Assembly (NCBI RefSeq): GCF_014696435.1
Contig: NZ_JACJQG010000011.1
Coordinates: forward strand, 1 to 64,000
From: Calothrix anomala FACHB-343
GTDB taxonomy: Bacteria; Cyanobacteriota; Cyanobacteriia; Cyanobacteriales; Nostocaceae
Reading direction: 5' to 3'
DNA length: 64,000 bases
Shown one piece after another: positions 1 to 64,000 of this stretch. The notes beneath the pieces were generated by a model, which worked only from the letters and a program-made list of their open reading frames with translations, had not been told where the DNA came from and ran no database searches. How positions within the stretch are numbered: the first letter of the stretch is position 1; each line of letters starts with the position of its first letter. Made by a program: the position numbers and the translations under genes.

Positions 1-9
1 AATAATCCT

Positions 10-44
10 GACAATTGAAGGGGTATCGAACCCCTCCAATTGTC
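10..44. repeat. Hairpin-forming inverted repeat at left edge
   Basis: Two 15-base arms, gacaattgaaggggt and acccctccaattgtc, pair with one mismatch around a five-base loop. No T-tract follows, so it looks more like a dispersed palindrome than an intrinsic terminator. A weaker hairpin (cgccaacc/tgtggcg) follows at about 61-82. The rest of positions 1-274 shows no gene. Confidence 0.5.
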
Positions 45-274
45 CCGCAATTCCCCTCACCGCCAACCTTCGGTGTGGCGGGAGTACCCTTGCGGAGGTC
101 TAGATGGAAATCCCTGAATTCACCCCACAGGAAAAGGGGTAGGGGATAGGGGGAGAATTATCTGTAGCTGGAATTTAGACAAATGTTATTAATCCCCAAG
201 TAGATACTTCATTGCGGGAAGGGCAATGTATAAAAATATCTGATTTATATGAAATTTTAATCGGAGATAATTAG

Positions 275-1909
275 CTAATTATTCGTTTCGGAAGTTGATT
301 CTGCTGGCTTCTCGCTTTTTGATGAAGGATTATCACTAAAATTTTGTTTTACCTCTTGGGTAGGTACTACTACAGGCGCAGGAGCCGAACTTTTAGATTC
401 TACTGGCGCTTGGGGAACGACTACAGGGTTAGACTGTTTTTCTGATTTTGGCGGTGCAGAATTGTTAGGAACAGCAGGTGAGTTATTTGTTGGTGATGCT
501 GCTGGTGTAGGCTTACGAGAACGAGTTGTGCGAATTGCGCGTAATTTTTCCACTAGCGAGGGAGAGGGCGAAACTTCCGGCGCAGGGGAGGATTTTTCTG
601 GGGTTTGACGGGGCGTTGATTGTTCTTGTTCTTGAGAACGTCGGTTACGGCTAGAAGAGCTAGAAGATTCTTCTTGATAAACGCGACGATTGCGCCTGCG
701 GCGTGAGGAAGTAGAAACGGGGGTAGTTTCGCTAGCAGAAGTTGTTTGCGCTTCTTTAGTTGTCTCATCTGGTGTGGAGTTCACCACTGGTGTTTGCGGG
801 TTCGGGCTAGCTTCGAGAGTTGGCTCGGCAAATAGCTGCTTTTCTGGTGACTGGGGCTGAGATTTTGGCAGCATACTAGTAATACCAAAACCTGCGGTAG
901 CTGCGACAACGGCAACAGTTGTACCAATAAATACTTTAGATTTTGCTAGTTTTTGAGCCAGCAATTTAGCATTATTGATCGCAAATGATGGATCGACATA
1001 TTTTTTGGTAGTTCTGGTAAAAAATTCGTCCTGTTCTTGTAGCGATAAATTTATAGTGGCGACTGTGTGGGTAGGTACAGATTGGGGTACTGTATTTGTG
1101 CTTTCACCGGGTAGCAGTTTCAGCCATTCGGTAACTGTGGCGGGACGAAAACGCGATTCTACCGCCATACCCCGCATCACTGCTTGGTTAACAGCAGCAC
1201 TGAGGTGGGGTTGGAGTTCGCGGGGAGTTGGCATTTGTTCGCGATCGCGCAATAATGCCGGCAGGGGTACTTGGGCGGTTAATAATGCGTATAATGTAGC
1301 TGCCAAGCCATACACATCTGTAGCGGGTGTACGCGGTGCTTGGGTTAAATACTGCTCAATGGGGGAATAACCTTCCGAAACCATCCCCGTGTGAGTTTGT
1401 CTCACACCGCCATTAAATTCACGCGCAATGCCAAAATCAATCAGCACTACTTCCTGAGTGCCTTGGCGCAAAATAATATTATCCGGTTTCACATCTCGAT
1501 GTAGTAAACCGTTATTATGAACAACCTGTAAAGCTGCGCCAATTTGCCTAATGTAATGGATAGCGGTAGCTTCTGGTAAAGGTATCCCTGGTAAGACAAA
1601 TGCATCCCCCAAGGTATCCCCAGGAATGTACTCCATTACCATGTAAGGCAGCCCAGATTCGACAAAAAAGTCGCTCACCCGCACAATATTGGGGTGGACA
1701 CAAGTAGCTAATCTTCTCGCCTCATCTTGGAATTGGCGCTCGAACTTGGCAAAATCAGGATGTTGTCGCAGCCGTTCATTAATAGTTTTGATCACTACTT
1801 CCTGACCTAAGTAATGATGCGTAGCTTTGAACGTGATTCCAAAGCCACCACGCCCGATTTCTTGATTTAGGGTATATTTGCCACCCTGTAAAGTTGTACC
1901 TGCTAACAT
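275..1909 (-). CDS. Membrane-anchored Ser/Thr protein kinase, PknF-like
   Basis: A Hanks-type serine/threonine kinase expected to phosphorylate cytoplasmic proteins from the inner face of the plasma membrane. Visible motifs are the glycine loop GRGGFG (residues 19-24), the ATP lysine K41 in VVIK, the catalytic loop HRDVKPDN (D139, N144) and DFG at 158-160. The activation segment has GYSPIEQY in place of a standard APE, which is common in cyanobacterial kinases. One hydrophobic segment lies near residues 330-350 ([19 protein letters not shown]), followed by about 180 residues rich in Pro, Ser, Thr and Lys/Arg, probably an extracytoplasmic tail with no recognisable sensor. The catalytic residues look intact, so an active kinase is expected. 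The substrate cannot be read from the sequence. The next gene upstream is more than 1 kb away on the other strand, so it appears to be transcribed alone. Confidence 0.93.
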
Positions 1910-1935
1910 AAAGATTTTTGCGTTTTGAGTCCTTA

Positions 1936-2519
1936 GTCCGAAGTGAGCAGATAAGTACTGAGTCCTGAGTTTTAAAGCAATTATAAAGAAATCGCTTCTC
2001 CCCTCAGTGGGAAAACCTCCCTATTATGGCAAGAGTTTTGTCTTTTTCATAATACATTGCCAATTGCCTGAACGACTTTAAAGCTATGGTTAAGTCAAAT
2101 TAGAACTTATTTTCGGAAAAAATTGGCTGCAATCTGCGAAATTGCCTGTTTCTAGCGACTTCCAGAAAATAAATTATCCCATTTTCACAGTGGTAGATTC
2201 TTTCTCCTCTGCCTCCTCTGCTTCCTCTGCATACACAGCGATGGAATATTTTTTTAGTTGGAAGTTATTACTCTTTCAAGCCTCATGCCTTTAGGCTGAG
2301 GTTCCTGACCGATTTAACTGTTATGTACTGTCCAGCTTACCATCTGTATTCATTGGCTGTTGCCCATTCAATTCAGGATGGAGTTTTTGGGCATGGCGAA
2401 GAAATTACCAATCTCCACCCACGGATCGGAGTTTCCCGCCGCTTTCAATGAAGGCCTTGATTTACCGTAGTTTTGATTGTTGATGCGTAAATCCTACAGA
2501 ACTTAAAATTTTGAGTGTA
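1936..2519. other. Intergenic region with no recognised gene
   Basis: This stretch lies between the kinase start and the 42-bp minisatellite. It contains a short run of CTCCTCTGC-like repeats near 2209-2232 and otherwise shows no credible ORF, RNA gene or hairpin. Confidence 0.5.
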
Positions 2520-2813
2520 AAACTTGAAACTTCATTTGCAAAACCCGACAATTTGACATCAGAGCTTGAAACTTCAGCTGCAAAACTCGAAACGCCGAGT
2601 TCAGAACTCGGAACTTCAGCTTCAAAGCTCGAAAGGTCGAGTTCTGAACTCGGAACTTCAGCTTCAAAGCTCGAAAGGTCGAGTTCTGAACTCGGAACTT
2701 CAGCTTCAAAACTCGAAAGGTCGAGTTCAGAACTCGGAACTTCAACTTCAAAACTCGACCTTTCGAGTTCGGAAGGCGGAACTTCAGCTTCAAAACTCGA
2801 ATCTTCAAGATTT
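2520..2813. repeat. 42-bp minisatellite, about seven units
   Basis: Seven tandem units of 42 bases; the central ones are nearly identical and the outer ones degenerate. Unit boundaries can be followed at 2562, 2604, 2646 and onward. Each core unit holds short inverted repeats such as cgagttc-t-gaactcg and ctcgaaaggtcgag. Because 42 is divisible by three and the unit lacks stops, at least three frames (two on +, one on -) stay open through the array and would encode 14-residue repeats of heptad character. The plus-strand frames have only TTG starts. The minus frame has an ATG at 2841. None shows clear evidence of being translated. Confidence 0.9.
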
Positions 2814-2971
2814 CAACCCCATCATTGACAGTTGCTGGCAAACGGATCGTGAAATTTTTAGCATTAACGGCTGTGGGTTGCTGAATTTTGCATATCTTCC
2901 CACCGATGAGAGATATATGTTTGTATATTTTCCCCTTCCAGGATGGAAACTCCTAACTGTAAATACCAACC

Positions 2972-5900
2972 ATGCGCGATCGCCAACTTAGTTTAACTGT
3001 ATTAATCACTCTCATCTTGACTGTTTCACAACCCATCGCCAATTTGCCTTCATTATTCCAGCCATCGCAGGTATTGGCGCAAACACCAGCAGACCGCAAA
3101 GCAGAAGCAGACCGATTGTTTGTGCAAGGTGGTGAACAGTTTAATATGAGTGAATTTAAAGCGGCATTACAGACTTTCCAAGAGGCGCTAATTATTTATC
3201 GTGAAATTAAAGACCGCCAAGGAGAGGGAAGGATATTGACGCTTCAAGGCAGTGTTTATCTTTCTCTAGGAGACAAAATTCGTGCAATCGCTTCTCTTGA
3301 GCAAGGTTTAGCGATTGCTAAACAAATCAATGATCCTAAGTTAGAGGCATTTGCTCAGAAATGGCTACAGTTGGCTCAAAGTGAAAATGATCCTCGCATG
3401 CTAGAAGCAGACCGATTGTTTCAACAAGGTATTCAGCAATATGAAAGCAGTCAATTTGAAACTGCATTACAGTCTTGGCAACAGGCGCTGATAATAGTGC
3501 GGGAAATCAAAAACCGTCAGGGTGAGCGTGCGATTTTGGACAATCTGGGACTTGCTGACCATGCCTTGGGGAACTACGCTAAAGCAATTGAGTATCACCA
3601 GGAGAGTCTAGTAATCGCCCGTGAAATCAAAGACCGCAAAGGGGAGGGAAATGCTCTGGGTAATCTGGGAAATGCTTACAATTCTCTGGGAGATTACCCC
3701 AAAGCTATTGACTACTACCAGCAGAGTTTAGTAATCGCCCACGAAATCAAAGACCGTCAAGGAGAGGGAAATGCTTTGGGTAATCTGGGAATTGTTTACT
3801 ATTCCCAGGGAGATTACGCTAAGGCTATTGACTACCAGCAGCAGAGTTTAGCGATCGCCCGTGAAATCAAAGACCGCCAAGGGGAAAGTGCGGCGCTGGG
3901 CACTCTGGGAAATGCTTACAATTCTCTGGGAGATTACGCCAAGGCTATTGACTACCACCAGCAGAGTTTAGTAATCGCCCGCGAAATCAAAGACCGCCAG
4001 GTAGAGGGAAATGCTCTGGGGAATTTGGGAACTGTTTACCGAAACTTGGGAGACTACACTAAGTCGATTGATTACCAGCAGCAGAGATTAGCGATTGCCC
4101 GTGAAATTAAAGACCGCAACGGTGAGGGTCAATCTCTGGGCAATTTGGGAAATGCTTACCGAGACTTGGGAGATTACGCCAAAGCGATTGATTATCAGCA
4201 GCAGAGTTTGGCGATCTCCCGTGAAATTAAAGACCGCAACGGTGAGGGTCAATCTCTGGGTAATCTAGCAGCTGCTTACTCTTATCTGGGAGAATACACC
4301 AAAGCAATTGAGTATTACCAGCAGAGTTTGGCGATCTCCCGTGAAATTAAAGACCGCAACGGTGAGGGTCAATCTCTGGGCAATCTAGGACTCGTTTATC
4401 AAACACTAGGAGACTATACCAAGGCGATTGATTATCAGCAGCAAAGTTTGGTAATAAAACGAGAAATCAAAGACCGCAACGGTGAGGGTAAATCTCTGGG
4501 TAATCTAGCACTTGCTTACTATGACTTGGGAGATTACGCCAAGGCGATTGATTACCAGCAGCAGAGTTTGGCGATCTCCCGCGAAATTAAAGACCGCAAA
4601 GGTGAGGGGTATACTCTGGGTAATCTAGGAAATATCTACTATGCCCTGGGAGATTACGCCAAGGCGATTGATTACCAGCAGCAGAGTTTGGCGATCTCCC
4701 GCAAAATTAAAGACCTATTTGGAGAAGGACAAAATCTGAATAATCTAGGATCTGTCCTTCAAAAATCTGGTAAATTCGCAGAAGCAGAAAAAATTCTCCG
4801 CGCTGGCGTTGAGGTACTAGAATCTATCAGGGGAAAATTGGGTGGCAATGATAGCTACAAAGTATCAATTTTTGAGGAGCAATCTAAAACTTATCGCACA
4901 CTACAAAAAGTCCTAATTGCTCAGAATAAAACCAAAGAAGCATTAGAAATTTCTGAGCGGGGACGTTCTAGGGCATTTGTGGAGTTATTAACTTCACGCT
5001 TGTCTGGTAAAAATATAGGTCAAATCACAGAAAAACCTACAATATCACTGCTGCAACAAATCGCCAAAAAACAGAATGCTACTCTCGTTGAATATTCAAT
5101 TATTTATGATGACTTCAAAATTCAGGGTAAACAAGAAACCAAAGAATCAGAACTCTACATTTGGGTAATTAAACCCACAGGTGAAGTTACCTTCCGCAAA
5201 GCTGACCTTAAACCTTTGTGGCAAAACGAAAACACAACTCTTGACAACCTCGTTACCACCAGTCGCAACTCCATTGGTGCAAGAGGTACAGCTTTTCGTG
5301 GCATCTTTGTAACTTACAACCCCAATGCACCTGAAGCAAAAAACAATTTAAAACGCCTACACGAATTATTAATTAACCCCATCGCTGACTTATTACCCAA
5401 AAATTCTCACGACAGAGTTATCTTCATTCCCCAAAGTTCCTTATTCCTCGTCCCCTTCGCTGCATTACAAGACGCAAACGGTAAATACCTGATTGAAAAA
5501 CACACTATTCTCACATCCCCATCAATTCAGGTTTTAGACTTAACCCGCAAACAGAAACAACGCATCGGGACACAACCCATGCAAGGAAAAGATACGCTGA
5601 TTGTTGGTAATCCTACCATGCCTTTTGTTACCCCAAAAATTGGCGAAACTCCGCAACAATTACAACCTTTACCTGGTGCAGAACAAGAAGCAAATGCAAT
5701 TAGCTCCTTACTTAAAACCGAACCTCTCATCGGCAACAAAGCCACAGAAGCAACTGTAGTTAAGCGTTTACCCCAAGCGCGATTTGTGCATTTAGCAACC
5801 CACGGCATATTTGATGATATTCAAGGATTAAATAGCGGTATTGCCTTGACTCCATCCGCTAAAGATGATGGTTTATTAACAGCCTCAGAAATCCTCGATT

Positions 5901-6202
5901 TAAAACTCAACGCGGAATTAGTCGTTCTCAGCGCTTGCGACACCGGACGCGGACGCATTTCTGGGGATGGGGTAATTGGTTTATCTCGTTCCTTAATTAG
6001 TGCTGGTGTACCCAGCGTCTTAGTATCGCTCTGGTCGGTTCCAGATGCGCCCACAGCACAACTAATGACGGAATTTTATCAAAATCTCCAAAAAAGCACT
6101 GACAAAGCACAAGCGCTGCGACAGGCGATGCTGACGACGATGAAAAATAATCCGAATCCCGTTGATTGGGCAGCTTTTACTCTCATTGGAGAAGCAGAGT
6201 AG
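2972..6202 (+). CDS. Exported TPR-CHAT protein (caspase-like peptidase domain)
   Basis: A 1076-residue protein with a probable signal peptide (hydrophobic run LTVLITLILTVS, cleavage near VLAQ at about residue 36). Two divergent TPR-like units follow, then ten highly similar 40-residue TPRs (consensus GDYAKAIDYQQQSLAIAREI) across roughly residues 185-590. The C-terminal half is a CHAT domain with the putative catalytic pair H944 in HLATHG and C989 in LSACDTG. CHAT domains are caspase/separase-fold proteases. TPRs usually bind a partner that controls them, so a regulated protease acting outside the plasma membrane is the simplest reading. The TPR DNA repeats every 120 bases with near identity, which suggests recent expansion or gene conversion. 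The substrate is unknown. A second TPR-CHAT gene lies at 56439-59042. Confidence 0.92.
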   Translation: MRDRQLSLTVLITLILTVSQPIANLPSLFQPSQVLAQTPADRKAEADRLFVQGGEQFNMSEFKAALQTFQEALIIYREIKDRQGEGRILTLQGSVYLSLGDKIRAIASLEQGLAIAKQINDPKLEAFAQKWLQLAQSENDPRMLEADRLFQQGIQQYESSQFETALQSWQQALIIVREIKNRQGERAILDNLGLADHALGNYAKAIEYHQESLVIAREIKDRKGEGNALGNLGNAYNSLGDYPKAIDYYQQSLVIAHEIKDRQGEGNALGNLGIVYYSQGDYAKAIDYQQQSLAIAREIKDRQGESAALGTLGNAYNSLGDYAKAIDYHQQSLVIAREIKDRQVEGNALGNLGTVYRNLGDYTKSIDYQQQRLAIAREIKDRNGEGQSLGNLGNAYRDLGDYAKAIDYQQQSLAISREIKDRNGEGQSLGNLAAAYSYLGEYTKAIEYYQQSLAISREIKDRNGEGQSLGNLGLVYQTLGDYTKAIDYQQQSLVIKREIKDRNGEGKSLGNLALAYYDLGDYAKAIDYQQQSLAISREIKDRKGEGYTLGNLGNIYYALGDYAKAIDYQQQSLAISRKIKDLFGEGQNLNNLGSVLQKSGKFAEAEKILRAGVEVLESIRGKLGGNDSYKVSIFEEQSKTYRTLQKVLIAQNKTKEALEISERGRSRAFVELLTSRLSGKNIGQITEKPTISLLQQIAKKQNATLVEYSIIYDDFKIQGKQETKESELYIWVIKPTGEVTFRKADLKPLWQNENTTLDNLVTTSRNSIGARGTAFRGIFVTYNPNAPEAKNNLKRLHELLINPIADLLPKNSHDRVIFIPQSSLFLVPFAALQDANGKYLIEKHTILTSPSIQVLDLTRKQKQRIGTQPMQGKDTLIVGNPTMPFVTPKIGETPQQLQPLPGAEQEANAISSLLKTEPLIGNKATEATVVKRLPQARFVHLATHGIFDDIQGLNSGIALTPSAKDDGLLTASEILDLKLNAELVVLSACDTGRGRISGDGVIGLSRSLISAGVPSVLVSLWSVPDAPTAQLMTEFYQNLQKSTDKAQALRQAMLTTMKNNPNPVDWAAFTLIGEAE

Positions 6203-6230
6203 GTTTTTTCAAGTAGAAGGGATGAGGAGG

Positions 6231-6263
6231 ACAAGGGGGACAAGGGGGACAAGGGGGACAAGG
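6231..6263. repeat. 9-bp tandem repeat (acaaggggg)
   Basis: Three to four tandem copies of acaaggggg lie between two convergent genes. Related CCCCCTTCCCTTGTC-like strings recur at 10120-10170 and near 54690. Confidence 0.8.
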
Positions 6264-6282
6264 AAGCAAATGACTCTTGTAC

Positions 6283-6302
6283 AGACGCGATTCATCGCGT
6301 CT
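6283..6302. repeat. Dispersed palindrome agacgcgat..atcgcgtct
   Basis: A 20-base near-perfect palindrome of the same family as those at 17535-17560, 33149-33168 and 39385-39410. It sits in the convergent gap between the CHAT and Omp85 genes. Depending on the strand, its RNA could fold and act as a weak terminator. Confidence 0.6.
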
Positions 6303-6303
6303 C

Positions 6304-6340
6304 TGCCCAATGCCCAATGCCCAATGCCCCATGCCCAATG
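6304..6340. repeat. Heptanucleotide STRR (tgcccaa)n
   Basis: Five or so 7-base copies of tgcccaa/tgcccca directly abut the Omp85 stop codon. The same heptamer occurs at 10062-10113, 23976-24010 and 40823-40860. Confidence 0.85.
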
Positions 6341-8542
6341 TTAAAACCTCTGTCCTATACCAAAATGAACTCGGCTTTCTCCTTGGTCATTGACTCCGTA
6401 GTCAGCGCGGAGTACTCCCAGGGGTGAATCTAGGCGGACTCCTGCGCCGTAACCAAAGCCGTTACCGGGTTTATTTCTTGCCCCGGCGGGATCTCCTAAA
6501 ACTGTGTTACCAGAACCTAAGTCTGAAGCATAGTCAGCAAATAACACTCCTCCCACAGCAGAGACGATGGGAAAGCGATATTCGGCTGAGGCTAAAACAT
6601 AACTGCGTCCGTTACCCACTGCGCCGGTATTGTAACCGCGTACTGAGTTAGCACCGCCTAAGTTAAAGGCTTCGTAAGGTGGTAAATTTCCGAGAACTGT
6701 CCCGGCTTGGACGTTAACGGCAAATACTTGGGGTTTTTGACTGCCAAATAAATTTACTGGTAAATATTGGCTATAATTCGCTTGCACGCGATTCATGGAA
6801 ATATTGCCTTGACCAACGGGAACTGATTGTTCTGTACTTAATTTCAGCAGGGAACCTTGGGTAGGATTGAGGGCATTATTACGGCGGTCTTGGGTAGCGG
6901 TGAATGATACTGTGGTTAAGTCGTCAATACCTGTACCGCTAGCAGTGAGGGTATTTCCTTGGGCGTCTTTGGCGGCGATATTTCCTTGGCGATCGCGAAT
7001 ACTGATGCGATTATAGTTAAATCCTAAGGATGTATCCCAATCATCTATCGGTCTTTGAAAGCTAATACTACCGCCAATTCTCCCTTCTCTGGCTTGTTCG
7101 CCATTGGCTAAAGGAATTTCATCGTCAAAGGTTTGCGATATTTCCCGTCGCCGAAAAGCATTAATGGTGTATCCTAAGCGATCGGGGTTGGTTTGGCGAT
7201 AGGGGCTGCTATATCTGGTGTCAAATTGAAAGTCTCGCAAGCCGACGCCTAAATTTAAACCTAAGGTATTGTTAACGCCGCCTACATTTTGGTCTTGATA
7301 TGTTACTGTGCCTAATACACCTTGGTCAGCGTTGTAACTACCGCCTACATTTACCGCACGCGCCCCGGTTTCTTTGAGTTCGTAAACTAAATCTACCTTG
7401 TTTGCATCCCCTTCTAAAGCTACATTCACAGTTTCAAATAAGCCTGTACGATATAGCTGTTGCACATCTTGGCGGACAGCATTTTCTTGGAATACTTGAC
7501 CGGGTTTGAGTTTAAGTTGTTGGCGGATAAAATCGGGTTTGGTACGTCCGGTGACAGGGTTACCTTTGCTATCAACGGTTTTACCATCGTCGTTCATAAA
7601 CCGGAATTTGATATCGCCTACCAAGCCTTCGGCAACATTTATATTGAGAATGCCTTCGCGGTTGGGTTTAATTGATAGCACCCTAGCGAGATTATAACCG
7701 TTATCGGCGTACCATTTATTAATTTGTTGTACTGCTTGCTGGAGTGTCGCCGGACTAATTACAGTCCCGATTTGCGGCTGAAAGTAACTTTGCGCCACTT
7801 GATAGGTTAGCACCTTCGCCCCGGAAAGTTGGAGCGATCGCACTACTACTGGTTGTACTTGATACGATACATTCATCCCCGCAGGCGTAATTCGGCTATT
7901 TACAGTCGCACTGGTAAATAAACCTGTATCTAAAATTGCCGCCACATCTTTTTGTAACTGACTTTGACTGGTATCTCCCCCTTTTTGGGTTTTAATGACT
8001 TTGCGAACTATTTGCTGTAATTCCGCACTTGCGCCCAATATCTGCACATCTGTGGCTGTAACTACTAAATTATTGTCAATATTAGTAGCCGGATTAGTAG
8101 CTGGATTAGTAGCCGGAGAAACTACAGGTTTAGGCGTTGGGGTAACTTGTTGAGCTTGTATTTTCCCGACTGTAACTTTAGAATTCCCCTGTATCTCCTT
8201 TACCTGAGAAACAGCAGCCACAGAAGAAGCAACAGGTAACACAACCTGTAAATTCTTTTTCTCCCCCTTGTCCCCCTTCCCTTTATCCCCTATCCCTGAG
8301 GAATTATGACCAACACCACTGGGCAACAATACAGGATTTTGCGAAAATTGTTGAGAAATTACGGTTTCCGGTGCTGAAACTGCTTCTTTGCGGGCTGGCG
8401 TTTCTTCAACTACCGGAACTACCACATTACTTGGTTTGTCAGTGGGAATGGCGTTTGTAGTAGGTGCAGCCATTGCTTGCTGAGTGGCGCTATTAGCCGC
8501 CAATGTCGCTAAAGTAAAAATTGCAGCAGAAGAAACTCGCAT
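6341..8542 (-). CDS. Omp85/BamA-family outer membrane protein
   Basis: A 733-residue Omp85-family protein, expected to insert beta-barrel proteins into the outer membrane. It has a signal peptide (cleavage near AMA-AP, about residue 26), then a long low-complexity linker with NPATNPATNPATN-type repeats up to about residue 155. POTRA-like modules occupy about 160-395, recognisable by GLFTSATV, GLVGDIKF and GLFETVNV. A C-terminal barrel of about 340 residues follows. The barrel contains the family VRGY motif (in NSVRGYNTG) and ends in a terminal phenylalanine after GIGQR, the usual outer-membrane sorting signal. Cyanobacterial Omp85 proteins typically have this linker and about three POTRA domains. 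Whether this is the essential housekeeping copy or a paralogue cannot be decided here. It is divergent from the lipid-A-synthase-like gene, with about 150 bases between. Confidence 0.93.
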   Translation of the reverse strand: MRVSSAAIFTLATLAANSATQQAMAAPTTNAIPTDKPSNVVVPVVEETPARKEAVSAPETVISQQFSQNPVLLPSGVGHNSSGIGDKGKGDKGEKKNLQVVLPVASSVAAVSQVKEIQGNSKVTVGKIQAQQVTPTPKPVVSPATNPATNPATNIDNNLVVTATDVQILGASAELQQIVRKVIKTQKGGDTSQSQLQKDVAAILDTGLFTSATVNSRITPAGMNVSYQVQPVVVRSLQLSGAKVLTYQVAQSYFQPQIGTVISPATLQQAVQQINKWYADNGYNLARVLSIKPNREGILNINVAEGLVGDIKFRFMNDDGKTVDSKGNPVTGRTKPDFIRQQLKLKPGQVFQENAVRQDVQQLYRTGLFETVNVALEGDANKVDLVYELKETGARAVNVGGSYNADQGVLGTVTYQDQNVGGVNNTLGLNLGVGLRDFQFDTRYSSPYRQTNPDRLGYTINAFRRREISQTFDDEIPLANGEQAREGRIGGSISFQRPIDDWDTSLGFNYNRISIRDRQGNIAAKDAQGNTLTASGTGIDDLTTVSFTATQDRRNNALNPTQGSLLKLSTEQSVPVGQGNISMNRVQANYSQYLPVNLFGSQKPQVFAVNVQAGTVLGNLPPYEAFNLGGANSVRGYNTGAVGNGRSYVLASAEYRFPIVSAVGGVLFADYASDLGSGNTVLGDPAGARNKPGNGFGYGAGVRLDSPLGVLRADYGVNDQGESRVHFGIGQRF

Positions 8543-8694
8543 AATATTCAGCCTATGTTGCCTAATTTACTGGTAATTAATCGTAGTCAGGTGAGTCAGT
8601 GAGGATAATAGTAACTTCCAGCTGCTTAAGCTATTTTTATCCCCATTCATTCCTCTTTTCTACATAGACATTTAATTATAATTTTTTGTTTCTC

Positions 8695-10056
8695 ATGAGC
8701 GATCTATCTTCTTTATCTGTAGCATTCCCATCACAATCATCGGCTGCGCGGTTGCAATTACTGGTATTAAGTAATGGTCATGGTGAAGATATAATTGCCG
8801 TCAGAATTTTGCAAGCATTATTACAACAATCAAACCCACCAGATATTTATGTGCTACCTCTGGTGGGTGAAGGACATGCTTACCAAAAATTAGATGTGCC
8901 GTTGATAGGTTCGGTGCGGAATATGCCTTCTGGCGGTTTTGTCTATATGGATAGTCGCCAATTAGTCAAAGATGTGCGTGGTGGTTTATTACAACTTACC
9001 TTAAGTCAAATTAAAGCTGTTCGCCGTTGGGTAAACCAACAAAAAAAACTAGGTAATCGCACGGGAATTTTAGCAGTAGGCGATATTGTACCGCTATTAT
9101 TTGCTACTTTTAGCGGCGCTAATTATGCTTTTGTAGGTACAGCGAAATCAGAATATTATGTCCGCGATGAAGGTGGATTATTACCACGTAAAAATAAAGG
9201 CGCAAAGTGGGAAAACTTTTCCGGTTCGATTTATCATCCTTGGGAACGCTGGTTAATGAGTCGTCCCCGTTGTCGCGCTGTATTTCCTAGAGATTCCTTG
9301 ACTACGGAAATATTACAAAAGTTCCAAGTTCCAGCTTTTGATTTTGGTAATCCGATGATGGATGGTTTAGAACCTTCTTTTCCTACAGGACGGTTTTACA
9401 CTGCGGATTTACAACAGCAAGAAATCAATCGTCCTTTGGTTGTGACTTTGCTGCCTGGTTCCCGTGCGCCAGAAGCTTATAATAACTGGGAAACTATTAT
9501 GGTTGCGGTGTCTGCATTAATCGCCAGTTTCCGCGATCGCAATTCTGTCTTTCACACCCATAGTACAGTGGTATTCTTAGGCGCGATCGCCCCAGGTTTA
9601 GATTTTACCACTTTAACCCAAACCCTCACCACCCAAGGCTGGCGACCCCATGCAGAACCTCCGGTGCAACTTGGCGATTCTAATTGCTTGACATTTAAGC
9701 AAAAAAATGCATATTTAGTTTTGACGCAAAATGCTTATAACGACTGCTTGCATTTGGCAGATTTGGCGATCGCAATGGCTGGAACCGCAACAGAACAATT
9801 TGTTGGTTTAGGAAAACCTGCGATCGCTATTCCTGGTGATGGGCCTCAATACAACCCCGGTTTTGCTGAAGCGCAAAGTCGTCTTTTAGGGCCATCTCTA
9901 ATTTTAGTAGACCAGCCAGGACAAGTTGCCAAAATAGTGCAATCTCTCTTCAAAAATCCTGATACCTTGCAATTAATCGCCGACAACGGATTGCGGCGCA
10001 TGGGTCAACCAGGTGCAGCGCGCCGGATTGCCGAATGTTTACAATCAAAATTGTAG
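8695..10056 (+). CDS. Lipid-A-disaccharide synthase-related glycosyltransferase-like protein
   Basis: A protein of about 453 residues resembling the LpxB-related family widespread in cyanobacteria and plastids. Visible features are the N-terminal LVLSNGHGEDIIAVRIL segment, a central LLPGSRAPEAYNNW segment corresponding to the LpxB nucleotide-sugar region, and the C-terminal AGTATEQFVGLGKPAIAIPG and GPSLILV segments typical of the GT-B acceptor/donor cleft. An upstream TTG at 8686 is in frame, but ATG at 8695 is the more likely start. True LpxB makes lipid A disaccharide. This related family is usually annotated without proven activity, so lipid or glycolipid glycosylation is an inference. Divergence from the Omp85 gene fits an envelope role. 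Confidence 0.88.
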   Translation: MSDLSSLSVAFPSQSSAARLQLLVLSNGHGEDIIAVRILQALLQQSNPPDIYVLPLVGEGHAYQKLDVPLIGSVRNMPSGGFVYMDSRQLVKDVRGGLLQLTLSQIKAVRRWVNQQKKLGNRTGILAVGDIVPLLFATFSGANYAFVGTAKSEYYVRDEGGLLPRKNKGAKWENFSGSIYHPWERWLMSRPRCRAVFPRDSLTTEILQKFQVPAFDFGNPMMDGLEPSFPTGRFYTADLQQQEINRPLVVTLLPGSRAPEAYNNWETIMVAVSALIASFRDRNSVFHTHSTVVFLGAIAPGLDFTTLTQTLTTQGWRPHAEPPVQLGDSNCLTFKQKNAYLVLTQNAYNDCLHLADLAIAMAGTATEQFVGLGKPAIAIPGDGPQYNPGFAEAQSRLLGPSLILVDQPGQVAKIVQSLFKNPDTLQLIADNGLRRMGQPGAARRIAECLQSKL

Positions 10057-10061
10057 TTGGG

Positions 10062-10113
10062 CATGGGGCATGGGGCATTGGGCATGGGGCATTGGGCATT
10101 GGGCATTGGGCAT
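10062..10113. repeat. Heptanucleotide STRR (gggcatt/gggcatg)n
   Basis: Seven or more 7-base copies, the complement of the tgcccaa family. It is followed by C/T-rich cccttgtcc strings to about 10170. Together they fill the gap between two convergent genes. Confidence 0.88.
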
Positions 10114-10179
10114 TGATAATTTCTCCCCCTTCCCTTGTCCTCCTTCCCTTGTCCCCCTTCCCTTGTCTCCCAAACTTCC

Positions 10180-10911
10180 TCATCCCACCAAACCAGAGCG
10201 CAAGGCGCGAACTGCTGCCTGAGTACGATCATCAGCGCAGAGTTTGTTGAGGATGTTACGCACGTGGGTTTTAACTGTACCGACTGTAATATAGAGTTTT
10301 TCGGCAATTTGGCCATTGCTGCAACCAGCAACAATTAATTCCAAAATTTCGAGTTCGCGCTGGGTTAAGGGGTAGGTTTCTAAAACTTGCTCGTACTCTG
10401 AAGCCAAAGCTTCTATTTTCACAGTCTTGGGTTTATCGCTGTTATTGGCTTCACCAGGTATACCTTGGCGCATTTTCCGTAAAACTACGTTAGCGATCGC
10501 TGGATCGATCCAAGAGTTACCAGTATAAGTTGCTTGGATCGCTTCTGTTAATCTGGTGATGCTGGTTTCTTTCATATAATAAGAATCAGCCCCAGCCGCA
10601 AAAGCCGCCAGTACAGCATCTTCTGTATGATCCATTGTCAGAATCAGGATTTTGGTGGCTTGGCCAGTTTCCGCTTGCTGACGCTTAAATTTGCGGGTGA
10701 GTTCAATCCCATCCATATCCGGTAAGCCAATATCTACCACCGCTACATCTGGTTTAGCGGTTTCTAACAGCTTCAATCCTTGGGTAGCATTTGCTGCTTC
10801 ACCGATAACTTTCACGCCCGTCTGCGATTGGAGTGCAGCTCTTAGCCCCATGCGGGTAAGGTCGTGATCTTCAATTAAAATAATACTAATTTCACTCATT
10901 GCAACGCTCAC
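10180..10911 (-). CDS. NarL/LuxR-type response regulator
   Basis: A 243-residue two-domain response regulator. The receiver domain (about residues 8-130) has the acidic pair E14/D15, phospho-acceptor D60 in VVDIGLPDMDG, and the switch/Lys region SYYMKET. The C-terminal LuxR-type helix-turn-helix includes LTQRELEILELI and GTVKTHVRNILNKL. It should bind DNA as a phosphorylation-dependent dimer. The start is probably GTG at 10911: GGAG lies nine bases upstream of it, whereas the internal ATG (10899) would be too far from that site. No sensor kinase is adjacent on this strand. The hybrid kinases at 12354-14927 are divergent neighbours and possible partners. The target genes are unknown. Confidence 0.93.
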   Translation of the reverse strand: MSVAMSEISIILIEDHDLTRMGLRAALQSQTGVKVIGEAANATQGLKLLETAKPDVAVVDIGLPDMDGIELTRKFKRQQAETGQATKILILTMDHTEDAVLAAFAAGADSYYMKETSITRLTEAIQATYTGNSWIDPAIANVVLRKMRQGIPGEANNSDKPKTVKIEALASEYEQVLETYPLTQRELEILELIVAGCSNGQIAEKLYITVGTVKTHVRNILNKLCADDRTQAAVRALRSGLVG

Positions 10912-12353
10912 GTTTTTTAGCTCCAGTTTGGGAAATACTTAACTTATCTAAAGTCTTTATTTCTTTTTACCAAACCAAAGATAGATGATATTTAGACTAC
11001 CGTGCATCCACCGATAGAAATAATAAATTTATGATTTTCAGTTAGCGATAGATGTAAATATCTAGCCAAAGATGTATAGATATTTTACGAGATAAATTGA
11101 AATATTGAGACATAATCATGGTTTTTGCAGTCTGTTGGCTTTATTTACCCAGTGAGGACTCATCAAGCTTGAAGCAGATATAACATCAGTGGTTTACATA
11201 TTTACTTATTAGGATTATCTAGCATAATTAGCGCCGTAGGGAGGAGATTTTTTTGGGAAAGTAACTGCTGTTGAGGTATCTAGGCTAGAGGTAAGTCTAC
11301 AAAATTCTTTATTGTTCCTAGCTGTAACTAGAAATTATGCAATTTTAGTAATGTGTCATAATCCAATATTTTTACGATCAAAAATTTACAATAAATAAAA
11401 TTACAAACTATATTTTCTCCGAATTTTATCTTCGCCACAGCAGATGATACTTCTATGATTTTGTAGAGAAACATCACAAAATTTTTATCTTCTGGTAGAC
11501 TTGAGCAATCCGCGATCGCCAAAAATATTGTGGCAACTGCCAGAAGTAAAATAAAATACTTAGCAATATATATCTTATTTCAGCTAGCCCCTAGCCTCTA
11601 GCCCCTAGTCCCTGACTCAAGCAACCTGATGAGTAAAATTGCTCAGGCTTATGGTACATAATAGTTATTATGCAACTCACACCAATGACTGACGACAGCG
11701 TCTAAGCTGTTTATTTAGAATTGTTTTGAAGCTTGATGCAAGTAATTGAAGTTACTATGCATCGGCTAAGTTTGCTATGGAGGTTTAATAACTAACTTTT
11801 GATTAATTGCTGATGATAAAAGAGCTTAAATTTAGTTAATTCTTAATAGAGGTTTTGGATAATCTCTATTTCTCAACCAGATGTATCTACTATCAAGAGG
11901 TATTTAATACTTAATATACAACTAAGTTAACCCAACTAAGTAGAAAATAGCATCAAGTAAATTTTTCAGCAAGTAATTCACAAACTACAAAGAAAGGAAA
12001 ATACAGCTAATGTCAAAGATATTAAATAGATTTAAACCTGCCGAAAGTGGACAAAATTTAATTTATCCCATAATTATGTCCCGTGGCAATATAAAAAACA
12101 AATCCTGCCCTGAAAAGGACTAAATACAAATAGCAAACTTTTGATATTGAAAAATCTCAAATTGGCAGAGTTAACCCTTACCCAAAGAGCAGTGACCAGA
12201 TTTTTTAAATTAGAGCTTGGGAATTAACAGCAACACTGATGAATTATAAATAATAAGCATTACTCAATCTCAAATTTAAAATGATTTAATTTAACAGTTT
12301 GAAATCGGTAATGCTAAACATCAACCTGTATCTGACAGCGAAAATAAAAGCCG
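10912..12353. other. Long intergenic region (about 1.4 kb), AT-rich
   Basis: This separates the divergent NarL regulator and the hybrid kinase. I see no convincing protein gene apart from a weak 37-codon ORF at 12010-12123. A CTAGCCC-rich repeat lies at 11585-11612 and an imperfect hairpin (gatgca/agtaa arms) at 11735-11763. Promoters for both flanking genes must lie inside it, and the length leaves room for an unrecognised regulatory RNA. Confidence 0.5.
12010..12123 (+). CDS. Possible 37-residue small protein
   Basis: An ATG at 12010 follows AAGGAAA by about ten bases and opens a 37-codon frame ending in TAA at 12121-12123. The predicted peptide starts MSKILNRFKPAESGQN and is basic and hydrophilic with one central hydrophobic patch. 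I recognise no family, and conservation would be needed to support it. Confidence 0.2.
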   Translation: MSKILNRFKPAESGQNLIYPIIMSRGNIKNKSCPEKD

Positions 12354-13754
12354 ATGGAAGAGACGCTGAAAATATTAGTTGTAGACGACGATGAAGTAGA
12401 TCGCATGATAGTTCGTCGTGCCCTGATTCAAGCAGGTGTACCCTTAGAACTGTCAGAAGTAAGCGTCTGCAATGATGCGATCCATACCTTAAGAAATACT
12501 ACCTATGACTGCGTGTTTCTAGACTATCGTCTACCAGATGCAGATGGCTTAACTTTAATTCAAAAGTTACGCTCATTAGAAATTAAAGTTCCTATAGTCG
12601 TGCTAACTGGATTGGGAGAGGAACAAATTGCTGTCGAGTTAATTAAAGCAGGTGCTACAGACTATATATCTAAAGCTAGAGTATCTTCCGAAAGAGTAGC
12701 GCAAGTTTTGCGGAATGCAATTCGAGTTCACCGTGCGGAAATGCAGACAGCTTTGGCTAATCAGCAACTTAAAGAAAGTCACGAACAACTAACTCGTAAA
12801 CATGAAGAACTCGAAAGACAACGGCAACAAATTCATCTGCAAAATTTAAGATTATTAGAAGCATCGCGGCTAAAATCGCAATTTTTGGCCACTATATCCC
12901 ATGAATTGCGCACGCCAATGAATGCTATAATTGGCTTTTCGCAAATATTGCTGCGGCCTAAATTTGGACAACTTACCCATCAACAAAAGGATATGGTAGA
13001 ACGTATCCTCAATAATGGGAAGCATTTATTGATGTTATTAAATGAAGTTTTAGATTTTTCTAAATTAGAAGCAGGAAGGTTTGAGCTAAAACCAGAATTA
13101 TGCGATTTACCAAGAATAATTGAAAACACAGTAGCCGATATCCGTTCTTTAGCAGAAGCAAAAAGATTATCTTTATTAGTTGATATTAATTTAGCCGATC
13201 CGTTAATTTTTAATGATGCAAATCGCTTGCAACAAATTTTAGTTAACTTACTTTCCAACGCCATTAAATTTACAGAGTCAGGAAATATTTGGGTAGAAGT
13301 GAGTGAAATTCCTCATAATAAAGTAGCAATTAGCGTGCGGGATACAGGTATTGGTATCGCATCTCGCGATTTCAAACTCATTTTTGAAGCTTTTCGCCAA
13401 GTAGATCAAAGTATTACGCGCAAATATCCCGGTACTGGTTTAGGTTTAGCAATTGTTGATTCATTAGTCAGAATGATGGGTGGTAAAATCATTCTTAAGA
13501 GTCAACTGGGGGTAGGTTCATTGTTTAGAATTGAATTACCACGGCAGGTAACATTGTCAAATACAGCATTTGATGATGCGGCATTAAAGTTAGATAGCGA
13601 TTATATTTTTTGTACTGCGGAAAATCCCCATCCTGTCTCTCATCAACCGAGCCAGCATCAACATCCTTCCCAGCCACAACCTAACCAACACCAACATTCA
13701 TCTCAGGAAAAATCAAGCAAAATATCAGTAAGTTCTGCTAAATTTAATTTATAA
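12354..13754 (+). CDS. Hybrid histidine kinase (REC-HisKA-HATPase)
   Basis: A soluble 466-residue hybrid with the receiver domain first. The receiver has the acidic triad D11/D12/D13 and phospho-acceptor D57 in CVFLDYRLPDADG. A coiled-coil linker follows (about 130-170), then the dimerisation/phosphoacceptor helix with H183 in TISHELRTPMN. The ATPase domain shows the N box NLLSNAIKFT, G1 box DTGIGI and G2 box GTGLGLAI. There is no sensory domain or membrane segment, so the receiver probably sets kinase activity in response to an upstream kinase. The C-terminal 60 residues are low complexity, with HQPSQHQHPSQPQPNQHQHSS. The next hybrid starts 42 bases downstream, consistent with co-transcription. 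Confidence 0.93.
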   Translation: MEETLKILVVDDDEVDRMIVRRALIQAGVPLELSEVSVCNDAIHTLRNTTYDCVFLDYRLPDADGLTLIQKLRSLEIKVPIVVLTGLGEEQIAVELIKAGATDYISKARVSSERVAQVLRNAIRVHRAEMQTALANQQLKESHEQLTRKHEELERQRQQIHLQNLRLLEASRLKSQFLATISHELRTPMNAIIGFSQILLRPKFGQLTHQQKDMVERILNNGKHLLMLLNEVLDFSKLEAGRFELKPELCDLPRIIENTVADIRSLAEAKRLSLLVDINLADPLIFNDANRLQQILVNLLSNAIKFTESGNIWVEVSEIPHNKVAISVRDTGIGIASRDFKLIFEAFRQVDQSITRKYPGTGLGLAIVDSLVRMMGGKIILKSQLGVGSLFRIELPRQVTLSNTAFDDAALKLDSDYIFCTAENPHPVSHQPSQHQHPSQPQPNQHQHSSQEKSSKISVSSAKFNL

Positions 13755-13796
13755 AGTTACTTGTAATTAATTGTAAAAATATATAAGTTATCAATC

Positions 13797-14927
13797 ATGT
13801 CTGTTCGCGAAAATTCTCAAATAGATCGAATTCTGGCTGTAGACGATACTATAGATAATCTTATTTTGGTGCAAACAATTTTAGAAAGCGAAGGCTATGA
13901 AATTGATTTAGTATCCGATGGAATGACAGCTCTAGAAAAAGTTGCCGAATCGCCACCAGATTTAATTTTATTAGATGTGATGATGCCAGGAATTGATGGC
14001 TATGAAGTCACGCGGCGAATTCGAGAACTGTTAGGTAATAAAAACTATATTCCTATATTGTTAATTACAGCGTTTCACGAATCTAGCGTTGTTGAAGGTT
14101 TAGATGTCGGTGCTGATGACTTTATTCGCAAACCATTTGATACAGATGAACTACTAGCCAGAGTGCGATCGCTATTGCGTTTAAAGCACAGTTTGGATGC
14201 ACAAAAAAAGATGGCGCGTCAACGGGAAGACTTTGTTTCTCGTCTAACTCATGATTTGCGCACACCTTTAGTAGCTGCAGATCGGATGCTGAATTTATTT
14301 ATGGAAGACACCTTCTGTAAAATTTCGCCAGAAATGAAACAAGCCATTGGCGTGATGATTCGCAGTAATCAAAATTTAATGCAAATGGTAAATACCCTCT
14401 TAGAAGTTTCGCGCTTTGAAGCGGGTAAAAAGACTTTAAATTGGGAAAGTTGCAATCTCAAAGAAACAGCGCAAGAAGTAATTAGCGAACTCACTCCTTT
14501 AGCGATGGAGAAAAATATCACCCTCAAATTAGATACCCAAGAATTAGATAATTTGGGAGACAAGGCTGGTGTAGTTATGGGTGATAACCTAGAATTACGC
14601 CGAGTTTTGAGTAATTTAGTAGGTAATGCAATTAAATTTACAGATACAGGAAGTGTAGAAATTAAGCTTTCAGAACAACCAGATAAACAAGAAAATTCTG
14701 ATTATTTAACCATTGAGGTAAAAGATACAGGCTATGGTATTGCACCAGAAGATCAAGCCAGTATTTTTGAGCGATTTCGCCAAGGTAGAAATAAACGTTC
14801 CGGTAGCGGTTTAGGATTGCATTTATCTCAGCGAATTGTTGAAGCACATGGCGGTACTATTGAACTCAGTTCGGTATTAGGTGAAGGTAGTGTATTTACA
14901 GTTCGCTTACCGAAAAATTTAGAATAG
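13797..14927 (+). CDS. Second hybrid histidine kinase (REC-HisKA-HATPase)
   Basis: A 376-residue paralogue-like partner of the preceding gene with the same domain order. The receiver has D16/D17 and phospho-acceptor D60 in LILLDVMMPGIDG. The HisKA helix has H152 in RLTHDLRTPLVAADRML. The ATPase domain shows NLVGNAIKFTDTG, DTGYGIAPED and GSGLGLHLSQ. It is soluble and lacks a sensory input domain. Two receiver-first kinases in a row suggest a phosphorelay in which one receiver is charged by another kinase and the output passes to a separate regulator. The receiver-only protein encoded at 15129-15554 on the opposite strand and the NarL regulator at 10180-10911 are candidates. The downstream DNA begins with a GTCATTT heptamer repeat. 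Confidence 0.93.
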   Translation: MSVRENSQIDRILAVDDTIDNLILVQTILESEGYEIDLVSDGMTALEKVAESPPDLILLDVMMPGIDGYEVTRRIRELLGNKNYIPILLITAFHESSVVEGLDVGADDFIRKPFDTDELLARVRSLLRLKHSLDAQKKMARQREDFVSRLTHDLRTPLVAADRMLNLFMEDTFCKISPEMKQAIGVMIRSNQNLMQMVNTLLEVSRFEAGKKTLNWESCNLKETAQEVISELTPLAMEKNITLKLDTQELDNLGDKAGVVMGDNLELRRVLSNLVGNAIKFTDTGSVEIKLSEQPDKQENSDYLTIEVKDTGYGIAPEDQASIFERFRQGRNKRSGSGLGLHLSQRIVEAHGGTIELSSVLGEGSVFTVRLPKNLE

Positions 14928-14931
14928 TCAT

Positions 14932-14958
14932 TTGTCATTTGTCATTTGTCATTTGTCA
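14932..14958. repeat. Heptanucleotide STRR (gtcattt)n
   Basis: About three and a half copies of gtcattt immediately follow the kinase stop. The same heptamer or its complement occurs at 19123-19151, 31450-31483 and 36565-36602. Confidence 0.85.
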
Positions 14959-15128
14959 GTTGTTAATTTACTAATTAGCCCCTCACGAAAAAATCTCACA
15001 ACCAAATATGAAAATCTCTCTTCCCTAGCCCCTATCACTACGTATCCAGTAATGGTGATTATGATTGAATGGTAGCTGATTGAGGTTTTAAATTTAAACG
15101 CAAAGTTAGGCAAAGAAGGAGTTATGAA

Positions 15129-15554
15129 TTAATGACATGTTTTACTAAGTAATTTGTGAATAACTATTTCTAATTCATCAATCATGTAGGGTTTGCTTAA
15201 ATAAGCATCAAAACCCGCTTGGAGAATTCTGGCGCGATCCTCTTGGCTAGCTAATGCTGTCACTGCAATAACCGGAATGTGGCGAGTTAAGGGTTCTTGT
15301 TTTAAATAGCGCACCATCTCAATACCGTTGATAGTTGGCAATAAAATATCCAACATAATTAAGTCTGGTTGGTACTCTTTTGCTACTACTACAGTATTGA
15401 TACTGTCTGATTGACAAATGAATCTACAACCCAGCGATTCCAGCGCATAACCCATCAACAATAAATTATCATCATTATCTTCTACTGCTAAAATTAAAGG
15501 CTGTTGAGGTTTACGCTGTTTGCGATCGCTTTTTGATGAATGTTTTAAGTACAT
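15129..15554 (-). CDS. CheY-like single-domain response regulator
   Basis: A 141-residue protein made of one receiver domain with a basic N-terminal extension of about 18 residues (SKSDRKQRKPQQ). The acidic cluster is E25/D26, the phospho-acceptor D69 in LIMLDILLPTING, and the conserved lysine lies in DAYLSKPYM. There is no output domain, so it acts either through protein contacts or as a phosphate shuttle in a relay. A good ribosome site (GGAG, five bases before the ATG) supports the start. It is convergent with the two hybrid kinases, and the proximity suggests the same relay. Confidence 0.92.
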   Translation of the reverse strand: MYLKHSSKSDRKQRKPQQPLILAVEDNDDNLLLMGYALESLGCRFICQSDSINTVVVAKEYQPDLIMLDILLPTINGIEMVRYLKQEPLTRHIPVIAVTALASQEDRARILQAGFDAYLSKPYMIDELEIVIHKLLSKTCH

Positions 15555-16246
15555 TTTTGCTCCGGAGGATACAAGTGAGATTCATTGTCTTTCATAAATC
15601 ACAAAACTATCTATATTGAGAATTAACGCGATAATTTACGCACGCAAAACTGTTTCTCGCTTGAGAAGTTTCCTGATTACTTTAATATGAGAATCTCGAA
15701 AAATTAAGCTTCAAACTATAATATTTACCCCTCAATTATATGCAAAATTAAAGAATGTTTTTGGATTTATATCATCAAATCTTTGAATATACAAAAAAGT
15801 ATATAAATCGTAATTATTAATTACTTGTATTGTTATATACCTTATATTTTTTACACTACAGACTCATTTACATATTTGACATCTATATCTGATTGTAATA
15901 CAATATATTACATGTAATAACTACTCATAAAAATCTGCACATTTTTTTTAATCTGCCCCTCAGTCAGATCCAACGCGATACTAAAGCAAGAAGCTGTCCT
16001 ATTATATTTTTGTTAAACTCAATCTCAGCCTTAACTTATATGTAGTCTAACGCAGGTAACTCATCATTGCGTATTAGTCGTTTGAATTTCGCCAGAAAAA
16101 AGGACAAAAAATTAAATGACAGTATTAAGCAGTGCTAATTAGAGCCACATTAGCCGAGCGATCGCAATTAGAATATAATAGAAAACCCTGTGCTAAACTT
16201 TTACGTCAGCTAAAGATAGCTCACCTACCGCTACAGTGAAAAAGAT
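15555..16246. other. Intergenic region, very AT-rich
   Basis: A 690-base divergent gap between the CheY-like gene and the AAA ATPase pair. It contains AT-rich runs such as tatataaatcg and gttatatacc, but no gene or strong hairpin that I can support. Promoters for both sides are expected here. Confidence 0.4.
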
Positions 16247-17449
16247 ATGGTTTTTGATGATTTTAGAAATAACGAAGGTAATTCTGCAAATAACAACCGT
16301 CAAAACCTTCTGAGTAGCGGTTGGCGTCCATTACAGCGCGACTTTGATTGGGGGTTTTTTTGGCAAGTTCTCTTTCACGATACCCAGGAGTTAACGCAAA
16401 AAACTATTAATTTAGCGAGTTATTACGCCGATGCTTTAGGTAGAAGAGATTATAGCTGGTGGGCAAATATCTTAAATGTTGCTTCCGACTATACGCGCGG
16501 TGAATTGCAAAAATATTGGAGTTTTATTACACCAGATCCTTTAACGCCAGATAATCGCTATAAAGAAGTTTTAAGTACAGAAACACCAATTAACCAATTT
16601 GTCAGCCGCAATAGCATTCCCATTGATTATGTACTCAATCGATTACAAGAAATTACCGTATTGCGAGTTTTAGCATTATTAGAACGTCCCGATATTATTA
16701 CACAATATTATTCAGAACGAGACTTTTATTTTCCCGTCGATAAATTTATCAGTTGGGAACGAATAGATGTGATTAATACTGTTTATGCTTATTGGGCTAA
16801 ACATGATATTTGGTTGCAAATAGATCCCTACGATCGCGGACGCAAACAATATACTTTGTTATCTAGAAATATGGCACCGCTAATTAACAAAGCGACTTAC
16901 AATTTAGCAGTCATGTTAAGCGGTTATCAAAGTCGTGTAGGTAGGGTTCACAGCCAATTTCCGATTCGTACTTTTCCCGCAGATATTCAAAGTTTTACAG
17001 ACGCAGTTCAGCAATCAATTCTCAATCAAAATCAGTTAGCAGTTGTCGTACATGGCGAACCGGGTACGGGTAAAACCGCATGGACTCAGGCTGTAGCCCA
17101 AGAAATTTTAGTACCTTTAGGCTATGTAATTTTTATTTTGGATCATGATGCCATTACAAATTTTGTTCCGCCTAGTTATTTAGAACAAATTTGCATCATT
17201 ATTAATGAAGCAGATAACCTAGCCCAAAATCGTGCTTACGAAGTCGCCCAATATAATAATAAAACCGAACATATTCTGAGTTTATTAGATGGCACTTTGT
17301 ACCAAAGCATCATTGATGAATCTGGGATGCAAATGAAGCAGCGTTTAGTAGTATTGATGACTTGTAATACTACAGAAAGATTAGATCCGGCGATGTTACG
17401 CAAGGGTAGAGTTGATTTAATTTATGAGTTTACACAAAAATTTGTATAA
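16247..17449 (+). CDS. AAA-type ATPase with unknown N-terminal domain
   Basis: A 400-residue protein. The first 250 residues match no domain I recognise; they are rich in aromatic residues, with patches such as FDWGFFWQVLFHD and YSWWANILN. The C-terminal AAA module has Walker A GEPGTGKT (270-277, K276), a Walker B-like strand ICIIINEADN and a sensor-1-like VVLMTCNTTERLD. An arginine-finger-like LRKGRVD follows. The Walker B acidic pair reads N-E-A-D, a variant arrangement. The helical lid after the AAA core appears to be missing because the protein ends soon after it. A second AAA ATPase follows 210 bases downstream, and the two probably act together. The substrate is unknown. Confidence 0.85.
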   Translation: MVFDDFRNNEGNSANNNRQNLLSSGWRPLQRDFDWGFFWQVLFHDTQELTQKTINLASYYADALGRRDYSWWANILNVASDYTRGELQKYWSFITPDPLTPDNRYKEVLSTETPINQFVSRNSIPIDYVLNRLQEITVLRVLALLERPDIITQYYSERDFYFPVDKFISWERIDVINTVYAYWAKHDIWLQIDPYDRGRKQYTLLSRNMAPLINKATYNLAVMLSGYQSRVGRVHSQFPIRTFPADIQSFTDAVQQSILNQNQLAVVVHGEPGTGKTAWTQAVAQEILVPLGYVIFILDHDAITNFVPPSYLEQICIIINEADNLAQNRAYEVAQYNNKTEHILSLLDGTLYQSIIDESGMQMKQRLVVLMTCNTTERLDPAMLRKGRVDLIYEFTQKFV

Positions 17450-17487
17450 GTAAGCGTGAAAATTTTTCTTCTTAGTCAATAGTCATT

Positions 17488-17562
17488 TGTTAGAGACGCG
17501 ATTGTTAGAGACGCGATTGTTGGAGACGCGATTGTAGAGACGCGATTAATCGCGTCTCTACA
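17488..17562. repeat. 15-bp tandem repeats ending in a 26-bp perfect palindrome
   Basis: About four copies of a 15-base unit (agagacgcgattgtt) end in a perfect palindrome at 17535-17560 with half-site tagagacgcgatt. The identical 26-base palindrome occurs at 39385-39410. It lies between the two AAA ATPase genes and could fold in their transcript. Confidence 0.85.
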
Positions 17563-17659
17563 AGAGTCAACATTTTTTTGGTAAATACCTGCGATTCCGG
17601 AATTAATGCGGAATATTGTGTATTAGTTAATAAATTTAATTAAAAAGTAATAAATCAGC

Positions 17660-18922
17660 ATGAATATTCAACAATTGATTACAGAATCATTGAGTTTGCC
17701 GATTAATGCGATCGCATATCATATTAGTCAAGAATTAGCCGCGATTTATCCCCGGAAATTTCTCTTAGAAGGTAACGATAGTACATTCAATTTAGAAAAA
17801 TACGCCCAGGCTAATCTCTGCCAAATTCAACATCATGCTTCCATTCATAACCAAATTTTAACTAGTTGGGATGGCATGGAAAATCAGCTATATAAATATA
17901 CAGAAAATGCTGAATTTATGGTGAAATGGCAAGGACAGCAATTTGATGTATTATTAATGAGTTGGCAAGAAGGCTATTGTAAAACTAGATATTACTGGAT
18001 TTTGGCTCATAATCAAGAATTAGCAGAAAAATTTTTTACGGCTGTTTGTGATTGGAATTCAGAAATTCGTGAAGAGGTTTTAGTTTTTGAAGATGGCTAT
18101 TGGAATAAAAACCCCGAACTATTTCAATCGATTAAAACAGCTACTTTTGATAATTTAATTTTGCATGGGAATCTTAAACAAGATATTCAAGATGACTTGA
18201 GTAACTTTTTTGCTTCCCAAGCAACCTATGCAGCTTATGATATTCCTTGGAAACGAGGAATTTTATTTATTGGTGCGCCGGGAAACGGGAAAACTCATAC
18301 AGTCAAAGCTTTAATTAATCTCATGCAAAAGCCTTGTCTGTATGTTAAGAGTTTTAAATCTGAGTATGATACTGATAGCGAAAATATTCGCAAAGTATTT
18401 AAACAAGCGAGACAGTCTGCACCCTGTATTTTAGTCTTAGAGGATTTAGATTCGCTGTTAACCGACGAAAATCGTTCTTTCTTTCTCAATGAACTTGATG
18501 GTTTTGCGGCTAACGAGGGAATTGTCACCATTGCTAGTACCAATCACCCAGAAAGGCTAGATCCAGCAATTCGCGATCGCCCTAGTCGTTTCGATCGCAA
18601 GTATCACTTCGATTTACCAGATAACTCGGTAAGACAAGCTTATATTACCATGTGGAGCGATCGCTTAAAACCAGAGATGCGTCTATCACCACAAGCCGTA
18701 ACTCAGATAGCATCTATGACAGATGGCTTTTCTTTCGCCTATCTCAAAGAATTGTTTCTTTCATCAATGATTAATTGGATGGGTAACATGTCAACTAATG
18801 GGATAGAAGCAATTATGGTGACACAAATTGCAATTTTAAGAGAACAAATGGAGAGTAAAAACACCAGCAGCGAATCTACAGAAGAGACAGAAGCCGCTCG
18901 TAAATCAATACGGTTCCGTTAA
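17660..18922 (+). CDS. AAA-type ATPase, BCS1/FtsH-like core
   Basis: A 420-residue protein with a 190-residue N-terminal region of unknown function, followed by a complete AAA module. Walker A is GAPGNGKT (205-212, K211), Walker B is ILVLEDLD (E261/D262), and sensor 1 is TIASTNHPERLD. The arginine-finger region is RDRPSRFDRKY, and a C-terminal helical lid is present. The layout resembles small BCS1-like or unfoldase-type ATPases, with no protease domain and no membrane segment. The tail is acidic and Ser/Glu-rich (SSESTEETEA). It follows another AAA gene on the same strand, so a mixed ring or paired remodelling activity is plausible. Neither substrate nor pathway can be assigned from the sequence. 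Confidence 0.87.
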   Translation: MNIQQLITESLSLPINAIAYHISQELAAIYPRKFLLEGNDSTFNLEKYAQANLCQIQHHASIHNQILTSWDGMENQLYKYTENAEFMVKWQGQQFDVLLMSWQEGYCKTRYYWILAHNQELAEKFFTAVCDWNSEIREEVLVFEDGYWNKNPELFQSIKTATFDNLILHGNLKQDIQDDLSNFFASQATYAAYDIPWKRGILFIGAPGNGKTHTVKALINLMQKPCLYVKSFKSEYDTDSENIRKVFKQARQSAPCILVLEDLDSLLTDENRSFFLNELDGFAANEGIVTIASTNHPERLDPAIRDRPSRFDRKYHFDLPDNSVRQAYITMWSDRLKPEMRLSPQAVTQIASMTDGFSFAYLKELFLSSMINWMGNMSTNGIEAIMVTQIAILREQMESKNTSSESTEETEAARKSIRFR

Positions 18923-18930
18923 GGATAAAT

Positions 18931-19051
18931 GTAGGTTGGGTTGTAGCTTGCTTCCCCGAAGGGGTACGAAGTGAAACCCTACAAAGCGCCGAAAATGTTG
19001 GGTTACCCTGCGGGAAGCCGCTCCGCGTCTACGTTCCTCAACCCAACCTAC
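18931..19051. mobile_element. 121-bp MITE-like element with 13-bp perfect terminal inverted repeats
   Basis: The ends gtaggttgggttg and caacccaacctac are perfect inverted repeats. The interior contains further palindromic pieces (ttccccgaaggggtacgaag, ccctgcgggaag) and has no ORF. This matches small non-autonomous repeat elements common in filamentous cyanobacteria. No target-site duplication was evident by eye. Confidence 0.65.
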
Positions 19052-19122
19052 GCCTATATATGAAAGGGAAGAGAGAAATAACTCTTTCAAATCAAAGTGT
19101 AGAAGACGCAATTAGAAGGAAA

Positions 19123-19151
19123 TTCAATGACAAATGACAAATGACAAATGA
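19123..19151. repeat. Heptanucleotide STRR (caaatga)n
   Basis: About four copies of the 7-base unit, complementary to the gtcattt family, lie just downstream of the DUF1648 gene. Confidence 0.8.
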
Positions 19152-19164
19152 CACCTATACTTAA

Positions 19165-19665
19165 TTAACGCCCTACAAAAGATTGAAAAAACCAATATGC
19201 GATCGTTCCGAAAATAATAATTAAAGATACAGGTAAAAACCAGATGCCTAAATGAGGTGTTTCTGTATTAGCTAAGTAAAATATTTGCCATTCAATATAA
19301 GCAAATAACCAAATCATTTCAGTTTTCAACCAATTTAACATTGAGCAGGCAATGTGATATTGACGCAGTGCATTTTCTTGTGTAATTTGCACTGCATAAT
19401 TAAATGTCTGGGGATAGCGACTGATAACTGTTAGCATCCCATAGATTAATAAACTTAATAAGGGGAACAGCCAGAGAAAGTTTTTACTCCCCCAGCCGTT
19501 AGCTTTACCATCAACTCCGAAATGGATGGGTATAGTCTCTGGTAATGCAAACCAAGCATGAATTGCAGTACCAAACAATGCAACTATTCCCGCGATCGCA
19601 ATCCAATTGAGCATTTTTGCTTGTTGAGTCTGGGGAGGGATAAAAACAGGTCTTTGATAAGTCAT
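19165..19665 (-). CDS. DUF1648-type multi-pass membrane protein
   Basis: A 166-residue integral membrane protein with about four hydrophobic segments: IAIAGIVALFGTAIHAWF, FLWLFPLLSLLIYGMLTVI, MIWLFAYIEWQIFYL and FLPVSLIIIFGTIAYWFF. The segment LPETIPIHFGVDGKANGWGSK is the hallmark of DUF1648, also found at the N-terminus of SdpI-type immunity proteins. The function of stand-alone copies is not established. It lies downstream of the Rieske oxygenase gene on the same strand with about 100 bases between, so co-transcription is possible but not shown. Confidence 0.8.
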   Translation of the reverse strand: MTYQRPVFIPPQTQQAKMLNWIAIAGIVALFGTAIHAWFALPETIPIHFGVDGKANGWGSKNFLWLFPLLSLLIYGMLTVISRYPQTFNYAVQITQENALRQYHIACSMLNWLKTEMIWLFAYIEWQIFYLANTETPHLGIWFLPVSLIIIFGTIAYWFFQSFVGR

Positions 19666-19766
19666 TATAGCTCCATTGTATCGGCTAATTGTGTTTATAA
19701 TTTAGCCTTTAATGGTTGGTAATGTCTTGGGCTTGTTACAGAGATTTAAGATACTATCATATTCTC

Positions 19767-21170
19767 TTATGAGAGAGATTTACTAGGGCGATCGGCGTAA
19801 ACCTTAATGATAGGTAAACCGCCTTGAGGAATGCTGGTAAAAAATTGTTGTTTTAAGTTATCAATGAAGTATGAACCAAGCAAACTGATGATTGATAAAA
19901 TTGTGGTGAATAGGGCAAACTTGGCGGGTATACTGATGATGATTAACGCTAATGTTAACAGCGCTAATAATCCTGAAACTCGTTGTAAAATTGCTTGGAC
20001 TTTGTCGAGTAAAATCACAGAACGGCGACAATTAGGACAAAATTTTGTATGTCTATGCCATCTGTCATAAAGTTGTTCATTATCGATATTTTTGACAGTG
20101 GTTTCTAGATTATCTTGCCAACTAGGCGCACCGCCAGCAAATTCATCGAGCCATTTTCTAAAAGTGACAATACCCAAATCAGCCGGAGAAGGCATAAAAT
20201 ATGCTTTCTGCCATTTTTTATTTAGAGAAGTTTCAATCATTTCTTGGGAATGCATGACTGTTAAATCTTGATCGCTTACCTTATAGCTTAATAAATGCTG
20301 TAATCCTATTTGCAAATAGTTTGGCAGTAAAGATAACCAAGATTTTTTCTTAACTGTATTACCTCCAATAATAAACTTAACAATATGCCTACATTGTCCG
20401 GGTTTGGTAGGTACAAAATATAATTGAAATATATGATTTTTACCATTAGCGTAACGGTAAATTGTGGTATTGGCACAAGGAGGTGTGAAATTCCTAGTAG
20501 CTTCCATATCTTGATTGAGAAGATTGTAGCCAGAATGTTTGAGATGAAAACCTGCATCGGCAGACATTTCACCTACTAATGAAAACTCTTTTATGGGTAC
20601 TGCTGTTTCGGGAGAATAATAACCGCTTCCTTCATGTAAATATTGTGCGTGTGAAGGGTCAAAAGTACTTTCAACTGAGACAGTGTAACCTACAGGAACT
20701 TCTGTCATATGCCAATCCATAAATGATTTATCTGGATCGCATTCTGGGATGGTGGCAGGATTTTTTAATTGACAATCTTCAAAGGCTGTGGCGCTATCAT
20801 CAGGCCAAATCCATAATAAACCTTGCAGCACTTGTGTAGGATAAGTTTTAACGTGAGACCTTAAACTATTACAAGCAATTTCTTTGGCATTACCTGTTAA
20901 CATGGGTACATTAGTGCATTGACCTTCATTGTTAAAAGTCCATCCATGATGTCTACACATTAAGTTGCCATCTTCGTTAATTCTTCCTAAAGATAGTTGT
21001 GCTAGTTTGTGAGGACAATAATCATCCATGACGATCCATTGCTGATGATTATCTTGCCAAATTACGAGTTTTTTACCAAGTAGGGTGACGGGATTGGGAC
21101 TATTACTATCGAGATAACTTAATGGGCTAATGGGATACCATTGTTTAGTCCAAGAAAATTGTGTTTCCAT
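19767..21170 (-). CDS. Rieske [2Fe-2S] oxygenase, PaO/Tic55-like
   Basis: A protein of about 467 residues from the ATG at 21170; an in-frame start at 21218 adds 16 residues that look unrelated. The Rieske cluster ligands are C52-x-H54 and C72-x2-H75 (YCPHK and CRHHGW). The mononuclear iron site is probably the D-x2-H-x4-H motif in FDPSHAQYLHEG. A CxxC pair (FCPNC) precedes two C-terminal hydrophobic segments (LLALLTLALIIISIPAKFAL and ILSIISLLGSYFI). This combination marks the pheophorbide a oxygenase/Tic55/PTC52 group of membrane-bound oxygenases, which act on chlorophyll-derived or other hydrophobic substrates using electrons from ferredoxin. The exact substrate cannot be inferred. Confidence 0.88.
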   Translation of the reverse strand: METQFSWTKQWYPISPLSYLDSNSPNPVTLLGKKLVIWQDNHQQWIVMDDYCPHKLAQLSLGRINEDGNLMCRHHGWTFNNEGQCTNVPMLTGNAKEIACNSLRSHVKTYPTQVLQGLLWIWPDDSATAFEDCQLKNPATIPECDPDKSFMDWHMTEVPVGYTVSVESTFDPSHAQYLHEGSGYYSPETAVPIKEFSLVGEMSADAGFHLKHSGYNLLNQDMEATRNFTPPCANTTIYRYANGKNHIFQLYFVPTKPGQCRHIVKFIIGGNTVKKKSWLSLLPNYLQIGLQHLLSYKVSDQDLTVMHSQEMIETSLNKKWQKAYFMPSPADLGIVTFRKWLDEFAGGAPSWQDNLETTVKNIDNEQLYDRWHRHTKFCPNCRRSVILLDKVQAILQRVSGLLALLTLALIIISIPAKFALFTTILSIISLLGSYFIDNLKQQFFTSIPQGGLPIIKVYADRPSKSLS

Positions 21171-21270
21171 CAGCGAAATCCAAAAAAATTCATTAATTAG
21201 CAACTCTACACATTTCAATTTAGCGTAGAGTGTTTATTTGTGGAGATTTATGGAAGATTTAGGAATTATG

Positions 21271-21440
21271 AACCGCCAAGACGCCAAGGACGCCAAGGAA
21301 GAGAGCAGTATAATTGAGAGAGAAAAATGCACTTAATGCTTTTAGAACATAAGGAACTGAAAAAAACTCTGCGTACCTACCCTGCGGGAAGGCGAAGCGC
21401 CTATGCGTTAACCTTAGCGCACCTTTGCGTTCAATATAGA
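21271..21440. repeat. Dispersed intergenic repeats (cgccaagacgccaagg and related)
   Basis: The string cgccaagacgccaagga is repeated here and occurs as its complement near 31670-31700. It is followed by ctctgcgtacc...cctttgcgtt, a family that reappears near 15099, 54551-54600 and 56330-56375. These are non-coding repeats; short ORFs across them are not credible. Confidence 0.6.
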
Positions 21441-21481
21441 TGTTATAGATTGGAGAAGGTACGCCGCTTGCAAAACTAACA

Positions 21482-23689
21482 ATGGATAGGGATATGAAAA
21501 GCAAACATCCAGCCGTCTACGCTTTAGTTTTACAGAGCGTTCTCGTGTTTTCGCCTTTGCTGCTGTCTCCTGGTAAAATCAATGGGCAAACTGTACCTGC
21601 TGTATCGTCTGGTGTGGCTCCTGCTCCGGTATTATCTAATCAGGAACGGGAAGAATTGGCTGGATTGCTGGCGCAACGGCGGATTCAAGATGCAACCCAA
21701 TCTGATGTTCAGCGTAATTTTAATCAGACTACCATGCCCTTGAATATCTGGATAGTATTATTAAGCTTATTTCCTGTCGCCACAATAGTTTTACTGTGGC
21801 TATTGCGTGGATTAATTATCCGCGAAGTTGTGAATAAGGCAATGTCACAGATAGAAGGTGTAGAAAGTTTGCAAACTCAGCTAAATGCAGTGAAGCAAGA
21901 AGCTGAAAATGCAATTCAAGCGGTGCAAAAGATTACTCAAGATTTGGGGACAGAGGTTGAGAGTTTGCAAGCGAAGATTAAAAGCGAGCAAGAAAATTTA
22001 TCGGCGATTAATTCTGATTTTACGGCGAAGCAAGCAAGTATTTTAAATCAGTTAGATACGGAAGTTAAAGTTATTCAAGGGAAATTAGAAAATATAGATA
22101 CGGAATTTGCAAGTCAATTAGGGCAATTACTGGCAAATGCCCAAAGTCAAAGTAATTTTACTATTGAAAATTTAAGCAAAATAGAATCTGATTTATCGCA
22201 GCAATTATCAGAAATACTATTAAAAGTAGAACAGCAAAAAGATAGCACGTTAGCAAGTTTAAATACATCTCAGGCGGAATTTACAGGAAATTTAGCGGGT
22301 TTACAGGCTGATACGCAGCAAGAAAAAGATATAGTGGTTGAGAAAATTACGAGTTTAGCAGCAGAAGCGGCGAATAAAATATCTGAGTCGCAAGCAGAGG
22401 TTGGACAGCAGAAAGATGCAAGTTTGGTGAATATTGCTGAATTAGAAAGTGCTTTGAAAATAGAAGCAGTAAATAAAATATCTGAGTTACAAGCAGAAGT
22501 TGGACAGCGAAAAGATGCAAGTTTGGTGAATATTGCTGAGTTAGAAAGTGGCTTGAGAACGCAAATCACAGAATTACAAGCTAATAGTCAACAGCAAAAA
22601 TCTGCTCTTTTTGCTGATTTACAAAAATTACAAGCAGAATTTACTAGTAACTTGGCTGAGTTACTGGAAGATGTGCAAAAACAAAAAGATTTAATTATTG
22701 AGACTTTAGAAAAATCTGGTTCGGAATTTACTTCGCAATTTTCGGAATTACAGGTAAATGCACAACAGCAGAAAATTCTGATTTTAGAAAAGCTGGAAAG
22801 ATTAGAAACGGAATTTGTCTCCCAGCTTTCGGAATTGCAATTTGATGCACAACAACGCAAGGATTCTATTTTAGAAGAACTGACGGAAATTAAACAGCCA
22901 TCGGTAATTGAAATTGAGGCGAAAAAATTAGAACCGTTACAATCTCCTAAGCCAGAAACCTCGTCTATCACAGAAGATGTAGAGGTTAGCGTTGCCGACG
23001 ATGAATATTTGACAAGGGGAGATGTGCTGTTTGGCGAAAAACGGTATTTAGAAGCGATCGCACTTTACAATCAAGCAGTGGAAACCCAGCCAGATAACGC
23101 CACAGCTTGGTTTAAACAAGGTTTAACTCTCGCTAGGTTGAAACGCTACCAAGACGCGATCGCATCCTATGATAAAGCATTGAAAATTAATCCCAACGAT
23201 CATCAAGCATGGTGCGATCGCGGTGTGGCTTTGGGGTATTTACGCAAACATCAACAAGCTTTTGTATCATTTAATCAAGCGACGAAAGTTAAACCCGATG
23301 ACGCTGTAGCCTGGATGAATCGCGGTTTAGCCTTGATTGAGTTAGAAGAATACGACGAAGCGATCGCATCTTTTGACAAAGCCATTGAAATTAAACCATC
23401 ACCCAAAGCTTGGGATAAACGCGGCTATAGTTTGGTAAGGTTGGGAAGAGATGACGAAGCGATCGCATCTTTTGACAAAGCATTAGCACTCAAACCCGAT
23501 TATGCAGTTGCTTTTTACAATAAAGCCGCCTGTTACGCACTGCAAAAACAAGTGGAATTAGCTGTAGAAAATCTCCAGCAAGCGATTAACTTGAATCCGC
23601 GATATCAGGAAGAAGCAGCGACAGATATTGATTTTGATGATATTGCAGATGAGCCGGCTTTTAGGGAATTGCTTGGTAAACCAGAGTAA
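21482..23689 (+). CDS. Membrane-anchored coiled-coil/TPR protein
   Basis: A 735-residue protein with an N-terminal hydrophobic segment (AVYALVLQSVLVFSPLLL) and a second at about 85-110 (IWIVLLSLFPVATIVLLWLL). A long Gln/Glu/Lys/Ala-rich coiled coil runs over about 120-470 and contains short internal duplications, for example AEVGQ-KDASLVNIAELES twice. Five to six TPR units follow at about 510-720 (AIALYNQAVETQPDNATAW and similar). The first segment may be a signal peptide and the second an anchor. The role is unknown; such proteins usually act as scaffolds. ATGs at 21482 and 21494 are both possible starts. Confidence 0.87.
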   Translation: MDRDMKSKHPAVYALVLQSVLVFSPLLLSPGKINGQTVPAVSSGVAPAPVLSNQEREELAGLLAQRRIQDATQSDVQRNFNQTTMPLNIWIVLLSLFPVATIVLLWLLRGLIIREVVNKAMSQIEGVESLQTQLNAVKQEAENAIQAVQKITQDLGTEVESLQAKIKSEQENLSAINSDFTAKQASILNQLDTEVKVIQGKLENIDTEFASQLGQLLANAQSQSNFTIENLSKIESDLSQQLSEILLKVEQQKDSTLASLNTSQAEFTGNLAGLQADTQQEKDIVVEKITSLAAEAANKISESQAEVGQQKDASLVNIAELESALKIEAVNKISELQAEVGQRKDASLVNIAELESGLRTQITELQANSQQQKSALFADLQKLQAEFTSNLAELLEDVQKQKDLIIETLEKSGSEFTSQFSELQVNAQQQKILILEKLERLETEFVSQLSELQFDAQQRKDSILEELTEIKQPSVIEIEAKKLEPLQSPKPETSSITEDVEVSVADDEYLTRGDVLFGEKRYLEAIALYNQAVETQPDNATAWFKQGLTLARLKRYQDAIASYDKALKINPNDHQAWCDRGVALGYLRKHQQAFVSFNQATKVKPDDAVAWMNRGLALIELEEYDEAIASFDKAIEIKPSPKAWDKRGYSLVRLGRDDEAIASFDKALALKPDYAVAFYNKAACYALQKQVELAVENLQQAINLNPRYQEEAATDIDFDDIADEPAFRELLGKPE

Positions 23690-23753
23690 AAACTCTTTAA
23701 TTCTCACTCATCCCGCAATCCCGCCGTCACCCTAGAAGGGTGCGGCTAATTGA

Positions 23754-23809
23754 ACAAAGCCTGCCTTCGCAGGCTAACGAAAATTCCAGCCTGCGAAGGC
23801 TGGCTTTGT
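23754..23809. repeat. 56-bp inverted-repeat element with 22-bp arms
   Basis: Arms at 23754-23775 and 23788-23809 are complementary at 21 of 22 positions (acaaagcctgccttcgcagg versus its complement). Each arm also carries a smaller internal palindrome (gcctgccttcgcaggc). A MITE-like or REP-like hairpin is likely. Confidence 0.75.
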
Positions 23810-23975
23810 AACGTTAGCCCCAGGCTTCTAGCCTGCGGGCGGTATATCGGGTATGCGAGAGAACTGTTTGTATCTGTATTCAGGGGTAAAACCTACCATT
23901 CACCAAATGCGTTCTCTGCAATTTGTTTTTTCTCACGCAGAGGCGCAGAGGAGAAAGCCAAAGTATCCTCTTCCC

Positions 23976-24010
23976 CATGCCCAATGCCCAATGCCCAATG
24001 CCCAATGCCC
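23976..24010. repeat. Heptanucleotide STRR (tgcccaa)n
   Basis: Five copies of the 7-base unit lie about 40 bases upstream of the NB-ARC gene start, so they fall in its likely promoter or leader. Confidence 0.85.
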
Positions 24011-24049
24011 ATCATGTATACTTAAAAACAGCACATCCCAACCCCGGCA

Positions 24050-27000
24050 ATGACGAAACGACAGCGATTGGAACAACAGCGAGATACCCTTCAAGCCGAC
24101 TGGGATCGGAGAAATAAGAAGTTAACGCAGTTGCGGCTGGCTTTCGCAATTGAGGCTGGGGTTGCTGTTAAGTTTCAGTTAGAACAACAAATCCAAGATG
24201 AGGAAACAGAACTCAAACGCTTGGAGCAGGAATTAGATACAATCGAGCAAGCTCTTTCTCAGACGAATTTTGACCCTGATCGCCAAGCTTTAGGTAATCT
24301 TACCAACGTCCCAGAATTACCACCGCACTTTTTACCCCGTGAAGAAGAACTTACACCCTTAAAACAGAAAGTATTATCTTCAACAAAGCAACCTGTGGGT
24401 ATTACAGGGAAAAGTCGCCGTGTTGGTGTGCAAGGAATGGGCGGAATTGGGAAAACAGTCTTAGCTACAGCCTTAGCGCGGGATGAAGAAGTGAGAAAGG
24501 CGTTTCCTGATGGAGTGTTGTGGGTAACATTTGGACAAACGCCTCAAATTTTAACTTGGCAATCCTATCTTGCTCAAGCGTTGGGTGAGAAGCAAGCGGC
24601 TTTTACCGAGGTGGGATTGGCGAAAGCGCGGTTGCGGGAGTTGTTTGCCGAGAAAGCTTGCTTGCTGATTTTGGATGATATCTGGCGTTTGGATGATGCG
24701 ACGGCGTTTGATGTGTTGGGGGAACGCTGTCAGATGTTAATTACTACCCGTGATGGGGCGATAGTCACGGGGTTGGGCGGGGAAGAATATCAGCTGGCAA
24801 TTTTAGGTAAACAACAGGCGTTAGAACTGTTGGCGAATTGGGCAAATCAACCGGAGATATTGCAACCCAGCCCGCAAAATGATGTTACTTTGCAGGTTGC
24901 GCGGGAATGTGGATATTTGCCCTTAGCATTAGCGATGGTTGGCGCGATGATGCGGGGGAAACCTGCAAATCGCTGGCAGAATATTTTAGAAAAACTCCGC
25001 AGTGCTGATTTAGAGAAAATCAAACAACAGTTTCCCGATTATCCTTATCCAGATTTACTCAAAGCTATTGCTGTTAGTGTGGCGGCTTTGGATGAGAATT
25101 GCCAACAGCGATATTTAGATTTTGCGGTATTTCCCGAAGATACACCCATACCCGAAGCAGTTTTGCAGATTTTTTGGCAACCCTTGGGGTTAGATGAGTT
25201 TGATAGCCAAGATGTCATTGATGAATTGGTGAGTAAATCTCTGGCTTTGCGGGATGAAGCGGGAAATTTGCGGTTGCATGACTTGCAGTTTGATTATGTG
25301 AGGAAGCAGTACACGACTTTAGCAAAGGAAAGTCAGGGGATAGGAGTTTTACACAATCGGCTGTTAAATGCTTACAGCGAAAAATACCCCGAAGGCTGGC
25401 ATAGTTTAGCAAATGACGGTTATATTTTGCAGAATTTAGCCTATCATTTGCTGGCGGGGGGAAGGGATGGGGAATTACAACAACTGCTGTGTGATTTTCG
25501 CTGGTTGCAGGGGAAGTTGGAGAACATCAATATCAATGCTTTGCTAGCAGATTATGATTTTTTGCCCCAAGATGAGAATTTACAGTTAATTCAAGGTGCG
25601 TTGAGGCTGGCGGCACATATTTTAAATGAGGATAAACAGCAATTGGCGGGGCAATTATTAGGGCGGTTGCTGAGTTTTGAAAGAGAAGAAATTCAAAGAT
25701 TGTTAAACCAGGCGCAGCAATGCAAAACTCCTGGCTTGCTTCCGCAAACAGCCAGTTTAACTTCCCCCGGCGCTTCCTTAGTACGTACTTTAGTAGGTCA
25801 TAGTAACTCGGTAAATACAGTTGCCCTGAGTACTGATGGCAAGTATGCGATTTCTGGTTCCGATGACAAGACTCTCAAAGTCTGGAATTGGCAAACTGGT
25901 GAACTACTGCGGACTCTAGTTGGTCATAGTGACTCGGTAAATGCAGTCGCCCTGAGTGCTGATGGCAAGTACGTGATTTCTACTTCCCGTGACACCACCC
26001 TCAAAGTCTGGAATTGGCAAACTGGTGAACTACTGCGGACTCTAGTTGGTCATAGTCGCTCAGTAAATGCAGTCGCCCTGAGTGCTGATGGCAAGTATGC
26101 AATTTCTGGTTCCGATGACACCACCCTCAAAGTCTGGAATTGGCAAACTGGTGAACTACTGCGGACTCTAGTTGGTCATAGTGGCTCGGTAAGTGCAGTC
26201 GCCCTGAGTGCTGATGGCAAGTACGCAATTTCTGGTTCCTTGGACAACACCCTCAAAGTCTGGAATTGGCAAACTGGTGAACTACTGCGGACTCTAGTTG
26301 GTCATAGTGGCTCGGTAAGTGCAGTCGCCCTGAGTGCTGATGGCAATTACGCGATCTCTGGCTCCTTGGATAACACCCTCAAAGTCTGGAATTGGCAAAC
26401 TGGTGAACTACTGCGGACTCTAGTTGGTCATATTAGCTCGGTAAGAGCAGTCGCCCTGACTCCAGAGGGCAAATACATAATTTCTGCTTCCCATGACACC
26501 ACCCTCAAAGTCTGGAATTGGCAAACTGGTGAACTACTGCAGACTCTAGTTGGTCATAGTGACTGGGTAAGAGCAGTTGCCCTGACTGCTAATGGCAAGT
26601 ACGCGATTTCTGCTTCCCGTGACACCACCCTCAAAGTCTGGAATTGGCAAACTGGTGAACTACTGCGGACTCTAGTTGGTCATAGTAGCTCGGTAAGAGG
26701 AGTCGCCCTAACTGCTAATGGCAAGTACGCGATTTCTGCTTCCCGTGACACCACCCTCAAAGTCTGGAATTGGCAAACTGGTGAACTACTGCGGACTCTA
26801 GTTGGTCATAGTGACTGGGTAAGAGCAGTCGCCCTGACTGCTAATGGCAAGTACGCGATTTCTGGCTCCGATGACAAGACTCTCAAAGTCTGGAATTGGC
26901 AAACTGGTAAACTACTACGTACCATAGAAGGTCATAGTTACTCGGTAAGAGCAGTCACCCTGACTCCTGATGGCAAGTACGTGATCTCTGGTTCCTTAGA

Positions 27001-27544
27001 CAACACCCTCAAAGTCTGGAATTGGCAAACTAGTAAACTACTGCGTACCATAGAAGGTCATACTTACTGGGTAAATGCAGTCGCCCTGACTCCTGATGGC
27101 AAATACGCGATTTCTGCTTCCCATGACACCACCCTCAAAGTCTGGAATTGGCAAACTGGTGAACTACTACGTAGCATAAAAGGTCATAGTAGCTCGATAT
27201 ATGCGCTTGCCCTGACTCCTGATGGCAAATACGCGATTTCTGCTTCCCATGACACCACCCTCAAAGTCTGGAATTGGCAAATTGGTGAACTACTGCGTAC
27301 TATAGAAGGTCATAGTGACTCGGTAAATGCAGTCGCCCTGACTCCTGATGGCAAATACGTGATTTCTGGTTTTGTTGACAACACCCTCAAAGTCTGGAAT
27401 TGGCAGACTGGGGAAGAAATCGCCACTTTCACAGGGGAAAGTGCAATATATTGCTGTGCTGTTGCATCTGATGGGGCGAAAATTGTTGCTGGCGATGCAT
27501 TAGGGCGGGTGCATTTTTTGCGCTTGCAAGTCACAAAAGAGTAA
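24050..27544 (+). CDS. NB-ARC STAND NTPase with 14 WD40-type blades
   Basis: A 1164-residue signal-transduction ATPase. Residues 1-75 form a short coiled coil (EQQIQDEETELKRLEQELDT). The NB-ARC core has Walker A GMGGIGKT (129-136, K135), Walker B LLILDDIW (D209/D210) and the GLPLA-like YLPLALAMVG. A winged-helix/helical region runs to about 580. Thirteen exactly 42-residue WD40 repeats (GHS..V.AVALT.DGKYAIS.S.D.TLKVWNWQTGELLRTL) and one degenerate final unit follow, enough for two seven-bladed propellers. STAND proteins of this layout oligomerise when the repeat sensor binds a ligand. No catalytic effector is visible at the N-terminus, so the output must be a recruited partner or the coiled coil itself. 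The ligand is unknown. Confidence 0.92.
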   Translation: MTKRQRLEQQRDTLQADWDRRNKKLTQLRLAFAIEAGVAVKFQLEQQIQDEETELKRLEQELDTIEQALSQTNFDPDRQALGNLTNVPELPPHFLPREEELTPLKQKVLSSTKQPVGITGKSRRVGVQGMGGIGKTVLATALARDEEVRKAFPDGVLWVTFGQTPQILTWQSYLAQALGEKQAAFTEVGLAKARLRELFAEKACLLILDDIWRLDDATAFDVLGERCQMLITTRDGAIVTGLGGEEYQLAILGKQQALELLANWANQPEILQPSPQNDVTLQVARECGYLPLALAMVGAMMRGKPANRWQNILEKLRSADLEKIKQQFPDYPYPDLLKAIAVSVAALDENCQQRYLDFAVFPEDTPIPEAVLQIFWQPLGLDEFDSQDVIDELVSKSLALRDEAGNLRLHDLQFDYVRKQYTTLAKESQGIGVLHNRLLNAYSEKYPEGWHSLANDGYILQNLAYHLLAGGRDGELQQLLCDFRWLQGKLENININALLADYDFLPQDENLQLIQGALRLAAHILNEDKQQLAGQLLGRLLSFEREEIQRLLNQAQQCKTPGLLPQTASLTSPGASLVRTLVGHSNSVNTVALSTDGKYAISGSDDKTLKVWNWQTGELLRTLVGHSDSVNAVALSADGKYVISTSRDTTLKVWNWQTGELLRTLVGHSRSVNAVALSADGKYAISGSDDTTLKVWNWQTGELLRTLVGHSGSVSAVALSADGKYAISGSLDNTLKVWNWQTGELLRTLVGHSGSVSAVALSADGNYAISGSLDNTLKVWNWQTGELLRTLVGHISSVRAVALTPEGKYIISASHDTTLKVWNWQTGELLQTLVGHSDWVRAVALTANGKYAISASRDTTLKVWNWQTGELLRTLVGHSSSVRGVALTANGKYAISASRDTTLKVWNWQTGELLRTLVGHSDWVRAVALTANGKYAISGSDDKTLKVWNWQTGKLLRTIEGHSYSVRAVTLTPDGKYVISGSLDNTLKVWNWQTSKLLRTIEGHTYWVNAVALTPDGKYAISASHDTTLKVWNWQTGELLRSIKGHSSSIYALALTPDGKYAISASHDTTLKVWNWQIGELLRTIEGHSDSVNAVALTPDGKYVISGFVDNTLKVWNWQTGEEIATFTGESAIYCCAVASDGAKIVAGDALGRVHFLRLQVTKE
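25796..27433 (+). repeat. 13 near-identical 126-bp WD40-coding repeats
   Basis: The DNA repeats with an exact 126-base period for 13 units without any length change (13 x 126 = 1638 bases). The part encoding LKVWNWQTGELLRTL is almost invariant, while the bases for the GHSxxV and ISxSxD positions vary. The pattern indicates recent amplification or ongoing gene conversion. Confidence 0.92.
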
Positions 27545-27665
27545 TTCGTAATTAAGAAATGCGGATTTTGTTTGAGTCAGTTGTGGCGAATGGGGATAAT
27601 ATAGAGTCCGGTTAGATAATTGTAATTGCCAGCCAAGAAATATCCAATTAAAAACATACCCAAAT

Positions 27666-27730
27666 TGTAGGGGCACGGCATCCAAAGACTTTCGGTGAGA
27701 CAGATATCTTATCGGTGCCGTGCCCCTACA
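27666..27730. mobile_element. 65-bp MITE-like element with 15-bp perfect inverted termini
   Basis: The termini tgtaggggcacggca and tgccgtgcccctaca are perfectly complementary. The interior is about 35 bases and non-coding. Similar gtaggggcatggca...tgcc strings occur in the direct repeats at 28221-28475. Confidence 0.7.
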
Positions 27731-27895
27731 GGGCGAATCATTGATTTTTTGGTATTATCCAAGCAAAACAAGCCGCGAATTGTGCGATCGCCTGTTTTAA
27801 TTTCCTTCTCATCACCATCACTGTTGCTAATTCACTCATCAGTCGCCATCAAAGTGCGAGCGCTCTTGCTAATTTTCTCACCTTTCCAGCAAAAA

Positions 27896-28105
27896 GCCGC
27901 AACGTTGAAGATAAAAACCGCAATTTTCCGCATCAAAGCCGCAACGTTGAGGCTAAAAGGTGCAACTTCCAAGATAAAAGCTGCAACGTTGAGGCTAAAA
28001 GGTGCAACTTCCAAGATAAAAGCTGCAACGTTCGAGATAAAAGGTGCAACTTCCAAGATAAAAGCTGCAATGTTGAGGATAAAAGGCGCAAGCTTCATGC
28101 TTTGA
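27896..28105. repeat. 21-bp minisatellite, ten units
   Basis: Ten tandem 21-base units alternate between two subtypes (gctgcaacgttgaggctaaaa and ggtgcaacttccaagataaaa), giving a 42-base higher-order period. Frames stay open on both strands. On + the array would encode heptads such as AATLRLK-GATSKIK; on - it would encode APFILNVAAFILEV-type hydrophobic repeats. No good ribosome site is seen for either. The 42-base period matches the minisatellite at 2520-2813, although the sequences differ. Confidence 0.88.
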
Positions 28106-28220
28106 AGTGCAAATTCCACCTTCAGAGGTTCAACAGTTGGTGATTTTTCCCGGCGAATTATGTTATTTCGGTCATATAACCTTACCCGTAGGCGGATGAG
28201 GGTTTAGCAGTGCTAAACCC

Positions 28221-28475
28221 CTACGCAAAATTTATCTGAAGGGCGATGTTTGGCAAATGCGATCGCATAATTAATCTCCACATCTATCTTCGTCACAAAT
28301 CCTACCACCCCACGTAGGGGCATGGCACTGCCATGCCCTCTTCGCCCCCACGCAAAATCTATCTGGGCGAAATTTTGACCAAATGCGATCGCATAATTGA
28401 TCTCCACATCCATCTTCGTCTCAAATCCTACCACCCCACGTAGGGGCATGGCACTGCCATGCCCCCATAACTTAC
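28221..28475. repeat. Two direct repeats of about 126 bp containing a gtaggggcatggca palindrome
   Basis: The copies start near 28221 and 28349. They share gcgatcgcataatt, atctccacatc, cttcgtc and aaatcctaccaccccacgta, with the inner palindrome ggggcatggcactgccatgc in each. They are non-coding; the 78-codon frame across them is an artefact of the duplication. Confidence 0.8.
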
Positions 28476-28508
28476 ATCACATCACCGACAATTCCTATAT
28501 TGAAAATC

Positions 28509-28916
28509 TCAATCTATCCGTTCGCAGTCAAATTGCCCTTTAATATAGTCGTTATAAAAGCTACCAATAGAATCAGCCGAGTAAAAATCCTCCCAAGTCT
28601 CCTCATCTACCCCAAAATACTCATAAACTGCCCCATTCTTAAACTCAACTTGCAAAGTTTGCTCGTGACTATCGTAAGCAATGCTAGCCGCCATTGAAGA
28701 ACTCACAGGTAACAGCGCAATTGGTTCTTCATATTCCGGAAACACCACAGGTTCGGCAACAATCTCGTTGAGTTCTACCAACCCCTCAAAAGCTTGAACT
28801 GGTGCGGGAATCTCTAAAAGTTCTATTTCCTCGCCGCGATCGAGCAATAATTGTAAATGTCCGTCAGAATGAGCGATCGCAATTAGGCTACTCAAGTCCA
28901 TTTTTGATAGTCTCAT
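28509..28916 (-). CDS. KTSC-domain protein
   Basis: A 135-residue protein whose C-terminal half (about 70-135) matches the KTSC domain: SSSMAASIAYDS, LQVEFKNGAVYEYFGV and SIGSFYNDYIKGQF. The N-terminal half is a short acidic region with no recognisable domain. KTSC domains are small alpha/beta modules sometimes fused to lysyl-tRNA synthetase and often found alone; their function is not established. The ATG at 28916 is preceded by GGAG at ten bases, which favours it over an internal Met at residue 6. The gene appears to be a single transcription unit. Confidence 0.82.
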   Translation of the reverse strand: MRLSKMDLSSLIAIAHSDGHLQLLLDRGEEIELLEIPAPVQAFEGLVELNEIVAEPVVFPEYEEPIALLPVSSSMAASIAYDSHEQTLQVEFKNGAVYEYFGVDEETWEDFYSADSIGSFYNDYIKGQFDCERID

Positions 28917-29096
28917 TAAATTTGCTCTCCTGTGGGCGTAGAAATGTTATTTTTCGGTTGATAGGATTAAATTCTGCTGCAAAATCGCACCGCTTATTAG
29001 TACATTTGTATCATACAAGCGGTTGATCGTCAAGACTTTGCAGTGAGAAATACCTACTGTCGTACTCCGGTTTTCACAAGGCTGGCATAGTTGGCA

Positions 29097-31415
29097 ATGA
29101 ACAACCCATTTGGAGAAAAATTTTTACAAGAATTGCCGCTAATTCTGGCGGGGCCTATCTTGCAGCATACAGAATCAGACGCCGTTACAGTCTGGATAGC
29201 GCTGAAACGTCCTTGTGAGGTGGTACTCCAGGTTTATGACACAGCAAATCGCGGTGAGTTAATTACAAATCTGCTCTTTGAGGGAAGACGCCGGACTTTT
29301 GCCCTGGGAAAATTCCTGCATATTGTCGCTGTCACGGCGGAATCTGCGGGTAGTCATTTATTAAGTAGCGATCGCATCTATGCCTACGACTTACAATTTA
29401 TTGAATCTTCCACCCAGCAGCAAACATTAGCCACAGCTTTATGTTCTCGCCGCTTTCCCGCCGTTAATATCAGCTATTTCGACCATCAAAAACCCACCTT
29501 TGCCCTCCCCCCCACCGATTTACAAGATTTACGCATCGTGCATGGTTCCTGTCGCAAACCTCACGGTGATGGTTTTGATGCGTTACCGATTCTCGATTGC
29601 TTAATTGAGTCCGCCGCTAACCAGCCAAACAAACGACCCCATCAGCTTTTCCTGACAGGCGACCAAATTTATGGTGATGATGTCGCCGATCCCCTGTTGT
29701 GGGTGTCTAGTCAGTTAGGGGATGCGCTGTTAGGTTGGGAGGAAAGGTTACCCGTCACCCAGTACACAGCCGCCGATCCGAGTTATTACACCCCCAAGCA
29801 ATTACTTCCCGGATATCGTGCAGATATCGCCACACACCAAGCTGGTTTCACCGCCGGCTTGCATAATAAAACCGCCAAAGTTAGCAGTCACCTGCTGAGT
29901 TTAGGTGAATATTACGCATCTTATATATTGTCATGGTCGCCCGCCTGCTGGCCGAGTAGCATACCCCAAGGACACGAGGTAATGCATGGACATCGAGTCA
30001 GCCGCCGTTGGGATAAAGAAGTGCGGGACATGCAGCAATTTACCCATACCCTGTGGAAAGTGCGGCGGGCGCTGGCGAACGTTCCCATGTATAGTATTTT
30101 CGATGACCATGATGTCAGCGACGACTGGAACCTCAACCAAGCTTGGTGTCTGCGGGTTTTAGGACAGCCCTTGGGACGGAGAACAGTGCAAAATGCTTTA
30201 TTAGCCTATGCAGTGTTTCAAGCTTGGGGAAACACACCCAAGCAATTTGCAGCCGGTCAACCAGGGGAGAGATTATTACAAGCGGCGGCGGATTGGTCTG
30301 CATCTGGGGGAATGAATGGTGCGGTGGAAAATGCGATCGCCCGTTATTTAGGAATGCCGCCCATCAATCCCAGTACAAACTTGCCGGAATTTGTGCAATA
30401 TGATGCAGTCTTAGTTCTCGACCGTGCCCCAGAAGCCTTGACCTGGCATTATACAATCCGTAGTTTTTGCCATGAAGTCATAGTTTTAGATACACGCACT
30501 TGGCGCGGTTACCCTGCCGACCAAAAACCCATCGCGCCGCCAATGCTGCTATCACCGCCAGCCTTTAGCCAGCAACTATCCCAGCCTTTAGAACAAGTAA
30601 ATCATAAACCAAAAGGGCGATCGCAACTGCAAGCTACATTTGTGATTGCACCGACCAACTTATTTGGGTTAGAAGTAATAGATTGGATTCATCACTGGCA
30701 TTTAAAAAGAGATAAAGTTTATGGTGTCGATGTCGGCGATGCATGGAACATTAATTACGAAGCATTAGCAAAATTTCTCACCACATTATTTGAACAACGC
30801 CGCCAAGTAATAGTCTTATCTGGAGACATTCATTACAGTTCTGTTGTCCGGTTAACTTATACCCGAAAATCTTTAGGTTCCGAGAAAAAATCTGTATTAG
30901 TGCAACTAACAGCCAGCGCCTTTAAAAACGAAGAAAAAATTACAGAAATCATTCATACCAGACTCAAACAATGGCTGTTACCAGAAAAAAATCGTCAATG
31001 GATAGGCTGGAATAATCCCCCATATATGCTAGAAATTTCTAGCAAAAAATCCTACCGCAAATCTCTCTCACATCGTCCCCCCGAATGGCATGGTTTAATG
31101 GAATGGGTTCACCGTAAAATCACCAAAACTGCTGAGTTTGGTCATAATATTTCCTGGCTAATGACCGCCGAACAACATGCGAGAAACCTAAAATGGGAAC
31201 TATTCCAGTATTTAACCTTTTGGAAACTACCCTGGTTTCAAGATGGACGAGAAGTTATAGGTTTAAATAATTTAGCCTTAGTCCATTTTGAAATAGATAA
31301 TAATAATTCTTCCAAAGTCATCCAAGATTTATATTGGTTTTCTACTTGGTATCCCATCGAAATTGTTTACAGCCGCTTTGAAAGCGAACTCAGCCATTCT
31401 CGATTATCAATATAA
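29097..31415 (+). CDS. PhoD-like metallophosphatase-family hydrolase, large form
   Basis: A protein of about 772 residues with a PhoD-like metal-dependent hydrolase core. Recognisable motifs are IVHGSCRKPHGDGFD, FLTGDQIYGDDVADP, SIFDDHDVSDDWN and the late VLSGDIHYSSVV, which correspond to the metal-binding loops of PhoD-type phosphatases and phosphodiesterases. An N-terminal beta-sandwich-like region (AGPILQHTESDAVTVWIALK) precedes it, as in PhoD. No signal peptide or Tat motif is present, so unlike the PhoD at 42269 this protein is probably cytoplasmic. It is also longer than classical PhoD by a C-terminal region of about 200 residues. ATG at 29097 is preferred over the in-frame TTG at 29091. 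The substrate is uncertain. Confidence 0.87.
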   Translation: MNNPFGEKFLQELPLILAGPILQHTESDAVTVWIALKRPCEVVLQVYDTANRGELITNLLFEGRRRTFALGKFLHIVAVTAESAGSHLLSSDRIYAYDLQFIESSTQQQTLATALCSRRFPAVNISYFDHQKPTFALPPTDLQDLRIVHGSCRKPHGDGFDALPILDCLIESAANQPNKRPHQLFLTGDQIYGDDVADPLLWVSSQLGDALLGWEERLPVTQYTAADPSYYTPKQLLPGYRADIATHQAGFTAGLHNKTAKVSSHLLSLGEYYASYILSWSPACWPSSIPQGHEVMHGHRVSRRWDKEVRDMQQFTHTLWKVRRALANVPMYSIFDDHDVSDDWNLNQAWCLRVLGQPLGRRTVQNALLAYAVFQAWGNTPKQFAAGQPGERLLQAAADWSASGGMNGAVENAIARYLGMPPINPSTNLPEFVQYDAVLVLDRAPEALTWHYTIRSFCHEVIVLDTRTWRGYPADQKPIAPPMLLSPPAFSQQLSQPLEQVNHKPKGRSQLQATFVIAPTNLFGLEVIDWIHHWHLKRDKVYGVDVGDAWNINYEALAKFLTTLFEQRRQVIVLSGDIHYSSVVRLTYTRKSLGSEKKSVLVQLTASAFKNEEKITEIIHTRLKQWLLPEKNRQWIGWNNPPYMLEISSKKSYRKSLSHRPPEWHGLMEWVHRKITKTAEFGHNISWLMTAEQHARNLKWELFQYLTFWKLPWFQDGREVIGLNNLALVHFEIDNNNSSKVIQDLYWFSTWYPIEIVYSRFESELSHSRLSI

Positions 31416-31747
31416 GTAGGCGGTGCAATTAAACATAACTGGCTAGGGCTGTCATTTGTCATTTGTCATTTGTCATTTGTCATTGGTAAGGGTTTCAAGC
31501 CAATATTGGACTGTCTAGCCTTAAATATTGCAATAAATTTCTTCTTCTCTCTCTGTGTTCTCTGCGCCTCTGCGGTTTATTAATGCACTATTTTAACCTT
31601 GACACGCTGGTATACTCAACTTTGGTGCGTTGCGCTGCGCGACAACACACCCTACTAATTCTTCTTTTCTCTTGGCGTCCTTGGCGTCTTGGCGGTTCAT
31701 TAAATATTAATTACATCATCATAGCGAAATGGTATAACTTCAAAAAT
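31416..31747. other. Intergenic region made of dispersed repeats
   Basis: A gtcattt heptamer array at 31450-31483 is followed by ctctgcgcctctgcgg and cttggcgtccttggcgtctt strings, complementary to repeats near 21271 and 23935. A cgttgcgctgcgcgacaaca palindromic piece lies near 31630. It separates convergent genes and holds no gene. Confidence 0.65.
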
Positions 31748-32671
31748 TCATCTCGCCCATTGCTGCGAAATATAACTATAAAAAGCCTCCTTATCCACCT
31801 TATCCATTGCATAAATCTTCCTCCCACCGGCAACAACTTTCGTCCGTCCTTGACTAACACCATTACTAATAATTTCCGTTTCCCACTCACGTAATTGATA
31901 AAATTCTGGATGTCCTAAATAAGCCGTTGCTAACACATCCCAACAATAATAATCTTGAGGAATAACTAAGGCATAACATTGTCCCACCAAATCAGAAATA
32001 GGAAATTGGCGTTGTCTTCCCATTTTGCGCACCATCTCTGATGTCATCGGTACATTATTAGTTAAATCCAAAGGACACATAATAATTTCAATTTGACTTT
32101 TCCAAACTCGCGCAGCAGAAACAGCATCCCAATAAGCATTCCATTCCGCAGTACCATCTTGTCCTGGTTCCCAATTTTTCTCAATATTTCCCGGAACATT
32201 TAACGCACCCCCCATCCAGACAATTTTGCTAATTTTCGCCTCAATATCTGGCGCTTTATCTAACGCTACAGCTACATTCGTCAACGGCCCGGTTACCATT
32301 AGCGTAACTGCTTCCGTAGCTTCACGCAAAACCTTCACCATAAAATCTTGGCCTGTTTCTTCTACCAAAGCTGTCTGAATATTGTCATTTTGATTGAGAA
32401 TTGGTAGATGATCGACAACATAAGAATCACGACGATAAAGATAAGGAAAAGCATTAATTCCCCGCACCGTGCTTTCTGCAACCGGGATATGTGAAAATCC
32501 CATCAAGTCTAAAATTTTCCTTGTAGCACTCACAGCAGGTTGCACATAGCAATCAGCAGGTGTCACCACAATACCGAGTAATTCCACATGATCCATAGTC
32601 AGCAATAGCATAGTTGCTAGATAATCATCTACACCGCCATCGTGATCCATTAAGACAAGTTGTTTAGACAT
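31748..32671 (-). CDS. Inosine-uridine-type nucleoside hydrolase
   Basis: A 307-residue nucleoside N-ribohydrolase from Met at 32671; an in-frame ATG at 32689 would add six residues. It cleaves ribonucleosides to ribose and free base. The calcium-binding signature is near the N-terminus (LMDHDGGVDDYLATML, equivalent to the usual DxDxGxDD). The central VTGPLTNVAVAL and IVWMGGALNVPGN and the late YCWDVLATAYL segments match the family. Histidine replaces the common Thr/Ser after the first Asp, a tolerated variation. The gene is divergent from a cytosine-deaminase-like gene with start codons only about 16 bases apart, which suggests shared regulation and a joint role in nucleoside salvage. Confidence 0.92.
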   Translation of the reverse strand: MSKQLVLMDHDGGVDDYLATMLLLTMDHVELLGIVVTPADCYVQPAVSATRKILDLMGFSHIPVAESTVRGINAFPYLYRRDSYVVDHLPILNQNDNIQTALVEETGQDFMVKVLREATEAVTLMVTGPLTNVAVALDKAPDIEAKISKIVWMGGALNVPGNIEKNWEPGQDGTAEWNAYWDAVSAARVWKSQIEIIMCPLDLTNNVPMTSEMVRKMGRQRQFPISDLVGQCYALVIPQDYYCWDVLATAYLGHPEFYQLREWETEIISNGVSQGRTKVVAGGRKIYAMDKVDKEAFYSYISQQWAR

Positions 32672-32674
32672 AGC

Positions 32675-32687
32675 TGGAGGATTAATC
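32675..32687 (+). promoter_or_regulatory. Strong ribosome binding site of the deaminase gene
   Basis: GGAGG at 32676-32680 is followed by seven bases and then ATG at 32688. It lies between the two divergent start codons and overlaps the 5' end of the longer possible nucleoside-hydrolase frame. Confidence 0.75.
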
Positions 32688-33119
32688 ATGGATGAATTTA
32701 TGCAAGCTGCGATTCAAGAAGCAAGACAAGGTAGACAAGAAGGCGGAATTCCCATTGGTTCAGTACTGGTCAAAGATGGCAAAATTGTTGGTAGAGGACA
32801 CAACAAGCGGGTACAAGATAGCGATCCCGTTACCCACGCCGAAATTGACTGTCTGCGCAACGCTGGCAGAATAGGTAATTACAGAGGTACAACACTCTAT
32901 TCCACCTTAATGCCATGCTACTTATGCGCTGGTGCAGTCGTGCAATTTGGCATCAAAAAAGTCATCGCTGGAGAATCGAGAACTTTTCCTGGTGCTAAAG
33001 AGTTTATGATATCTCACGGCGTCGAAGTCGTTGACCTGGGATCGGATGAATGCGAACAAATGATGAGTGAGTTTATCGAAACTAATCCCGAACTTTGGAA
33101 TGAGGATATTGGGAAGTAG
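32688..33119 (+). CDS. Cytosine deaminase-like protein of the yeast Fcy1 type
   Basis: A 143-residue zinc-dependent deaminase. Zinc ligands and the catalytic glutamate are in THAEIDC, and the two zinc cysteines in MPCYLCAGAV. Overall resemblance to the small fungal cytosine deaminase is strong, including EGGIPIGSVLV near the start, the central TTLYSTL and the terminal WNEDIG. That family converts cytosine to uracil as a homodimer. A guanine deaminase or tRNA adenosine deaminase is possible but fits the C-terminus less well. With the divergent nucleoside hydrolase it would give a two-step route from cytidine to cytosine to uracil. This pathway is inferred from motifs and context only. Confidence 0.87.
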   Translation: MDEFMQAAIQEARQGRQEGGIPIGSVLVKDGKIVGRGHNKRVQDSDPVTHAEIDCLRNAGRIGNYRGTTLYSTLMPCYLCAGAVVQFGIKKVIAGESRTFPGAKEFMISHGVEVVDLGSDECEQMMSEFIETNPELWNEDIGK

Positions 33120-33309
33120 AGACAAGGGTTCATCGTGTCTCTCATACTAGACGCGATGAATCGCGTCTCTACAATTTCGATTCATCGCGTCTGTACAATT
33201 TTTTATTCATCTGGTTCGGTGGGAAACAAAAACAAAAGCTAAATTACGAAATAATGCTGAGGCTAAATCTTCAAAGGCAGGATTTAATTGCAATGATGAT
33301 TGTGAGATA

Positions 33310-33513
33310 AATTGATGTTCTTGGCTGTTGAACATCAGCAAATATTGAGAAATATATTTGTATCCCCATCCAACAAGAGGAAGTGTAAGTTTGTAGTGAT
33401 GATTAAAATCATGACTACAAACAATATTTCTTAGAAAAAATATTGACCAGTATTTTTTTACATAAAAAACAAAAATTCGGTGGCTGCGATTTTGTAGACA
33501 CCGATTTTTTTTC
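33310..33513 (+). ncRNA. Candidate structured small RNA (speculative)
   Basis: Three stems lie in order: tgatgttc/gaacatca (33313-33337), gtagtgatgatt/aatcatgactac (33393-33418, one mismatch), and tcggtg/caccga (33478-33505) followed by eight T. No protein frame spans them. The terminator is more than 350 bases from the upstream gene, which suggests it may end a separate transcript. There is no sequence match to a known RNA family that I recognise. Confidence 0.3.
33478..33513 (+). terminator. Probable intrinsic terminator
   Basis: A six-base-pair stem (tcggtg/caccga) with a 16-base loop is immediately followed by TTTTTTTT. It could end either the deaminase transcript or an RNA starting within the gap. 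Confidence 0.5.
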
Positions 33514-33706
33514 TGCCAAAAATTACCTAAATACTTAAGTAAAAATTTAACTGTTTTACGTACTTACTCTGTGGGATTTTACCAATTTCATCTGTAATAG
33601 TCGAAATAAGCTATTAGCTTCTGCTGGGCAATTTTTATTTGATACAGCAGTTAATCAAATGTATTTACAGGGTAATTGATATAAGTCATAAGGGTGGCAA
33701 TTAGCA

Positions 33707-35899
33707 ATGGGTAAGGCTATAGGAATTGATCTGGGAACGACTAATTCTGTCGCCGCTTTTAAATTAGCAGAAGTGGAAGTGGTGACAGCAGATGATAATA
33801 CACCCCCAGATAGAAAACTAACGCGATCGCTCGTGGCTGACGAGCAAGGTAAATTATTAGTAGGTGAGCAAGCATATAACCAGCTACGTGCTGATCCGGA
33901 AAATGTGATTATTTCGATTAAACGTCTCATCGGTAGGGGTTTTGCCGATCCCTCTGTGCAGAAACAACAGAGAGAATTTGCTTACAAAATTACTCCCCCA
34001 ACGCAAGGAACAGATAACGGGATTGCGGTATGGCTAGGGGGTAAAGAATATCAGCCAGAGGATATTTCGGCGGAAATTCTCAAAAAAGTGGTGCGAAATG
34101 CCCAAAATTATCGTCAAGCTATCGGTAAAAATGACGAAGTTATCGATCAAGCTGTGATTACTGTCCCTGCTTATTTTAACGACCAACAACGCCACGCTAC
34201 CCGCATAGCTGCTCTTAAAGCCGGACTCAAACCTTTAGAATTACTCCCAGAACCAACAGCAGCAGCGATATCTTATGGTTTTTCTCCCAACGGCGACGAT
34301 TTTAAAACAATATTAGTCTTTGATTTTGGTGGCGGGACATTTGATGCTTCTTTAATTCAAGCGGCGGGAACTTCCTTTATTGAATCGGGGAAAGCTGGGG
34401 ATTTATGGTTAGGTGGAGATGACATCGATTCGCGGATGATTAATTTTGTAAAAGCGCAAGTTTCCCAACAAGAAAAAATCGCTGATATTGATGGTTTAAT
34501 TGCCAAAATGCCCCACTATCAACGAGTCAGATTTAATGCTGATTTGAAAATAGCTGTAGAAAGAGCCAAAGCAGAATTAAGCACGGGGACAGCAGCACAA
34601 ATTGTCCCAGCTACCGCATTATTAGACGAATTAGGCATAGCAATTCCCATCGAAGTTACCATCACCCGCGAACAATTTGAGAGTTTAATTACTGATTTAG
34701 TAGACCGTTCGCTGCAAATTTGTCGCAAGGCTTTAGAATATGCCGAACATCATATAGAAATGGTAGATGTAGTTTTGATGGTGGGGGGTTCTTCACAAAT
34801 TCCCTTAGTTCAACGCAAAGTTAAAGAAGCTTTTGGTAATAATAAAGTATTGATACATCCCCGGCCAATGTACGCTGTAGCTGAAGGTGCAGCAATTGTT
34901 GCGGCTGGACAAACAGATAAAGTAACTACAGTTTCTCGCGATTATTATATTCAGTTACTAGATGGACAATATAAAGTAATTAGTCGAGGTGATATTCTCC
35001 CAGTCGCCACATCACATACTTTTAAAACTACGGCTGACGGACAGAGGTTAATTCACTTTAAGTTTTTCAGTCCCGATGAAAATGAATATTTTGAAAGTAT
35101 TGGCGATATGTGGTTAGGGTTAAATCACTATTATCCAGAGGGGACAGAAATTATCGTCAATTTGGCGTTGGATGAAAAAAATGGCGTGTTAAAGATGACT
35201 GCTACGTTAAAAAATGACCCTTCAGAAAGAGTCAGTTGTACTTTCTCGCGCGGTGGATCGGATGAAAAAATATATCAGGAATTGGAATCGACGATCGCAG
35301 AACTCAACGATCAAGATTTAACCGATATTGGCGTTCAAGAAGCGCTCAAATTAGCTTTACCAGTGGTGCAATTAAGCAACCAAATTATTGATCACCACAC
35401 AGGAGAAGAACGCAGCGATATTCGCGATCGCGCGGCGTACAATCTGCAAAAATTTCAAGTATCCATGTCTAAGCAACGCCTAGCGGCTGATTACTTGATC
35501 AATGAATGCGATCGCATCGTCCAACTTTGTAGCTTTTTAATTTCCGAACCCCAACAAGAACGCTTAAAAAGGCTGAGTCAAGATTTACAAGCCGCAATGG
35601 ATGCTAATGATGTATCTGGGATGGAGTATCACAGTGAAAATGCGGAAAGGGAACTCAGCAATCTCCCCGATCGCGTCAAAATCATTCAAGCTAGTCTCGC
35701 AAGTATCCGCCAAGCCAATTCAGTTTCACCCACCCAAGCCAATGGGATGTATGACAAGCTGTTGCGAATGCTAGATGCGATGGAACGGGAAGAAAAACCA
35801 GAAGCGGAACGTTTGTGGAGTGAACTACAACCAGATGTACAGCGTTGGTTAAATGAGGAATCTGCTGGTAGAACTATTGTCACAGGATTGACAAAATGA
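33707..35899 (+). CDS. Hsp70-family chaperone (DnaK paralogue)
   Basis: A 730-residue Hsp70. The ATPase domain (about 1-390) has phosphate loop 1 GIDLGTTNSV, phosphate loop 2 VFDFGGGTFDASL, the EPTAAAISYG connect motif and the adenosine loop VLMVGGSSQIPLVQ. A substrate-binding beta domain follows (about 400-515), then an extended helical region of about 200 residues. The usual DnaK C-terminus is missing, and the protein is about 90 residues longer than typical DnaK. It overlaps the zinc-ribbon/LysM gene by four bases (ATGA). Downstream on the same strand are TPR-like, J-like and GrpE-like genes, so it probably works in a dedicated chaperone complex rather than as the housekeeping DnaK. Clients are unknown. 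Confidence 0.94.
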   Translation: MGKAIGIDLGTTNSVAAFKLAEVEVVTADDNTPPDRKLTRSLVADEQGKLLVGEQAYNQLRADPENVIISIKRLIGRGFADPSVQKQQREFAYKITPPTQGTDNGIAVWLGGKEYQPEDISAEILKKVVRNAQNYRQAIGKNDEVIDQAVITVPAYFNDQQRHATRIAALKAGLKPLELLPEPTAAAISYGFSPNGDDFKTILVFDFGGGTFDASLIQAAGTSFIESGKAGDLWLGGDDIDSRMINFVKAQVSQQEKIADIDGLIAKMPHYQRVRFNADLKIAVERAKAELSTGTAAQIVPATALLDELGIAIPIEVTITREQFESLITDLVDRSLQICRKALEYAEHHIEMVDVVLMVGGSSQIPLVQRKVKEAFGNNKVLIHPRPMYAVAEGAAIVAAGQTDKVTTVSRDYYIQLLDGQYKVISRGDILPVATSHTFKTTADGQRLIHFKFFSPDENEYFESIGDMWLGLNHYYPEGTEIIVNLALDEKNGVLKMTATLKNDPSERVSCTFSRGGSDEKIYQELESTIAELNDQDLTDIGVQEALKLALPVVQLSNQIIDHHTGEERSDIRDRAAYNLQKFQVSMSKQRLAADYLINECDRIVQLCSFLISEPQQERLKRLSQDLQAAMDANDVSGMEYHSENAERELSNLPDRVKIIQASLASIRQANSVSPTQANGMYDKLLRMLDAMEREEKPEAERLWSELQPDVQRWLNEESAGRTIVTGLTK

Positions 35900-36393
35900 A
35901 GACTATCCTTAACTGTCCTGTGTGCGGTTATCAAGAAGTTACCAGTTATACTTGTCCCAACTGCGATACTGACTTATCTGTAATTCGCATCCTCCAAGAA
36001 TTACCTGCTGTTAAAACCACAGTTTCCGCAGCCAAATTTCACGCTTTACCTTTAGCAATTGCGTTGTTGACATTGCTTTTAGGTATGTGTTTGGGATTTG
36101 GAAGTCGGTATATCTTCCCAACAACCCAATTACACGCCTTAACAGTTCCTTCTCCCCACCCAATTGTCAACAGTCGCGTCAGTCTCAACCCACCCTTTAA
36201 TCAGCCTCCGGTAGTCATGAACACAATTACCTATACCGTACAATCTGGAGATCATCTGAGTGCGATCGCCGAAAAATTTTGCGGTAGAGGAACACCTTGG
36301 GAAATCATGGTGACAGCTAACCCCCACCTGCAAAATCGCGAGAATCACATAAATATCGGTGAGGAATTAAATATACCCAAGTGTCAGGAGTAA
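35896..36393 (+). CDS. Zinc-ribbon, membrane-spanning LysM protein
   Basis: A 165-residue protein with three parts. An N-terminal zinc ribbon has C7/C10 and C20/C23 (CPVC and CPNC). One transmembrane segment lies at about 50-75 (PLAIALLTLLLGMCLGFG). A C-terminal LysM domain at about 110-160 runs from YTVQSGDHLSAIAEKFC to NIGEELNIPKC. The order places the ribbon in the cytoplasm and LysM outside, where LysM domains bind peptidoglycan or other GlcNAc polymers. It is translationally coupled to the Hsp70 gene through the ATGA overlap, which implies a stoichiometric link: it may tether the chaperone to the cell-wall side of the membrane. That function is inferred from context; such a pairing has no textbook precedent that I know. 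Confidence 0.87.
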   Translation: MKTILNCPVCGYQEVTSYTCPNCDTDLSVIRILQELPAVKTTVSAAKFHALPLAIALLTLLLGMCLGFGSRYIFPTTQLHALTVPSPHPIVNSRVSLNPPFNQPPVVMNTITYTVQSGDHLSAIAEKFCGRGTPWEIMVTANPHLQNRENHINIGEELNIPKCQE

Positions 36394-36406
36394 AGATGGT
36401 AGTTAA

Positions 36407-36430
36407 GAGTCAATAGTCAATAGTCAATGG
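36407..36430. repeat. Tandem 7-bp repeat (gtcaata)n
   Basis: Three to four copies of gtcaata/gtcaatg follow the LysM gene. Together with the caaatga array at 36565 they occupy much of the 209-base gap inside the chaperone locus. Confidence 0.8.
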
Positions 36431-36564
36431 TCAAGAGTTAATGAGTTGAAATGCAATTAGTAAGTCAGTAATTAAACCAAATTATATTACCAAACGTAAA
36501 TCAACCTGAAACCTTTACCAATGACCAATGACAACTGTACAGACAAGAGTTATCGCGTCTCTAA

Positions 36565-36602
36565 CCAATGACAAATGACAAATGACAAATGACAAATGAC
36601 AT
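36565..36602. repeat. Heptanucleotide STRR (caaatga)n
   Basis: Five copies run right up to the start codon at 36603, so they form the ribosome-binding region of the TPR-like gene. The normal Shine-Dalgarno signal is absent there. Confidence 0.85.
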
Positions 36603-39341
36603 ATGAGCATCCTTGATAATTTCAACACCTTCAGTAAGATTTTGCTGGGTGTGGGGATAGTTGATGGTTGGAAATACGTAGAGCAATCTCAACAAATTCA
36701 GAAAAGAGCCGAAAAATTAGCGCAAAACAAGCAATTACGAGAAGCAGTTAGTATTATTCAAAAATCTCTAGCTGTATGGTCAAAAAAACCTGGTTTTGGC
36801 GAACGGTTGCTGCGTCAGTGGTTAATGAGTAATTTATTAGACAATTTAAGTCAGCAATTACAACAGTGGAATCAACAAATCCGCGAAGCAGATAAACTAG
36901 CTTTGCAAGGGGATATGTTGCTGAAAGAAGATCGTGGCGATCCTCTGGAAACTCAAATTCTTGTGAAAGCGATCGCTATTTATCAAAGCTGTAGCCAAAT
37001 TATCCATGATGAGCGGGTATTAAAGCTCATCAACCGATGTCAGCAGGAAATACAACGCAGACAGCATTTTCAGACGTTGGTAACTAAAGCACAGTCACAC
37101 GCGGAGAATAAATATTTTCAAAATGCGATCGCAGTTTATCAAAAAGCTGAAGAATTATATTCTACAGCAGCTTTACAAGAGGCGATCGCGGCGGCTAAAT
37201 CCCAAGTAGAGCAGGAAAAAATTTATACTTCGGCATTGCAAAGGGCGCAACAAGCCCACAATCAAGGAAAATTAAAAGGAGCGATCGCTGTTTTAGAAAC
37301 TGCTTTGAGTAATTTTCCCCGTCAGGATGGATGGAAATTATTACAAGAATTACAACAAACAATCAAAGGTAAAGAAAAGTATCGTCAAGGGTTAGCAGCA
37401 GAGAAAGTCAATGATTTACCAGCTGCGACATCTTTGTATGAAGCTGCGAAAACCCTTCTACCCAATCCTACAGAATGTCAAATCAGGTTAGGAATCATTG
37501 CGATTAAAACCGAAAATTGGGCGATTGCTTTATCTCATCTATTCAATTTACCAGGAGAACAAGCGGCTTATCTGCGGGGATTTGTCTATGCTAAACAAAA
37601 GAATTTACAACAAGCTTATCGAGAATGGCAAGGAATATCTTTTAATGAAATTAGCGCCCAAAGAGAAATTCTCAATACTTTAGCGCAGCGTCAACGCCTG
37701 CTTTATCTAAAGAATATTGAGGAATTTGTGAATCTGGGAAATTTGGAACTAGCGAAAGCTGCGAGTGCAGAATTTAGCCATACATTTGGTTTCGATCCTT
37801 TAGTAGAAACCAATCTCAAAGAACACATTATACCCAGAATAGATGTGGAACTTTGGCAAAATTCCGAGCGCCAGAAAATCGTTAAACAAATTGAAAAAAA
37901 TTGGATTTCTCAACCTAATATTACCAATTTACATAATTTATTAGTAGCTATTTATTACAGCGAGCATTACGATTTTCTCCATCTCTCACATTTGATAGTT
38001 ATCTTATCTACAGCCTTAGCAAATTTAACGGCAGATCCTCTGCTGCAAGATATACCTTGGCTAGGAAATCAATCTATTGATTTTCAATTAATATCCTTAG
38101 AATTAAAACGGCGATTAGAAGCAGCAATTGATAGCTATAAAGATAGAGATATTCCCACCTATTTAAATTTACGCGATAAATATCGTTTAGAATCAGTAGC
38201 CTTAAAATTCATGGGCGAACCTGCGCAAAGAGGAATGACAGTAAATAATCTATTTATCACACCAGGTTGTTATCAGCATTATATTTCTCATTGGCGAGAT
38301 AAAGTAATTGAACGTATAGATATAAAAAATCAACTTCTCCGTTCTCTGTATACACCTTGGGGATTAGCAATAGCTGCTTGTTTATCAGCAGATAGTCAAA
38401 GAGCAATTAAACTTAAAACCTTACATCAAACTACTAATAATATTGATGATATTGAACAATTTTCTCAAAAATTTATCGCTTATCATGAAGGTTGCCATTA
38501 TCTGAGTCATAAACAATGGCGTCAAGCAATTACTCCTTTAACAACAGCAAAATCAGCAATTATCAATCATCTAGATTGGCAACAAGAAATAGATAGACTA
38601 GCTGGATTGCAACGTCAAACCATCTCAGCAATTGAAGAACATTTAGAATTTGCTCAATTTTGGTATGAAATTTTAGGTAGTCAACCTGCTAGAAGTTATT
38701 TATCCGAATACAAAGCCGAGAAAATTCGCGAGCAAATTTATCAAAGAAAAATTTCTTTAAATGAGGCTACAAAAGAATTGCAAGAAATCAAAAAAATCGA
38801 CCCGAAAAATCCGATAGTACTGGATTTAATCGCCATGATTGAATTTCAGCAAGAAATAGAAGTAATTGAGAACTTGTTGAAAACTAATCAATTCGATCAA
38901 GCAGTTAAATTGGCTAAAAAATCTCAGCAACCACGCATCCGTTATATTGTGGCAGAAATTTGTATTGATATATTACTTAAAGGCTTTCAAAATGGAGAAT
39001 TAAGTATTCCAGAAATTTCCAATTTAGGTCAATGGGCTTACGAACTTTGTCCCGAACAAGATAATATCAAAAAAATCTATCACTTTAGTCAAGAACTGAA
39101 GGAAATTCAGGAACTCATGAAGCGCGATCGCTTTGAAGAAGCAATTCGCAAAGCCCAAAAATCACAACATGAATCAACTCGCCATTATGTTGCAGAGTTA
39201 TTTATTATGACCATAGTTAAAGGTATTCAAAAGAAAGATTTATCTTGGGAAATAATTAAGCAGTTAGGAATTTGGGCTTACGAACTTTGTCCTAACGAAC
39301 CTGCTTTTCAAGAAATTTTCCATAGCCTCAAGTTACGTTAA
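36603..39341 (+). CDS. Large TPR-like helical repeat protein in the Hsp70 locus
   Basis: A 912-residue, almost entirely helical protein without signal peptide or clear membrane segment. TPR-like pairs of helices are visible at about 25-60 (AEKLAQNKQLREAVSIIQKSL), 160-260 and 680-760. The C-terminus holds a duplicated module of about 80 residues: LLKTNQFDQAVKLAKKSQQ... and LMKRDRFEEAIRKAQKSQH..., each ending in WAYELCP. I recognise no enzymatic domain. TPR proteins commonly bind Hsp70 or its clients, so with an Hsp70 upstream and J-like and GrpE-like genes downstream a scaffold or client adaptor is the best guess. It starts within a heptamer repeat and 209 bases after the LysM gene, so internal promoters are possible. 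Confidence 0.85.
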   Translation: MSILDNFNTFSKILLGVGIVDGWKYVEQSQQIQKRAEKLAQNKQLREAVSIIQKSLAVWSKKPGFGERLLRQWLMSNLLDNLSQQLQQWNQQIREADKLALQGDMLLKEDRGDPLETQILVKAIAIYQSCSQIIHDERVLKLINRCQQEIQRRQHFQTLVTKAQSHAENKYFQNAIAVYQKAEELYSTAALQEAIAAAKSQVEQEKIYTSALQRAQQAHNQGKLKGAIAVLETALSNFPRQDGWKLLQELQQTIKGKEKYRQGLAAEKVNDLPAATSLYEAAKTLLPNPTECQIRLGIIAIKTENWAIALSHLFNLPGEQAAYLRGFVYAKQKNLQQAYREWQGISFNEISAQREILNTLAQRQRLLYLKNIEEFVNLGNLELAKAASAEFSHTFGFDPLVETNLKEHIIPRIDVELWQNSERQKIVKQIEKNWISQPNITNLHNLLVAIYYSEHYDFLHLSHLIVILSTALANLTADPLLQDIPWLGNQSIDFQLISLELKRRLEAAIDSYKDRDIPTYLNLRDKYRLESVALKFMGEPAQRGMTVNNLFITPGCYQHYISHWRDKVIERIDIKNQLLRSLYTPWGLAIAACLSADSQRAIKLKTLHQTTNNIDDIEQFSQKFIAYHEGCHYLSHKQWRQAITPLTTAKSAIINHLDWQQEIDRLAGLQRQTISAIEEHLEFAQFWYEILGSQPARSYLSEYKAEKIREQIYQRKISLNEATKELQEIKKIDPKNPIVLDLIAMIEFQQEIEVIENLLKTNQFDQAVKLAKKSQQPRIRYIVAEICIDILLKGFQNGELSIPEISNLGQWAYELCPEQDNIKKIYHFSQELKEIQELMKRDRFEEAIRKAQKSQHESTRHYVAELFIMTIVKGIQKKDLSWEIIKQLGIWAYELCPNEPAFQEIFHSLKLR

Positions 39342-39384
39342 ATAAAGGTGATATATAACTTGAAAATGGGCATGGGACATTTAT

Positions 39385-39410
39385 TAGAGACGCGATTAAT
39401 CGCGTCTCTA
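39385..39410. repeat. 26-bp perfect palindrome
   Basis: Half-site tagagacgcgatt followed by its exact complement, identical to the palindrome at 17535-17560. It lies between the TPR-like and J-like genes, where the transcript could form a 13-bp hairpin. Confidence 0.85.
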
Positions 39411-39466
39411 CAATTGTCCTCCTTGTTCTCCTTCCCTTGTTCTCCTTCGCTTCCTTTCCTGATCTT

Positions 39467-40081
39467 ATGGAACACAATCCCTATGATATTTTAGGCGTTA
39501 CCCCAGTCGCCTCAAAAGCCGAAATTACTAAAGCTGTCGCCTTAGCCATGAAGCGCAAGCAATATCCTGTAGATGTCATTGCTAAAGCGCAAAAAAGCTT
39601 AATGAAGCCGGAAGAACGGATTATTGCTGATTATTTACGTCCGATATTACCGCCGGTTAAGCGTTTCAAAAATAGCGATTTATCGGCTTTACAACAACCA
39701 GTACCAAAATTGGTATTATTAGCTCAGTTAGATGGATTAGAGCAAGCGATCGCTCAAGCTAGCCAACAAGAGCTGATAGAACGAGAATATATACCCTTGA
39801 GCTTATCAGAATTAATGACAGAAGGTATCGCTGCTTGCAAACAAGGCCGTTATCCTCAAGCGATTAAATATCTAGAAGAATATACTCAAGGCTGTACAGA
39901 TAAAAATCACAAAGATTATATTCAAGCCCAAATGTGGCTAATTAGAGCTTATCATCTGGGTAGAGATTTGCAAAGAGCGATCGCCCTTTGTCAACTATTA
40001 AGCAATCATCCCCACACTCAAGTACAAACTTGGGTAAAGAAAACTTTATCTATGTTATCTCAAGAGGTTTCTCATGTCTGA
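39467..40081 (+). CDS. Degenerate J-domain protein with TPR-like tail
   Basis: A 204-residue protein from ATG 39467; an in-frame start at 39437 adds ten unconvincing residues. The N-terminus resembles a J domain: NPYDILGVTPVASKAEITKA matches helix I and II, and KAQKSLMKPEERIIADYL matches helix III-IV. The HPD tripeptide that triggers Hsp70 ATPase is missing; the loop reads RKQYPVDV. The rest contains a TPR-like unit (GIAACKQGRYPQAIKYLEEY and a following pair). It overlaps the GrpE-like gene by eight bases. In this Hsp70 locus it probably acts as a J-like adaptor that binds without classical stimulation, or as a pseudo-cochaperone. The J assignment is by motif only. Confidence 0.75.
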   Translation: MEHNPYDILGVTPVASKAEITKAVALAMKRKQYPVDVIAKAQKSLMKPEERIIADYLRPILPPVKRFKNSDLSALQQPVPKLVLLAQLDGLEQAIAQASQQELIEREYIPLSLSELMTEGIAACKQGRYPQAIKYLEEYTQGCTDKNHKDYIQAQMWLIRAYHLGRDLQRAIALCQLLSNHPHTQVQTWVKKTLSMLSQEVSHV

Positions 40082-40652
40082 ATCACCCCAAAACACCAGC
40101 AAATTTTGGGATTGGATAAAATCGAAAATTCTCGGTTTTAATTCTCCAGAATCTTTGTCTGGTGAAAATACAGGATCTGCAAATAAAAATCACTATTTAA
40201 TTACCCAAGAAAAACGCGATTTACTCATTAGCGAAATCGGCACAATTCAAAAAGAAAATATTTTATTACAGCAATCCTTGCGAGAACAGCAAACCCAAAC
40301 TGTAGCCAAAACCGAGGATTTATTTTTAGAACTTTTAGAAGTTTCTGATGCTTTAGAAAATTTATTAGAATATTTAGAAAATAATACTGAACCCAATCAA
40401 GAGTTTCTCCAACGTTTACCTAAATCTGTTGGCGCAGTACATCGCAAGTTTTTGAGTATCTTAAAAAAGCGTCAGGTTTTACCGATTGAACTCCAAGATA
40501 CCCAACCAGATTTTACTGTATGCCGAGTCGTCGATCGCGAAGTCCGCAACGACCTCGCAGACCAAACAATCACTAAAGTTGTCCGTCAAGGCTTTCGCTT
40601 ACAAGAAAAGATTCTCCGCCCCACAGAGGTAATTACATCGAAACCAGGTTAG
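40074..40652 (+). CDS. GrpE-like nucleotide exchange factor
   Basis: A 192-residue protein. A coiled-coil helix at about 45-85 (LISEIGTIQKENILLQQSLREQ) leads into a region that aligns with GrpE: the helical LLEVSDALENLL, then VGAVHRKFLSILKKRQVLPIE. It ends with the beta-domain signature ITKVVRQGFRLQEKILRPTEVIT, which resembles the canonical GrpE ending GY-x6-LRPA-V. GrpE releases ADP from Hsp70. The N-terminal 40 residues are variable. The start overlaps the J-like gene, implying translational coupling. As the last gene of the cluster, it completes an Hsp70/J/GrpE set, supporting a specialised chaperone machine rather than a lone Hsp70 paralogue. Confidence 0.82.
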   Translation: MSESPQNTSKFWDWIKSKILGFNSPESLSGENTGSANKNHYLITQEKRDLLISEIGTIQKENILLQQSLREQQTQTVAKTEDLFLELLEVSDALENLLEYLENNTEPNQEFLQRLPKSVGAVHRKFLSILKKRQVLPIELQDTQPDFTVCRVVDREVRNDLADQTITKVVRQGFRLQEKILRPTEVITSKPG

Positions 40653-40668
40653 GGGTTAGGGGCTAGGA

Positions 40669-40815
40669 ATTTTAGATTTTAGATTTTGCGAAAAGTCGGA
40701 GCGCCGGCTTCCGGCGATCTGAACTTTTCAAGACGGATTTTAGATTCAAATACAATCCAAAAGACGCTCGAGGACTCGCTAACGCTGCGCTATCGCAAAT
40801 CCAAAATCTAAAATT
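40669..40815. mobile_element. About 147-bp MITE-like element with imperfect inverted termini
   Basis: The ends (attttagattttagattttg and complementary caaatccaaaatctaaaatt) form imperfect inverted repeats of about 20 bases. The interior carries cgccggcttccggcg and gcgctatcgcaaat palindromic pieces. It is non-coding, and no transposase is nearby. Confidence 0.5.
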
Positions 40816-40822
40816 GTTTTTA

Positions 40823-40860
40823 ATGCCCAATGCCCCATGCCCAATGCCCCATGCCCCACT
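40823..40860. repeat. Heptanucleotide STRR (tgcccaa/tgcccca)n
   Basis: Five 7-base copies of the same family as at 6304, 10062 and 23976. Confidence 0.85.
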
Positions 40861-41317
40861 TACTTCATCTTTCGTTACATTTTTAGGCGATCGCTAAAAT
40901 ATGCCTGCAAGCAGATAACAGCATCTTCAGGAAAATGCTTATATTAAAGTCTGTTTCAATTTACTAAGATAGCTGACAGCTTATGTTTACAATTCTTGAC
41001 TTTAGAAATAGATTTTTAGCAGATTGTTAGCATATATATTTCTTTTAGGTGTACTTGAGAATTCAAACATTATTGAAGGACTTATTTACATTACTTTACT
41101 TATTTCTATTCTGGTTAAGTTTATTGTATTTTGAGCTAACCAGCCTCAATAGCCTGTTAGCCTTGTAATCAAGCTAAGGATTGTTTGAGTTAATTGATAT
41201 ATGGATTTCAATCGAAAATTAGCCTTATGTTTATGCAGTTAGACAGCTACTTTTGATTTTAGTAAGTATTGATATTCAGAAAACTACACCAATTCCACAA
41301 ATTACACTAGCAACCAG

Positions 41318-41641
41318 ATGATGAATCATTACGCTATCGAATGGATTGAGGCATGGTGCCGAGAAAATGGCTGGACAGATTTATTCGTCGAGCGGCGCAA
41401 TAACTACTGGGCGTTTCCTCCAGGCTGTGTAATGCCTGAACCAATTCCCGTACAAGCCCTGAGATTGATTAAAGCCGAAAAAGGGCTGACTGCTGAAGAA
41501 AAATGGTGGTCGATATCAGCAATTATTGGCACAGTGGTAGCTGTTTTATCTACAGTGGTATTAAAGTGCCCCATGCCATTAGTATTTGCTTTTGCATTTA
41601 ACGCAATTACGGTGGCTCAATTTGAAATGGAAGATGTATAA
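41318..41641 (+). CDS. Small conserved-looking membrane protein of unknown function
   Basis: A 107-residue protein. The N-terminal half is soluble and aromatic-rich (IEWIEAWCRENGWTDLFVERRNNYWAFPPG). The C-terminal half has one or two hydrophobic segments (SAIIGTVVAVLSTVVLK and LVFAFAFNAITVAQF). I do not recognise the family. Two adjacent ATGs (41318 and 41321) are equally plausible. The gene stands alone and is followed by a textbook intrinsic terminator, so it is likely a real monocistronic gene. The position of the hydrophobic segments suggests a tail-anchored or two-pass protein with the N-terminus in the cytoplasm. Confidence 0.75.
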   Translation: MMNHYAIEWIEAWCRENGWTDLFVERRNNYWAFPPGCVMPEPIPVQALRLIKAEKGLTAEEKWWSISAIIGTVVAVLSTVVLKCPMPLVFAFAFNAITVAQFEMEDV

Positions 41642-41681
41642 AATTCCATTTACTGCATCCTTAAGTCATTGGTCTATTATG

Positions 41682-41722
41682 AAAAACTGCTCTTGATTTT
41701 ACCTTCAGCAAGAGCAGTTTTT
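41682..41722 (+). terminator. Intrinsic terminator of the small membrane protein gene
   Basis: A perfect 14-bp stem (aaaaactgctcttg/caagagcagttttt) with a 13-base loop, its 3' arm ending in TTTTT. It starts about 40 bases after the stop codon. Confidence 0.85.
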
Positions 41723-41757
41723 AATTTGGGATTGGAAATTAAATATAAATATATTTG

Positions 41758-41815
41758 TTGACTGTTGACTGTTGACTGTTGACTGTTGACTGTTGACTGT
41801 TGACTGTTGACTGTT
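41758..41815. repeat. Heptanucleotide STRR (ttgactg)n, eight copies
   Basis: Eight perfect 7-base copies, unrelated in sequence to the tgcccaa and gtcattt families. The nearby hairpin at 42078 contains the same gttgactgtt string. Confidence 0.9.
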
Positions 41816-42077
41816 AAAATTGATATAAAGGGCAATTTAAATAGGATTTTTAGAAATAATTAATTAAGCCTGGATAAACGATATTTGGCAACTTTCTATT
41901 TAACTTGCTACAGTTATTATTGTGTTATTGTTTCATTAAGCATAATCTTTTAATATCCAAAAATTAAGTTTATATTAACTCCTCCTTGATACAGAATTAA
42001 TATCTTCCCTATATTTGTTGGAACATCAAAGTAATACAGCAATCCTAAATGATTTGTGAAATACTACAAGCAAGGTT

Positions 42078-42104
42078 GTTGACTGTTAACCGTTAACAGT
42101 CAAC
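42078..42104. promoter_or_regulatory. 12-bp perfect inverted repeat upstream of phoD
   Basis: Arms gttgactgttaa and ttaacagtcaac surround a three-base loop (ccg) about 165 bases before the phoD start. It could be an operator or simply a rearranged STRR unit, since the arm contains the same heptamer as the array at 41758. Confidence 0.35.
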
Positions 42105-42268
42105 AGCCAAAACCGATATTTTTCGCAACTGAAATAGGATTGCTATACATGACACATTCTAATGAATAGAGTTATCCTTGGGAGCGTTTACCGATTGTTG
42201 CTCTATTTTTACGGTGTCAGATATTTCTCTACTTTGATTCACTTAATATAATCAGGGATTGAGTAAGG

Positions 42269-43861
42269 ATGTTCAAGTACGAGAATTTTGAGCGGTTGTT
42301 GCACAGTTCCATCAAGCGACGCAATCTAATTATCGGGGCAGGAGCATTTACTGGTTTGGCGATCACTAGCCAATTTTCTCATCAACGAGCGATCGCTAAA
42401 ACTAAATTTTCTACTAATCCTTTTACGCTAGGTGTAGCCTCTGGTGAACCTGATGACAATAGCGTAGTTATCTGGACTCGTCTAGCGCCCGAACCCCTAA
42501 ATGGTGGTGGAATGCCTGCGATGAATGTACCAGTTCGCTGGGAAGTAGCAATTGACCGCAATATGAAGCGGATATTGTCTAGAGGTACAGTCATGGCTCG
42601 GCCAGAACTAGGCCATTCGGTGCGGGTGGTAGTTGAAGGACTCTCTCCTGATACTTGGTATTGGTATCGCTTTAGTGTTGGTAAAGAAGCTAGCCCAATT
42701 GGTCGAACTCGTACTACTCCAGCAATGGGTAGAGGTATATACACCAATAGCTTGAAGTTTGCCCTAGCATCCTGCCAGAACTATCAGCAGGGATACTATA
42801 CTGCTTACAAATACATGGCTGAGGATGACCTGGATTTAGTAGTCCATGTTGGTGACTACATCTATGAGGGAGGAATCAGTACCACTGGGCCTAGACAGCA
42901 TAATAGTGCCGAAATTCTCACATTGGCAGATTACCGTAACCGTCACGCCCTCTATAAATTAGACACCAATCTCCAAGCCGCTCATGCAGCCTTTCCTTGG
43001 ATTGTCACCTGGGACGATCACGAAGTAGAAAATAACTACGCCAACTTTATTTCTGAGATTGATACTGAACCAGATCAAGATCCGGCAATTTTTCTCCAAC
43101 GGCGAGCAATTGCTTATCAAGCTTACTACGAACACATGCCACTGCGTCCCTTCTCGCGACCAGTAGGCCCCGATATGCAACTTTATCGGCGGGTAAATTA
43201 TGGTAATCTGGCGACATTTCATGTTTTAGATACTCGTCAATATCGTACAGATCAACCCTGTGGCGATGGTACTAAAGAACGTTGTCCAGAAGTTTTAGAT
43301 CCGCAAGCAACAATTCTCGGACAAGCACAAGAAGATTGGTTATATAAAGGTTTAAGTCGCTCGAAAGGTCAATGGAACATCCTAGCTCAACAGGTTCCTA
43401 TTGCCCAAAGAGACACCAGACTAGGTGAAGGGCAAACCTTTAGTATGGATAAATGGGATGGTTATTTAGCAGATCGCGATCGCCTGATGGATTTCTTCGC
43501 TAAACGCAAACCTTCTAATCCAGTATCTTTGGCAGGGGATGTACATTCTCATTGGGCAATGGATCTCAAAGCTGATTTTAACGATCCAAAATCTGCCATA
43601 GTCGGTAGTGAATTTGTCTGTTCCTCAATTAGTTCTGGTGGAGATGGCAACGACAATATACCCGCCTACATCAATGATGCTGATAATCCACACATCAAGT
43701 TTTATAACAATCGTCGTGGGTATGTTCGCTGTACATTGACTCCCACTCTCTGGAGGTCAGATTATTTAGCAATGTCAGAAGTAACAACCCAATCTGGTAC
43801 GATTAGTACCAAAGCTTCATTCATTGTTGAAAACAATCGTCCTGGGGTACAGCGCATTTAA
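42269..43861 (+). CDS. phoD: Tat-exported alkaline phosphatase D
   Basis: A 530-residue PhoD-family phosphatase/phosphodiesterase that releases phosphate from organic phosphoesters outside the plasma membrane. The N-terminus has a twin-arginine signal: R17/R18 in SIKRRNLIIGAGAFTGLAI. The N-terminal beta domain begins FTLGVASGEPDDNSVVIWTRLAP, which is typical for PhoD. Metal-loop motifs are FALASCQNY, VVHVGDYIYEGG, WDDHEVENNYAN and SLAGDVHSHWAMD. Size and motif order fit the Bacillus-type enzyme, which uses calcium and iron. It stands alone and is followed by a strong hairpin. Phosphate control is expected from the family, but no Pho box could be confirmed. Confidence 0.93.
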   Translation: MFKYENFERLLHSSIKRRNLIIGAGAFTGLAITSQFSHQRAIAKTKFSTNPFTLGVASGEPDDNSVVIWTRLAPEPLNGGGMPAMNVPVRWEVAIDRNMKRILSRGTVMARPELGHSVRVVVEGLSPDTWYWYRFSVGKEASPIGRTRTTPAMGRGIYTNSLKFALASCQNYQQGYYTAYKYMAEDDLDLVVHVGDYIYEGGISTTGPRQHNSAEILTLADYRNRHALYKLDTNLQAAHAAFPWIVTWDDHEVENNYANFISEIDTEPDQDPAIFLQRRAIAYQAYYEHMPLRPFSRPVGPDMQLYRRVNYGNLATFHVLDTRQYRTDQPCGDGTKERCPEVLDPQATILGQAQEDWLYKGLSRSKGQWNILAQQVPIAQRDTRLGEGQTFSMDKWDGYLADRDRLMDFFAKRKPSNPVSLAGDVHSHWAMDLKADFNDPKSAIVGSEFVCSSISSGGDGNDNIPAYINDADNPHIKFYNNRRGYVRCTLTPTLWRSDYLAMSEVTTQSGTISTKASFIVENNRPGVQRI

Positions 43862-43892
43862 CACTGTAAATACAGTTTTCTCTTTGATAATT

Positions 43893-43924
43893 TTCGGAGT
43901 TAGAACTCAAGTCCTAACTCCGAA
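43893..43924. terminator. Hairpin terminator between phoD and the DUF4114 gene
   Basis: A perfect 11-bp stem (ttcggagttag/ctaactccgaa) with a ten-base loop lies 32 bases after the phoD stop and between convergent genes. A/T-rich flanks on both sides could let it act in both directions, although there is no strong T-run. Confidence 0.55.
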
Positions 43925-44073
43925 ATTAATCACAAGGCTAATGTTTGATTCGGATAGTATTTGGTATTGCACATTTTAGACCATTGAAGGAATTAGTCGA
44001 ACCTGATAACAAACAAAGCAGCCTCTCATACCGCAAGTCTAAAGTCAAACACAGATGCTTAAACTAGGTTTGT

Positions 44074-46731
44074 TTACTCAACTGTCGCATTATTAAAGTA
44101 GTTGGTAATTGCTGTACCTATTTGTGTATTTGTCCAATTGTGATTGTAAATCGCTACATCTTGGATAGTAGGAAGACTGACAGTTTTAATTCCACCAAGA
44201 CTAATCACAAAATCGTTGTAGTCGCGATTAGAACCACTATCAATAGCCACATCTTCAAAACCGATAACCGCGCCTTTATCTCCTGTCAAGAATTCTGCTA
44301 CTTGTACAGTCTCGTTTAAATTAGCAGCAGACATTGAGAAGAAAAGTTTATTGCTGGCTGCACCTTGTCCAGTCAAAGCATCGTGAAGAGTTCCATTGGC
44401 AGCGAAAACAAAACCAAAAGTATCTCCTCCTTGCATTTGATAAATTTTCTCGCCTCTATACTGCTCGTTATTGAAATTCGGTTCCCAATTAAGAATGGCA
44501 CTATTATCAGTGAAACGCGCACCTTCTACAGGATCTTGGGCCACAACATATCCATCTGAATTGTTGCTGGTAGCACGGCGCACTGCTTCTGTCATAAAAG
44601 CTGTCGAGCCGATTTCGTACATATCCATTCCCCGAAGGCTAAAAATACCTAATTCCCCTTGATGATAATCACCGCCGTCGTAGAGGAAGTCAACTTTAAC
44701 TTGACCGGTTTGATTAGCAAGAAAAACTCCTTCATCAAAAATTGCGCGGTTCGTATATTCGAGTAATTGTTGTCCTACAGTTGTGGTACGCCAATCGCGA
44801 TCGGAGTTGGAGAAATTATCAATGGATTGAGCGATTCCTTTAGCGCCTTTGATTTGGAAAACAAAATCGTTGTAATCGCGATCGGAAGTACTAGAACCAG
44901 TGGGAATATCTTCAAAAGCAAAAGTTCCGTTACCATCTACATCTACCATTTGTCCGACAGCCATATTGGGATTCGCTTCGGGGATGGAGAACAGGGGAAG
45001 TTTACCATATTGCCACATGTGGCTGTCTTTACTGAGCCAATTAGCATTTTTGATTGCCTGAGCATTAGTATGGGGTACAAACATAAAGGCAAACTTATCT
45101 CCTGGATTCATCTCGAAAGTTGTTATTCCTCGATAATTTCCAGAATTAAAATTGTCTTCCCAAGGCATTTTTTCAGTGAACCGCGCACCTTCTGAAGAGT
45201 CATCAGATAAGACGTAACCTAATTTAGAATTGCTGAGAGCGCGTCTAGATGCTTCTTGAATAAAAGCTTGAGAACCAGCTTGGTAATTTTCCATTCCGGC
45301 GAGGCTAAATACAGCCATCTCTCCTTGATACCAGCCGCCATCGTAAAGAAAATCAAAGGTTACTTGACCAGTTTCACCAACTTGAAAGACTCCTTCGGTA
45401 TATGTAGATCGGCTAGCATATTGGAGTAATTCTTGTCCGCTATTACTTGTTCGCCAATCTCGGCCGGAATTAATTTCTGTATTGATGCTGGCGGTGTTAT
45501 AACTTTTAAGTCCTTTGGCTTGGAAGATGAGGTCATTGAAATCTTTGTCACCCTTACCAGCACTAACGTTGTTATCTTCAAAGGCGATCGTCCCATTATT
45601 ATCGACTGCAACTATCTGTCTTTGATTGGTAGAGAAAATAACCTCTTTACCCCATTGAGAAGTAACAGAGGGTTTGTTAAAAACTTCCTCAAAGGTGGTA
45701 TTTTGCACCAGCATAAATGCCACTTCGTCGCCAGCGTTCATCTGAAATGACTTAACGCCTTGGTAATTACCAGCACCGAAGTTATCTTCCCAACTAGCAT
45801 TATTTTGGCTAAAACGTGCGCCTTCTGTGCGATCGCTAATGAAGATATGACCTTGTTTGGAGTTACTTAAAGCACGCGCGATCGCTTCTTGGCGGAACTC
45901 TAAGGAGCCTGGTTGGTATTTATCCATACCTTTGAGGCTAAAGACAGCTACTTCACCTTGATACCAACCACCATCATAAAGATAGTCCAGTTGAACTTGG
46001 CCTGTACCATCAACTATGAAAGTACCTGTGTCAAACTGAGGACGATTCGCATATTGTGTTAATTCTTTGCCAACATTGGTATTTAACCAGTTGCGATTAG
46101 AGTAAATGGAATCTTGGACACTCGGTGCGGTAGCTGTTGCACCCGACACCTGAACCACCATATCGTTGTAATCGCGATCGGTTAAGTTGGAGTTCAAGGT
46201 ATTAATATCTTCCCAACCGAAGGTATTTCCCTTACCTGTGATGTCTGCAATTTGATTTGAAAGTTGTCCTGTGGTTGGGTTGAGTGAGCCGAAAGAAAAC
46301 AGAACGTTGTTGGCGCTAGAAGCGGAACTTTGGGCAATATTAGCAACTGTTGTATCGGTAACTAACATCATTGCAAACTTAGTTCCAGCAACCATCTGAA
46401 ACTTTGGCGCGCCTTGGTAAATACCGCCGTTATAGTCTTTTTCCCAAGCTAATTCATCATTGAGGTTAGTGAAACGAGCGCGATCAATTTCATCTCTTAC
46501 TACTACATAACCAGAACTAGAATTGCTGAGAGCGCGTCTTGTAGCTTCCTGAATAAATGCGGTGGAACCTATCTCCAGATTTTCCATACCTTCAAGGCTG
46601 AAGATAGCTATCTCTCCTTTCTTCTGCCCACCATCATAGAGAAAATCGACGCTAACTGTACCAGTTGAACCTACAGTAAAAATGCCGTTGTTTGAGTTGT
46701 TTGAGTTGTTTAAGTGAGAAATCGTAGTCAT
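44074..46731 (-). CDS. Four-repeat DUF4114 protein
   Basis: An 885-residue protein made of four tandem modules of about 210 residues. Each starts with a TGxVxxDFLYDGG motif, continues through GE.A.FSL.GM and EA.RRA.SN...GYV, and ends in a D-R-D-Y-N-D motif (SDRDYND or a variant) of the DUF4114 type. The acidic DRDYND loops suggest metal binding, probably calcium. There is no classical signal peptide; an Asn/Ser-rich start (HLNNSNNSNNG) precedes module 1. DUF4114 is common in large extracellular cyanobacterial proteins, so secretion by a type I system is possible, although no RTX nonapeptides are seen. The function is unknown, perhaps adhesion or a surface-layer role. Confidence 0.85.
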   Translation of the reverse strand: MTTISHLNNSNNSNNGIFTVGSTGTVSVDFLYDGGQKKGEIAIFSLEGMENLEIGSTAFIQEATRRALSNSSSGYVVVRDEIDRARFTNLNDELAWEKDYNGGIYQGAPKFQMVAGTKFAMMLVTDTTVANIAQSSASSANNVLFSFGSLNPTTGQLSNQIADITGKGNTFGWEDINTLNSNLTDRDYNDMVVQVSGATATAPSVQDSIYSNRNWLNTNVGKELTQYANRPQFDTGTFIVDGTGQVQLDYLYDGGWYQGEVAVFSLKGMDKYQPGSLEFRQEAIARALSNSKQGHIFISDRTEGARFSQNNASWEDNFGAGNYQGVKSFQMNAGDEVAFMLVQNTTFEEVFNKPSVTSQWGKEVIFSTNQRQIVAVDNNGTIAFEDNNVSAGKGDKDFNDLIFQAKGLKSYNTASINTEINSGRDWRTSNSGQELLQYASRSTYTEGVFQVGETGQVTFDFLYDGGWYQGEMAVFSLAGMENYQAGSQAFIQEASRRALSNSKLGYVLSDDSSEGARFTEKMPWEDNFNSGNYRGITTFEMNPGDKFAFMFVPHTNAQAIKNANWLSKDSHMWQYGKLPLFSIPEANPNMAVGQMVDVDGNGTFAFEDIPTGSSTSDRDYNDFVFQIKGAKGIAQSIDNFSNSDRDWRTTTVGQQLLEYTNRAIFDEGVFLANQTGQVKVDFLYDGGDYHQGELGIFSLRGMDMYEIGSTAFMTEAVRRATSNNSDGYVVAQDPVEGARFTDNSAILNWEPNFNNEQYRGEKIYQMQGGDTFGFVFAANGTLHDALTGQGAASNKLFFSMSAANLNETVQVAEFLTGDKGAVIGFEDVAIDSGSNRDYNDFVISLGGIKTVSLPTIQDVAIYNHNWTNTQIGTAITNYFNNATVE

Positions 46732-47344
46732 GTCTTTCGGCTCTTAAGTTTCGTAACAAACCTTCATACTGAATATTGTGTAACTTCGGCTACTGAAAAC
46801 AGAACTGTATTTGTACGTCTTTTTATATAAAACTTGACTTAAGAGATTTGGGTTTTATTTAAAGAACATCTTGATATAAACATAAAAAAATAATTAAGTA
46901 GTTCTTGGGTGTAATTGGCTTTAAGCTTAATTTAGATGAATAACTTTAAGTTTGCTTTATCTGATTTAAATAAATTTTTTACATATCAGCCTGACTTTAG
47001 ATAAATTACTCATAAAGTAGCTGGCAAAAACCTATTAAATTCGTTGTTTCGATCTATGTAATAATATTGATTAAACTATCAGGAAAATTTACCACTTTTC
47101 CTGAATAACCGCAGCCTGAATGAAGACATAAAACTTGTATTACTGTCATTAATTGCCTACATTACAGCCAAGAAATTACTAGTGATCTCAATCACTGACC
47201 ATGAAAAAATTAGGCAGTAATGTCACTCTTATAAAAGAAAAGTGTATACTACAATACTTTATTGCAAATATTAATGTGCTAAAGCGAAAAAATTATTCAG
47301 TCAACAGTCAAGGCTGAGTGTAGCCGAAGCCTTGACACTGAACC
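46732..47344. other. Intergenic region, AT-rich
   Basis: This lies between two co-oriented minus-strand genes, with the DUF4114 promoter presumably in its left part. Apart from the hairpin at 47307-47336 I see no gene or RNA. Confidence 0.4.
47307..47336 (-). terminator. Hairpin just after the GTPase stop
   Basis: A nine-base-pair stem (gtcaaggct/agccttgac) with a 12-base loop lies eight bases beyond the GTPase stop on the minus strand. A following T-run is weak, so terminator function is tentative. Confidence 0.4.
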
Positions 47345-49255
47345 TTATTTGCTCGCCGACAAATTGAGATAATAATTAAACCGATCGCGCAATTGTTCAA
47401 CTGTGAGATTTTGAGTCCAGTATTCAACTAAAGCATGACCAAAAGCCCAGGTATCGCTGGCGGCTGTATTTTCTACCAATAACGGCCAAAGGGTTAATAA
47501 ATCAAAATTGCTTGATTTTCCAGTATTTAAGAGAGAGAAAAGGTCATAAGCCATTTGCAACTTCCCAATGACAACGGGTAACTGTTCCACGGGAATTTTT
47601 TCTGCTAACAAGTATGCCAGAGTGGGCGAACCGGTTGATAGGGTAGAAATGAACTGGAGAACGGGACTTTTCAGCAGCGATGTCAGTCCTTGGGTTGTCG
47701 CCATCTGGAAGGTGTAATTATCAATAATTTTGGCAGCTTCAACGGTACGAGCTTCGAGATTACGTAAAAAACGCGCCAGACGCAGTTGTTTTGCAGGTGC
47801 GATCGCTGCTACTAATCCTAAAGATAAAGCGTCAATTCCCCAAGCAGTGCGATTAGTTTTGCTATCGCTTGTCACCACAGGTAAAACTAACTTGGAGAAA
47901 TCCCCCAACAATTGCGCCCGATATTGTGTAGCTTCGCGGATGGAAATTTCCTTGGCGCGATCGCCCCATTCCCAATCATAAGGCGGTTCCCATTCGCGGA
48001 TCGGACGCAGGCGATCGACTTGAGTAACTATAGTAATTACAGGTAAATCTTTAACTTCCGCCTGTATATCTTTGAGAAAATCTACATCCATTTGCAAGGC
48101 GGGATCTAAAGCGGGGGTAACTAATAATAGTAAATCTGCCTTTGTCGCATAGTCTAAAACTAAGTCGCGAAAATCTGCGCGGTTAACTTGCTCATAACCT
48201 GGAGTATCCCATAATGTCAGGGTTTCTTTATTGGAAGTTTGCCATTGGTAATTTTGAATTTTATCGGTACTAGGTAAGACATCAACAGCAGCTAATTCTG
48301 AGGAAAATAAACTGTTAATCAAGCTGCTTTTTCCCGAACCGGTGCGCCCTACCAGCAGAATACTGACAGGTTTTTGCGCTACAGTTTCAGCAGGTTCAGC
48401 TTGGGCGAGGATTTCTTTTAACGTTTGCGTTTTCGCTTTGGGAAGGGTAGGAGTTGAAGAAGAAAATTCCGCCTTTGGTAAAGTAGTACCACTATAAAGA
48501 GCGATCGCTTGACGGCACAAATTACGTAAAGCTGCCTCTCGCAGCATTTGTCCTAAATTCACCAATAATTGCTGATTTGCTTGGCTTGTAGAGCGCTGAC
48601 TCGCTTTTTTAGCCACAGCCGCCGCCGGATTTAATAACCATTGTGCCCCATTCCAAGCTTGAAAGAGTTTGCGGGCGGATGGTTCTAACTTGCGATAGAC
48701 TTCGTAAGCTTGGTAAGCTTGCCCAACTGTGACTTGATTTAAAGCAGGTGATAGCTTTTGCATCCATTGATCCATATCATCTACTGTTCCCCGAATTAAC
48801 CCGTAGGCTTGGGTAACGTAAATATTTAATAGGGGATATTTAACTTCAGGATGGTAAATATGAGCGATCGCTACCACTAAATTTTGGCATCGCGTCCAGA
48901 AAGTTACCCAATCTTCCCAAATCGGGCGATCGCTTTGGGATGCTTGCAAAATTTCCGTTAAAACAGTTTGAGCTTGACTAGTAGCGTCATTTCCGGCAGG
49001 TAATTGGTTATCATCTACTGTAGCGGCTAATTCTTCATTAACTTGAGCTAATACCGCCTCTAATTGTTCTACCTCTGGTCGAGTCCATTTAACCAGCAAC
49101 CAACGCCACCCGACAAATAGTAGGGTAAATACAGCCCAAATCCAATTAATTCCCCAAGTATGGATCTGGGAACCTGCGGCTACCAGCAAGAAAGTAACAA
49201 TTAACGCGATCGGCGCTGCTAATATAACCCATTGCCACAACTTTAAACGCACCAT
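47345..49255 (-). CDS. Membrane-associated Era/dynamin-like GTPase
   Basis: A 636-residue GTPase. Two N-terminal hydrophobic segments (WVILAAPIALIVTFLLVAAG and INWIWAVFTLLFVGWRWLL) anchor it in a membrane. A helical region of about 200 residues follows. The G domain has G1 GRTGSGKSS, G3 DTPGYEQ and G4 TQVDR (a variant of NKxD with Gln), in a fold close to Era/YfjP-type GTPases. A C-terminal helical region of about 200 residues may bind a partner or membrane. The biological role is not established. Another P-loop GTPase with a DUF697 tail is encoded at 54771-56123, and the two may have related membrane functions. Confidence 0.88.
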   Translation of the reverse strand: MVRLKLWQWVILAAPIALIVTFLLVAAGSQIHTWGINWIWAVFTLLFVGWRWLLVKWTRPEVEQLEAVLAQVNEELAATVDDNQLPAGNDATSQAQTVLTEILQASQSDRPIWEDWVTFWTRCQNLVVAIAHIYHPEVKYPLLNIYVTQAYGLIRGTVDDMDQWMQKLSPALNQVTVGQAYQAYEVYRKLEPSARKLFQAWNGAQWLLNPAAAVAKKASQRSTSQANQQLLVNLGQMLREAALRNLCRQAIALYSGTTLPKAEFSSSTPTLPKAKTQTLKEILAQAEPAETVAQKPVSILLVGRTGSGKSSLINSLFSSELAAVDVLPSTDKIQNYQWQTSNKETLTLWDTPGYEQVNRADFRDLVLDYATKADLLLLVTPALDPALQMDVDFLKDIQAEVKDLPVITIVTQVDRLRPIREWEPPYDWEWGDRAKEISIREATQYRAQLLGDFSKLVLPVVTSDSKTNRTAWGIDALSLGLVAAIAPAKQLRLARFLRNLEARTVEAAKIIDNYTFQMATTQGLTSLLKSPVLQFISTLSTGSPTLAYLLAEKIPVEQLPVVIGKLQMAYDLFSLLNTGKSSNFDLLTLWPLLVENTAASDTWAFGHALVEYWTQNLTVEQLRDRFNYYLNLSASK

Positions 49256-49448
49256 TACCTGATACCTACCTCAATCACAAATTACTTATAATCAGCTTCT
49301 TTGATAAAAATTACGCTTGTCTCAAGTCTATCGTTTCTATATTTGGACAGAATTCTCCGATCTGGTCACAGGGTTTTAGCCCTTCAGTTAAAAACTAAAA
49401 GGTGAATCAAACTATAATAATTAAGCAGAAAGCTCTCATGTTAAGGGT

Positions 49449-49808
49449 ATGACCACAGTCGCAATCCTGCCCATATCGGATGCTATTGGAAAGAAAATTT
49501 ATCGAGCGATCGCAGGTGATAAGCAATCAACAGGTAGAACTGCGGGTGAAGCGTTGGATGCTTTAACAGCACAACTCGAAGATGAAGAATTTAGCACTCT
49601 GTTGGTACTACAGAGTTTTCGTCCCGATTGGTTTTTTAGCGCCCAACAGCAACAGCGCTTATCAGAGTTGATGAGTCTATGGCGAACAGCACGCGATCGC
49701 GGACAAGAATTAAATCCAGTGGAACAAGCAGAGTTAGATAGCCTTGTTGAGGCTGAATTAAAAGCTGCAACAGCTCGTTCAGCAGCCTTGCTACAACAGA
49801 TCGCTTAA
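49449..49808 (+). CDS. Hypothetical helical protein
   Basis: A 119-residue soluble protein, mostly helical, with no cysteines and no membrane segment. The central SFRPDWFFSAQQQQRLSELMSLWRTARDRGQ and the later EQAELDSLVEAELKAATARSAAL give a Gln/Glu/Ala-rich profile that I associate with small conserved cyanobacterial proteins of unknown function. The start ATG at 49449 has no clear Shine-Dalgarno sequence. It lies 85 bases upstream of the aldo/keto reductase on the same strand, so the two may be co-transcribed. Function cannot be assigned. Confidence 0.7.
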   Translation: MTTVAILPISDAIGKKIYRAIAGDKQSTGRTAGEALDALTAQLEDEEFSTLLVLQSFRPDWFFSAQQQQRLSELMSLWRTARDRGQELNPVEQAELDSLVEAELKAATARSAALLQQIA

Positions 49809-49892
49809 ACCTGTTAAGCAAAGTGGCTATTAATTGCCTGATAATGAAATTTTAGAAAGGCGATCGCAAGCTAATCAGGAAATCTACAGCGA

Positions 49893-50879
49893 GTGAGTAT
49901 GCAAATTAGTCGGGAACTATCACTGCCAACAATGGGCTGTGGAACTTGGGCATGGGGAAACCAACTGCTCTGGGGATACGATCGCAGTATGGACGATCAA
50001 TTGCAAGCCGTGTTTAACCTTTGTGTCAGTAACGGTGTGACTTTATTCGATACAGGCGATTCTTACGGTACTGGTAGACTCAAAGGACGCAGTGAGACAC
50101 TTCTCGGCAAATTTTCTCGAGAATATCAGGGTATCAACGCAGAAAAAATTTGCATTGCTACCAAGCTAGCGGCTTATCCTTGGCGATGGACTCGTCAATC
50201 AATGGTACAAGCTGGTAAAGCTTCAGCCCAAAGGTTAGGCAGAAATGTCGATTTAGTACAAATGCATTGGTCTACGGCTAACTACGCACCTTGGCAAGAG
50301 GAAAGGCTATGGGATGGACTAGCTGACCTTTACGAGCAAGGATTAGTGAAGGCTGTAGGATTATCTAATTACGGGCCGAAACGTCTGCAACGGGTGCATA
50401 AAAAGTTTACCGAACGCGGAATTGCGATCGCAACTCTGCAAGTGCAGTACTCTCTACTCTCCACATATCCAGTAACGCAATTACAACTCAAGCAAGTTTG
50501 CGACGATATGGGTATAAAATTGATTGCCTATAGTCCTTTGGGATTAGGGCTATTAACAGGAAAATACTCAAAAACAGGCCCTTTTCCCAAAGGTATCCGT
50601 GGTTTATTATTTAGGCAGCTATTACCAGGGATTGACCCACTTTTAAACTGTTTACGAGAAGTAGCACAGTCAAGAAACAAAACTATGTCACAGGTAGCAA
50701 TTAACTGGTGTATTTGTAAAGGAACGATTCCCATCCCAGGCGCAAAGACTGTACAACAGGCGCAAGAGAATATTGGTGCTTTAGGTTGGCTGTTAGACTC
50801 TGGCGAGATAGCTGCCTTGGATCGGGCTGCTAATAGTGTAGATAAAAAAATGGTACAAAATATCTTTCAGACTAAGTAA
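49893..50879 (+). CDS. Aldo/keto reductase
   Basis: A 328-residue (beta/alpha)8-barrel NADPH-dependent oxidoreductase. Catalytic-site motifs are FDTGDSYG (Asp and Tyr), ATKLAAYPW (Lys) and LVQMHWS (His). The C-terminal cofactor region is IPIPGAKTVQQAQENIGAL, which matches the family's NADPH-binding loop. It resembles plant and cyanobacterial pyridoxal-reductase-like and general aldehyde reductases more than the steroid type, but the substrate cannot be told. GTG at 49893 and ATG at 49899 are both possible starts; an AGGA about 12 bases upstream slightly favours GTG. It may be co-transcribed with the small gene upstream. Confidence 0.92.
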   Translation: MSMQISRELSLPTMGCGTWAWGNQLLWGYDRSMDDQLQAVFNLCVSNGVTLFDTGDSYGTGRLKGRSETLLGKFSREYQGINAEKICIATKLAAYPWRWTRQSMVQAGKASAQRLGRNVDLVQMHWSTANYAPWQEERLWDGLADLYEQGLVKAVGLSNYGPKRLQRVHKKFTERGIAIATLQVQYSLLSTYPVTQLQLKQVCDDMGIKLIAYSPLGLGLLTGKYSKTGPFPKGIRGLLFRQLLPGIDPLLNCLREVAQSRNKTMSQVAINWCICKGTIPIPGAKTVQQAQENIGALGWLLDSGEIAALDRAANSVDKKMVQNIFQTK

Positions 50880-51318
50880 AATCACGAAAAATCGAGTTTT
50901 AGCCTTGCATGAGTAACGCTTAATTCAAATATCATTTGCTTACTAGGCAATTGGCTTTTTAGTAGGCTATTATATTGTGAGCGAAGTATAAAAATTTGCT
51001 AAACACTCTTCCAGTAATCAATGCTTTCTGGAGGGCAATATTAATATAGTATATTTATATACTATCGTTTTTGGCTGACTCTTTGTTAAAGCAGTCACAT
51101 TCGATGCAAAATACTCACTTAGTACAACTTCAACAAGCATTTTTCTTGTTCTAGTTAGCTTTATATGCAACTAATTTTTCCCAATTAAACAGGGTGAATA
51201 AAGATGAATAGTATTATGCAAAATGCTCATATCATTAAATATTTTAATTTCACAATTATCAAAATCAATATTGTTTAAATAATTAATGTAATGATCATAT
51301 TTTATATGAGGTATATTC
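50880..51318. other. AT-rich intergenic region upstream of the RelE-helicase operon
   Basis: A perfect 8-bp inverted repeat (atagtata/tatactat) at 51046-51065 precedes the operon by about 250 bases and could be an operator. A 24-codon frame at 51204 is too weak to call an antitoxin. I see no other gene. Confidence 0.45.
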
Positions 51319-53646
51319 ATGCCTGTTTATCTCGTTAAAATTGTTCGCGCTGCTGTTCGAGAAATCCAGAAATTACCACATGAATATTTCAAGCTGGTAG
51401 CAGAAATAATTAAAAAAATTAGTGAAGGTAACCTGGGAGACTATCGAAAATTAGAAGGTTATCAAGATTTATGGAGAACTAAGAAACATGATGTGAGAGT
51501 GATTTGGACAAGAAATCAAGAAGAAATATTAATATTAATAGCCGGACAACGTAAAGATATTTATAAAAAAATTGTTGAGGATAGAAATAGAAACCCAGAA
51601 ATAGATATATCTGATGTACTTGAACTGGGAGAAAAAACAGTAGAACATATTCCTACCTATGAATGGAATCCTAAACAAATTAATTCTTGGAATCAATTTG
51701 TTTATGGTGGTTATTTATATTCACCTGTTTTGACTCAAGAACAAAAAGAAATTTTTCAGGAAGTAAGAAATCCCTCACCCAATCCTGTATCAAACCATAG
51801 TAATATTAATAGCCTTTTATTACAAAGTGCCCCAGGTACAGGTAAAACAGTATGTGCAGCTTTAATGGCTTGTGAATTATATGTAAAAAACTATTGGAAT
51901 ATTGCTTTAATTCTGCCCGAAAACCTATCTGCTGAAATTAAAGAATTCACTGAAATTAAAGAAATTTTACAGCTTGGAGAACCTAATTTTTTTGTCGGAA
52001 CTTTTGCAGAATGGTTGCATCAAGCTGCACCAGATATATATAAGACAGTAGCAACTGTATCGGAAGAGTTACAGGCTCTACAAGCAGAAGCGCGAAAAAT
52101 TCATGTGATTGATAACAATGAAGATTTGAATATAAATGATTTAATTTTATTTAGAGGATTTATAGCCAAAAAACACAAGCATGAACAATCCAATCACCCC
52201 ATTTATCGAGAAAATGAGCATTGGATTGGAGAACTTAAAAATATTACATTACCTAAATTGCAGCAGAGATTAGGAAATAAAAAAATCTGGATAGATGGAG
52301 TAAATGCAATTACAGAAAATGCTCTTCCTTTACAGCAGAGTAATACAACACTGTTCATATTTGATGAAGCTCAAGATTATCTCATAGATGAAATTAATGC
52401 TATTGTTAACATGCTGGAGAGATGGCAACAGGATAATAATCACACTTCTATACTTTTTCTATTGGGTGATATGAATCAAAGAATTACACCCATAGATTTT
52501 AATTGGGGACATTTACAACTGAATAAAAGACACAATCTTAAATATAATTATCGCAATACAAAATATATTCTAGAATTCGCTAATAGTTTTCATGCATTTG
52601 CAAAAATAGCAAATTCAGGAGGTAAAAAATTACCTGAAGTCAGTCAGCCTGAATATGCTTTTGAACAAGGTGAACCTGTGAGGATTTTAGAATGCACATC
52701 ACAAGAAGAAGCGCTGCAAATTATTAACGATTTAAGCGATAAAGTAAGATATACCTGCGCTTTAGAACAGCATTCTATATTGAGACTTCTTTCTAGCCAA
52801 GTCAAGCTAATTTATCAAGATATTCCTGAACAATATAGTAATCTTCCAGGATTAGATTATATAAAATTCAATCAAGCTAAAGGAAGAGAGTTTGATGCTT
52901 GTGTTGCTTTCTGTGTATTTGCAGGAGCAGGAAAACCATCATTTGAAGAAGCTAATAATTGGTACACAATTTTTACTAGGCCGCGTTACCGATTACTTGT
53001 AATTGCAACTACTGATGAAATCGAAAGAATTGGAAGATTACATTTTCAAAAATGTCAGTTTTTTAATAGTGCAAATGCAGATACTCTTGATTGGATTACA
53101 GAGTGGGCAAATGGAGAACATTTATTTAAAGATATCACAGGATTGTGTAACATAATTTACGAAGGTTTGAGTAATCTACCTATACAAATTTATTGGGATA
53201 CTTATGCTGCATTTAGGCTAGCAAGAATTGATAATGACACAGTTACCCAAATTGAGGAGCAAGCAATTAAAATTCTGGCAAATCATTCTAGAGAAATTTT
53301 ATATGAAGAATTGCAGCAAATTCAGCAAATTGATAGCCCTAGCGATCGCATTCCTCTGCAATGCTTACTCTTAAGGGCTTTGGGTAGTTCTTGGGAAGCA
53401 GTTAAAGTTGCATCTGAGTTGCAAGATGTTAATCTTCAAGAATATCAAGACTTAATATTAAGAATTGCTTCTACGCTGCAACAAAAAGGACTTTTATATG
53501 AAGCTGCTAGAGTACGCGCAAAAATTGGAATGCAGATCCCCGACGATTTTCCCTTTAGACAGGAAATATCAAATCAGGAAGGAAATTTAGTATCCCTACT
53601 CTGCAATGCAGCTATAGAAAAGATTGCTCATACAGGTGAATTATGA
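51319..53646 (+). CDS. RelE/ParE-like domain fused to UvrD-like superfamily 1 helicase
   Basis: A 775-residue fusion. Residues 1-90 resemble a RelE/ParE toxin: a helical hairpin (VREIQKLPHEYFKLVAEIIKK), then the beta-strand core YRKLEGYQDLWRTKKHDVRVIW and IAGQRKDIYKK. From about 165 there is an SF1 helicase/ATPase: Walker A SAPGTGKT (170-177), Walker B IFDEAQD (D349/E350), motif III GDMNQ (383-387), motif IV NYRNT (410-414), motif V KGREFD (521-526) and motif VI TRPRYR (553-558). A helical C-terminal region follows. It overlaps the next gene by four bases (ATGA). RNA cleavage or ribosome/RNA binding gated by nucleic-acid-driven ATPase activity would fit a defence or stress role, but this is inference. 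No antitoxin gene is adjacent. Confidence 0.87.
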   Translation: MPVYLVKIVRAAVREIQKLPHEYFKLVAEIIKKISEGNLGDYRKLEGYQDLWRTKKHDVRVIWTRNQEEILILIAGQRKDIYKKIVEDRNRNPEIDISDVLELGEKTVEHIPTYEWNPKQINSWNQFVYGGYLYSPVLTQEQKEIFQEVRNPSPNPVSNHSNINSLLLQSAPGTGKTVCAALMACELYVKNYWNIALILPENLSAEIKEFTEIKEILQLGEPNFFVGTFAEWLHQAAPDIYKTVATVSEELQALQAEARKIHVIDNNEDLNINDLILFRGFIAKKHKHEQSNHPIYRENEHWIGELKNITLPKLQQRLGNKKIWIDGVNAITENALPLQQSNTTLFIFDEAQDYLIDEINAIVNMLERWQQDNNHTSILFLLGDMNQRITPIDFNWGHLQLNKRHNLKYNYRNTKYILEFANSFHAFAKIANSGGKKLPEVSQPEYAFEQGEPVRILECTSQEEALQIINDLSDKVRYTCALEQHSILRLLSSQVKLIYQDIPEQYSNLPGLDYIKFNQAKGREFDACVAFCVFAGAGKPSFEEANNWYTIFTRPRYRLLVIATTDEIERIGRLHFQKCQFFNSANADTLDWITEWANGEHLFKDITGLCNIIYEGLSNLPIQIYWDTYAAFRLARIDNDTVTQIEEQAIKILANHSREILYEELQQIQQIDSPSDRIPLQCLLLRALGSSWEAVKVASELQDVNLQEYQDLILRIASTLQQKGLLYEAARVRAKIGMQIPDDFPFRQEISNQEGNLVSLLCNAAIEKIAHTGEL

Positions 53647-54488
53647 ATGATAAATCTCCCACAGATTTACAAGTTTCTCAAGAACTAGAAGCTTTATCTA
53701 TAGTTATTAATCAATCTATAGATAAAGCTAAAAATATTCTCGAAGAAGCTAAAGAAATTGATGAAGTTAGAGAACTGATTCATGAAATTCACTTGAGCCG
53801 AGAAGAACTATTAAACGTAAATAATGATTTAAAGAAACATGAAGATAAAGTATCAAATTATTTATCCGCAGCGAAAGAACTTCAAGATAAGTTACAAATA
53901 TTACAAGAAATACCAAGACAACTGCATGAACTTGGTATAGAAGAACATATTTTACAAGATTTGCAACTAGTAATTAATGAAATTAATCATGCTAGAATAG
54001 AAAGTCAAACTTCAACCGAAGCATCTCACAATATATTATTACAAGTACAAAATTATCTGCAAGAATCTCAGGATATAGTTCAAGAATTGCAGAGTAAAAA
54101 AGAAGTAATTGAAAACTTAAATATAGATATAGATAATAAGCTGATCCAAATCAGAAATATCATAGATACATACGATGAACAAAATCGATATACCCAAAGT
54201 TTAATACAGGAATTAAATCTAGTTATACAAACGATTGGGGGTGTGGAAGAAATTCAAAAATTCATTCAAGATATCAGAAATACTCGCTTAGAAATGCATA
54301 ATTCTGAACAGCAATTAGTATCTGCGCGACAACAAATGATTGCTGTGCAAGGTTTTGAGGATTATTTAAATAAATTCCAGAACATTCGTAATCGTAAACA
54401 ACTATGGCAATGGTTATGGGATGAGTTAGGATTGCTGGGAGTGATAGTTTATTTACTCAGTTTGATAACTCCAAAAAGAAGAAGATGA
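53643..54488 (+). CDS. Coiled-coil protein with C-terminal membrane anchor
   Basis: A 281-residue protein that is almost all coiled coil, rich in Glu, Gln, Asn, Ile and Leu (LQVSQELEALSIVINQS at the start, EIHLSREELLNVNNDL in the middle). It ends with a short hydrophobic segment (LLGVIVYLLSLI) and a basic tail TPKRRR. This topology suggests a long cytoplasmic rod anchored by its C-terminus. It overlaps the RelE-helicase gene by four bases, so the two are translationally coupled and probably form a complex. It may act as the sensor, the membrane tether or the neutralising partner of the RelE-like domain. I recognise no family. Confidence 0.8.
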   Translation: MNDKSPTDLQVSQELEALSIVINQSIDKAKNILEEAKEIDEVRELIHEIHLSREELLNVNNDLKKHEDKVSNYLSAAKELQDKLQILQEIPRQLHELGIEEHILQDLQLVINEINHARIESQTSTEASHNILLQVQNYLQESQDIVQELQSKKEVIENLNIDIDNKLIQIRNIIDTYDEQNRYTQSLIQELNLVIQTIGGVEEIQKFIQDIRNTRLEMHNSEQQLVSARQQMIAVQGFEDYLNKFQNIRNRKQLWQWLWDELGLLGVIVYLLSLITPKRRR

Positions 54489-54770
54489 GTTAGATAAATG
54501 AGCGGAGTTATAGCATTTATTTGTGAAGCTGCACAAAGATTTACTTTTTTAAACGCAAAGTTACGCTAAGGTTAACGCAAAGGTACGCAGAGTTTTTTCA
54601 GTTATATATCTTTGACAAGGATGAGGTGCATCTTGATATTAAATTGGTATTATATCAATCCTAAATTAGTTACAAACACCTATCTTCCTTGTCCCCCTTC
54701 CCTTGTCTTTTTTGTTCGTATATTAAATAGGATTGCTATAGGTTTTCAATGGGGAAATTTTTCAACTACC
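54489..54770. repeat. Dispersed repeats between convergent genes
   Basis: The string acgcaaagttacgctaaggt continuing through acgcaaaggtacgcagag (54552-54592) belongs to a repeat family also seen near 15099, 21364-21435 and 56330-56375. A cttgtcccccttcccttgtc string follows near 54689. There is no gene here. Confidence 0.55.
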
Positions 54771-56123
54771 CTAACGTTTAATTCCCTTAAACCTTTCTTG
54801 TGCTGCTTTAAAAGCTTCTTGCATCACAGATTGAATCTGATTCGGGTCTGGTTTCTTCCCACCCATCAAGTCACCAAAGTAGACACAAGCTGTTTCACCG
54901 AGTGACCAGGTGTAAGCAGCAGCCCAGGATGCAGCAATTACGCTACCAAAACCAGGAACGAATTTAATTAACTCCCTTGCTATGGCTTGAGCGAGAAAAC
55001 CACCTGCGATCGCACTGACAATTCCCCCGGCTTGAGATGGTGATAATTGCTTGCCGTATAAGTTACCTAAAGCTGTTACCATAGATACTTGCAAAGCTGT
55101 TAATACTGGCATAGTTGCAAACGGTAATGGTATAGCAGCTACAGTTGCAGCCATAATTGCAAAGGGTAAAATGTAACGTCGTCCCGTATCGCGGTAAAGA
55201 TTACCCAGTTGCTTACCGGTTTCCTCCCGATCCAATAATTGATAAATCGCTTTGGCTTCGGCTTCGGGAAGTAGTTCGGCTAAGTTATCGCGTAATGCTT
55301 CTAAGCCGTAAAATACTGGATTGTAACCATCTTCTTCTAAGGTAAAGTCAATGAGAACGGAACGATCGCAAACCTTCGCAAAATCTTCTTGAATCGCGCC
55401 AAAAGCCCGATTAATTTCCTCATAATCAGGCGGATAAGCTGGATGATCGACTGTCCCCGGCGGATACACCTCATGCAAACAGGTAACCGCTAACAAACAG
55501 GGAATATCTGGATACTGTTGACGTAATTGTTGAGCAATTTGACGCAATGTGTCAGTAGCAAAATCGTTAATTTTTACAGTCAGAATCAAAACTCTGGCGC
55601 TGCGAGTTGATTTTTCTAAATCGCCAACCAATTCAGTAATAATTTCTTGCGTATCTTGTTTGACATCGCCTAATCCTACCGTATCCGTAAAAACCAGCAA
55701 AGGTAAGTCATCAGCAGGATAATTGTAGCGCTGAGTATGTTGGGTGTGAGGGCGGAATCCTTGACCGACAATATCGGCGGAAACTCCTGTTAATCCCCGC
55801 ACAATCGAACTTTTACCCGCTTGGGGTTTACCAATTAACAAAGCTTCCGTAGTTGGTAGTTCGCGGCGCACCGTCTCCAAAATCTCAGCAATTTGAGTTT
55901 CGCTGACACTAAACCATTGCACAACCGTCTGTGCTAATTGTTCTACGGGTAATAATTGTCCTAGACGCGGTGTTGCTTTGCGCCAAACATCAGCAATCCG
56001 GTTTTTCCAAGAATTCTCAGCAGGTAGCGCCGGAGTTAGATTTTCCGATTCTAGGCGATCGCCTGGAGTTTCACTTTGCTGAGAATCTCCTGGTAAGGAA
56101 TCAGCATCACGTTGCTCAGTCAT
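54771..56123 (-). CDS. P-loop GTPase with DUF697 membrane domain
   Basis: A protein of about 450 residues from the ATG at 56123; an in-frame start at 56153 adds ten residues. The G domain has G1 GKPQAGKSS, a G3-like TDTVGLGD and ILTVKIND, with the switch region IVGQGFRPHTQHTQRY. The C-terminal part matches the DUF697 membrane module: ILPFAIMAATVAAIPLPF, ALGNLYGKQLSPSQAGGIVS and FVPGFGSVIAASWAAAYTWSLG, with two to three hydrophobic stretches. DUF697 GTPases are membrane-bound proteins of uncertain role. It resembles the GTPase at 47345-49255 in general design but has the membrane part at the opposite end. Confidence 0.88.
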   Translation of the reverse strand: MTEQRDADSLPGDSQQSETPGDRLESENLTPALPAENSWKNRIADVWRKATPRLGQLLPVEQLAQTVVQWFSVSETQIAEILETVRRELPTTEALLIGKPQAGKSSIVRGLTGVSADIVGQGFRPHTQHTQRYNYPADDLPLLVFTDTVGLGDVKQDTQEIITELVGDLEKSTRSARVLILTVKINDFATDTLRQIAQQLRQQYPDIPCLLAVTCLHEVYPPGTVDHPAYPPDYEEINRAFGAIQEDFAKVCDRSVLIDFTLEEDGYNPVFYGLEALRDNLAELLPEAEAKAIYQLLDREETGKQLGNLYRDTGRRYILPFAIMAATVAAIPLPFATMPVLTALQVSMVTALGNLYGKQLSPSQAGGIVSAIAGGFLAQAIARELIKFVPGFGSVIAASWAAAYTWSLGETACVYFGDLMGGKKPDPNQIQSVMQEAFKAAQERFKGIKR

Positions 56124-56438
56124 TGCTATGAAAACGGTAGATAGAAGCCACACTAAATCCTGTTTATTATTTTAGGATGTGCTGTAGTCAGTTACTATTT
56201 GTCAATGGTTATATTTGCCGTAAAAGCATTGGTATGCAGATGAGAGGTTTTGATTTACAGTTAAAACTCTTCGTCTAACTGCCTAAGTACACCATTTTAT
56301 TAATTCATAGCGAATTGGTTTGGGAAATACTCTGCGAAACTTTGCGCTAACCTCCGCGTTCCTTTGCGTTGAAAAAGTTATGAACTTATGCAAAGCAGTA
56401 CTAAGTAAATCTGCTAAATCTCTAGATCGCCTGTATTT

Positions 56439-59042
56439 CTACAGCCAATTGCCAACTAAAATATAAGGTGCCCAATAAACAGGATGCTCTGATTGAGGAT
56501 CTTTTAACAGTGCCATTTGCGCATGACGTAAGGCTTCTGCTTTCGTTTCTTTGGTACTGCTCAAATGCTTGTAAAACTGACGCATTAAATTGGCGGTTGC
56601 TTCATCATTCACCGACCATAATGTTGCTAAAGTACTACTAGCTCCCGCCTTAACTGCTATTCCCGCCAAACCTAAAGCCGCACGTTTATCGCCAACTGCG
56701 GTTTCACAAGCACTAAGTACCAGCAGTTCAATTGCTTGTTGTTGTTTCTGTTCGGATATCTGTAGTAAATTATCTAGGTCATTAATTCTGATGCGATCGT
56801 CCCAAGCCAAAATAAAGGTTTCTATGGCTTTAGAGCTAAATTTACCATGAGTAGCAATGTGAACTATGGGGAAAATCGCTGATTGCAGGTAATTTTGCAA
56901 ATTTTTACTGGTAAATTCCTGATTTAGCAGTACTGTACTGGGAACTTCCGACTTGATTTCCTTCATTTCCTGTTCAACATATTCCAAAGCCGAAAAACCC
57001 TGTCTGGCTTCAGTTAACCCAGCACCAAGGACTTTAAAGTTATGCTGTGCTAATGTTTTCGGGGGTAGTAATTGAAGACTTGGTGTTAAAGCAATGTTGT
57101 ACTTTTCCACCAAATATTGTTGATTACTATCATGCAGAGCGGCCATGGGAATATTTCTTAATACACCGTCCGGTACAAATACTAAGGTTTTAATCCCACT
57201 TTTCACTAAATCAGTTTCCACTGGACGAATTAACCAGTCATATACTTGTTGAGATAAGGGTAAAAAGTCTTCTTTAGAACGAATAACTAAAGTTTTCCGC
57301 AATTTTTCGACAATACTTTCCAGTTCGGCTTGCGGTAAAGAAGTCGCGTAGTGGCGTAAAGGTTGTTTTGGTAAGCTGACAATAACTTCTAATCGATCTG
57401 GCAGAATAATCGGATAGATAACTGCTGCTAAGGGATCTAATTCATCGATTTGAGTATATTTTCTATCTAAACAGGCTTCGCGGAAAAAATCATCGAGTTC
57501 GGCTAATTGCAAAGATTCAATTACTTGACGAGCTTGCTTGAGAGCTTCTTGACTAGGTGACGATGTTCCTGATAGAAGTAAACTAACTAGTTCTCGATAT
57601 ACTGGTTCTACAGTTTCGCGAAAACTAAATTGAATATCTGGATCGATGGCAACCAAATCACTACGCAAAGATTGTAGAGTATTTACAGCTTGGGTGTAAG
57701 CTGCGATCGCGCCTGGTTCATCTCCTTGTACTTTCAATAATCGCCCTAATTGCCATTGCCAACGGTATGCAATTTCTGGTGTATTAATTGACTGTGCTAG
57801 CACCAGCGCTTGTTGAGTTAAGTCTTGAGCGATCGCCCATTGTTGAGTTTGCTCGTAAAGTCCCCCCAGTTTCCCCAAAGCATAGGCTTGTGCTTGTTTA
57901 TCTCCCAAGGTTTTTGCTTGTTGGAGGTTATTCGCGACTAATTGAGCAATATTTTCTGTGGTTGGCGCATTGGGGAGATTTGCTTGTTTGAGGCGAATTA
58001 AACTCTGAGCTAAATTCAGTTGAGCATAAATTGCTGTTCGACTAGGAGGTAAATTTACCAATTGCGGTTGAATTTGACTCCATAATGCTTGCGCCGGTGT
58101 CCATTGCTTAGTATCAATTAAAGTACTCAGTTGATTTAATTGCGATCGCATTTTCAGCATTGAAGAAGGTGCAATATTTACAGCTTGTTGATATAAAGCC
58201 AAAGCCGATGTTGCATCTTGGTTAGCGCGCGCCACATTTCCTAAATCAATCAATGTCGCACTCATCTCTGCTGGCGATTGTAACTTTTGGGCGATCGCTA
58301 AACTTTGTTGCAATACCTGCTGTGCTGCTGTCAAATTCCCCACTAATCGCCAACTTGCTCCTAAACTGCGTAACCCAGCCGTTTTGATCGGTGAATCCGG
58401 TTGTTTTTGTAAAATTTTATTTACCTGATTTAAGGTAGATAAAGCTCTGCGATATAGTCCCAACGCCTTTAAAGCCTGAGATTGATTGATCAAACTACGC
58501 AGCACCCCAGTCTCATTTTTTACCTGAGTATAAGTAGCCGTGGCTTGTTGCCAAGTCAAGAGTGCAGCTTCAGATTTTCCTGTTGCTAACTCCAGACTAC
58601 CTTGGGTGTTGAAAACTTGAGCCAAGACTTTTAAATATTCTGGCTCTGTATGTTTTCCCTGTAACAATTCTCGACTACGAGTAATTGCTTGGGTAGCTTC
58701 AGTCCATAAACCTAATTGCTGGTAACTCAGTGATAGATTGCTCAAGACTCTGGCTTGATTGAGTCTATCCCCCTGTGATTGATAAATCTGCAGCACCTGC
58801 TCCCAGATTTTGATTGCTGCTAAAAATTGCCCAGCATCATAATATTGTCTGCCTTGCTCCTCCTGCTGTGCCACATTGGATGATACTTGCATCAGTGATG
58901 GTGGCGAAGCATCCATTTTGGCGATCGCAGGTAATAAACTCCCAACTAACCCTAAGAATATCCAGAATATAAAGACAATTAACCGAATATATAATCGTTT
59001 CCAGCTACTTTTTTTGAAAAAATAATAGAGATTAATCTGCAT
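56439..59042 (-). CDS. TPR-CHAT protein linked to a haemagglutinin-type exoprotein
   Basis: A protein of about 867 residues from the ATG at 59042, which overlaps the end of the upstream gene by 11 bases. An N-terminal hydrophobic segment (LIVFIFWIFLGLVGSLLPAIA) is a signal peptide or anchor. About ten divergent TPR-like units follow (for example AKMDASPP..., AGQFLAAIKIWEQVLQIY), then a C-terminal CHAT domain. Its catalytic motifs are HIATHGKFSS and LLVLSACETAVGD. The likely role is a regulated caspase-like peptidase on the periplasmic side. Its coupling to a filamentous-haemagglutinin-type gene suggests processing or quality control of that exoprotein. It is a divergent relative of the TPR-CHAT protein at 2972-6202. 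Confidence 0.9.
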   Translation of the reverse strand: MQINLYYFFKKSSWKRLYIRLIVFIFWIFLGLVGSLLPAIAKMDASPPSLMQVSSNVAQQEEQGRQYYDAGQFLAAIKIWEQVLQIYQSQGDRLNQARVLSNLSLSYQQLGLWTEATQAITRSRELLQGKHTEPEYLKVLAQVFNTQGSLELATGKSEAALLTWQQATATYTQVKNETGVLRSLINQSQALKALGLYRRALSTLNQVNKILQKQPDSPIKTAGLRSLGASWRLVGNLTAAQQVLQQSLAIAQKLQSPAEMSATLIDLGNVARANQDATSALALYQQAVNIAPSSMLKMRSQLNQLSTLIDTKQWTPAQALWSQIQPQLVNLPPSRTAIYAQLNLAQSLIRLKQANLPNAPTTENIAQLVANNLQQAKTLGDKQAQAYALGKLGGLYEQTQQWAIAQDLTQQALVLAQSINTPEIAYRWQWQLGRLLKVQGDEPGAIAAYTQAVNTLQSLRSDLVAIDPDIQFSFRETVEPVYRELVSLLLSGTSSPSQEALKQARQVIESLQLAELDDFFREACLDRKYTQIDELDPLAAVIYPIILPDRLEVIVSLPKQPLRHYATSLPQAELESIVEKLRKTLVIRSKEDFLPLSQQVYDWLIRPVETDLVKSGIKTLVFVPDGVLRNIPMAALHDSNQQYLVEKYNIALTPSLQLLPPKTLAQHNFKVLGAGLTEARQGFSALEYVEQEMKEIKSEVPSTVLLNQEFTSKNLQNYLQSAIFPIVHIATHGKFSSKAIETFILAWDDRIRINDLDNLLQISEQKQQQAIELLVLSACETAVGDKRAALGLAGIAVKAGASSTLATLWSVNDEATANLMRQFYKHLSSTKETKAEALRHAQMALLKDPQSEHPVYWAPYILVGNWL

Positions 59043-62037
59043 AACAATTAGTTGAGGGCGACCAAGTACTATAGGGAGTTGCAGTAGCAGACTGTGCTGA
59101 TAAAAACACCTCACCACGTGAATTTACTACTAAGGCTTGGGCTTCGACGATGGAATTAGCACTAGAAATATCTGAGGTTTGAGAAGGTCTTTCAGCAATA
59201 TTTCGCCAACTTTTGATCGGATTAGTCACTAAATCTTGAAGCAGACTATCGCTACTGAGTAAAGCTTCGGGATTTGGTGATACTCCTCCTCGTCCAGTCA
59301 CAACAAACCGATTAGCAATTTGCTGTTGCTGACTGAACGAACTCGCACTACAACCTTGAGAGATCAATTTAGAAGTATCGGTAATTTTTAGAGGTAAGTT
59401 GAATAAAGCCGAAGTAGGATCGGCATTCAAAGTTTTAATTTCAACAACACCACTAACACCAAAAGTAGAACTAGCAGTAATATCACTTAAAGCAGTCTGT
59501 TGTTGGCGAAACTGTAGCCCAAATACATTCTCAGCTTGAATGTGAATGTTACCCCCCCATCCCTGAAATGCATTAGCGGTAATATCGCTATTTCCTAAAG
59601 GATCTGCAATTAAAAAAGTGGTATTAATCTTGATATTTCCGCCATTACCCTGTTTGCTAGCAGTACCAGCAGTAGCAGAAATCAAGCTATGATTCTGAAT
59701 TTGCAGAATATTGCTGACTGTGAGCGCAATTTCCCCCCCATCATCAGCCGTGGTTTCCGCTAAAATTTCTCCACCGCGATCGAGTAACAGATTACGGGCT
59801 GTTAAATCGATATTACCCGCTTTTCCATCTCCAATTCCTTGGACAAATAAGCCACTGTTTACTTGACCATTAGGAGAGCGATTAATTAAGTTGACTGTAT
59901 CATAGGCATTAATAGTTACATTACCGCTAGTACCTGCACCCAAGGTAGAAGCAGAAATCCTCGCCCCATCCAGGATAAATAAATTACCTGTATCAACACT
60001 CAAATTACCAGCCGGAGCATCACCAAATGTAGCGGTAAATAAACCACTAGATGATCGATCCCTTGGAGAAGTCCCCAGCAATCGAATTGTGTCTGTAGCT
60101 GTCACCTTGAGGGTACCGCCAGGGGCGTATCCCTGAGTTCCCGCTTGAATCTGCGCCCCATCTCGAACAGTTAATTCCCTTGCATTAATAGTGACATTAC
60201 CACCCCAGCCCTCATCTCTAGTAGAGCTAGAAATTCGCGCCGTATTTCCTTGCAGTAGCAATTCTCCAGTATCTATAAATACGTTTCCTCCTCGACCTTT
60301 AGCACCAGGTTCTACCTGAGCAAATAAGCCACTAAAGGTGATATCCGTAGAGTCTCCCAAGATTGTTACCATCTGCGGAGCAATTACAGAAAGACTGCCT
60401 GCATCGCCAGTATTAAAAGTACTAACCGATACTTGCGCTCCACCTTGGAGCGATAATTTGTTAGTTACCAAGAGAATATTACCGCCCTGACCGGTAGCTC
60501 CTAGCTCAACTTGGTTAAATACACCGCTAGCTTGAGCAACAGTAGGAGAACTGAGGATATCTATTGCTGGAGCGTAAATTTTAATACTGCCTGCTGCACC
60601 TTCAGCAAACGTCGAAGCTGAGATCCTGGCACCATCACGGATATTCAAGATTGGGGTTTCGACAATGACTTCCCCAGCCTGAGCAAAACCAGTAGTTTCT
60701 GCGGACAAACCGCTAGAGTAAAGCGTATTAAATATTTCTCCTGTTCCGCGTAAGTCAATAGACTCAGTTGCTTTAACTATGATTGAACCACCAAAACCGC
60801 GATCGCGAGTATTGGCTACTATTTTTGCACCATCTTCAATACTCAATTTTCCAGCTGCAATTCTCACATCCCCACCAGCACCTAGTCCTCTAGTCTCTGT
60901 GCCTAAAATACTCAAGTTTGCCAATTTCACATCATCAGCGCGAATAGTTAAGTTACCACCAAGGCCAATATCTTCTGTTTCCGCAGAAACCATTGCAAAG
61001 GGGCCTTGAACTGTTAGTTTCACAGCTTCTAAGTTGACATCTCCACCGCGCACTGAAGCAGATGTCAGAGCCTGAATCATAGAATCATTCAGCGTTAGTT
61101 GGTTAGCTCGGATATTGATTCCACCACCGCTTTCGGTGCCATTCGCATCTGTATTAGCTAAAAGTAGTGTTTCATTTAAGGTGACGACTTGACCTTGAAT
61201 TTGGATATTCCCACCACCAGCACCGCTAACGTTAATCTCAGCGCCATCTAGCTGAATTGTTTGAAACTTATTCGCACCTGTATATCCCACAATAAATCCT
61301 TGAGGACTTGGGGTCAGGCTAACAAAACTGTCATCCCCCACACTACCCAATTCCACCCGACCACCAGGCGCAACTAGTAACTTGTTAGCTACAGAAATAT
61401 CACCGCCAACTAAAGCTAAAGTTTGACCAGGCTGGACTGACAATTCTGGTGTAGCTAAGTCTGGACTCTCTACTGTTATATCTCCAGATTTGCCAGCAAA
61501 TTGTAAACCCAAGGGAACACTGACAGTTAGTAAAGGTGGCGCAGGATTAATCGCACTAAATACATCACCATTAGATAGCTTTAAACTACTAGCAGTACTA
61601 GCAATAAATGAGCCTGTAATATCTAGGGAAGCATTCGCGCCAAAAACAATACCATGAGGATTAATCAAAAATAAGTTTTTATTCGCTTGGATTAAACCAT
61701 TGATTTGAGATTTTGAGCCGCCGGTAACACGGCTAATAATGTTCTCAATACCTGGGTTGTAATTATTGAAAATAGCAGAACCACCTTCAGGTACAGAAAA
61801 CTCTCTAAAGCTGTGAAACAGGTTACTACCTGCTTGGGTTCCGCCTGTAATTACAAAATCCAATCCCGGTTGAGTACCTGGTGAAACAACAGTTTGTCCA
61901 TCAGGCAGCTGATTATCTGGAGAAATTTGGGCAATTGTTGGGTAAATGGTGCAGAAACAGCTAAGAGTAATTCCACCTGCCATCAGTAGGTGGCAATAAT
62001 AACGTCTCAGCGCTGGAATCATTGCTTGGTTGCGCAT
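59032..62037 (-). CDS. Filamentous haemagglutinin-type (TPS) exoprotein
   Basis: A 1001-residue secreted protein. A signal peptide runs to about residue 37 (LLMAGGITLSCFCTIYPTIAQ). The two-partner-secretion domain follows (about 45-180) with the conserved GSNLFHSFREFSVPEGG, IISRVTGG and NLFLINPHGIVFGANASLD. The rest is a long right-handed beta-helix of imperfect repeats (recurring GGNITI/GGDVRI and LSIEDGARISAST-like strands). Cyanobacterial members are abundant surface or cell-wall proteins of unknown ligand. No TpsB transporter gene is in the window. ATGs at 62037 and 62022 are possible starts. The stop codon overlaps the start of the CHAT gene. Confidence 0.92.
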   Translation of the reverse strand: MRNQAMIPALRRYYCHLLMAGGITLSCFCTIYPTIAQISPDNQLPDGQTVVSPGTQPGLDFVITGGTQAGSNLFHSFREFSVPEGGSAIFNNYNPGIENIISRVTGGSKSQINGLIQANKNLFLINPHGIVFGANASLDITGSFIASTASSLKLSNGDVFSAINPAPPLLTVSVPLGLQFAGKSGDITVESPDLATPELSVQPGQTLALVGGDISVANKLLVAPGGRVELGSVGDDSFVSLTPSPQGFIVGYTGANKFQTIQLDGAEINVSGAGGGNIQIQGQVVTLNETLLLANTDANGTESGGGINIRANQLTLNDSMIQALTSASVRGGDVNLEAVKLTVQGPFAMVSAETEDIGLGGNLTIRADDVKLANLSILGTETRGLGAGGDVRIAAGKLSIEDGAKIVANTRDRGFGGSIIVKATESIDLRGTGEIFNTLYSSGLSAETTGFAQAGEVIVETPILNIRDGARISASTFAEGAAGSIKIYAPAIDILSSPTVAQASGVFNQVELGATGQGGNILLVTNKLSLQGGAQVSVSTFNTGDAGSLSVIAPQMVTILGDSTDITFSGLFAQVEPGAKGRGGNVFIDTGELLLQGNTARISSSTRDEGWGGNVTINARELTVRDGAQIQAGTQGYAPGGTLKVTATDTIRLLGTSPRDRSSSGLFTATFGDAPAGNLSVDTGNLFILDGARISASTLGAGTSGNVTINAYDTVNLINRSPNGQVNSGLFVQGIGDGKAGNIDLTARNLLLDRGGEILAETTADDGGEIALTVSNILQIQNHSLISATAGTASKQGNGGNIKINTTFLIADPLGNSDITANAFQGWGGNIHIQAENVFGLQFRQQQTALSDITASSTFGVSGVVEIKTLNADPTSALFNLPLKITDTSKLISQGCSASSFSQQQQIANRFVVTGRGGVSPNPEALLSSDSLLQDLVTNPIKSWRNIAERPSQTSDISSANSIVEAQALVVNSRGEVFLSAQSATATPYSTWSPSTNCYAD

Positions 62038-62093
62038 TACCTAAAAACATTTGAGAGAAAATAGAGCTTGATTGACCAAAATTTACGATCAAT

Positions 62094-62633
62094 TTATCCG
62101 TTCTGATAATGTGGATGTTTCTCCCAATCAAAGATGTCTTCGTCTGTATCACCAGACTGACGCCAAGTAATTCTCCCTCGCAATGTATCTAATAAAGTTT
62201 GCTCAACCACATCATTTAAGTTATCCCAAGATAGATCTTCACGTTGCAGCAAAACTTTGAGTTTTTGCAAAGCCGTCATTGCTGCATTCTCCTCCTCAAA
62301 AGAGAGAGGCCCGTCACCCCGCAAGGGATCTCGCTGTACAGCCATGATTCCCTGCCTCACAGCTGTGACAATTTGTGGGCGCAACTCAGTTTTCCCCCGA
62401 TGCCATTGCCTTTGCCAGCCTCGCTTGCTAGTCGCATACAGCGCAGGTAGGCGATTTAATGCATAGGCAATTACCTCTGATGGATTAGTGTATTTGGCAG
62501 TTTTCGCAGGTAAAGCTTGAAATTGTTGCTCTACTTCCTCTACAACTAGTACTTCCATCACATTTCGAGAGTTTTTGGTAAATGCACGCTGCTCTTTAGA
62601 CTGCTGGACTGAAGCATGACCCTGATAAACCAT
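62094..62633 (-). CDS. comFB: ComFB-family protein, probable c-di-GMP receptor
   Basis: A 179-residue protein matching the late-competence ComFB family: NVMEVLVVEEVEQQFQALP, NPSEVIAYALNRLPALYATSKRGW and a charged helical C-terminus. ComFB proteins of cyanobacteria have been shown to bind c-di-GMP and to affect cell size or motility. Assignment is by motif only. The start at 62633 fits the family, whose conserved region begins about 25 residues in. It lies 56 bases upstream of the haemagglutinin-type exoprotein gene on the same strand, so a link between c-di-GMP and surface-protein expression is plausible. The CHAT gene completes this possible operon. Confidence 0.85.
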   Translation of the reverse strand: MVYQGHASVQQSKEQRAFTKNSRNVMEVLVVEEVEQQFQALPAKTAKYTNPSEVIAYALNRLPALYATSKRGWQRQWHRGKTELRPQIVTAVRQGIMAVQRDPLRGDGPLSFEEENAAMTALQKLKVLLQREDLSWDNLNDVVEQTLLDTLRGRITWRQSGDTDEDIFDWEKHPHYQNG

Positions 62634-63317
62634 ACAAACAACTCCGTATACAGAAATACAATTTTCACTTCTACTTACGGCTTTATATTTCCCGGAGATT
62701 GAGTCTAACTAACATGTTGTTTCACGCTTGCATATGTATGTAAAATAACTAAGTACAAGGCAATGATGAACAACTCTTGCTGGATGCATTAACGTTTAAA
62801 GATAGTAATATTTGCGTGGTAAAAATTTAAATTTTAGTTATGGATATATATTTACCGAACACAATTAATTCCTATTATGAAGTTAAAGTAAAGCATTATG
62901 TGTGATGAAAAAGACATATAACCGAGTATGTATTACTGTGTAACTATTGACATAACAAGAATTAAACAGATTTAATCTAAAATTAATGTATAAAATAATA
63001 CTCTTTGTCTATAGTTTTAATTAATTTTGATAAAACTGTAGTGAAGTCTTCTGATTATCACCTCAGAGAAATTGCTCTGTTATATATTTTGCAACTGATA
63101 TAAAGTTAAGTTACAGATGTGCATAAGTAAGTATTCTGATTCCTTAACTCAAAAAATTAGTAAGCATCATACTTTTTAATTGCTTCATTGCACAAGATTT
63201 GAGCATTAAGGCTATTTTCAGATGTTCTGATTGAGCATCTCTAATATCGAATATGAGCCAATACCTCGAGCAAAATGTTCAAAAAAACTTGTTTACTTGC
63301 AATCTAAAAAGAAAATC
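62634..63317. other. AT-rich intergenic region
   Basis: A 684-base divergent gap between comFB and the partial gene at the right edge. It is very AT-rich, and I see no gene, RNA or strong hairpin. Promoters for both sides are expected. Confidence 0.45.
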
Positions 63318-64000
63318 ATGAAACCTAAACTCAAGTACAAAGCAAATCTGTTTACGCAACTTACACTAACCTTAGTTTCATTAAGTATTATTGCTCCAGC
63401 CCAAGCGATACAATTCAACTTTACCTATGCTGCAAATACTCCTCAAGAAATCAGAGATGGGTTTGATAAAGCTGGTGATATTTGGACTTCTAAACTAAAG
63501 GACAAATATTTTGATATTAATTGCTTTTGTAATCGTGATAGCACAGTCAATATTTATATCAATTTTCAAGAATTATCTAACAATCAAGCTTTAGCAGGAA
63601 CAATTCCAACTATGCTAAAGGTTGGGTATGATGATTATCTTACAAGCAGCTTTCAAAATATTACTTCTAATGATGATTTGCTAGCAATGAAAAATATGCA
63701 AATCAATAATACAGATAAAAGTGTTTTTGCTAACAAAACTTTAAGTGAACTGCAATATATTAACAGAAAATCTATTAATTTTTTTGGCTCAGAATTCAGC
63801 ATGGTAATGGATAACTTGGGAGCCGTGAATGTCCTTAATTCTCAACCGATAACACCATCTGGTAATCGGATCTTAGATAATAACGATAATTATAACAATA
63901 AAACTATTTGGCTGAGTACTGCTAATGCCAAAGCCTTAAATCTGATTGCTGGTAATGAGAGTGGATTTGATGCCCAAATTTTTCTGGGGAAATCAATGCT
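63318..64000 (+). CDS. Exported protein, partial at right edge; possible metalloprotease-type
   Basis: An open frame of 227 codons from ATG 63318 to the window end without a stop. The N-terminus is a classical signal peptide (LFTQLTLTLVSLSIIAPAQA, cleavage about residue 35), followed by IQFNFTYAANTPQEIRDGFDKAGDIW. The start of the mature region resembles cyanobacterial secreted proteins of the NF038122 metalloprotease type, which begin with a similar FNFTYA segment, but the zinc-binding HExxH motif would lie beyond the window and cannot be checked. The codon pattern is even and no frameshift is seen. The gene appears to be the first of its transcript, facing away from the ComFB gene. Confidence 0.75.
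   Translation, partial: MKPKLKYKANLFTQLTLTLVSLSIIAPAQAIQFNFTYAANTPQEIRDGFDKAGDIWTSKLKDKYFDINCFCNRDSTVNIYINFQELSNNQALAGTIPTMLKVGYDDYLTSSFQNITSNDDLLAMKNMQINNTDKSVFANKTLSELQYINRKSINFFGSEFSMVMDNLGAVNVLNSQPITPSGNRILDNNDNYNNKTIWLSTANAKALNLIAGNESGFDAQIFLGKSM

Follow-up and report, generated by a model that had tools for sequence, protein, structure and literature searches.

What a toxin-like domain might do when it is fused to a helicase and followed by a coiled-coil gene is the question raised by a locus in Calothrix anomala FACHB-343. The window, the whole stretch of DNA analysed, comprises 64,000 nucleotides. In it, a gene for a RelE-SF1 helicase fusion (51319..53646, + strand; ORF of 775 amino acids plus stop) overlaps a gene for a coiled-coil partner (53643..54488, + strand; 281 amino acids) by four bases, ATGA, both ORFs lying where the initial annotation had placed them. 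The fusion gene is single copy in its own genome and the immediate neighbours of the pair encode an aldo/keto reductase and a GTPase. Our preferred reading, with a probability of about 0.5, is that the pair forms one horizontally mobile cyanobacterial module, likely antiviral, in which a helicase organised by the partner gates a predicted RelE ribonuclease.

The small adjacent antitoxin gene typical of type II toxin-antitoxin systems was not found. In the upstream gap (50880-51318) the longest overlapping ORFs encode 27 amino acids (+ strand) and 50 amino acids (- strand), so there is no ordinary small antitoxin gene upstream of the helicase. The suggestion that the locus lacks an antitoxin therefore holds for a small separate gene, the downstream neighbour being the 281-residue coiled coil, but that partner could itself fill the role. 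No RNA element reached gathering score in the window, and repeats in the locus were limited to weak, chance-like pairs. Weak short-repeat arrays were flagged at six other loci (L051, L057, L070, L084, L085 and L086).

On family profile, conservation, structural model and dN/dS, the N-terminal domain (residues 1-90; 51319..51588, + strand) is RelE-type and ribonuclease-like, and keeps the active-site positions. A profile built from 29 relatives matched 11 PDB sequences at E ≤ 1 (best 2e-6), and all 11 were RelE/YoeB-class toxins; three with generic names (3g5o, 1wmi and 2khe) we take to be RelE. As the window protein alone gave a sub-threshold NCBIfam RelE/ParE match (E 0.05) and no RelE/ParE match in Pfam, the assignment rests on the family profile. 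The Pfam model ParE_toxin, which is mixed, matched 4/29 family members weakly at E ≤ 0.1 (best 1.9e-4) and the window member not at all. A ParE or gyrase reading was rejected, no ParE chain being present among the PDB matches at E ≤ 1. Thus, the RelE half of the original 'RelE/ParE-like' description survives and the ParE half does not; gyrase poisoning, which had been mentioned as a possible activity, is unlikely for a domain whose likeness is to RelE and not to ParE. The topology predicted in the AlphaFold model of the whole protein agrees with the profile and with the fold that had been proposed, residues 5-84 running strand-helix-helix-strand-strand-strand-strand-helix (block pLDDT 84-91), a RelE-like topology. 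The fold-search list for this model was filled by helicases and contained no RelE chain, which is uninformative on the RelE fold either way.

The active-site positions of Escherichia coli RelE, which we take to be K52, K54, R61, R81 and Y87, align to R53, K55, R60, R78 and Y82. R60, R78 and Y82 are invariant in 32/32 relatives (alignment A2) and in 19/19 rows of the wider alignment A1. Position 53 is R in 31/32 (A2) and 16/19 (A1), and position 55 is K or R in 32/32 and 16/19, respectively, the alignment around residues 53-55 being uncertain in the Synechocystis rows. In two pairwise comparisons dN/dS was 0.20 to 0.23 for the RelE domain, 0.28 to 0.34 for the helicase core and 0.28 to 0.31 for the whole fusion gene; purifying selection acts on the RelE domain no less strongly than on the helicase core.

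The helicase core (about residues 135-590; 51721..53088, + strand) is UvrD/HelD/GajB-like. The motif set reported for it is kept across 32 aligned relatives (APGTGKT, DEAQD, LLGDxNQR, NYRNT, KGREF and YTxxTRxRxRL), and motifs I, II, III, V and VI, together with a UvrD fold in the AlphaFold model, place it with the SF1 UvrD/Rep helicases. Behind it lies an all-helical conserved region (about residues 600-775; 53116..53643, + strand), delimited by AlphaFold secondary structure and conserved segments, which is possibly a candidate for partner binding. GajB of the Gabija system has no RelE domain and is paired with the nuclease GajA; no GajA-like match, and thus no OLD nuclease partner, was found among the window neighbours scanned.

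A closer parallel in domain order is ArmD of ARMADA type II, in which a RelE-like domain precedes a GajB-like UvrD-family helicase within a proven anti-phage system, and a Walker A mutation abolishes protection (PMC12458937). The same source describes protection as non-abortive and as requiring ArmA, ArmB and ArmC; that a similar fusion protects non-abortively counts against an antiviral reading of our pair. ArmA, ArmB and ArmC were absent among the window neighbours examined, and in place of the ARMADA operon order (a BrxHII-like helicase, a PglX-like methylase and a YprA-like helicase before ArmD) there are the aldo/keto reductase, the partner and the GTPase. Presumed ArmD proteins, chosen by gene context only, have little in common with the window protein in sequence: they gave a BLAST E of 0.057 with the window helicase in one case, and profile comparison with the N-terminal domain was not significant. 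A coiled-coil, tail-anchored partner like that of the window pair is not mentioned in the portion of the ARMADA description available (PMC12458937). RelE domains also occur inside larger regulated proteins at type III CRISPR loci, as in Cami1 and SyCsm6 (PMC11229360, PMC9676260). These effectors sense cyclic oligoadenylates through CARF; the window protein has a helicase instead and no CARF match.

The partner shows hydrophobic periodicity with a best angle of 104.5 degrees, near the coiled-coil value, an angle given without null comparison. At its N-terminus (53643..53762, + strand) alignment A4 reveals a conserved motif of the type (T/S)D.E.A..LE.L...I..GI, a candidate docking or antitoxin helix; a profile of nine such N-termini recovers helicase-adjacent genes only. 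The rod is very variable in length among relatives. A hydrophobic tail, evident by hydropathy and finished by basic residues, closes the protein at its C-terminus (54405..54485, + strand) and is a candidate tail anchor. The tail is short in the window copy, so membrane insertion is likely rather than proven. Similar tails were seen in 11 relatives listed (191 to 637 amino acids) and, by hydropathy, at 38/54 loci. The tail is absent at 16/54, including L049, which is cut by a contig end; over 41 codons its dN/dS was not low in two pairwise comparisons (0.61 and 1.55), and in the window lineage it is without clear purifying selection. Both points speak against the antiviral reading. The initial picture of membrane tethering fits 38/54 relatives by hydropathy, but not the copies of Synechocystis and Picosynechococcus, which have no hydrophobic tail.

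The Synechocystis copy is Slr7083 of plasmid pSYSA, encoded, like the window partner, directly downstream of a RelE-helicase relative, there annotated as two ORFs. Slr7083 forms filaments and sits at the cell periphery, and its deletion was reported to affect motility and cytokinesis in one substrain (PMC7002697). The tags slr7081 and slr7082 were not found in the main text of that paper.

Pairing of the two genes, a point on which the initial annotation staked its proposal, is borne out. The partner was present in 54/54 non-redundant helicase loci with downstream room (seven on weaker evidence), often with overlapping genes. The count omits L043 and L082, where contigs end within 120 bp, and L074, which runs off its contig. 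Two genomes account for the contigs L082/L086 and L074/L085, and the copies in Synechocystis and Calothrix are close kin, so the 54 loci do not amount to 54 independent events. In a distant helicase subfamily all three members found adjoin a coiled-coil gene, L154 by eye and L042 at E 0.09 only. Divergence of helicase and partner is correlated (Mantel r 0.82, n = 43, 0/2000 permutations), as simple co-inheritance would also produce. When 291 genomes were searched with A4, 31 had a match at E ≤ 0.01. Fifteen were helicase genomes with the match beside the helicase, five of them independent recoveries since the other ten supplied A4 rows. Of the others, G118 (E 0.0099) belongs to the distant subfamily, G116 holds a true orphan partner with no helicase remnant beside it, and 14 were weak (E ≥ 9e-5), four of which (G260, G192, G070 and G024) were examined and judged other proteins, as was a second match in G238. 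A broader partner profile with filters off matched 85/1078 ORFs at E ≤ 5 and missed the partners of L053 and L083; its best non-partner among the matches listed was a helicase (E 0.28). The next commonest neighbour clusters in the 54 loci, assessed by eye with duplicates and L042-L044 omitted, were an ABC transporter (10), a pentapeptide protein (9) and a histidine kinase (8). These were judged species synteny or generic, so a conserved third gene was rejected and the module was counted as two genes.

Distribution of the helicase is patchy (20/388 genomes of the class). In two of four other genomes of the same genus the flanking genes are directly adjacent without the module; both genes are gained or lost as one unit between fixed neighbours, and these empty sites bound the window unit at two genes, in contrast to the ARMADA operon. 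Relative to genome G460, dS was 0.31 to 0.39 for the module and 0.69 to 0.70 for its neighbours. The module is also AT-rich, with a GC content of 0.30 to 0.33 against 0.44 to 0.45 for the neighbours. The neighbouring GTPase is widespread in the family (106/118 genomes). A phage origin was rejected, no relative being found in 50,697 phage records; none was confirmed in IMG/VR, where patterns from one protein reach close relatives only. An aldo/keto reductase and this widespread GTPase as neighbours, and no viral relative found, weigh against an antiviral role.

With Slr7083 as a guide, the partner may assemble at the envelope, as filaments or as a lattice, and there its N-terminal motif would hold the RelE-helicase. 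Binding of foreign or stalled nucleic acid by the helicase, followed by ATP-driven movement, could then free or deliver the RelE domain, which would cut mRNA, probably on ribosomes, and so slow translation in the infected cell. A more specific version is tentative and rather doubtful: an envelope-bound lattice, the partner serving as scaffold and antitoxin, would shut translation down locally where phage DNA enters, making the pair an unrecognised cyanobacterial immune system.

It is unlikely, though worth weighing, that the pair is a toxin-antitoxin system in which the conserved N-terminal helix of the partner masks the active site of RelE, the complex is kept in store by the membrane rod and the toxin is set free once the partner is lost. 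Strict pairing with frequent overlap would be explained, as would the asymmetry whereby no helicase was found to lack a partner where there was room while one partner was found to lack a helicase, except that this asymmetry hangs on the single orphan in G116. Also in favour, Slr7083 knock-outs were viable (PMC7002697), and the reference plasmid of that species carries the helicase as two ORFs. RelBE and HigBA share the RelE-type domain and active-site positions with the window protein, but here that domain is fused to a helicase, and a long coiled coil stands in place of the small antitoxin that binds DNA; searches of Pfam and NCBIfam at E ≤ 0.1 linked the partner to no antitoxin family. We know of no RelE antitoxin with such a long variable rod and frequent hydrophobic tail. 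Improbable, and the most so of the explanations weighed here, is that the pair serves type III-B CRISPR systems as an accessory effector, as suggested by the PADLOC label C3a168 ('unknown function'; presumed source Shah 2019) that the Synechocystis partner matches at E 2e-159. The two Synechocystis partners tested, L022 and L083, both match C3a168, but the window partner (E ≤ 0.1) and the Picosynechococcus partner L023 (E ≤ 0.01) do not. Cmr/RAMP-type genes lie near at least 7/57 loci, in three lineages, and Cas10 occurs in 17/20 helicase genomes versus 196/368 others (Fisher P = 0.004, kinship ignored). Against this, the other 50/57 loci had no CRISPR genes by annotation or pSYSA-gene similarity within 0 to 10 kb flanks, helicase genomes G222, G229 and G118 had no Cas10 match, and no sensor of second messengers (CARF, SAVED or other) was matched by the window proteins; no type III genes were seen by eye among the window ORFs. 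The survey of homologues that had been proposed gave a patchy, mobile family that keeps its partner and has CRISPR genes nearby at a minority of its loci. This CRISPR company also counts in favour of the antiviral reading, as does the precedent of the ArmD Walker A mutant.

The reported motility and cytokinesis phenotype of the Slr7083 deletion suggests a non-defence role. A HelD-like helicase might clear stalled RNA polymerase or ribosomes while RelE trims mRNA and the partner acts as a cytoskeletal anchor tied to motility, but a housekeeping or stress function of this kind is quite unlikely given the patchy distribution, absence from the same site in two of four congeners and a module dS lower than that of the neighbours. 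Also very unlikely is that the RelE domain has lost its nuclease activity and serves the helicase as a clamp on ribosomes or RNA. Replacement of K52 and K54 by R53 and K/R55, with R53 missing in 3/19 A1 rows, is consistent with a clamp, as is SyCsm6, a CARF-RelE protein of pSYSA without RNase activity in vitro (PMC9676260); invariance of R60, R78 and Y82 and purifying selection on the domain argue against it.

The pieces of the mobile helicase-RelE module are known separately (the ArmD fusion, C3a168 and Slr7083), and their union was not found among the matches listed in the literature searched, which also yielded no reports of phage protection, RNA cleavage or interaction for the helicase. 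The main text of PMC11980606 does not contain the word 'helicase', and that study leaves aside RelE proteins with several domains for which no antitoxin was identified. The cassette seems to be related to known antiviral systems, though undescribed itself, and joins three threads treated apart in that literature: RelE-helicase fusions of ARMADA, the type III CRISPR-associated family C3a168 and a filament protein of the model cyanobacterium Synechocystis studied for motility. If this is true, the pair would illustrate how a RelE effector can be governed by a helicase and by its place in the cell, not by a small antitoxin, and Slr7083 would be the scaffold of a defence module, a role then directly testable in tractable strains.

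The RelE-helicase gene (51319-53646, 775 aa) and the downstream coiled-coil partner gene (53643-54488, 281 aa) share an ATGA overlap. The helicase gene is single-copy in the 9.24-Mb source genome and its closest relative found, with 95% identity, is in Calothrix brevissima NIES-22. About 440 bp separate the pair from the upstream aldo/keto reductase gene, and a scan of this gap revealed no ORF > 50 aa.

Family-library scores for the window protein alone were only marginal. A profile of the N-terminal domain from 29 relatives (alignment A3), searched against PDB sequences, matched 11 at E ≤ 1, all RelE/YoeB-class toxins (including three generically named entries which we take to be RelE). Among them were Rv2866 (2e-6), PHS013 (6e-6), RelE 9g12 (1e-5) and E. 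coli RelE on the ribosome (E = 0.003). Alignment places R53/K55/R60/R78/Y82 of the window protein opposite the active-site residues K52/K54/R61/R81/Y87 of E. coli RelE. The sole invariant residues of the domain are R60, R78 and Y82 (29/29 rows in A3, and 32/32 and 19/19 in the further alignments A2 and A1). In A2, position 53 is R in 31/32 and position 55 is K or R in 32/32, while R53 is missing from three Synechocystis-type rows of A1, where the alignment is also uncertain. An AlphaFold model built from 32 sequences (mean pLDDT 86.4, pTM 0.82) has an N-terminal strand (5-9), two helices (10-18, 21-35), four strands (42-44, 52-54, 59-65, 69-77) and a helix (78-84), matching the order expected for RelE. 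Judged by family profile and active-site alignment, the N-terminal domain is of RelE type, and the predicted topology agrees.

The pairing count covers 54 of 57 non-redundant loci. Excluded were L074, which extends beyond its contig, and two loci whose contigs end ≤ 120 bp from the helicase piece (L043, L082). In all 54 the next sizeable gene encodes a coiled-coil protein (140-652 aa); with the longest ORFs used, the distance from helicase stop to partner start was -40 to +66 bp in 49 of the 51 cases measured. When the 1078 ORFs from all loci were searched with a profile built on the N-termini of nine close partners, 54 matches at E ≤ 10 were obtained (47 without duplicate loci, including the nine training rows). 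By coordinates, every match lies immediately downstream of a helicase gene; for four of them E was 0.02 to 0.7. The remaining seven partners rest on weaker evidence: L022, L025 and L026 (E 2e-4 to 1e-3), L044 (E 2e-4), L042 (E 0.09), L083, assigned through the PADLOC family C3a168, and L053, through BLAST of its duplicate locus L031 (E 4e-5).

A hydrophobic C-terminal tail, always the sole such segment, is present in 38/54 partners compared with 34/807 background ORFs (107/807 if other segments are allowed). Tailless partners number 16, among them the copies from Synechocystis and Picosynechococcus, two from the distant subfamily, and that of L049, which is cut by the contig end. The tail is alike across 11 relatives despite protein lengths of 191-637 aa; judged by dN/dS against the same-genus genome G460 (1.55 over 41 codons), it is not conserved. 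An orphan partner with a hydrophobic tail (L117:9962-10801) occurs in a same-family genome with no helicase nearby.

In the distant subfamily, the L042 and L044 helicases (approximately 900 aa) show 25% and 23% identity to the window protein, and that of L154 was found with L044 as query (29%). By eye, the N-termini of all three look RelE-like, and each helicase has an adjoining coiled-coil gene. Pfam ParE_toxin matched the N-terminus of L044 (0.004) and did not match L042.

Between the aldo/keto reductase and GTPase genes, the module is absent from two of four other same-genus genomes, with flanking coding matches 125 bp (G389) and 27 bp (G431) apart; G460 and G477 have both module genes there. 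GC content is 0.33 and 0.30 in the module genes compared with 0.44 and 0.45 in the flanking genes. Values of dS were 0.31 and 0.39 for the module against 0.70 and 0.69 for the flanks (G460), and 0.09 and 0.06 against 0.14 and 0.12 (G477). Recent transfer would fit these values, although a bias in composition could have contributed to them. In a tree of 46 intact copies, a Picosynechococcus plasmid copy groups with Leptolyngbya foveolarum, then with Synechocystis. The helicase was found in 20/388 class genomes (including two of the distant subfamily and one truncated copy); a pattern-limited scan of GTDB genomes gave 42 loci, one of them outside cyanobacteria proper (Ca. Tanganyikabacteria).

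Type III Cmr/RAMP-type genes lie near at least 7 of the 57 loci (four Synechocystis, two Picosynechococcus and one Leptolyngbyaceae), those at the PCC 6803 and 6714 loci being annotated III-B. Cas10 was present in 17/20 helicase genomes compared with 196/368 others (p = 0.004, ignoring kinship). BREX genes are also near the Synechocystis 6714 copy. No CRISPR gene was seen among the window ORFs.

Annotation divides the RelE-helicase into two ORFs in Synechocystis PCC 6803 (L022:12004-14391) and Picosynechococcus PCC 7002 (L024:10001-12384) but gives it as a single ORF in PCC 6714, B12 and PCC 7003. The pSYSA order (Csx3-AAA, two-ORF helicase, 377-aa coiled coil, small ORF, cmr genes) matches slr7080, slr7081, slr7082, slr7083 and ssr7084; slr7080 is described as Csx3-AAA (PMC9676260), and we infer the other four assignments from gene order and strand. 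Slr7083 is reported to form filaments in vitro, to interact with itself, to locate to the cell periphery, to bind HmpF and to affect motility in one substrain (PMC7002697). The tags slr7081 and slr7082 are absent from the main text of that paper, and in the literature searched the two papers carrying any of the tags slr7081, slr7082 and slr7083 concern Slr7083.

Elsewhere in the window, 24050-27544 (+) encodes a 1164-aa protein that by eye resembles an NB-ARC-type NTPase and carries near-identical WD40 repeats in an array at its C-terminus, which would make it NLR-like; the repeats are apparently fast-evolving. By eye, 33707-40652 (+) encodes DnaK-like, small LysM-like, 912-aa TPR, DnaJ-like and GrpE-like proteins, a possible chaperone-based conflict cassette. 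There are two dynamin/era-like GTPases, at 47345-49255 (-; PADLOC LeoBC 2e-14, LeoA 3e-14) and 54771-56153 (-; LeoBC 1e-6). Since the latter is present in 106/118 family genomes, it looks like a core rather than a defence gene.

ARMADA type II also has a RelE-UvrD fusion protein, ArmD, for which plasmid proteins chosen by gene context served as candidates. Their helicases are only slightly like the window helicase, the window N-terminal domain has no significant similarity to them, and the profile searches did not confirm RelE identity in the candidates themselves (Pfam ParE_like 0.04). At L169, L170 and L171, on plasmids of Pseudanabaena, E. coli and Cylindrospermopsis, UvrD helicases adjoin giant DEAD/DEAH helicases; from this context they are probably ARMADA type II loci, and the profiles used did not recognise RelE in the UvrD N-terminal domain. 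As similarity to the ArmD candidates is little or none, the module is, on sequence comparison, a RelE-helicase fusion of a new form with an unrelated partner. Because the two genes are strictly paired and move as one unit, and both the active site and the motor are conserved, it is likeliest to be a defence or conflict module.
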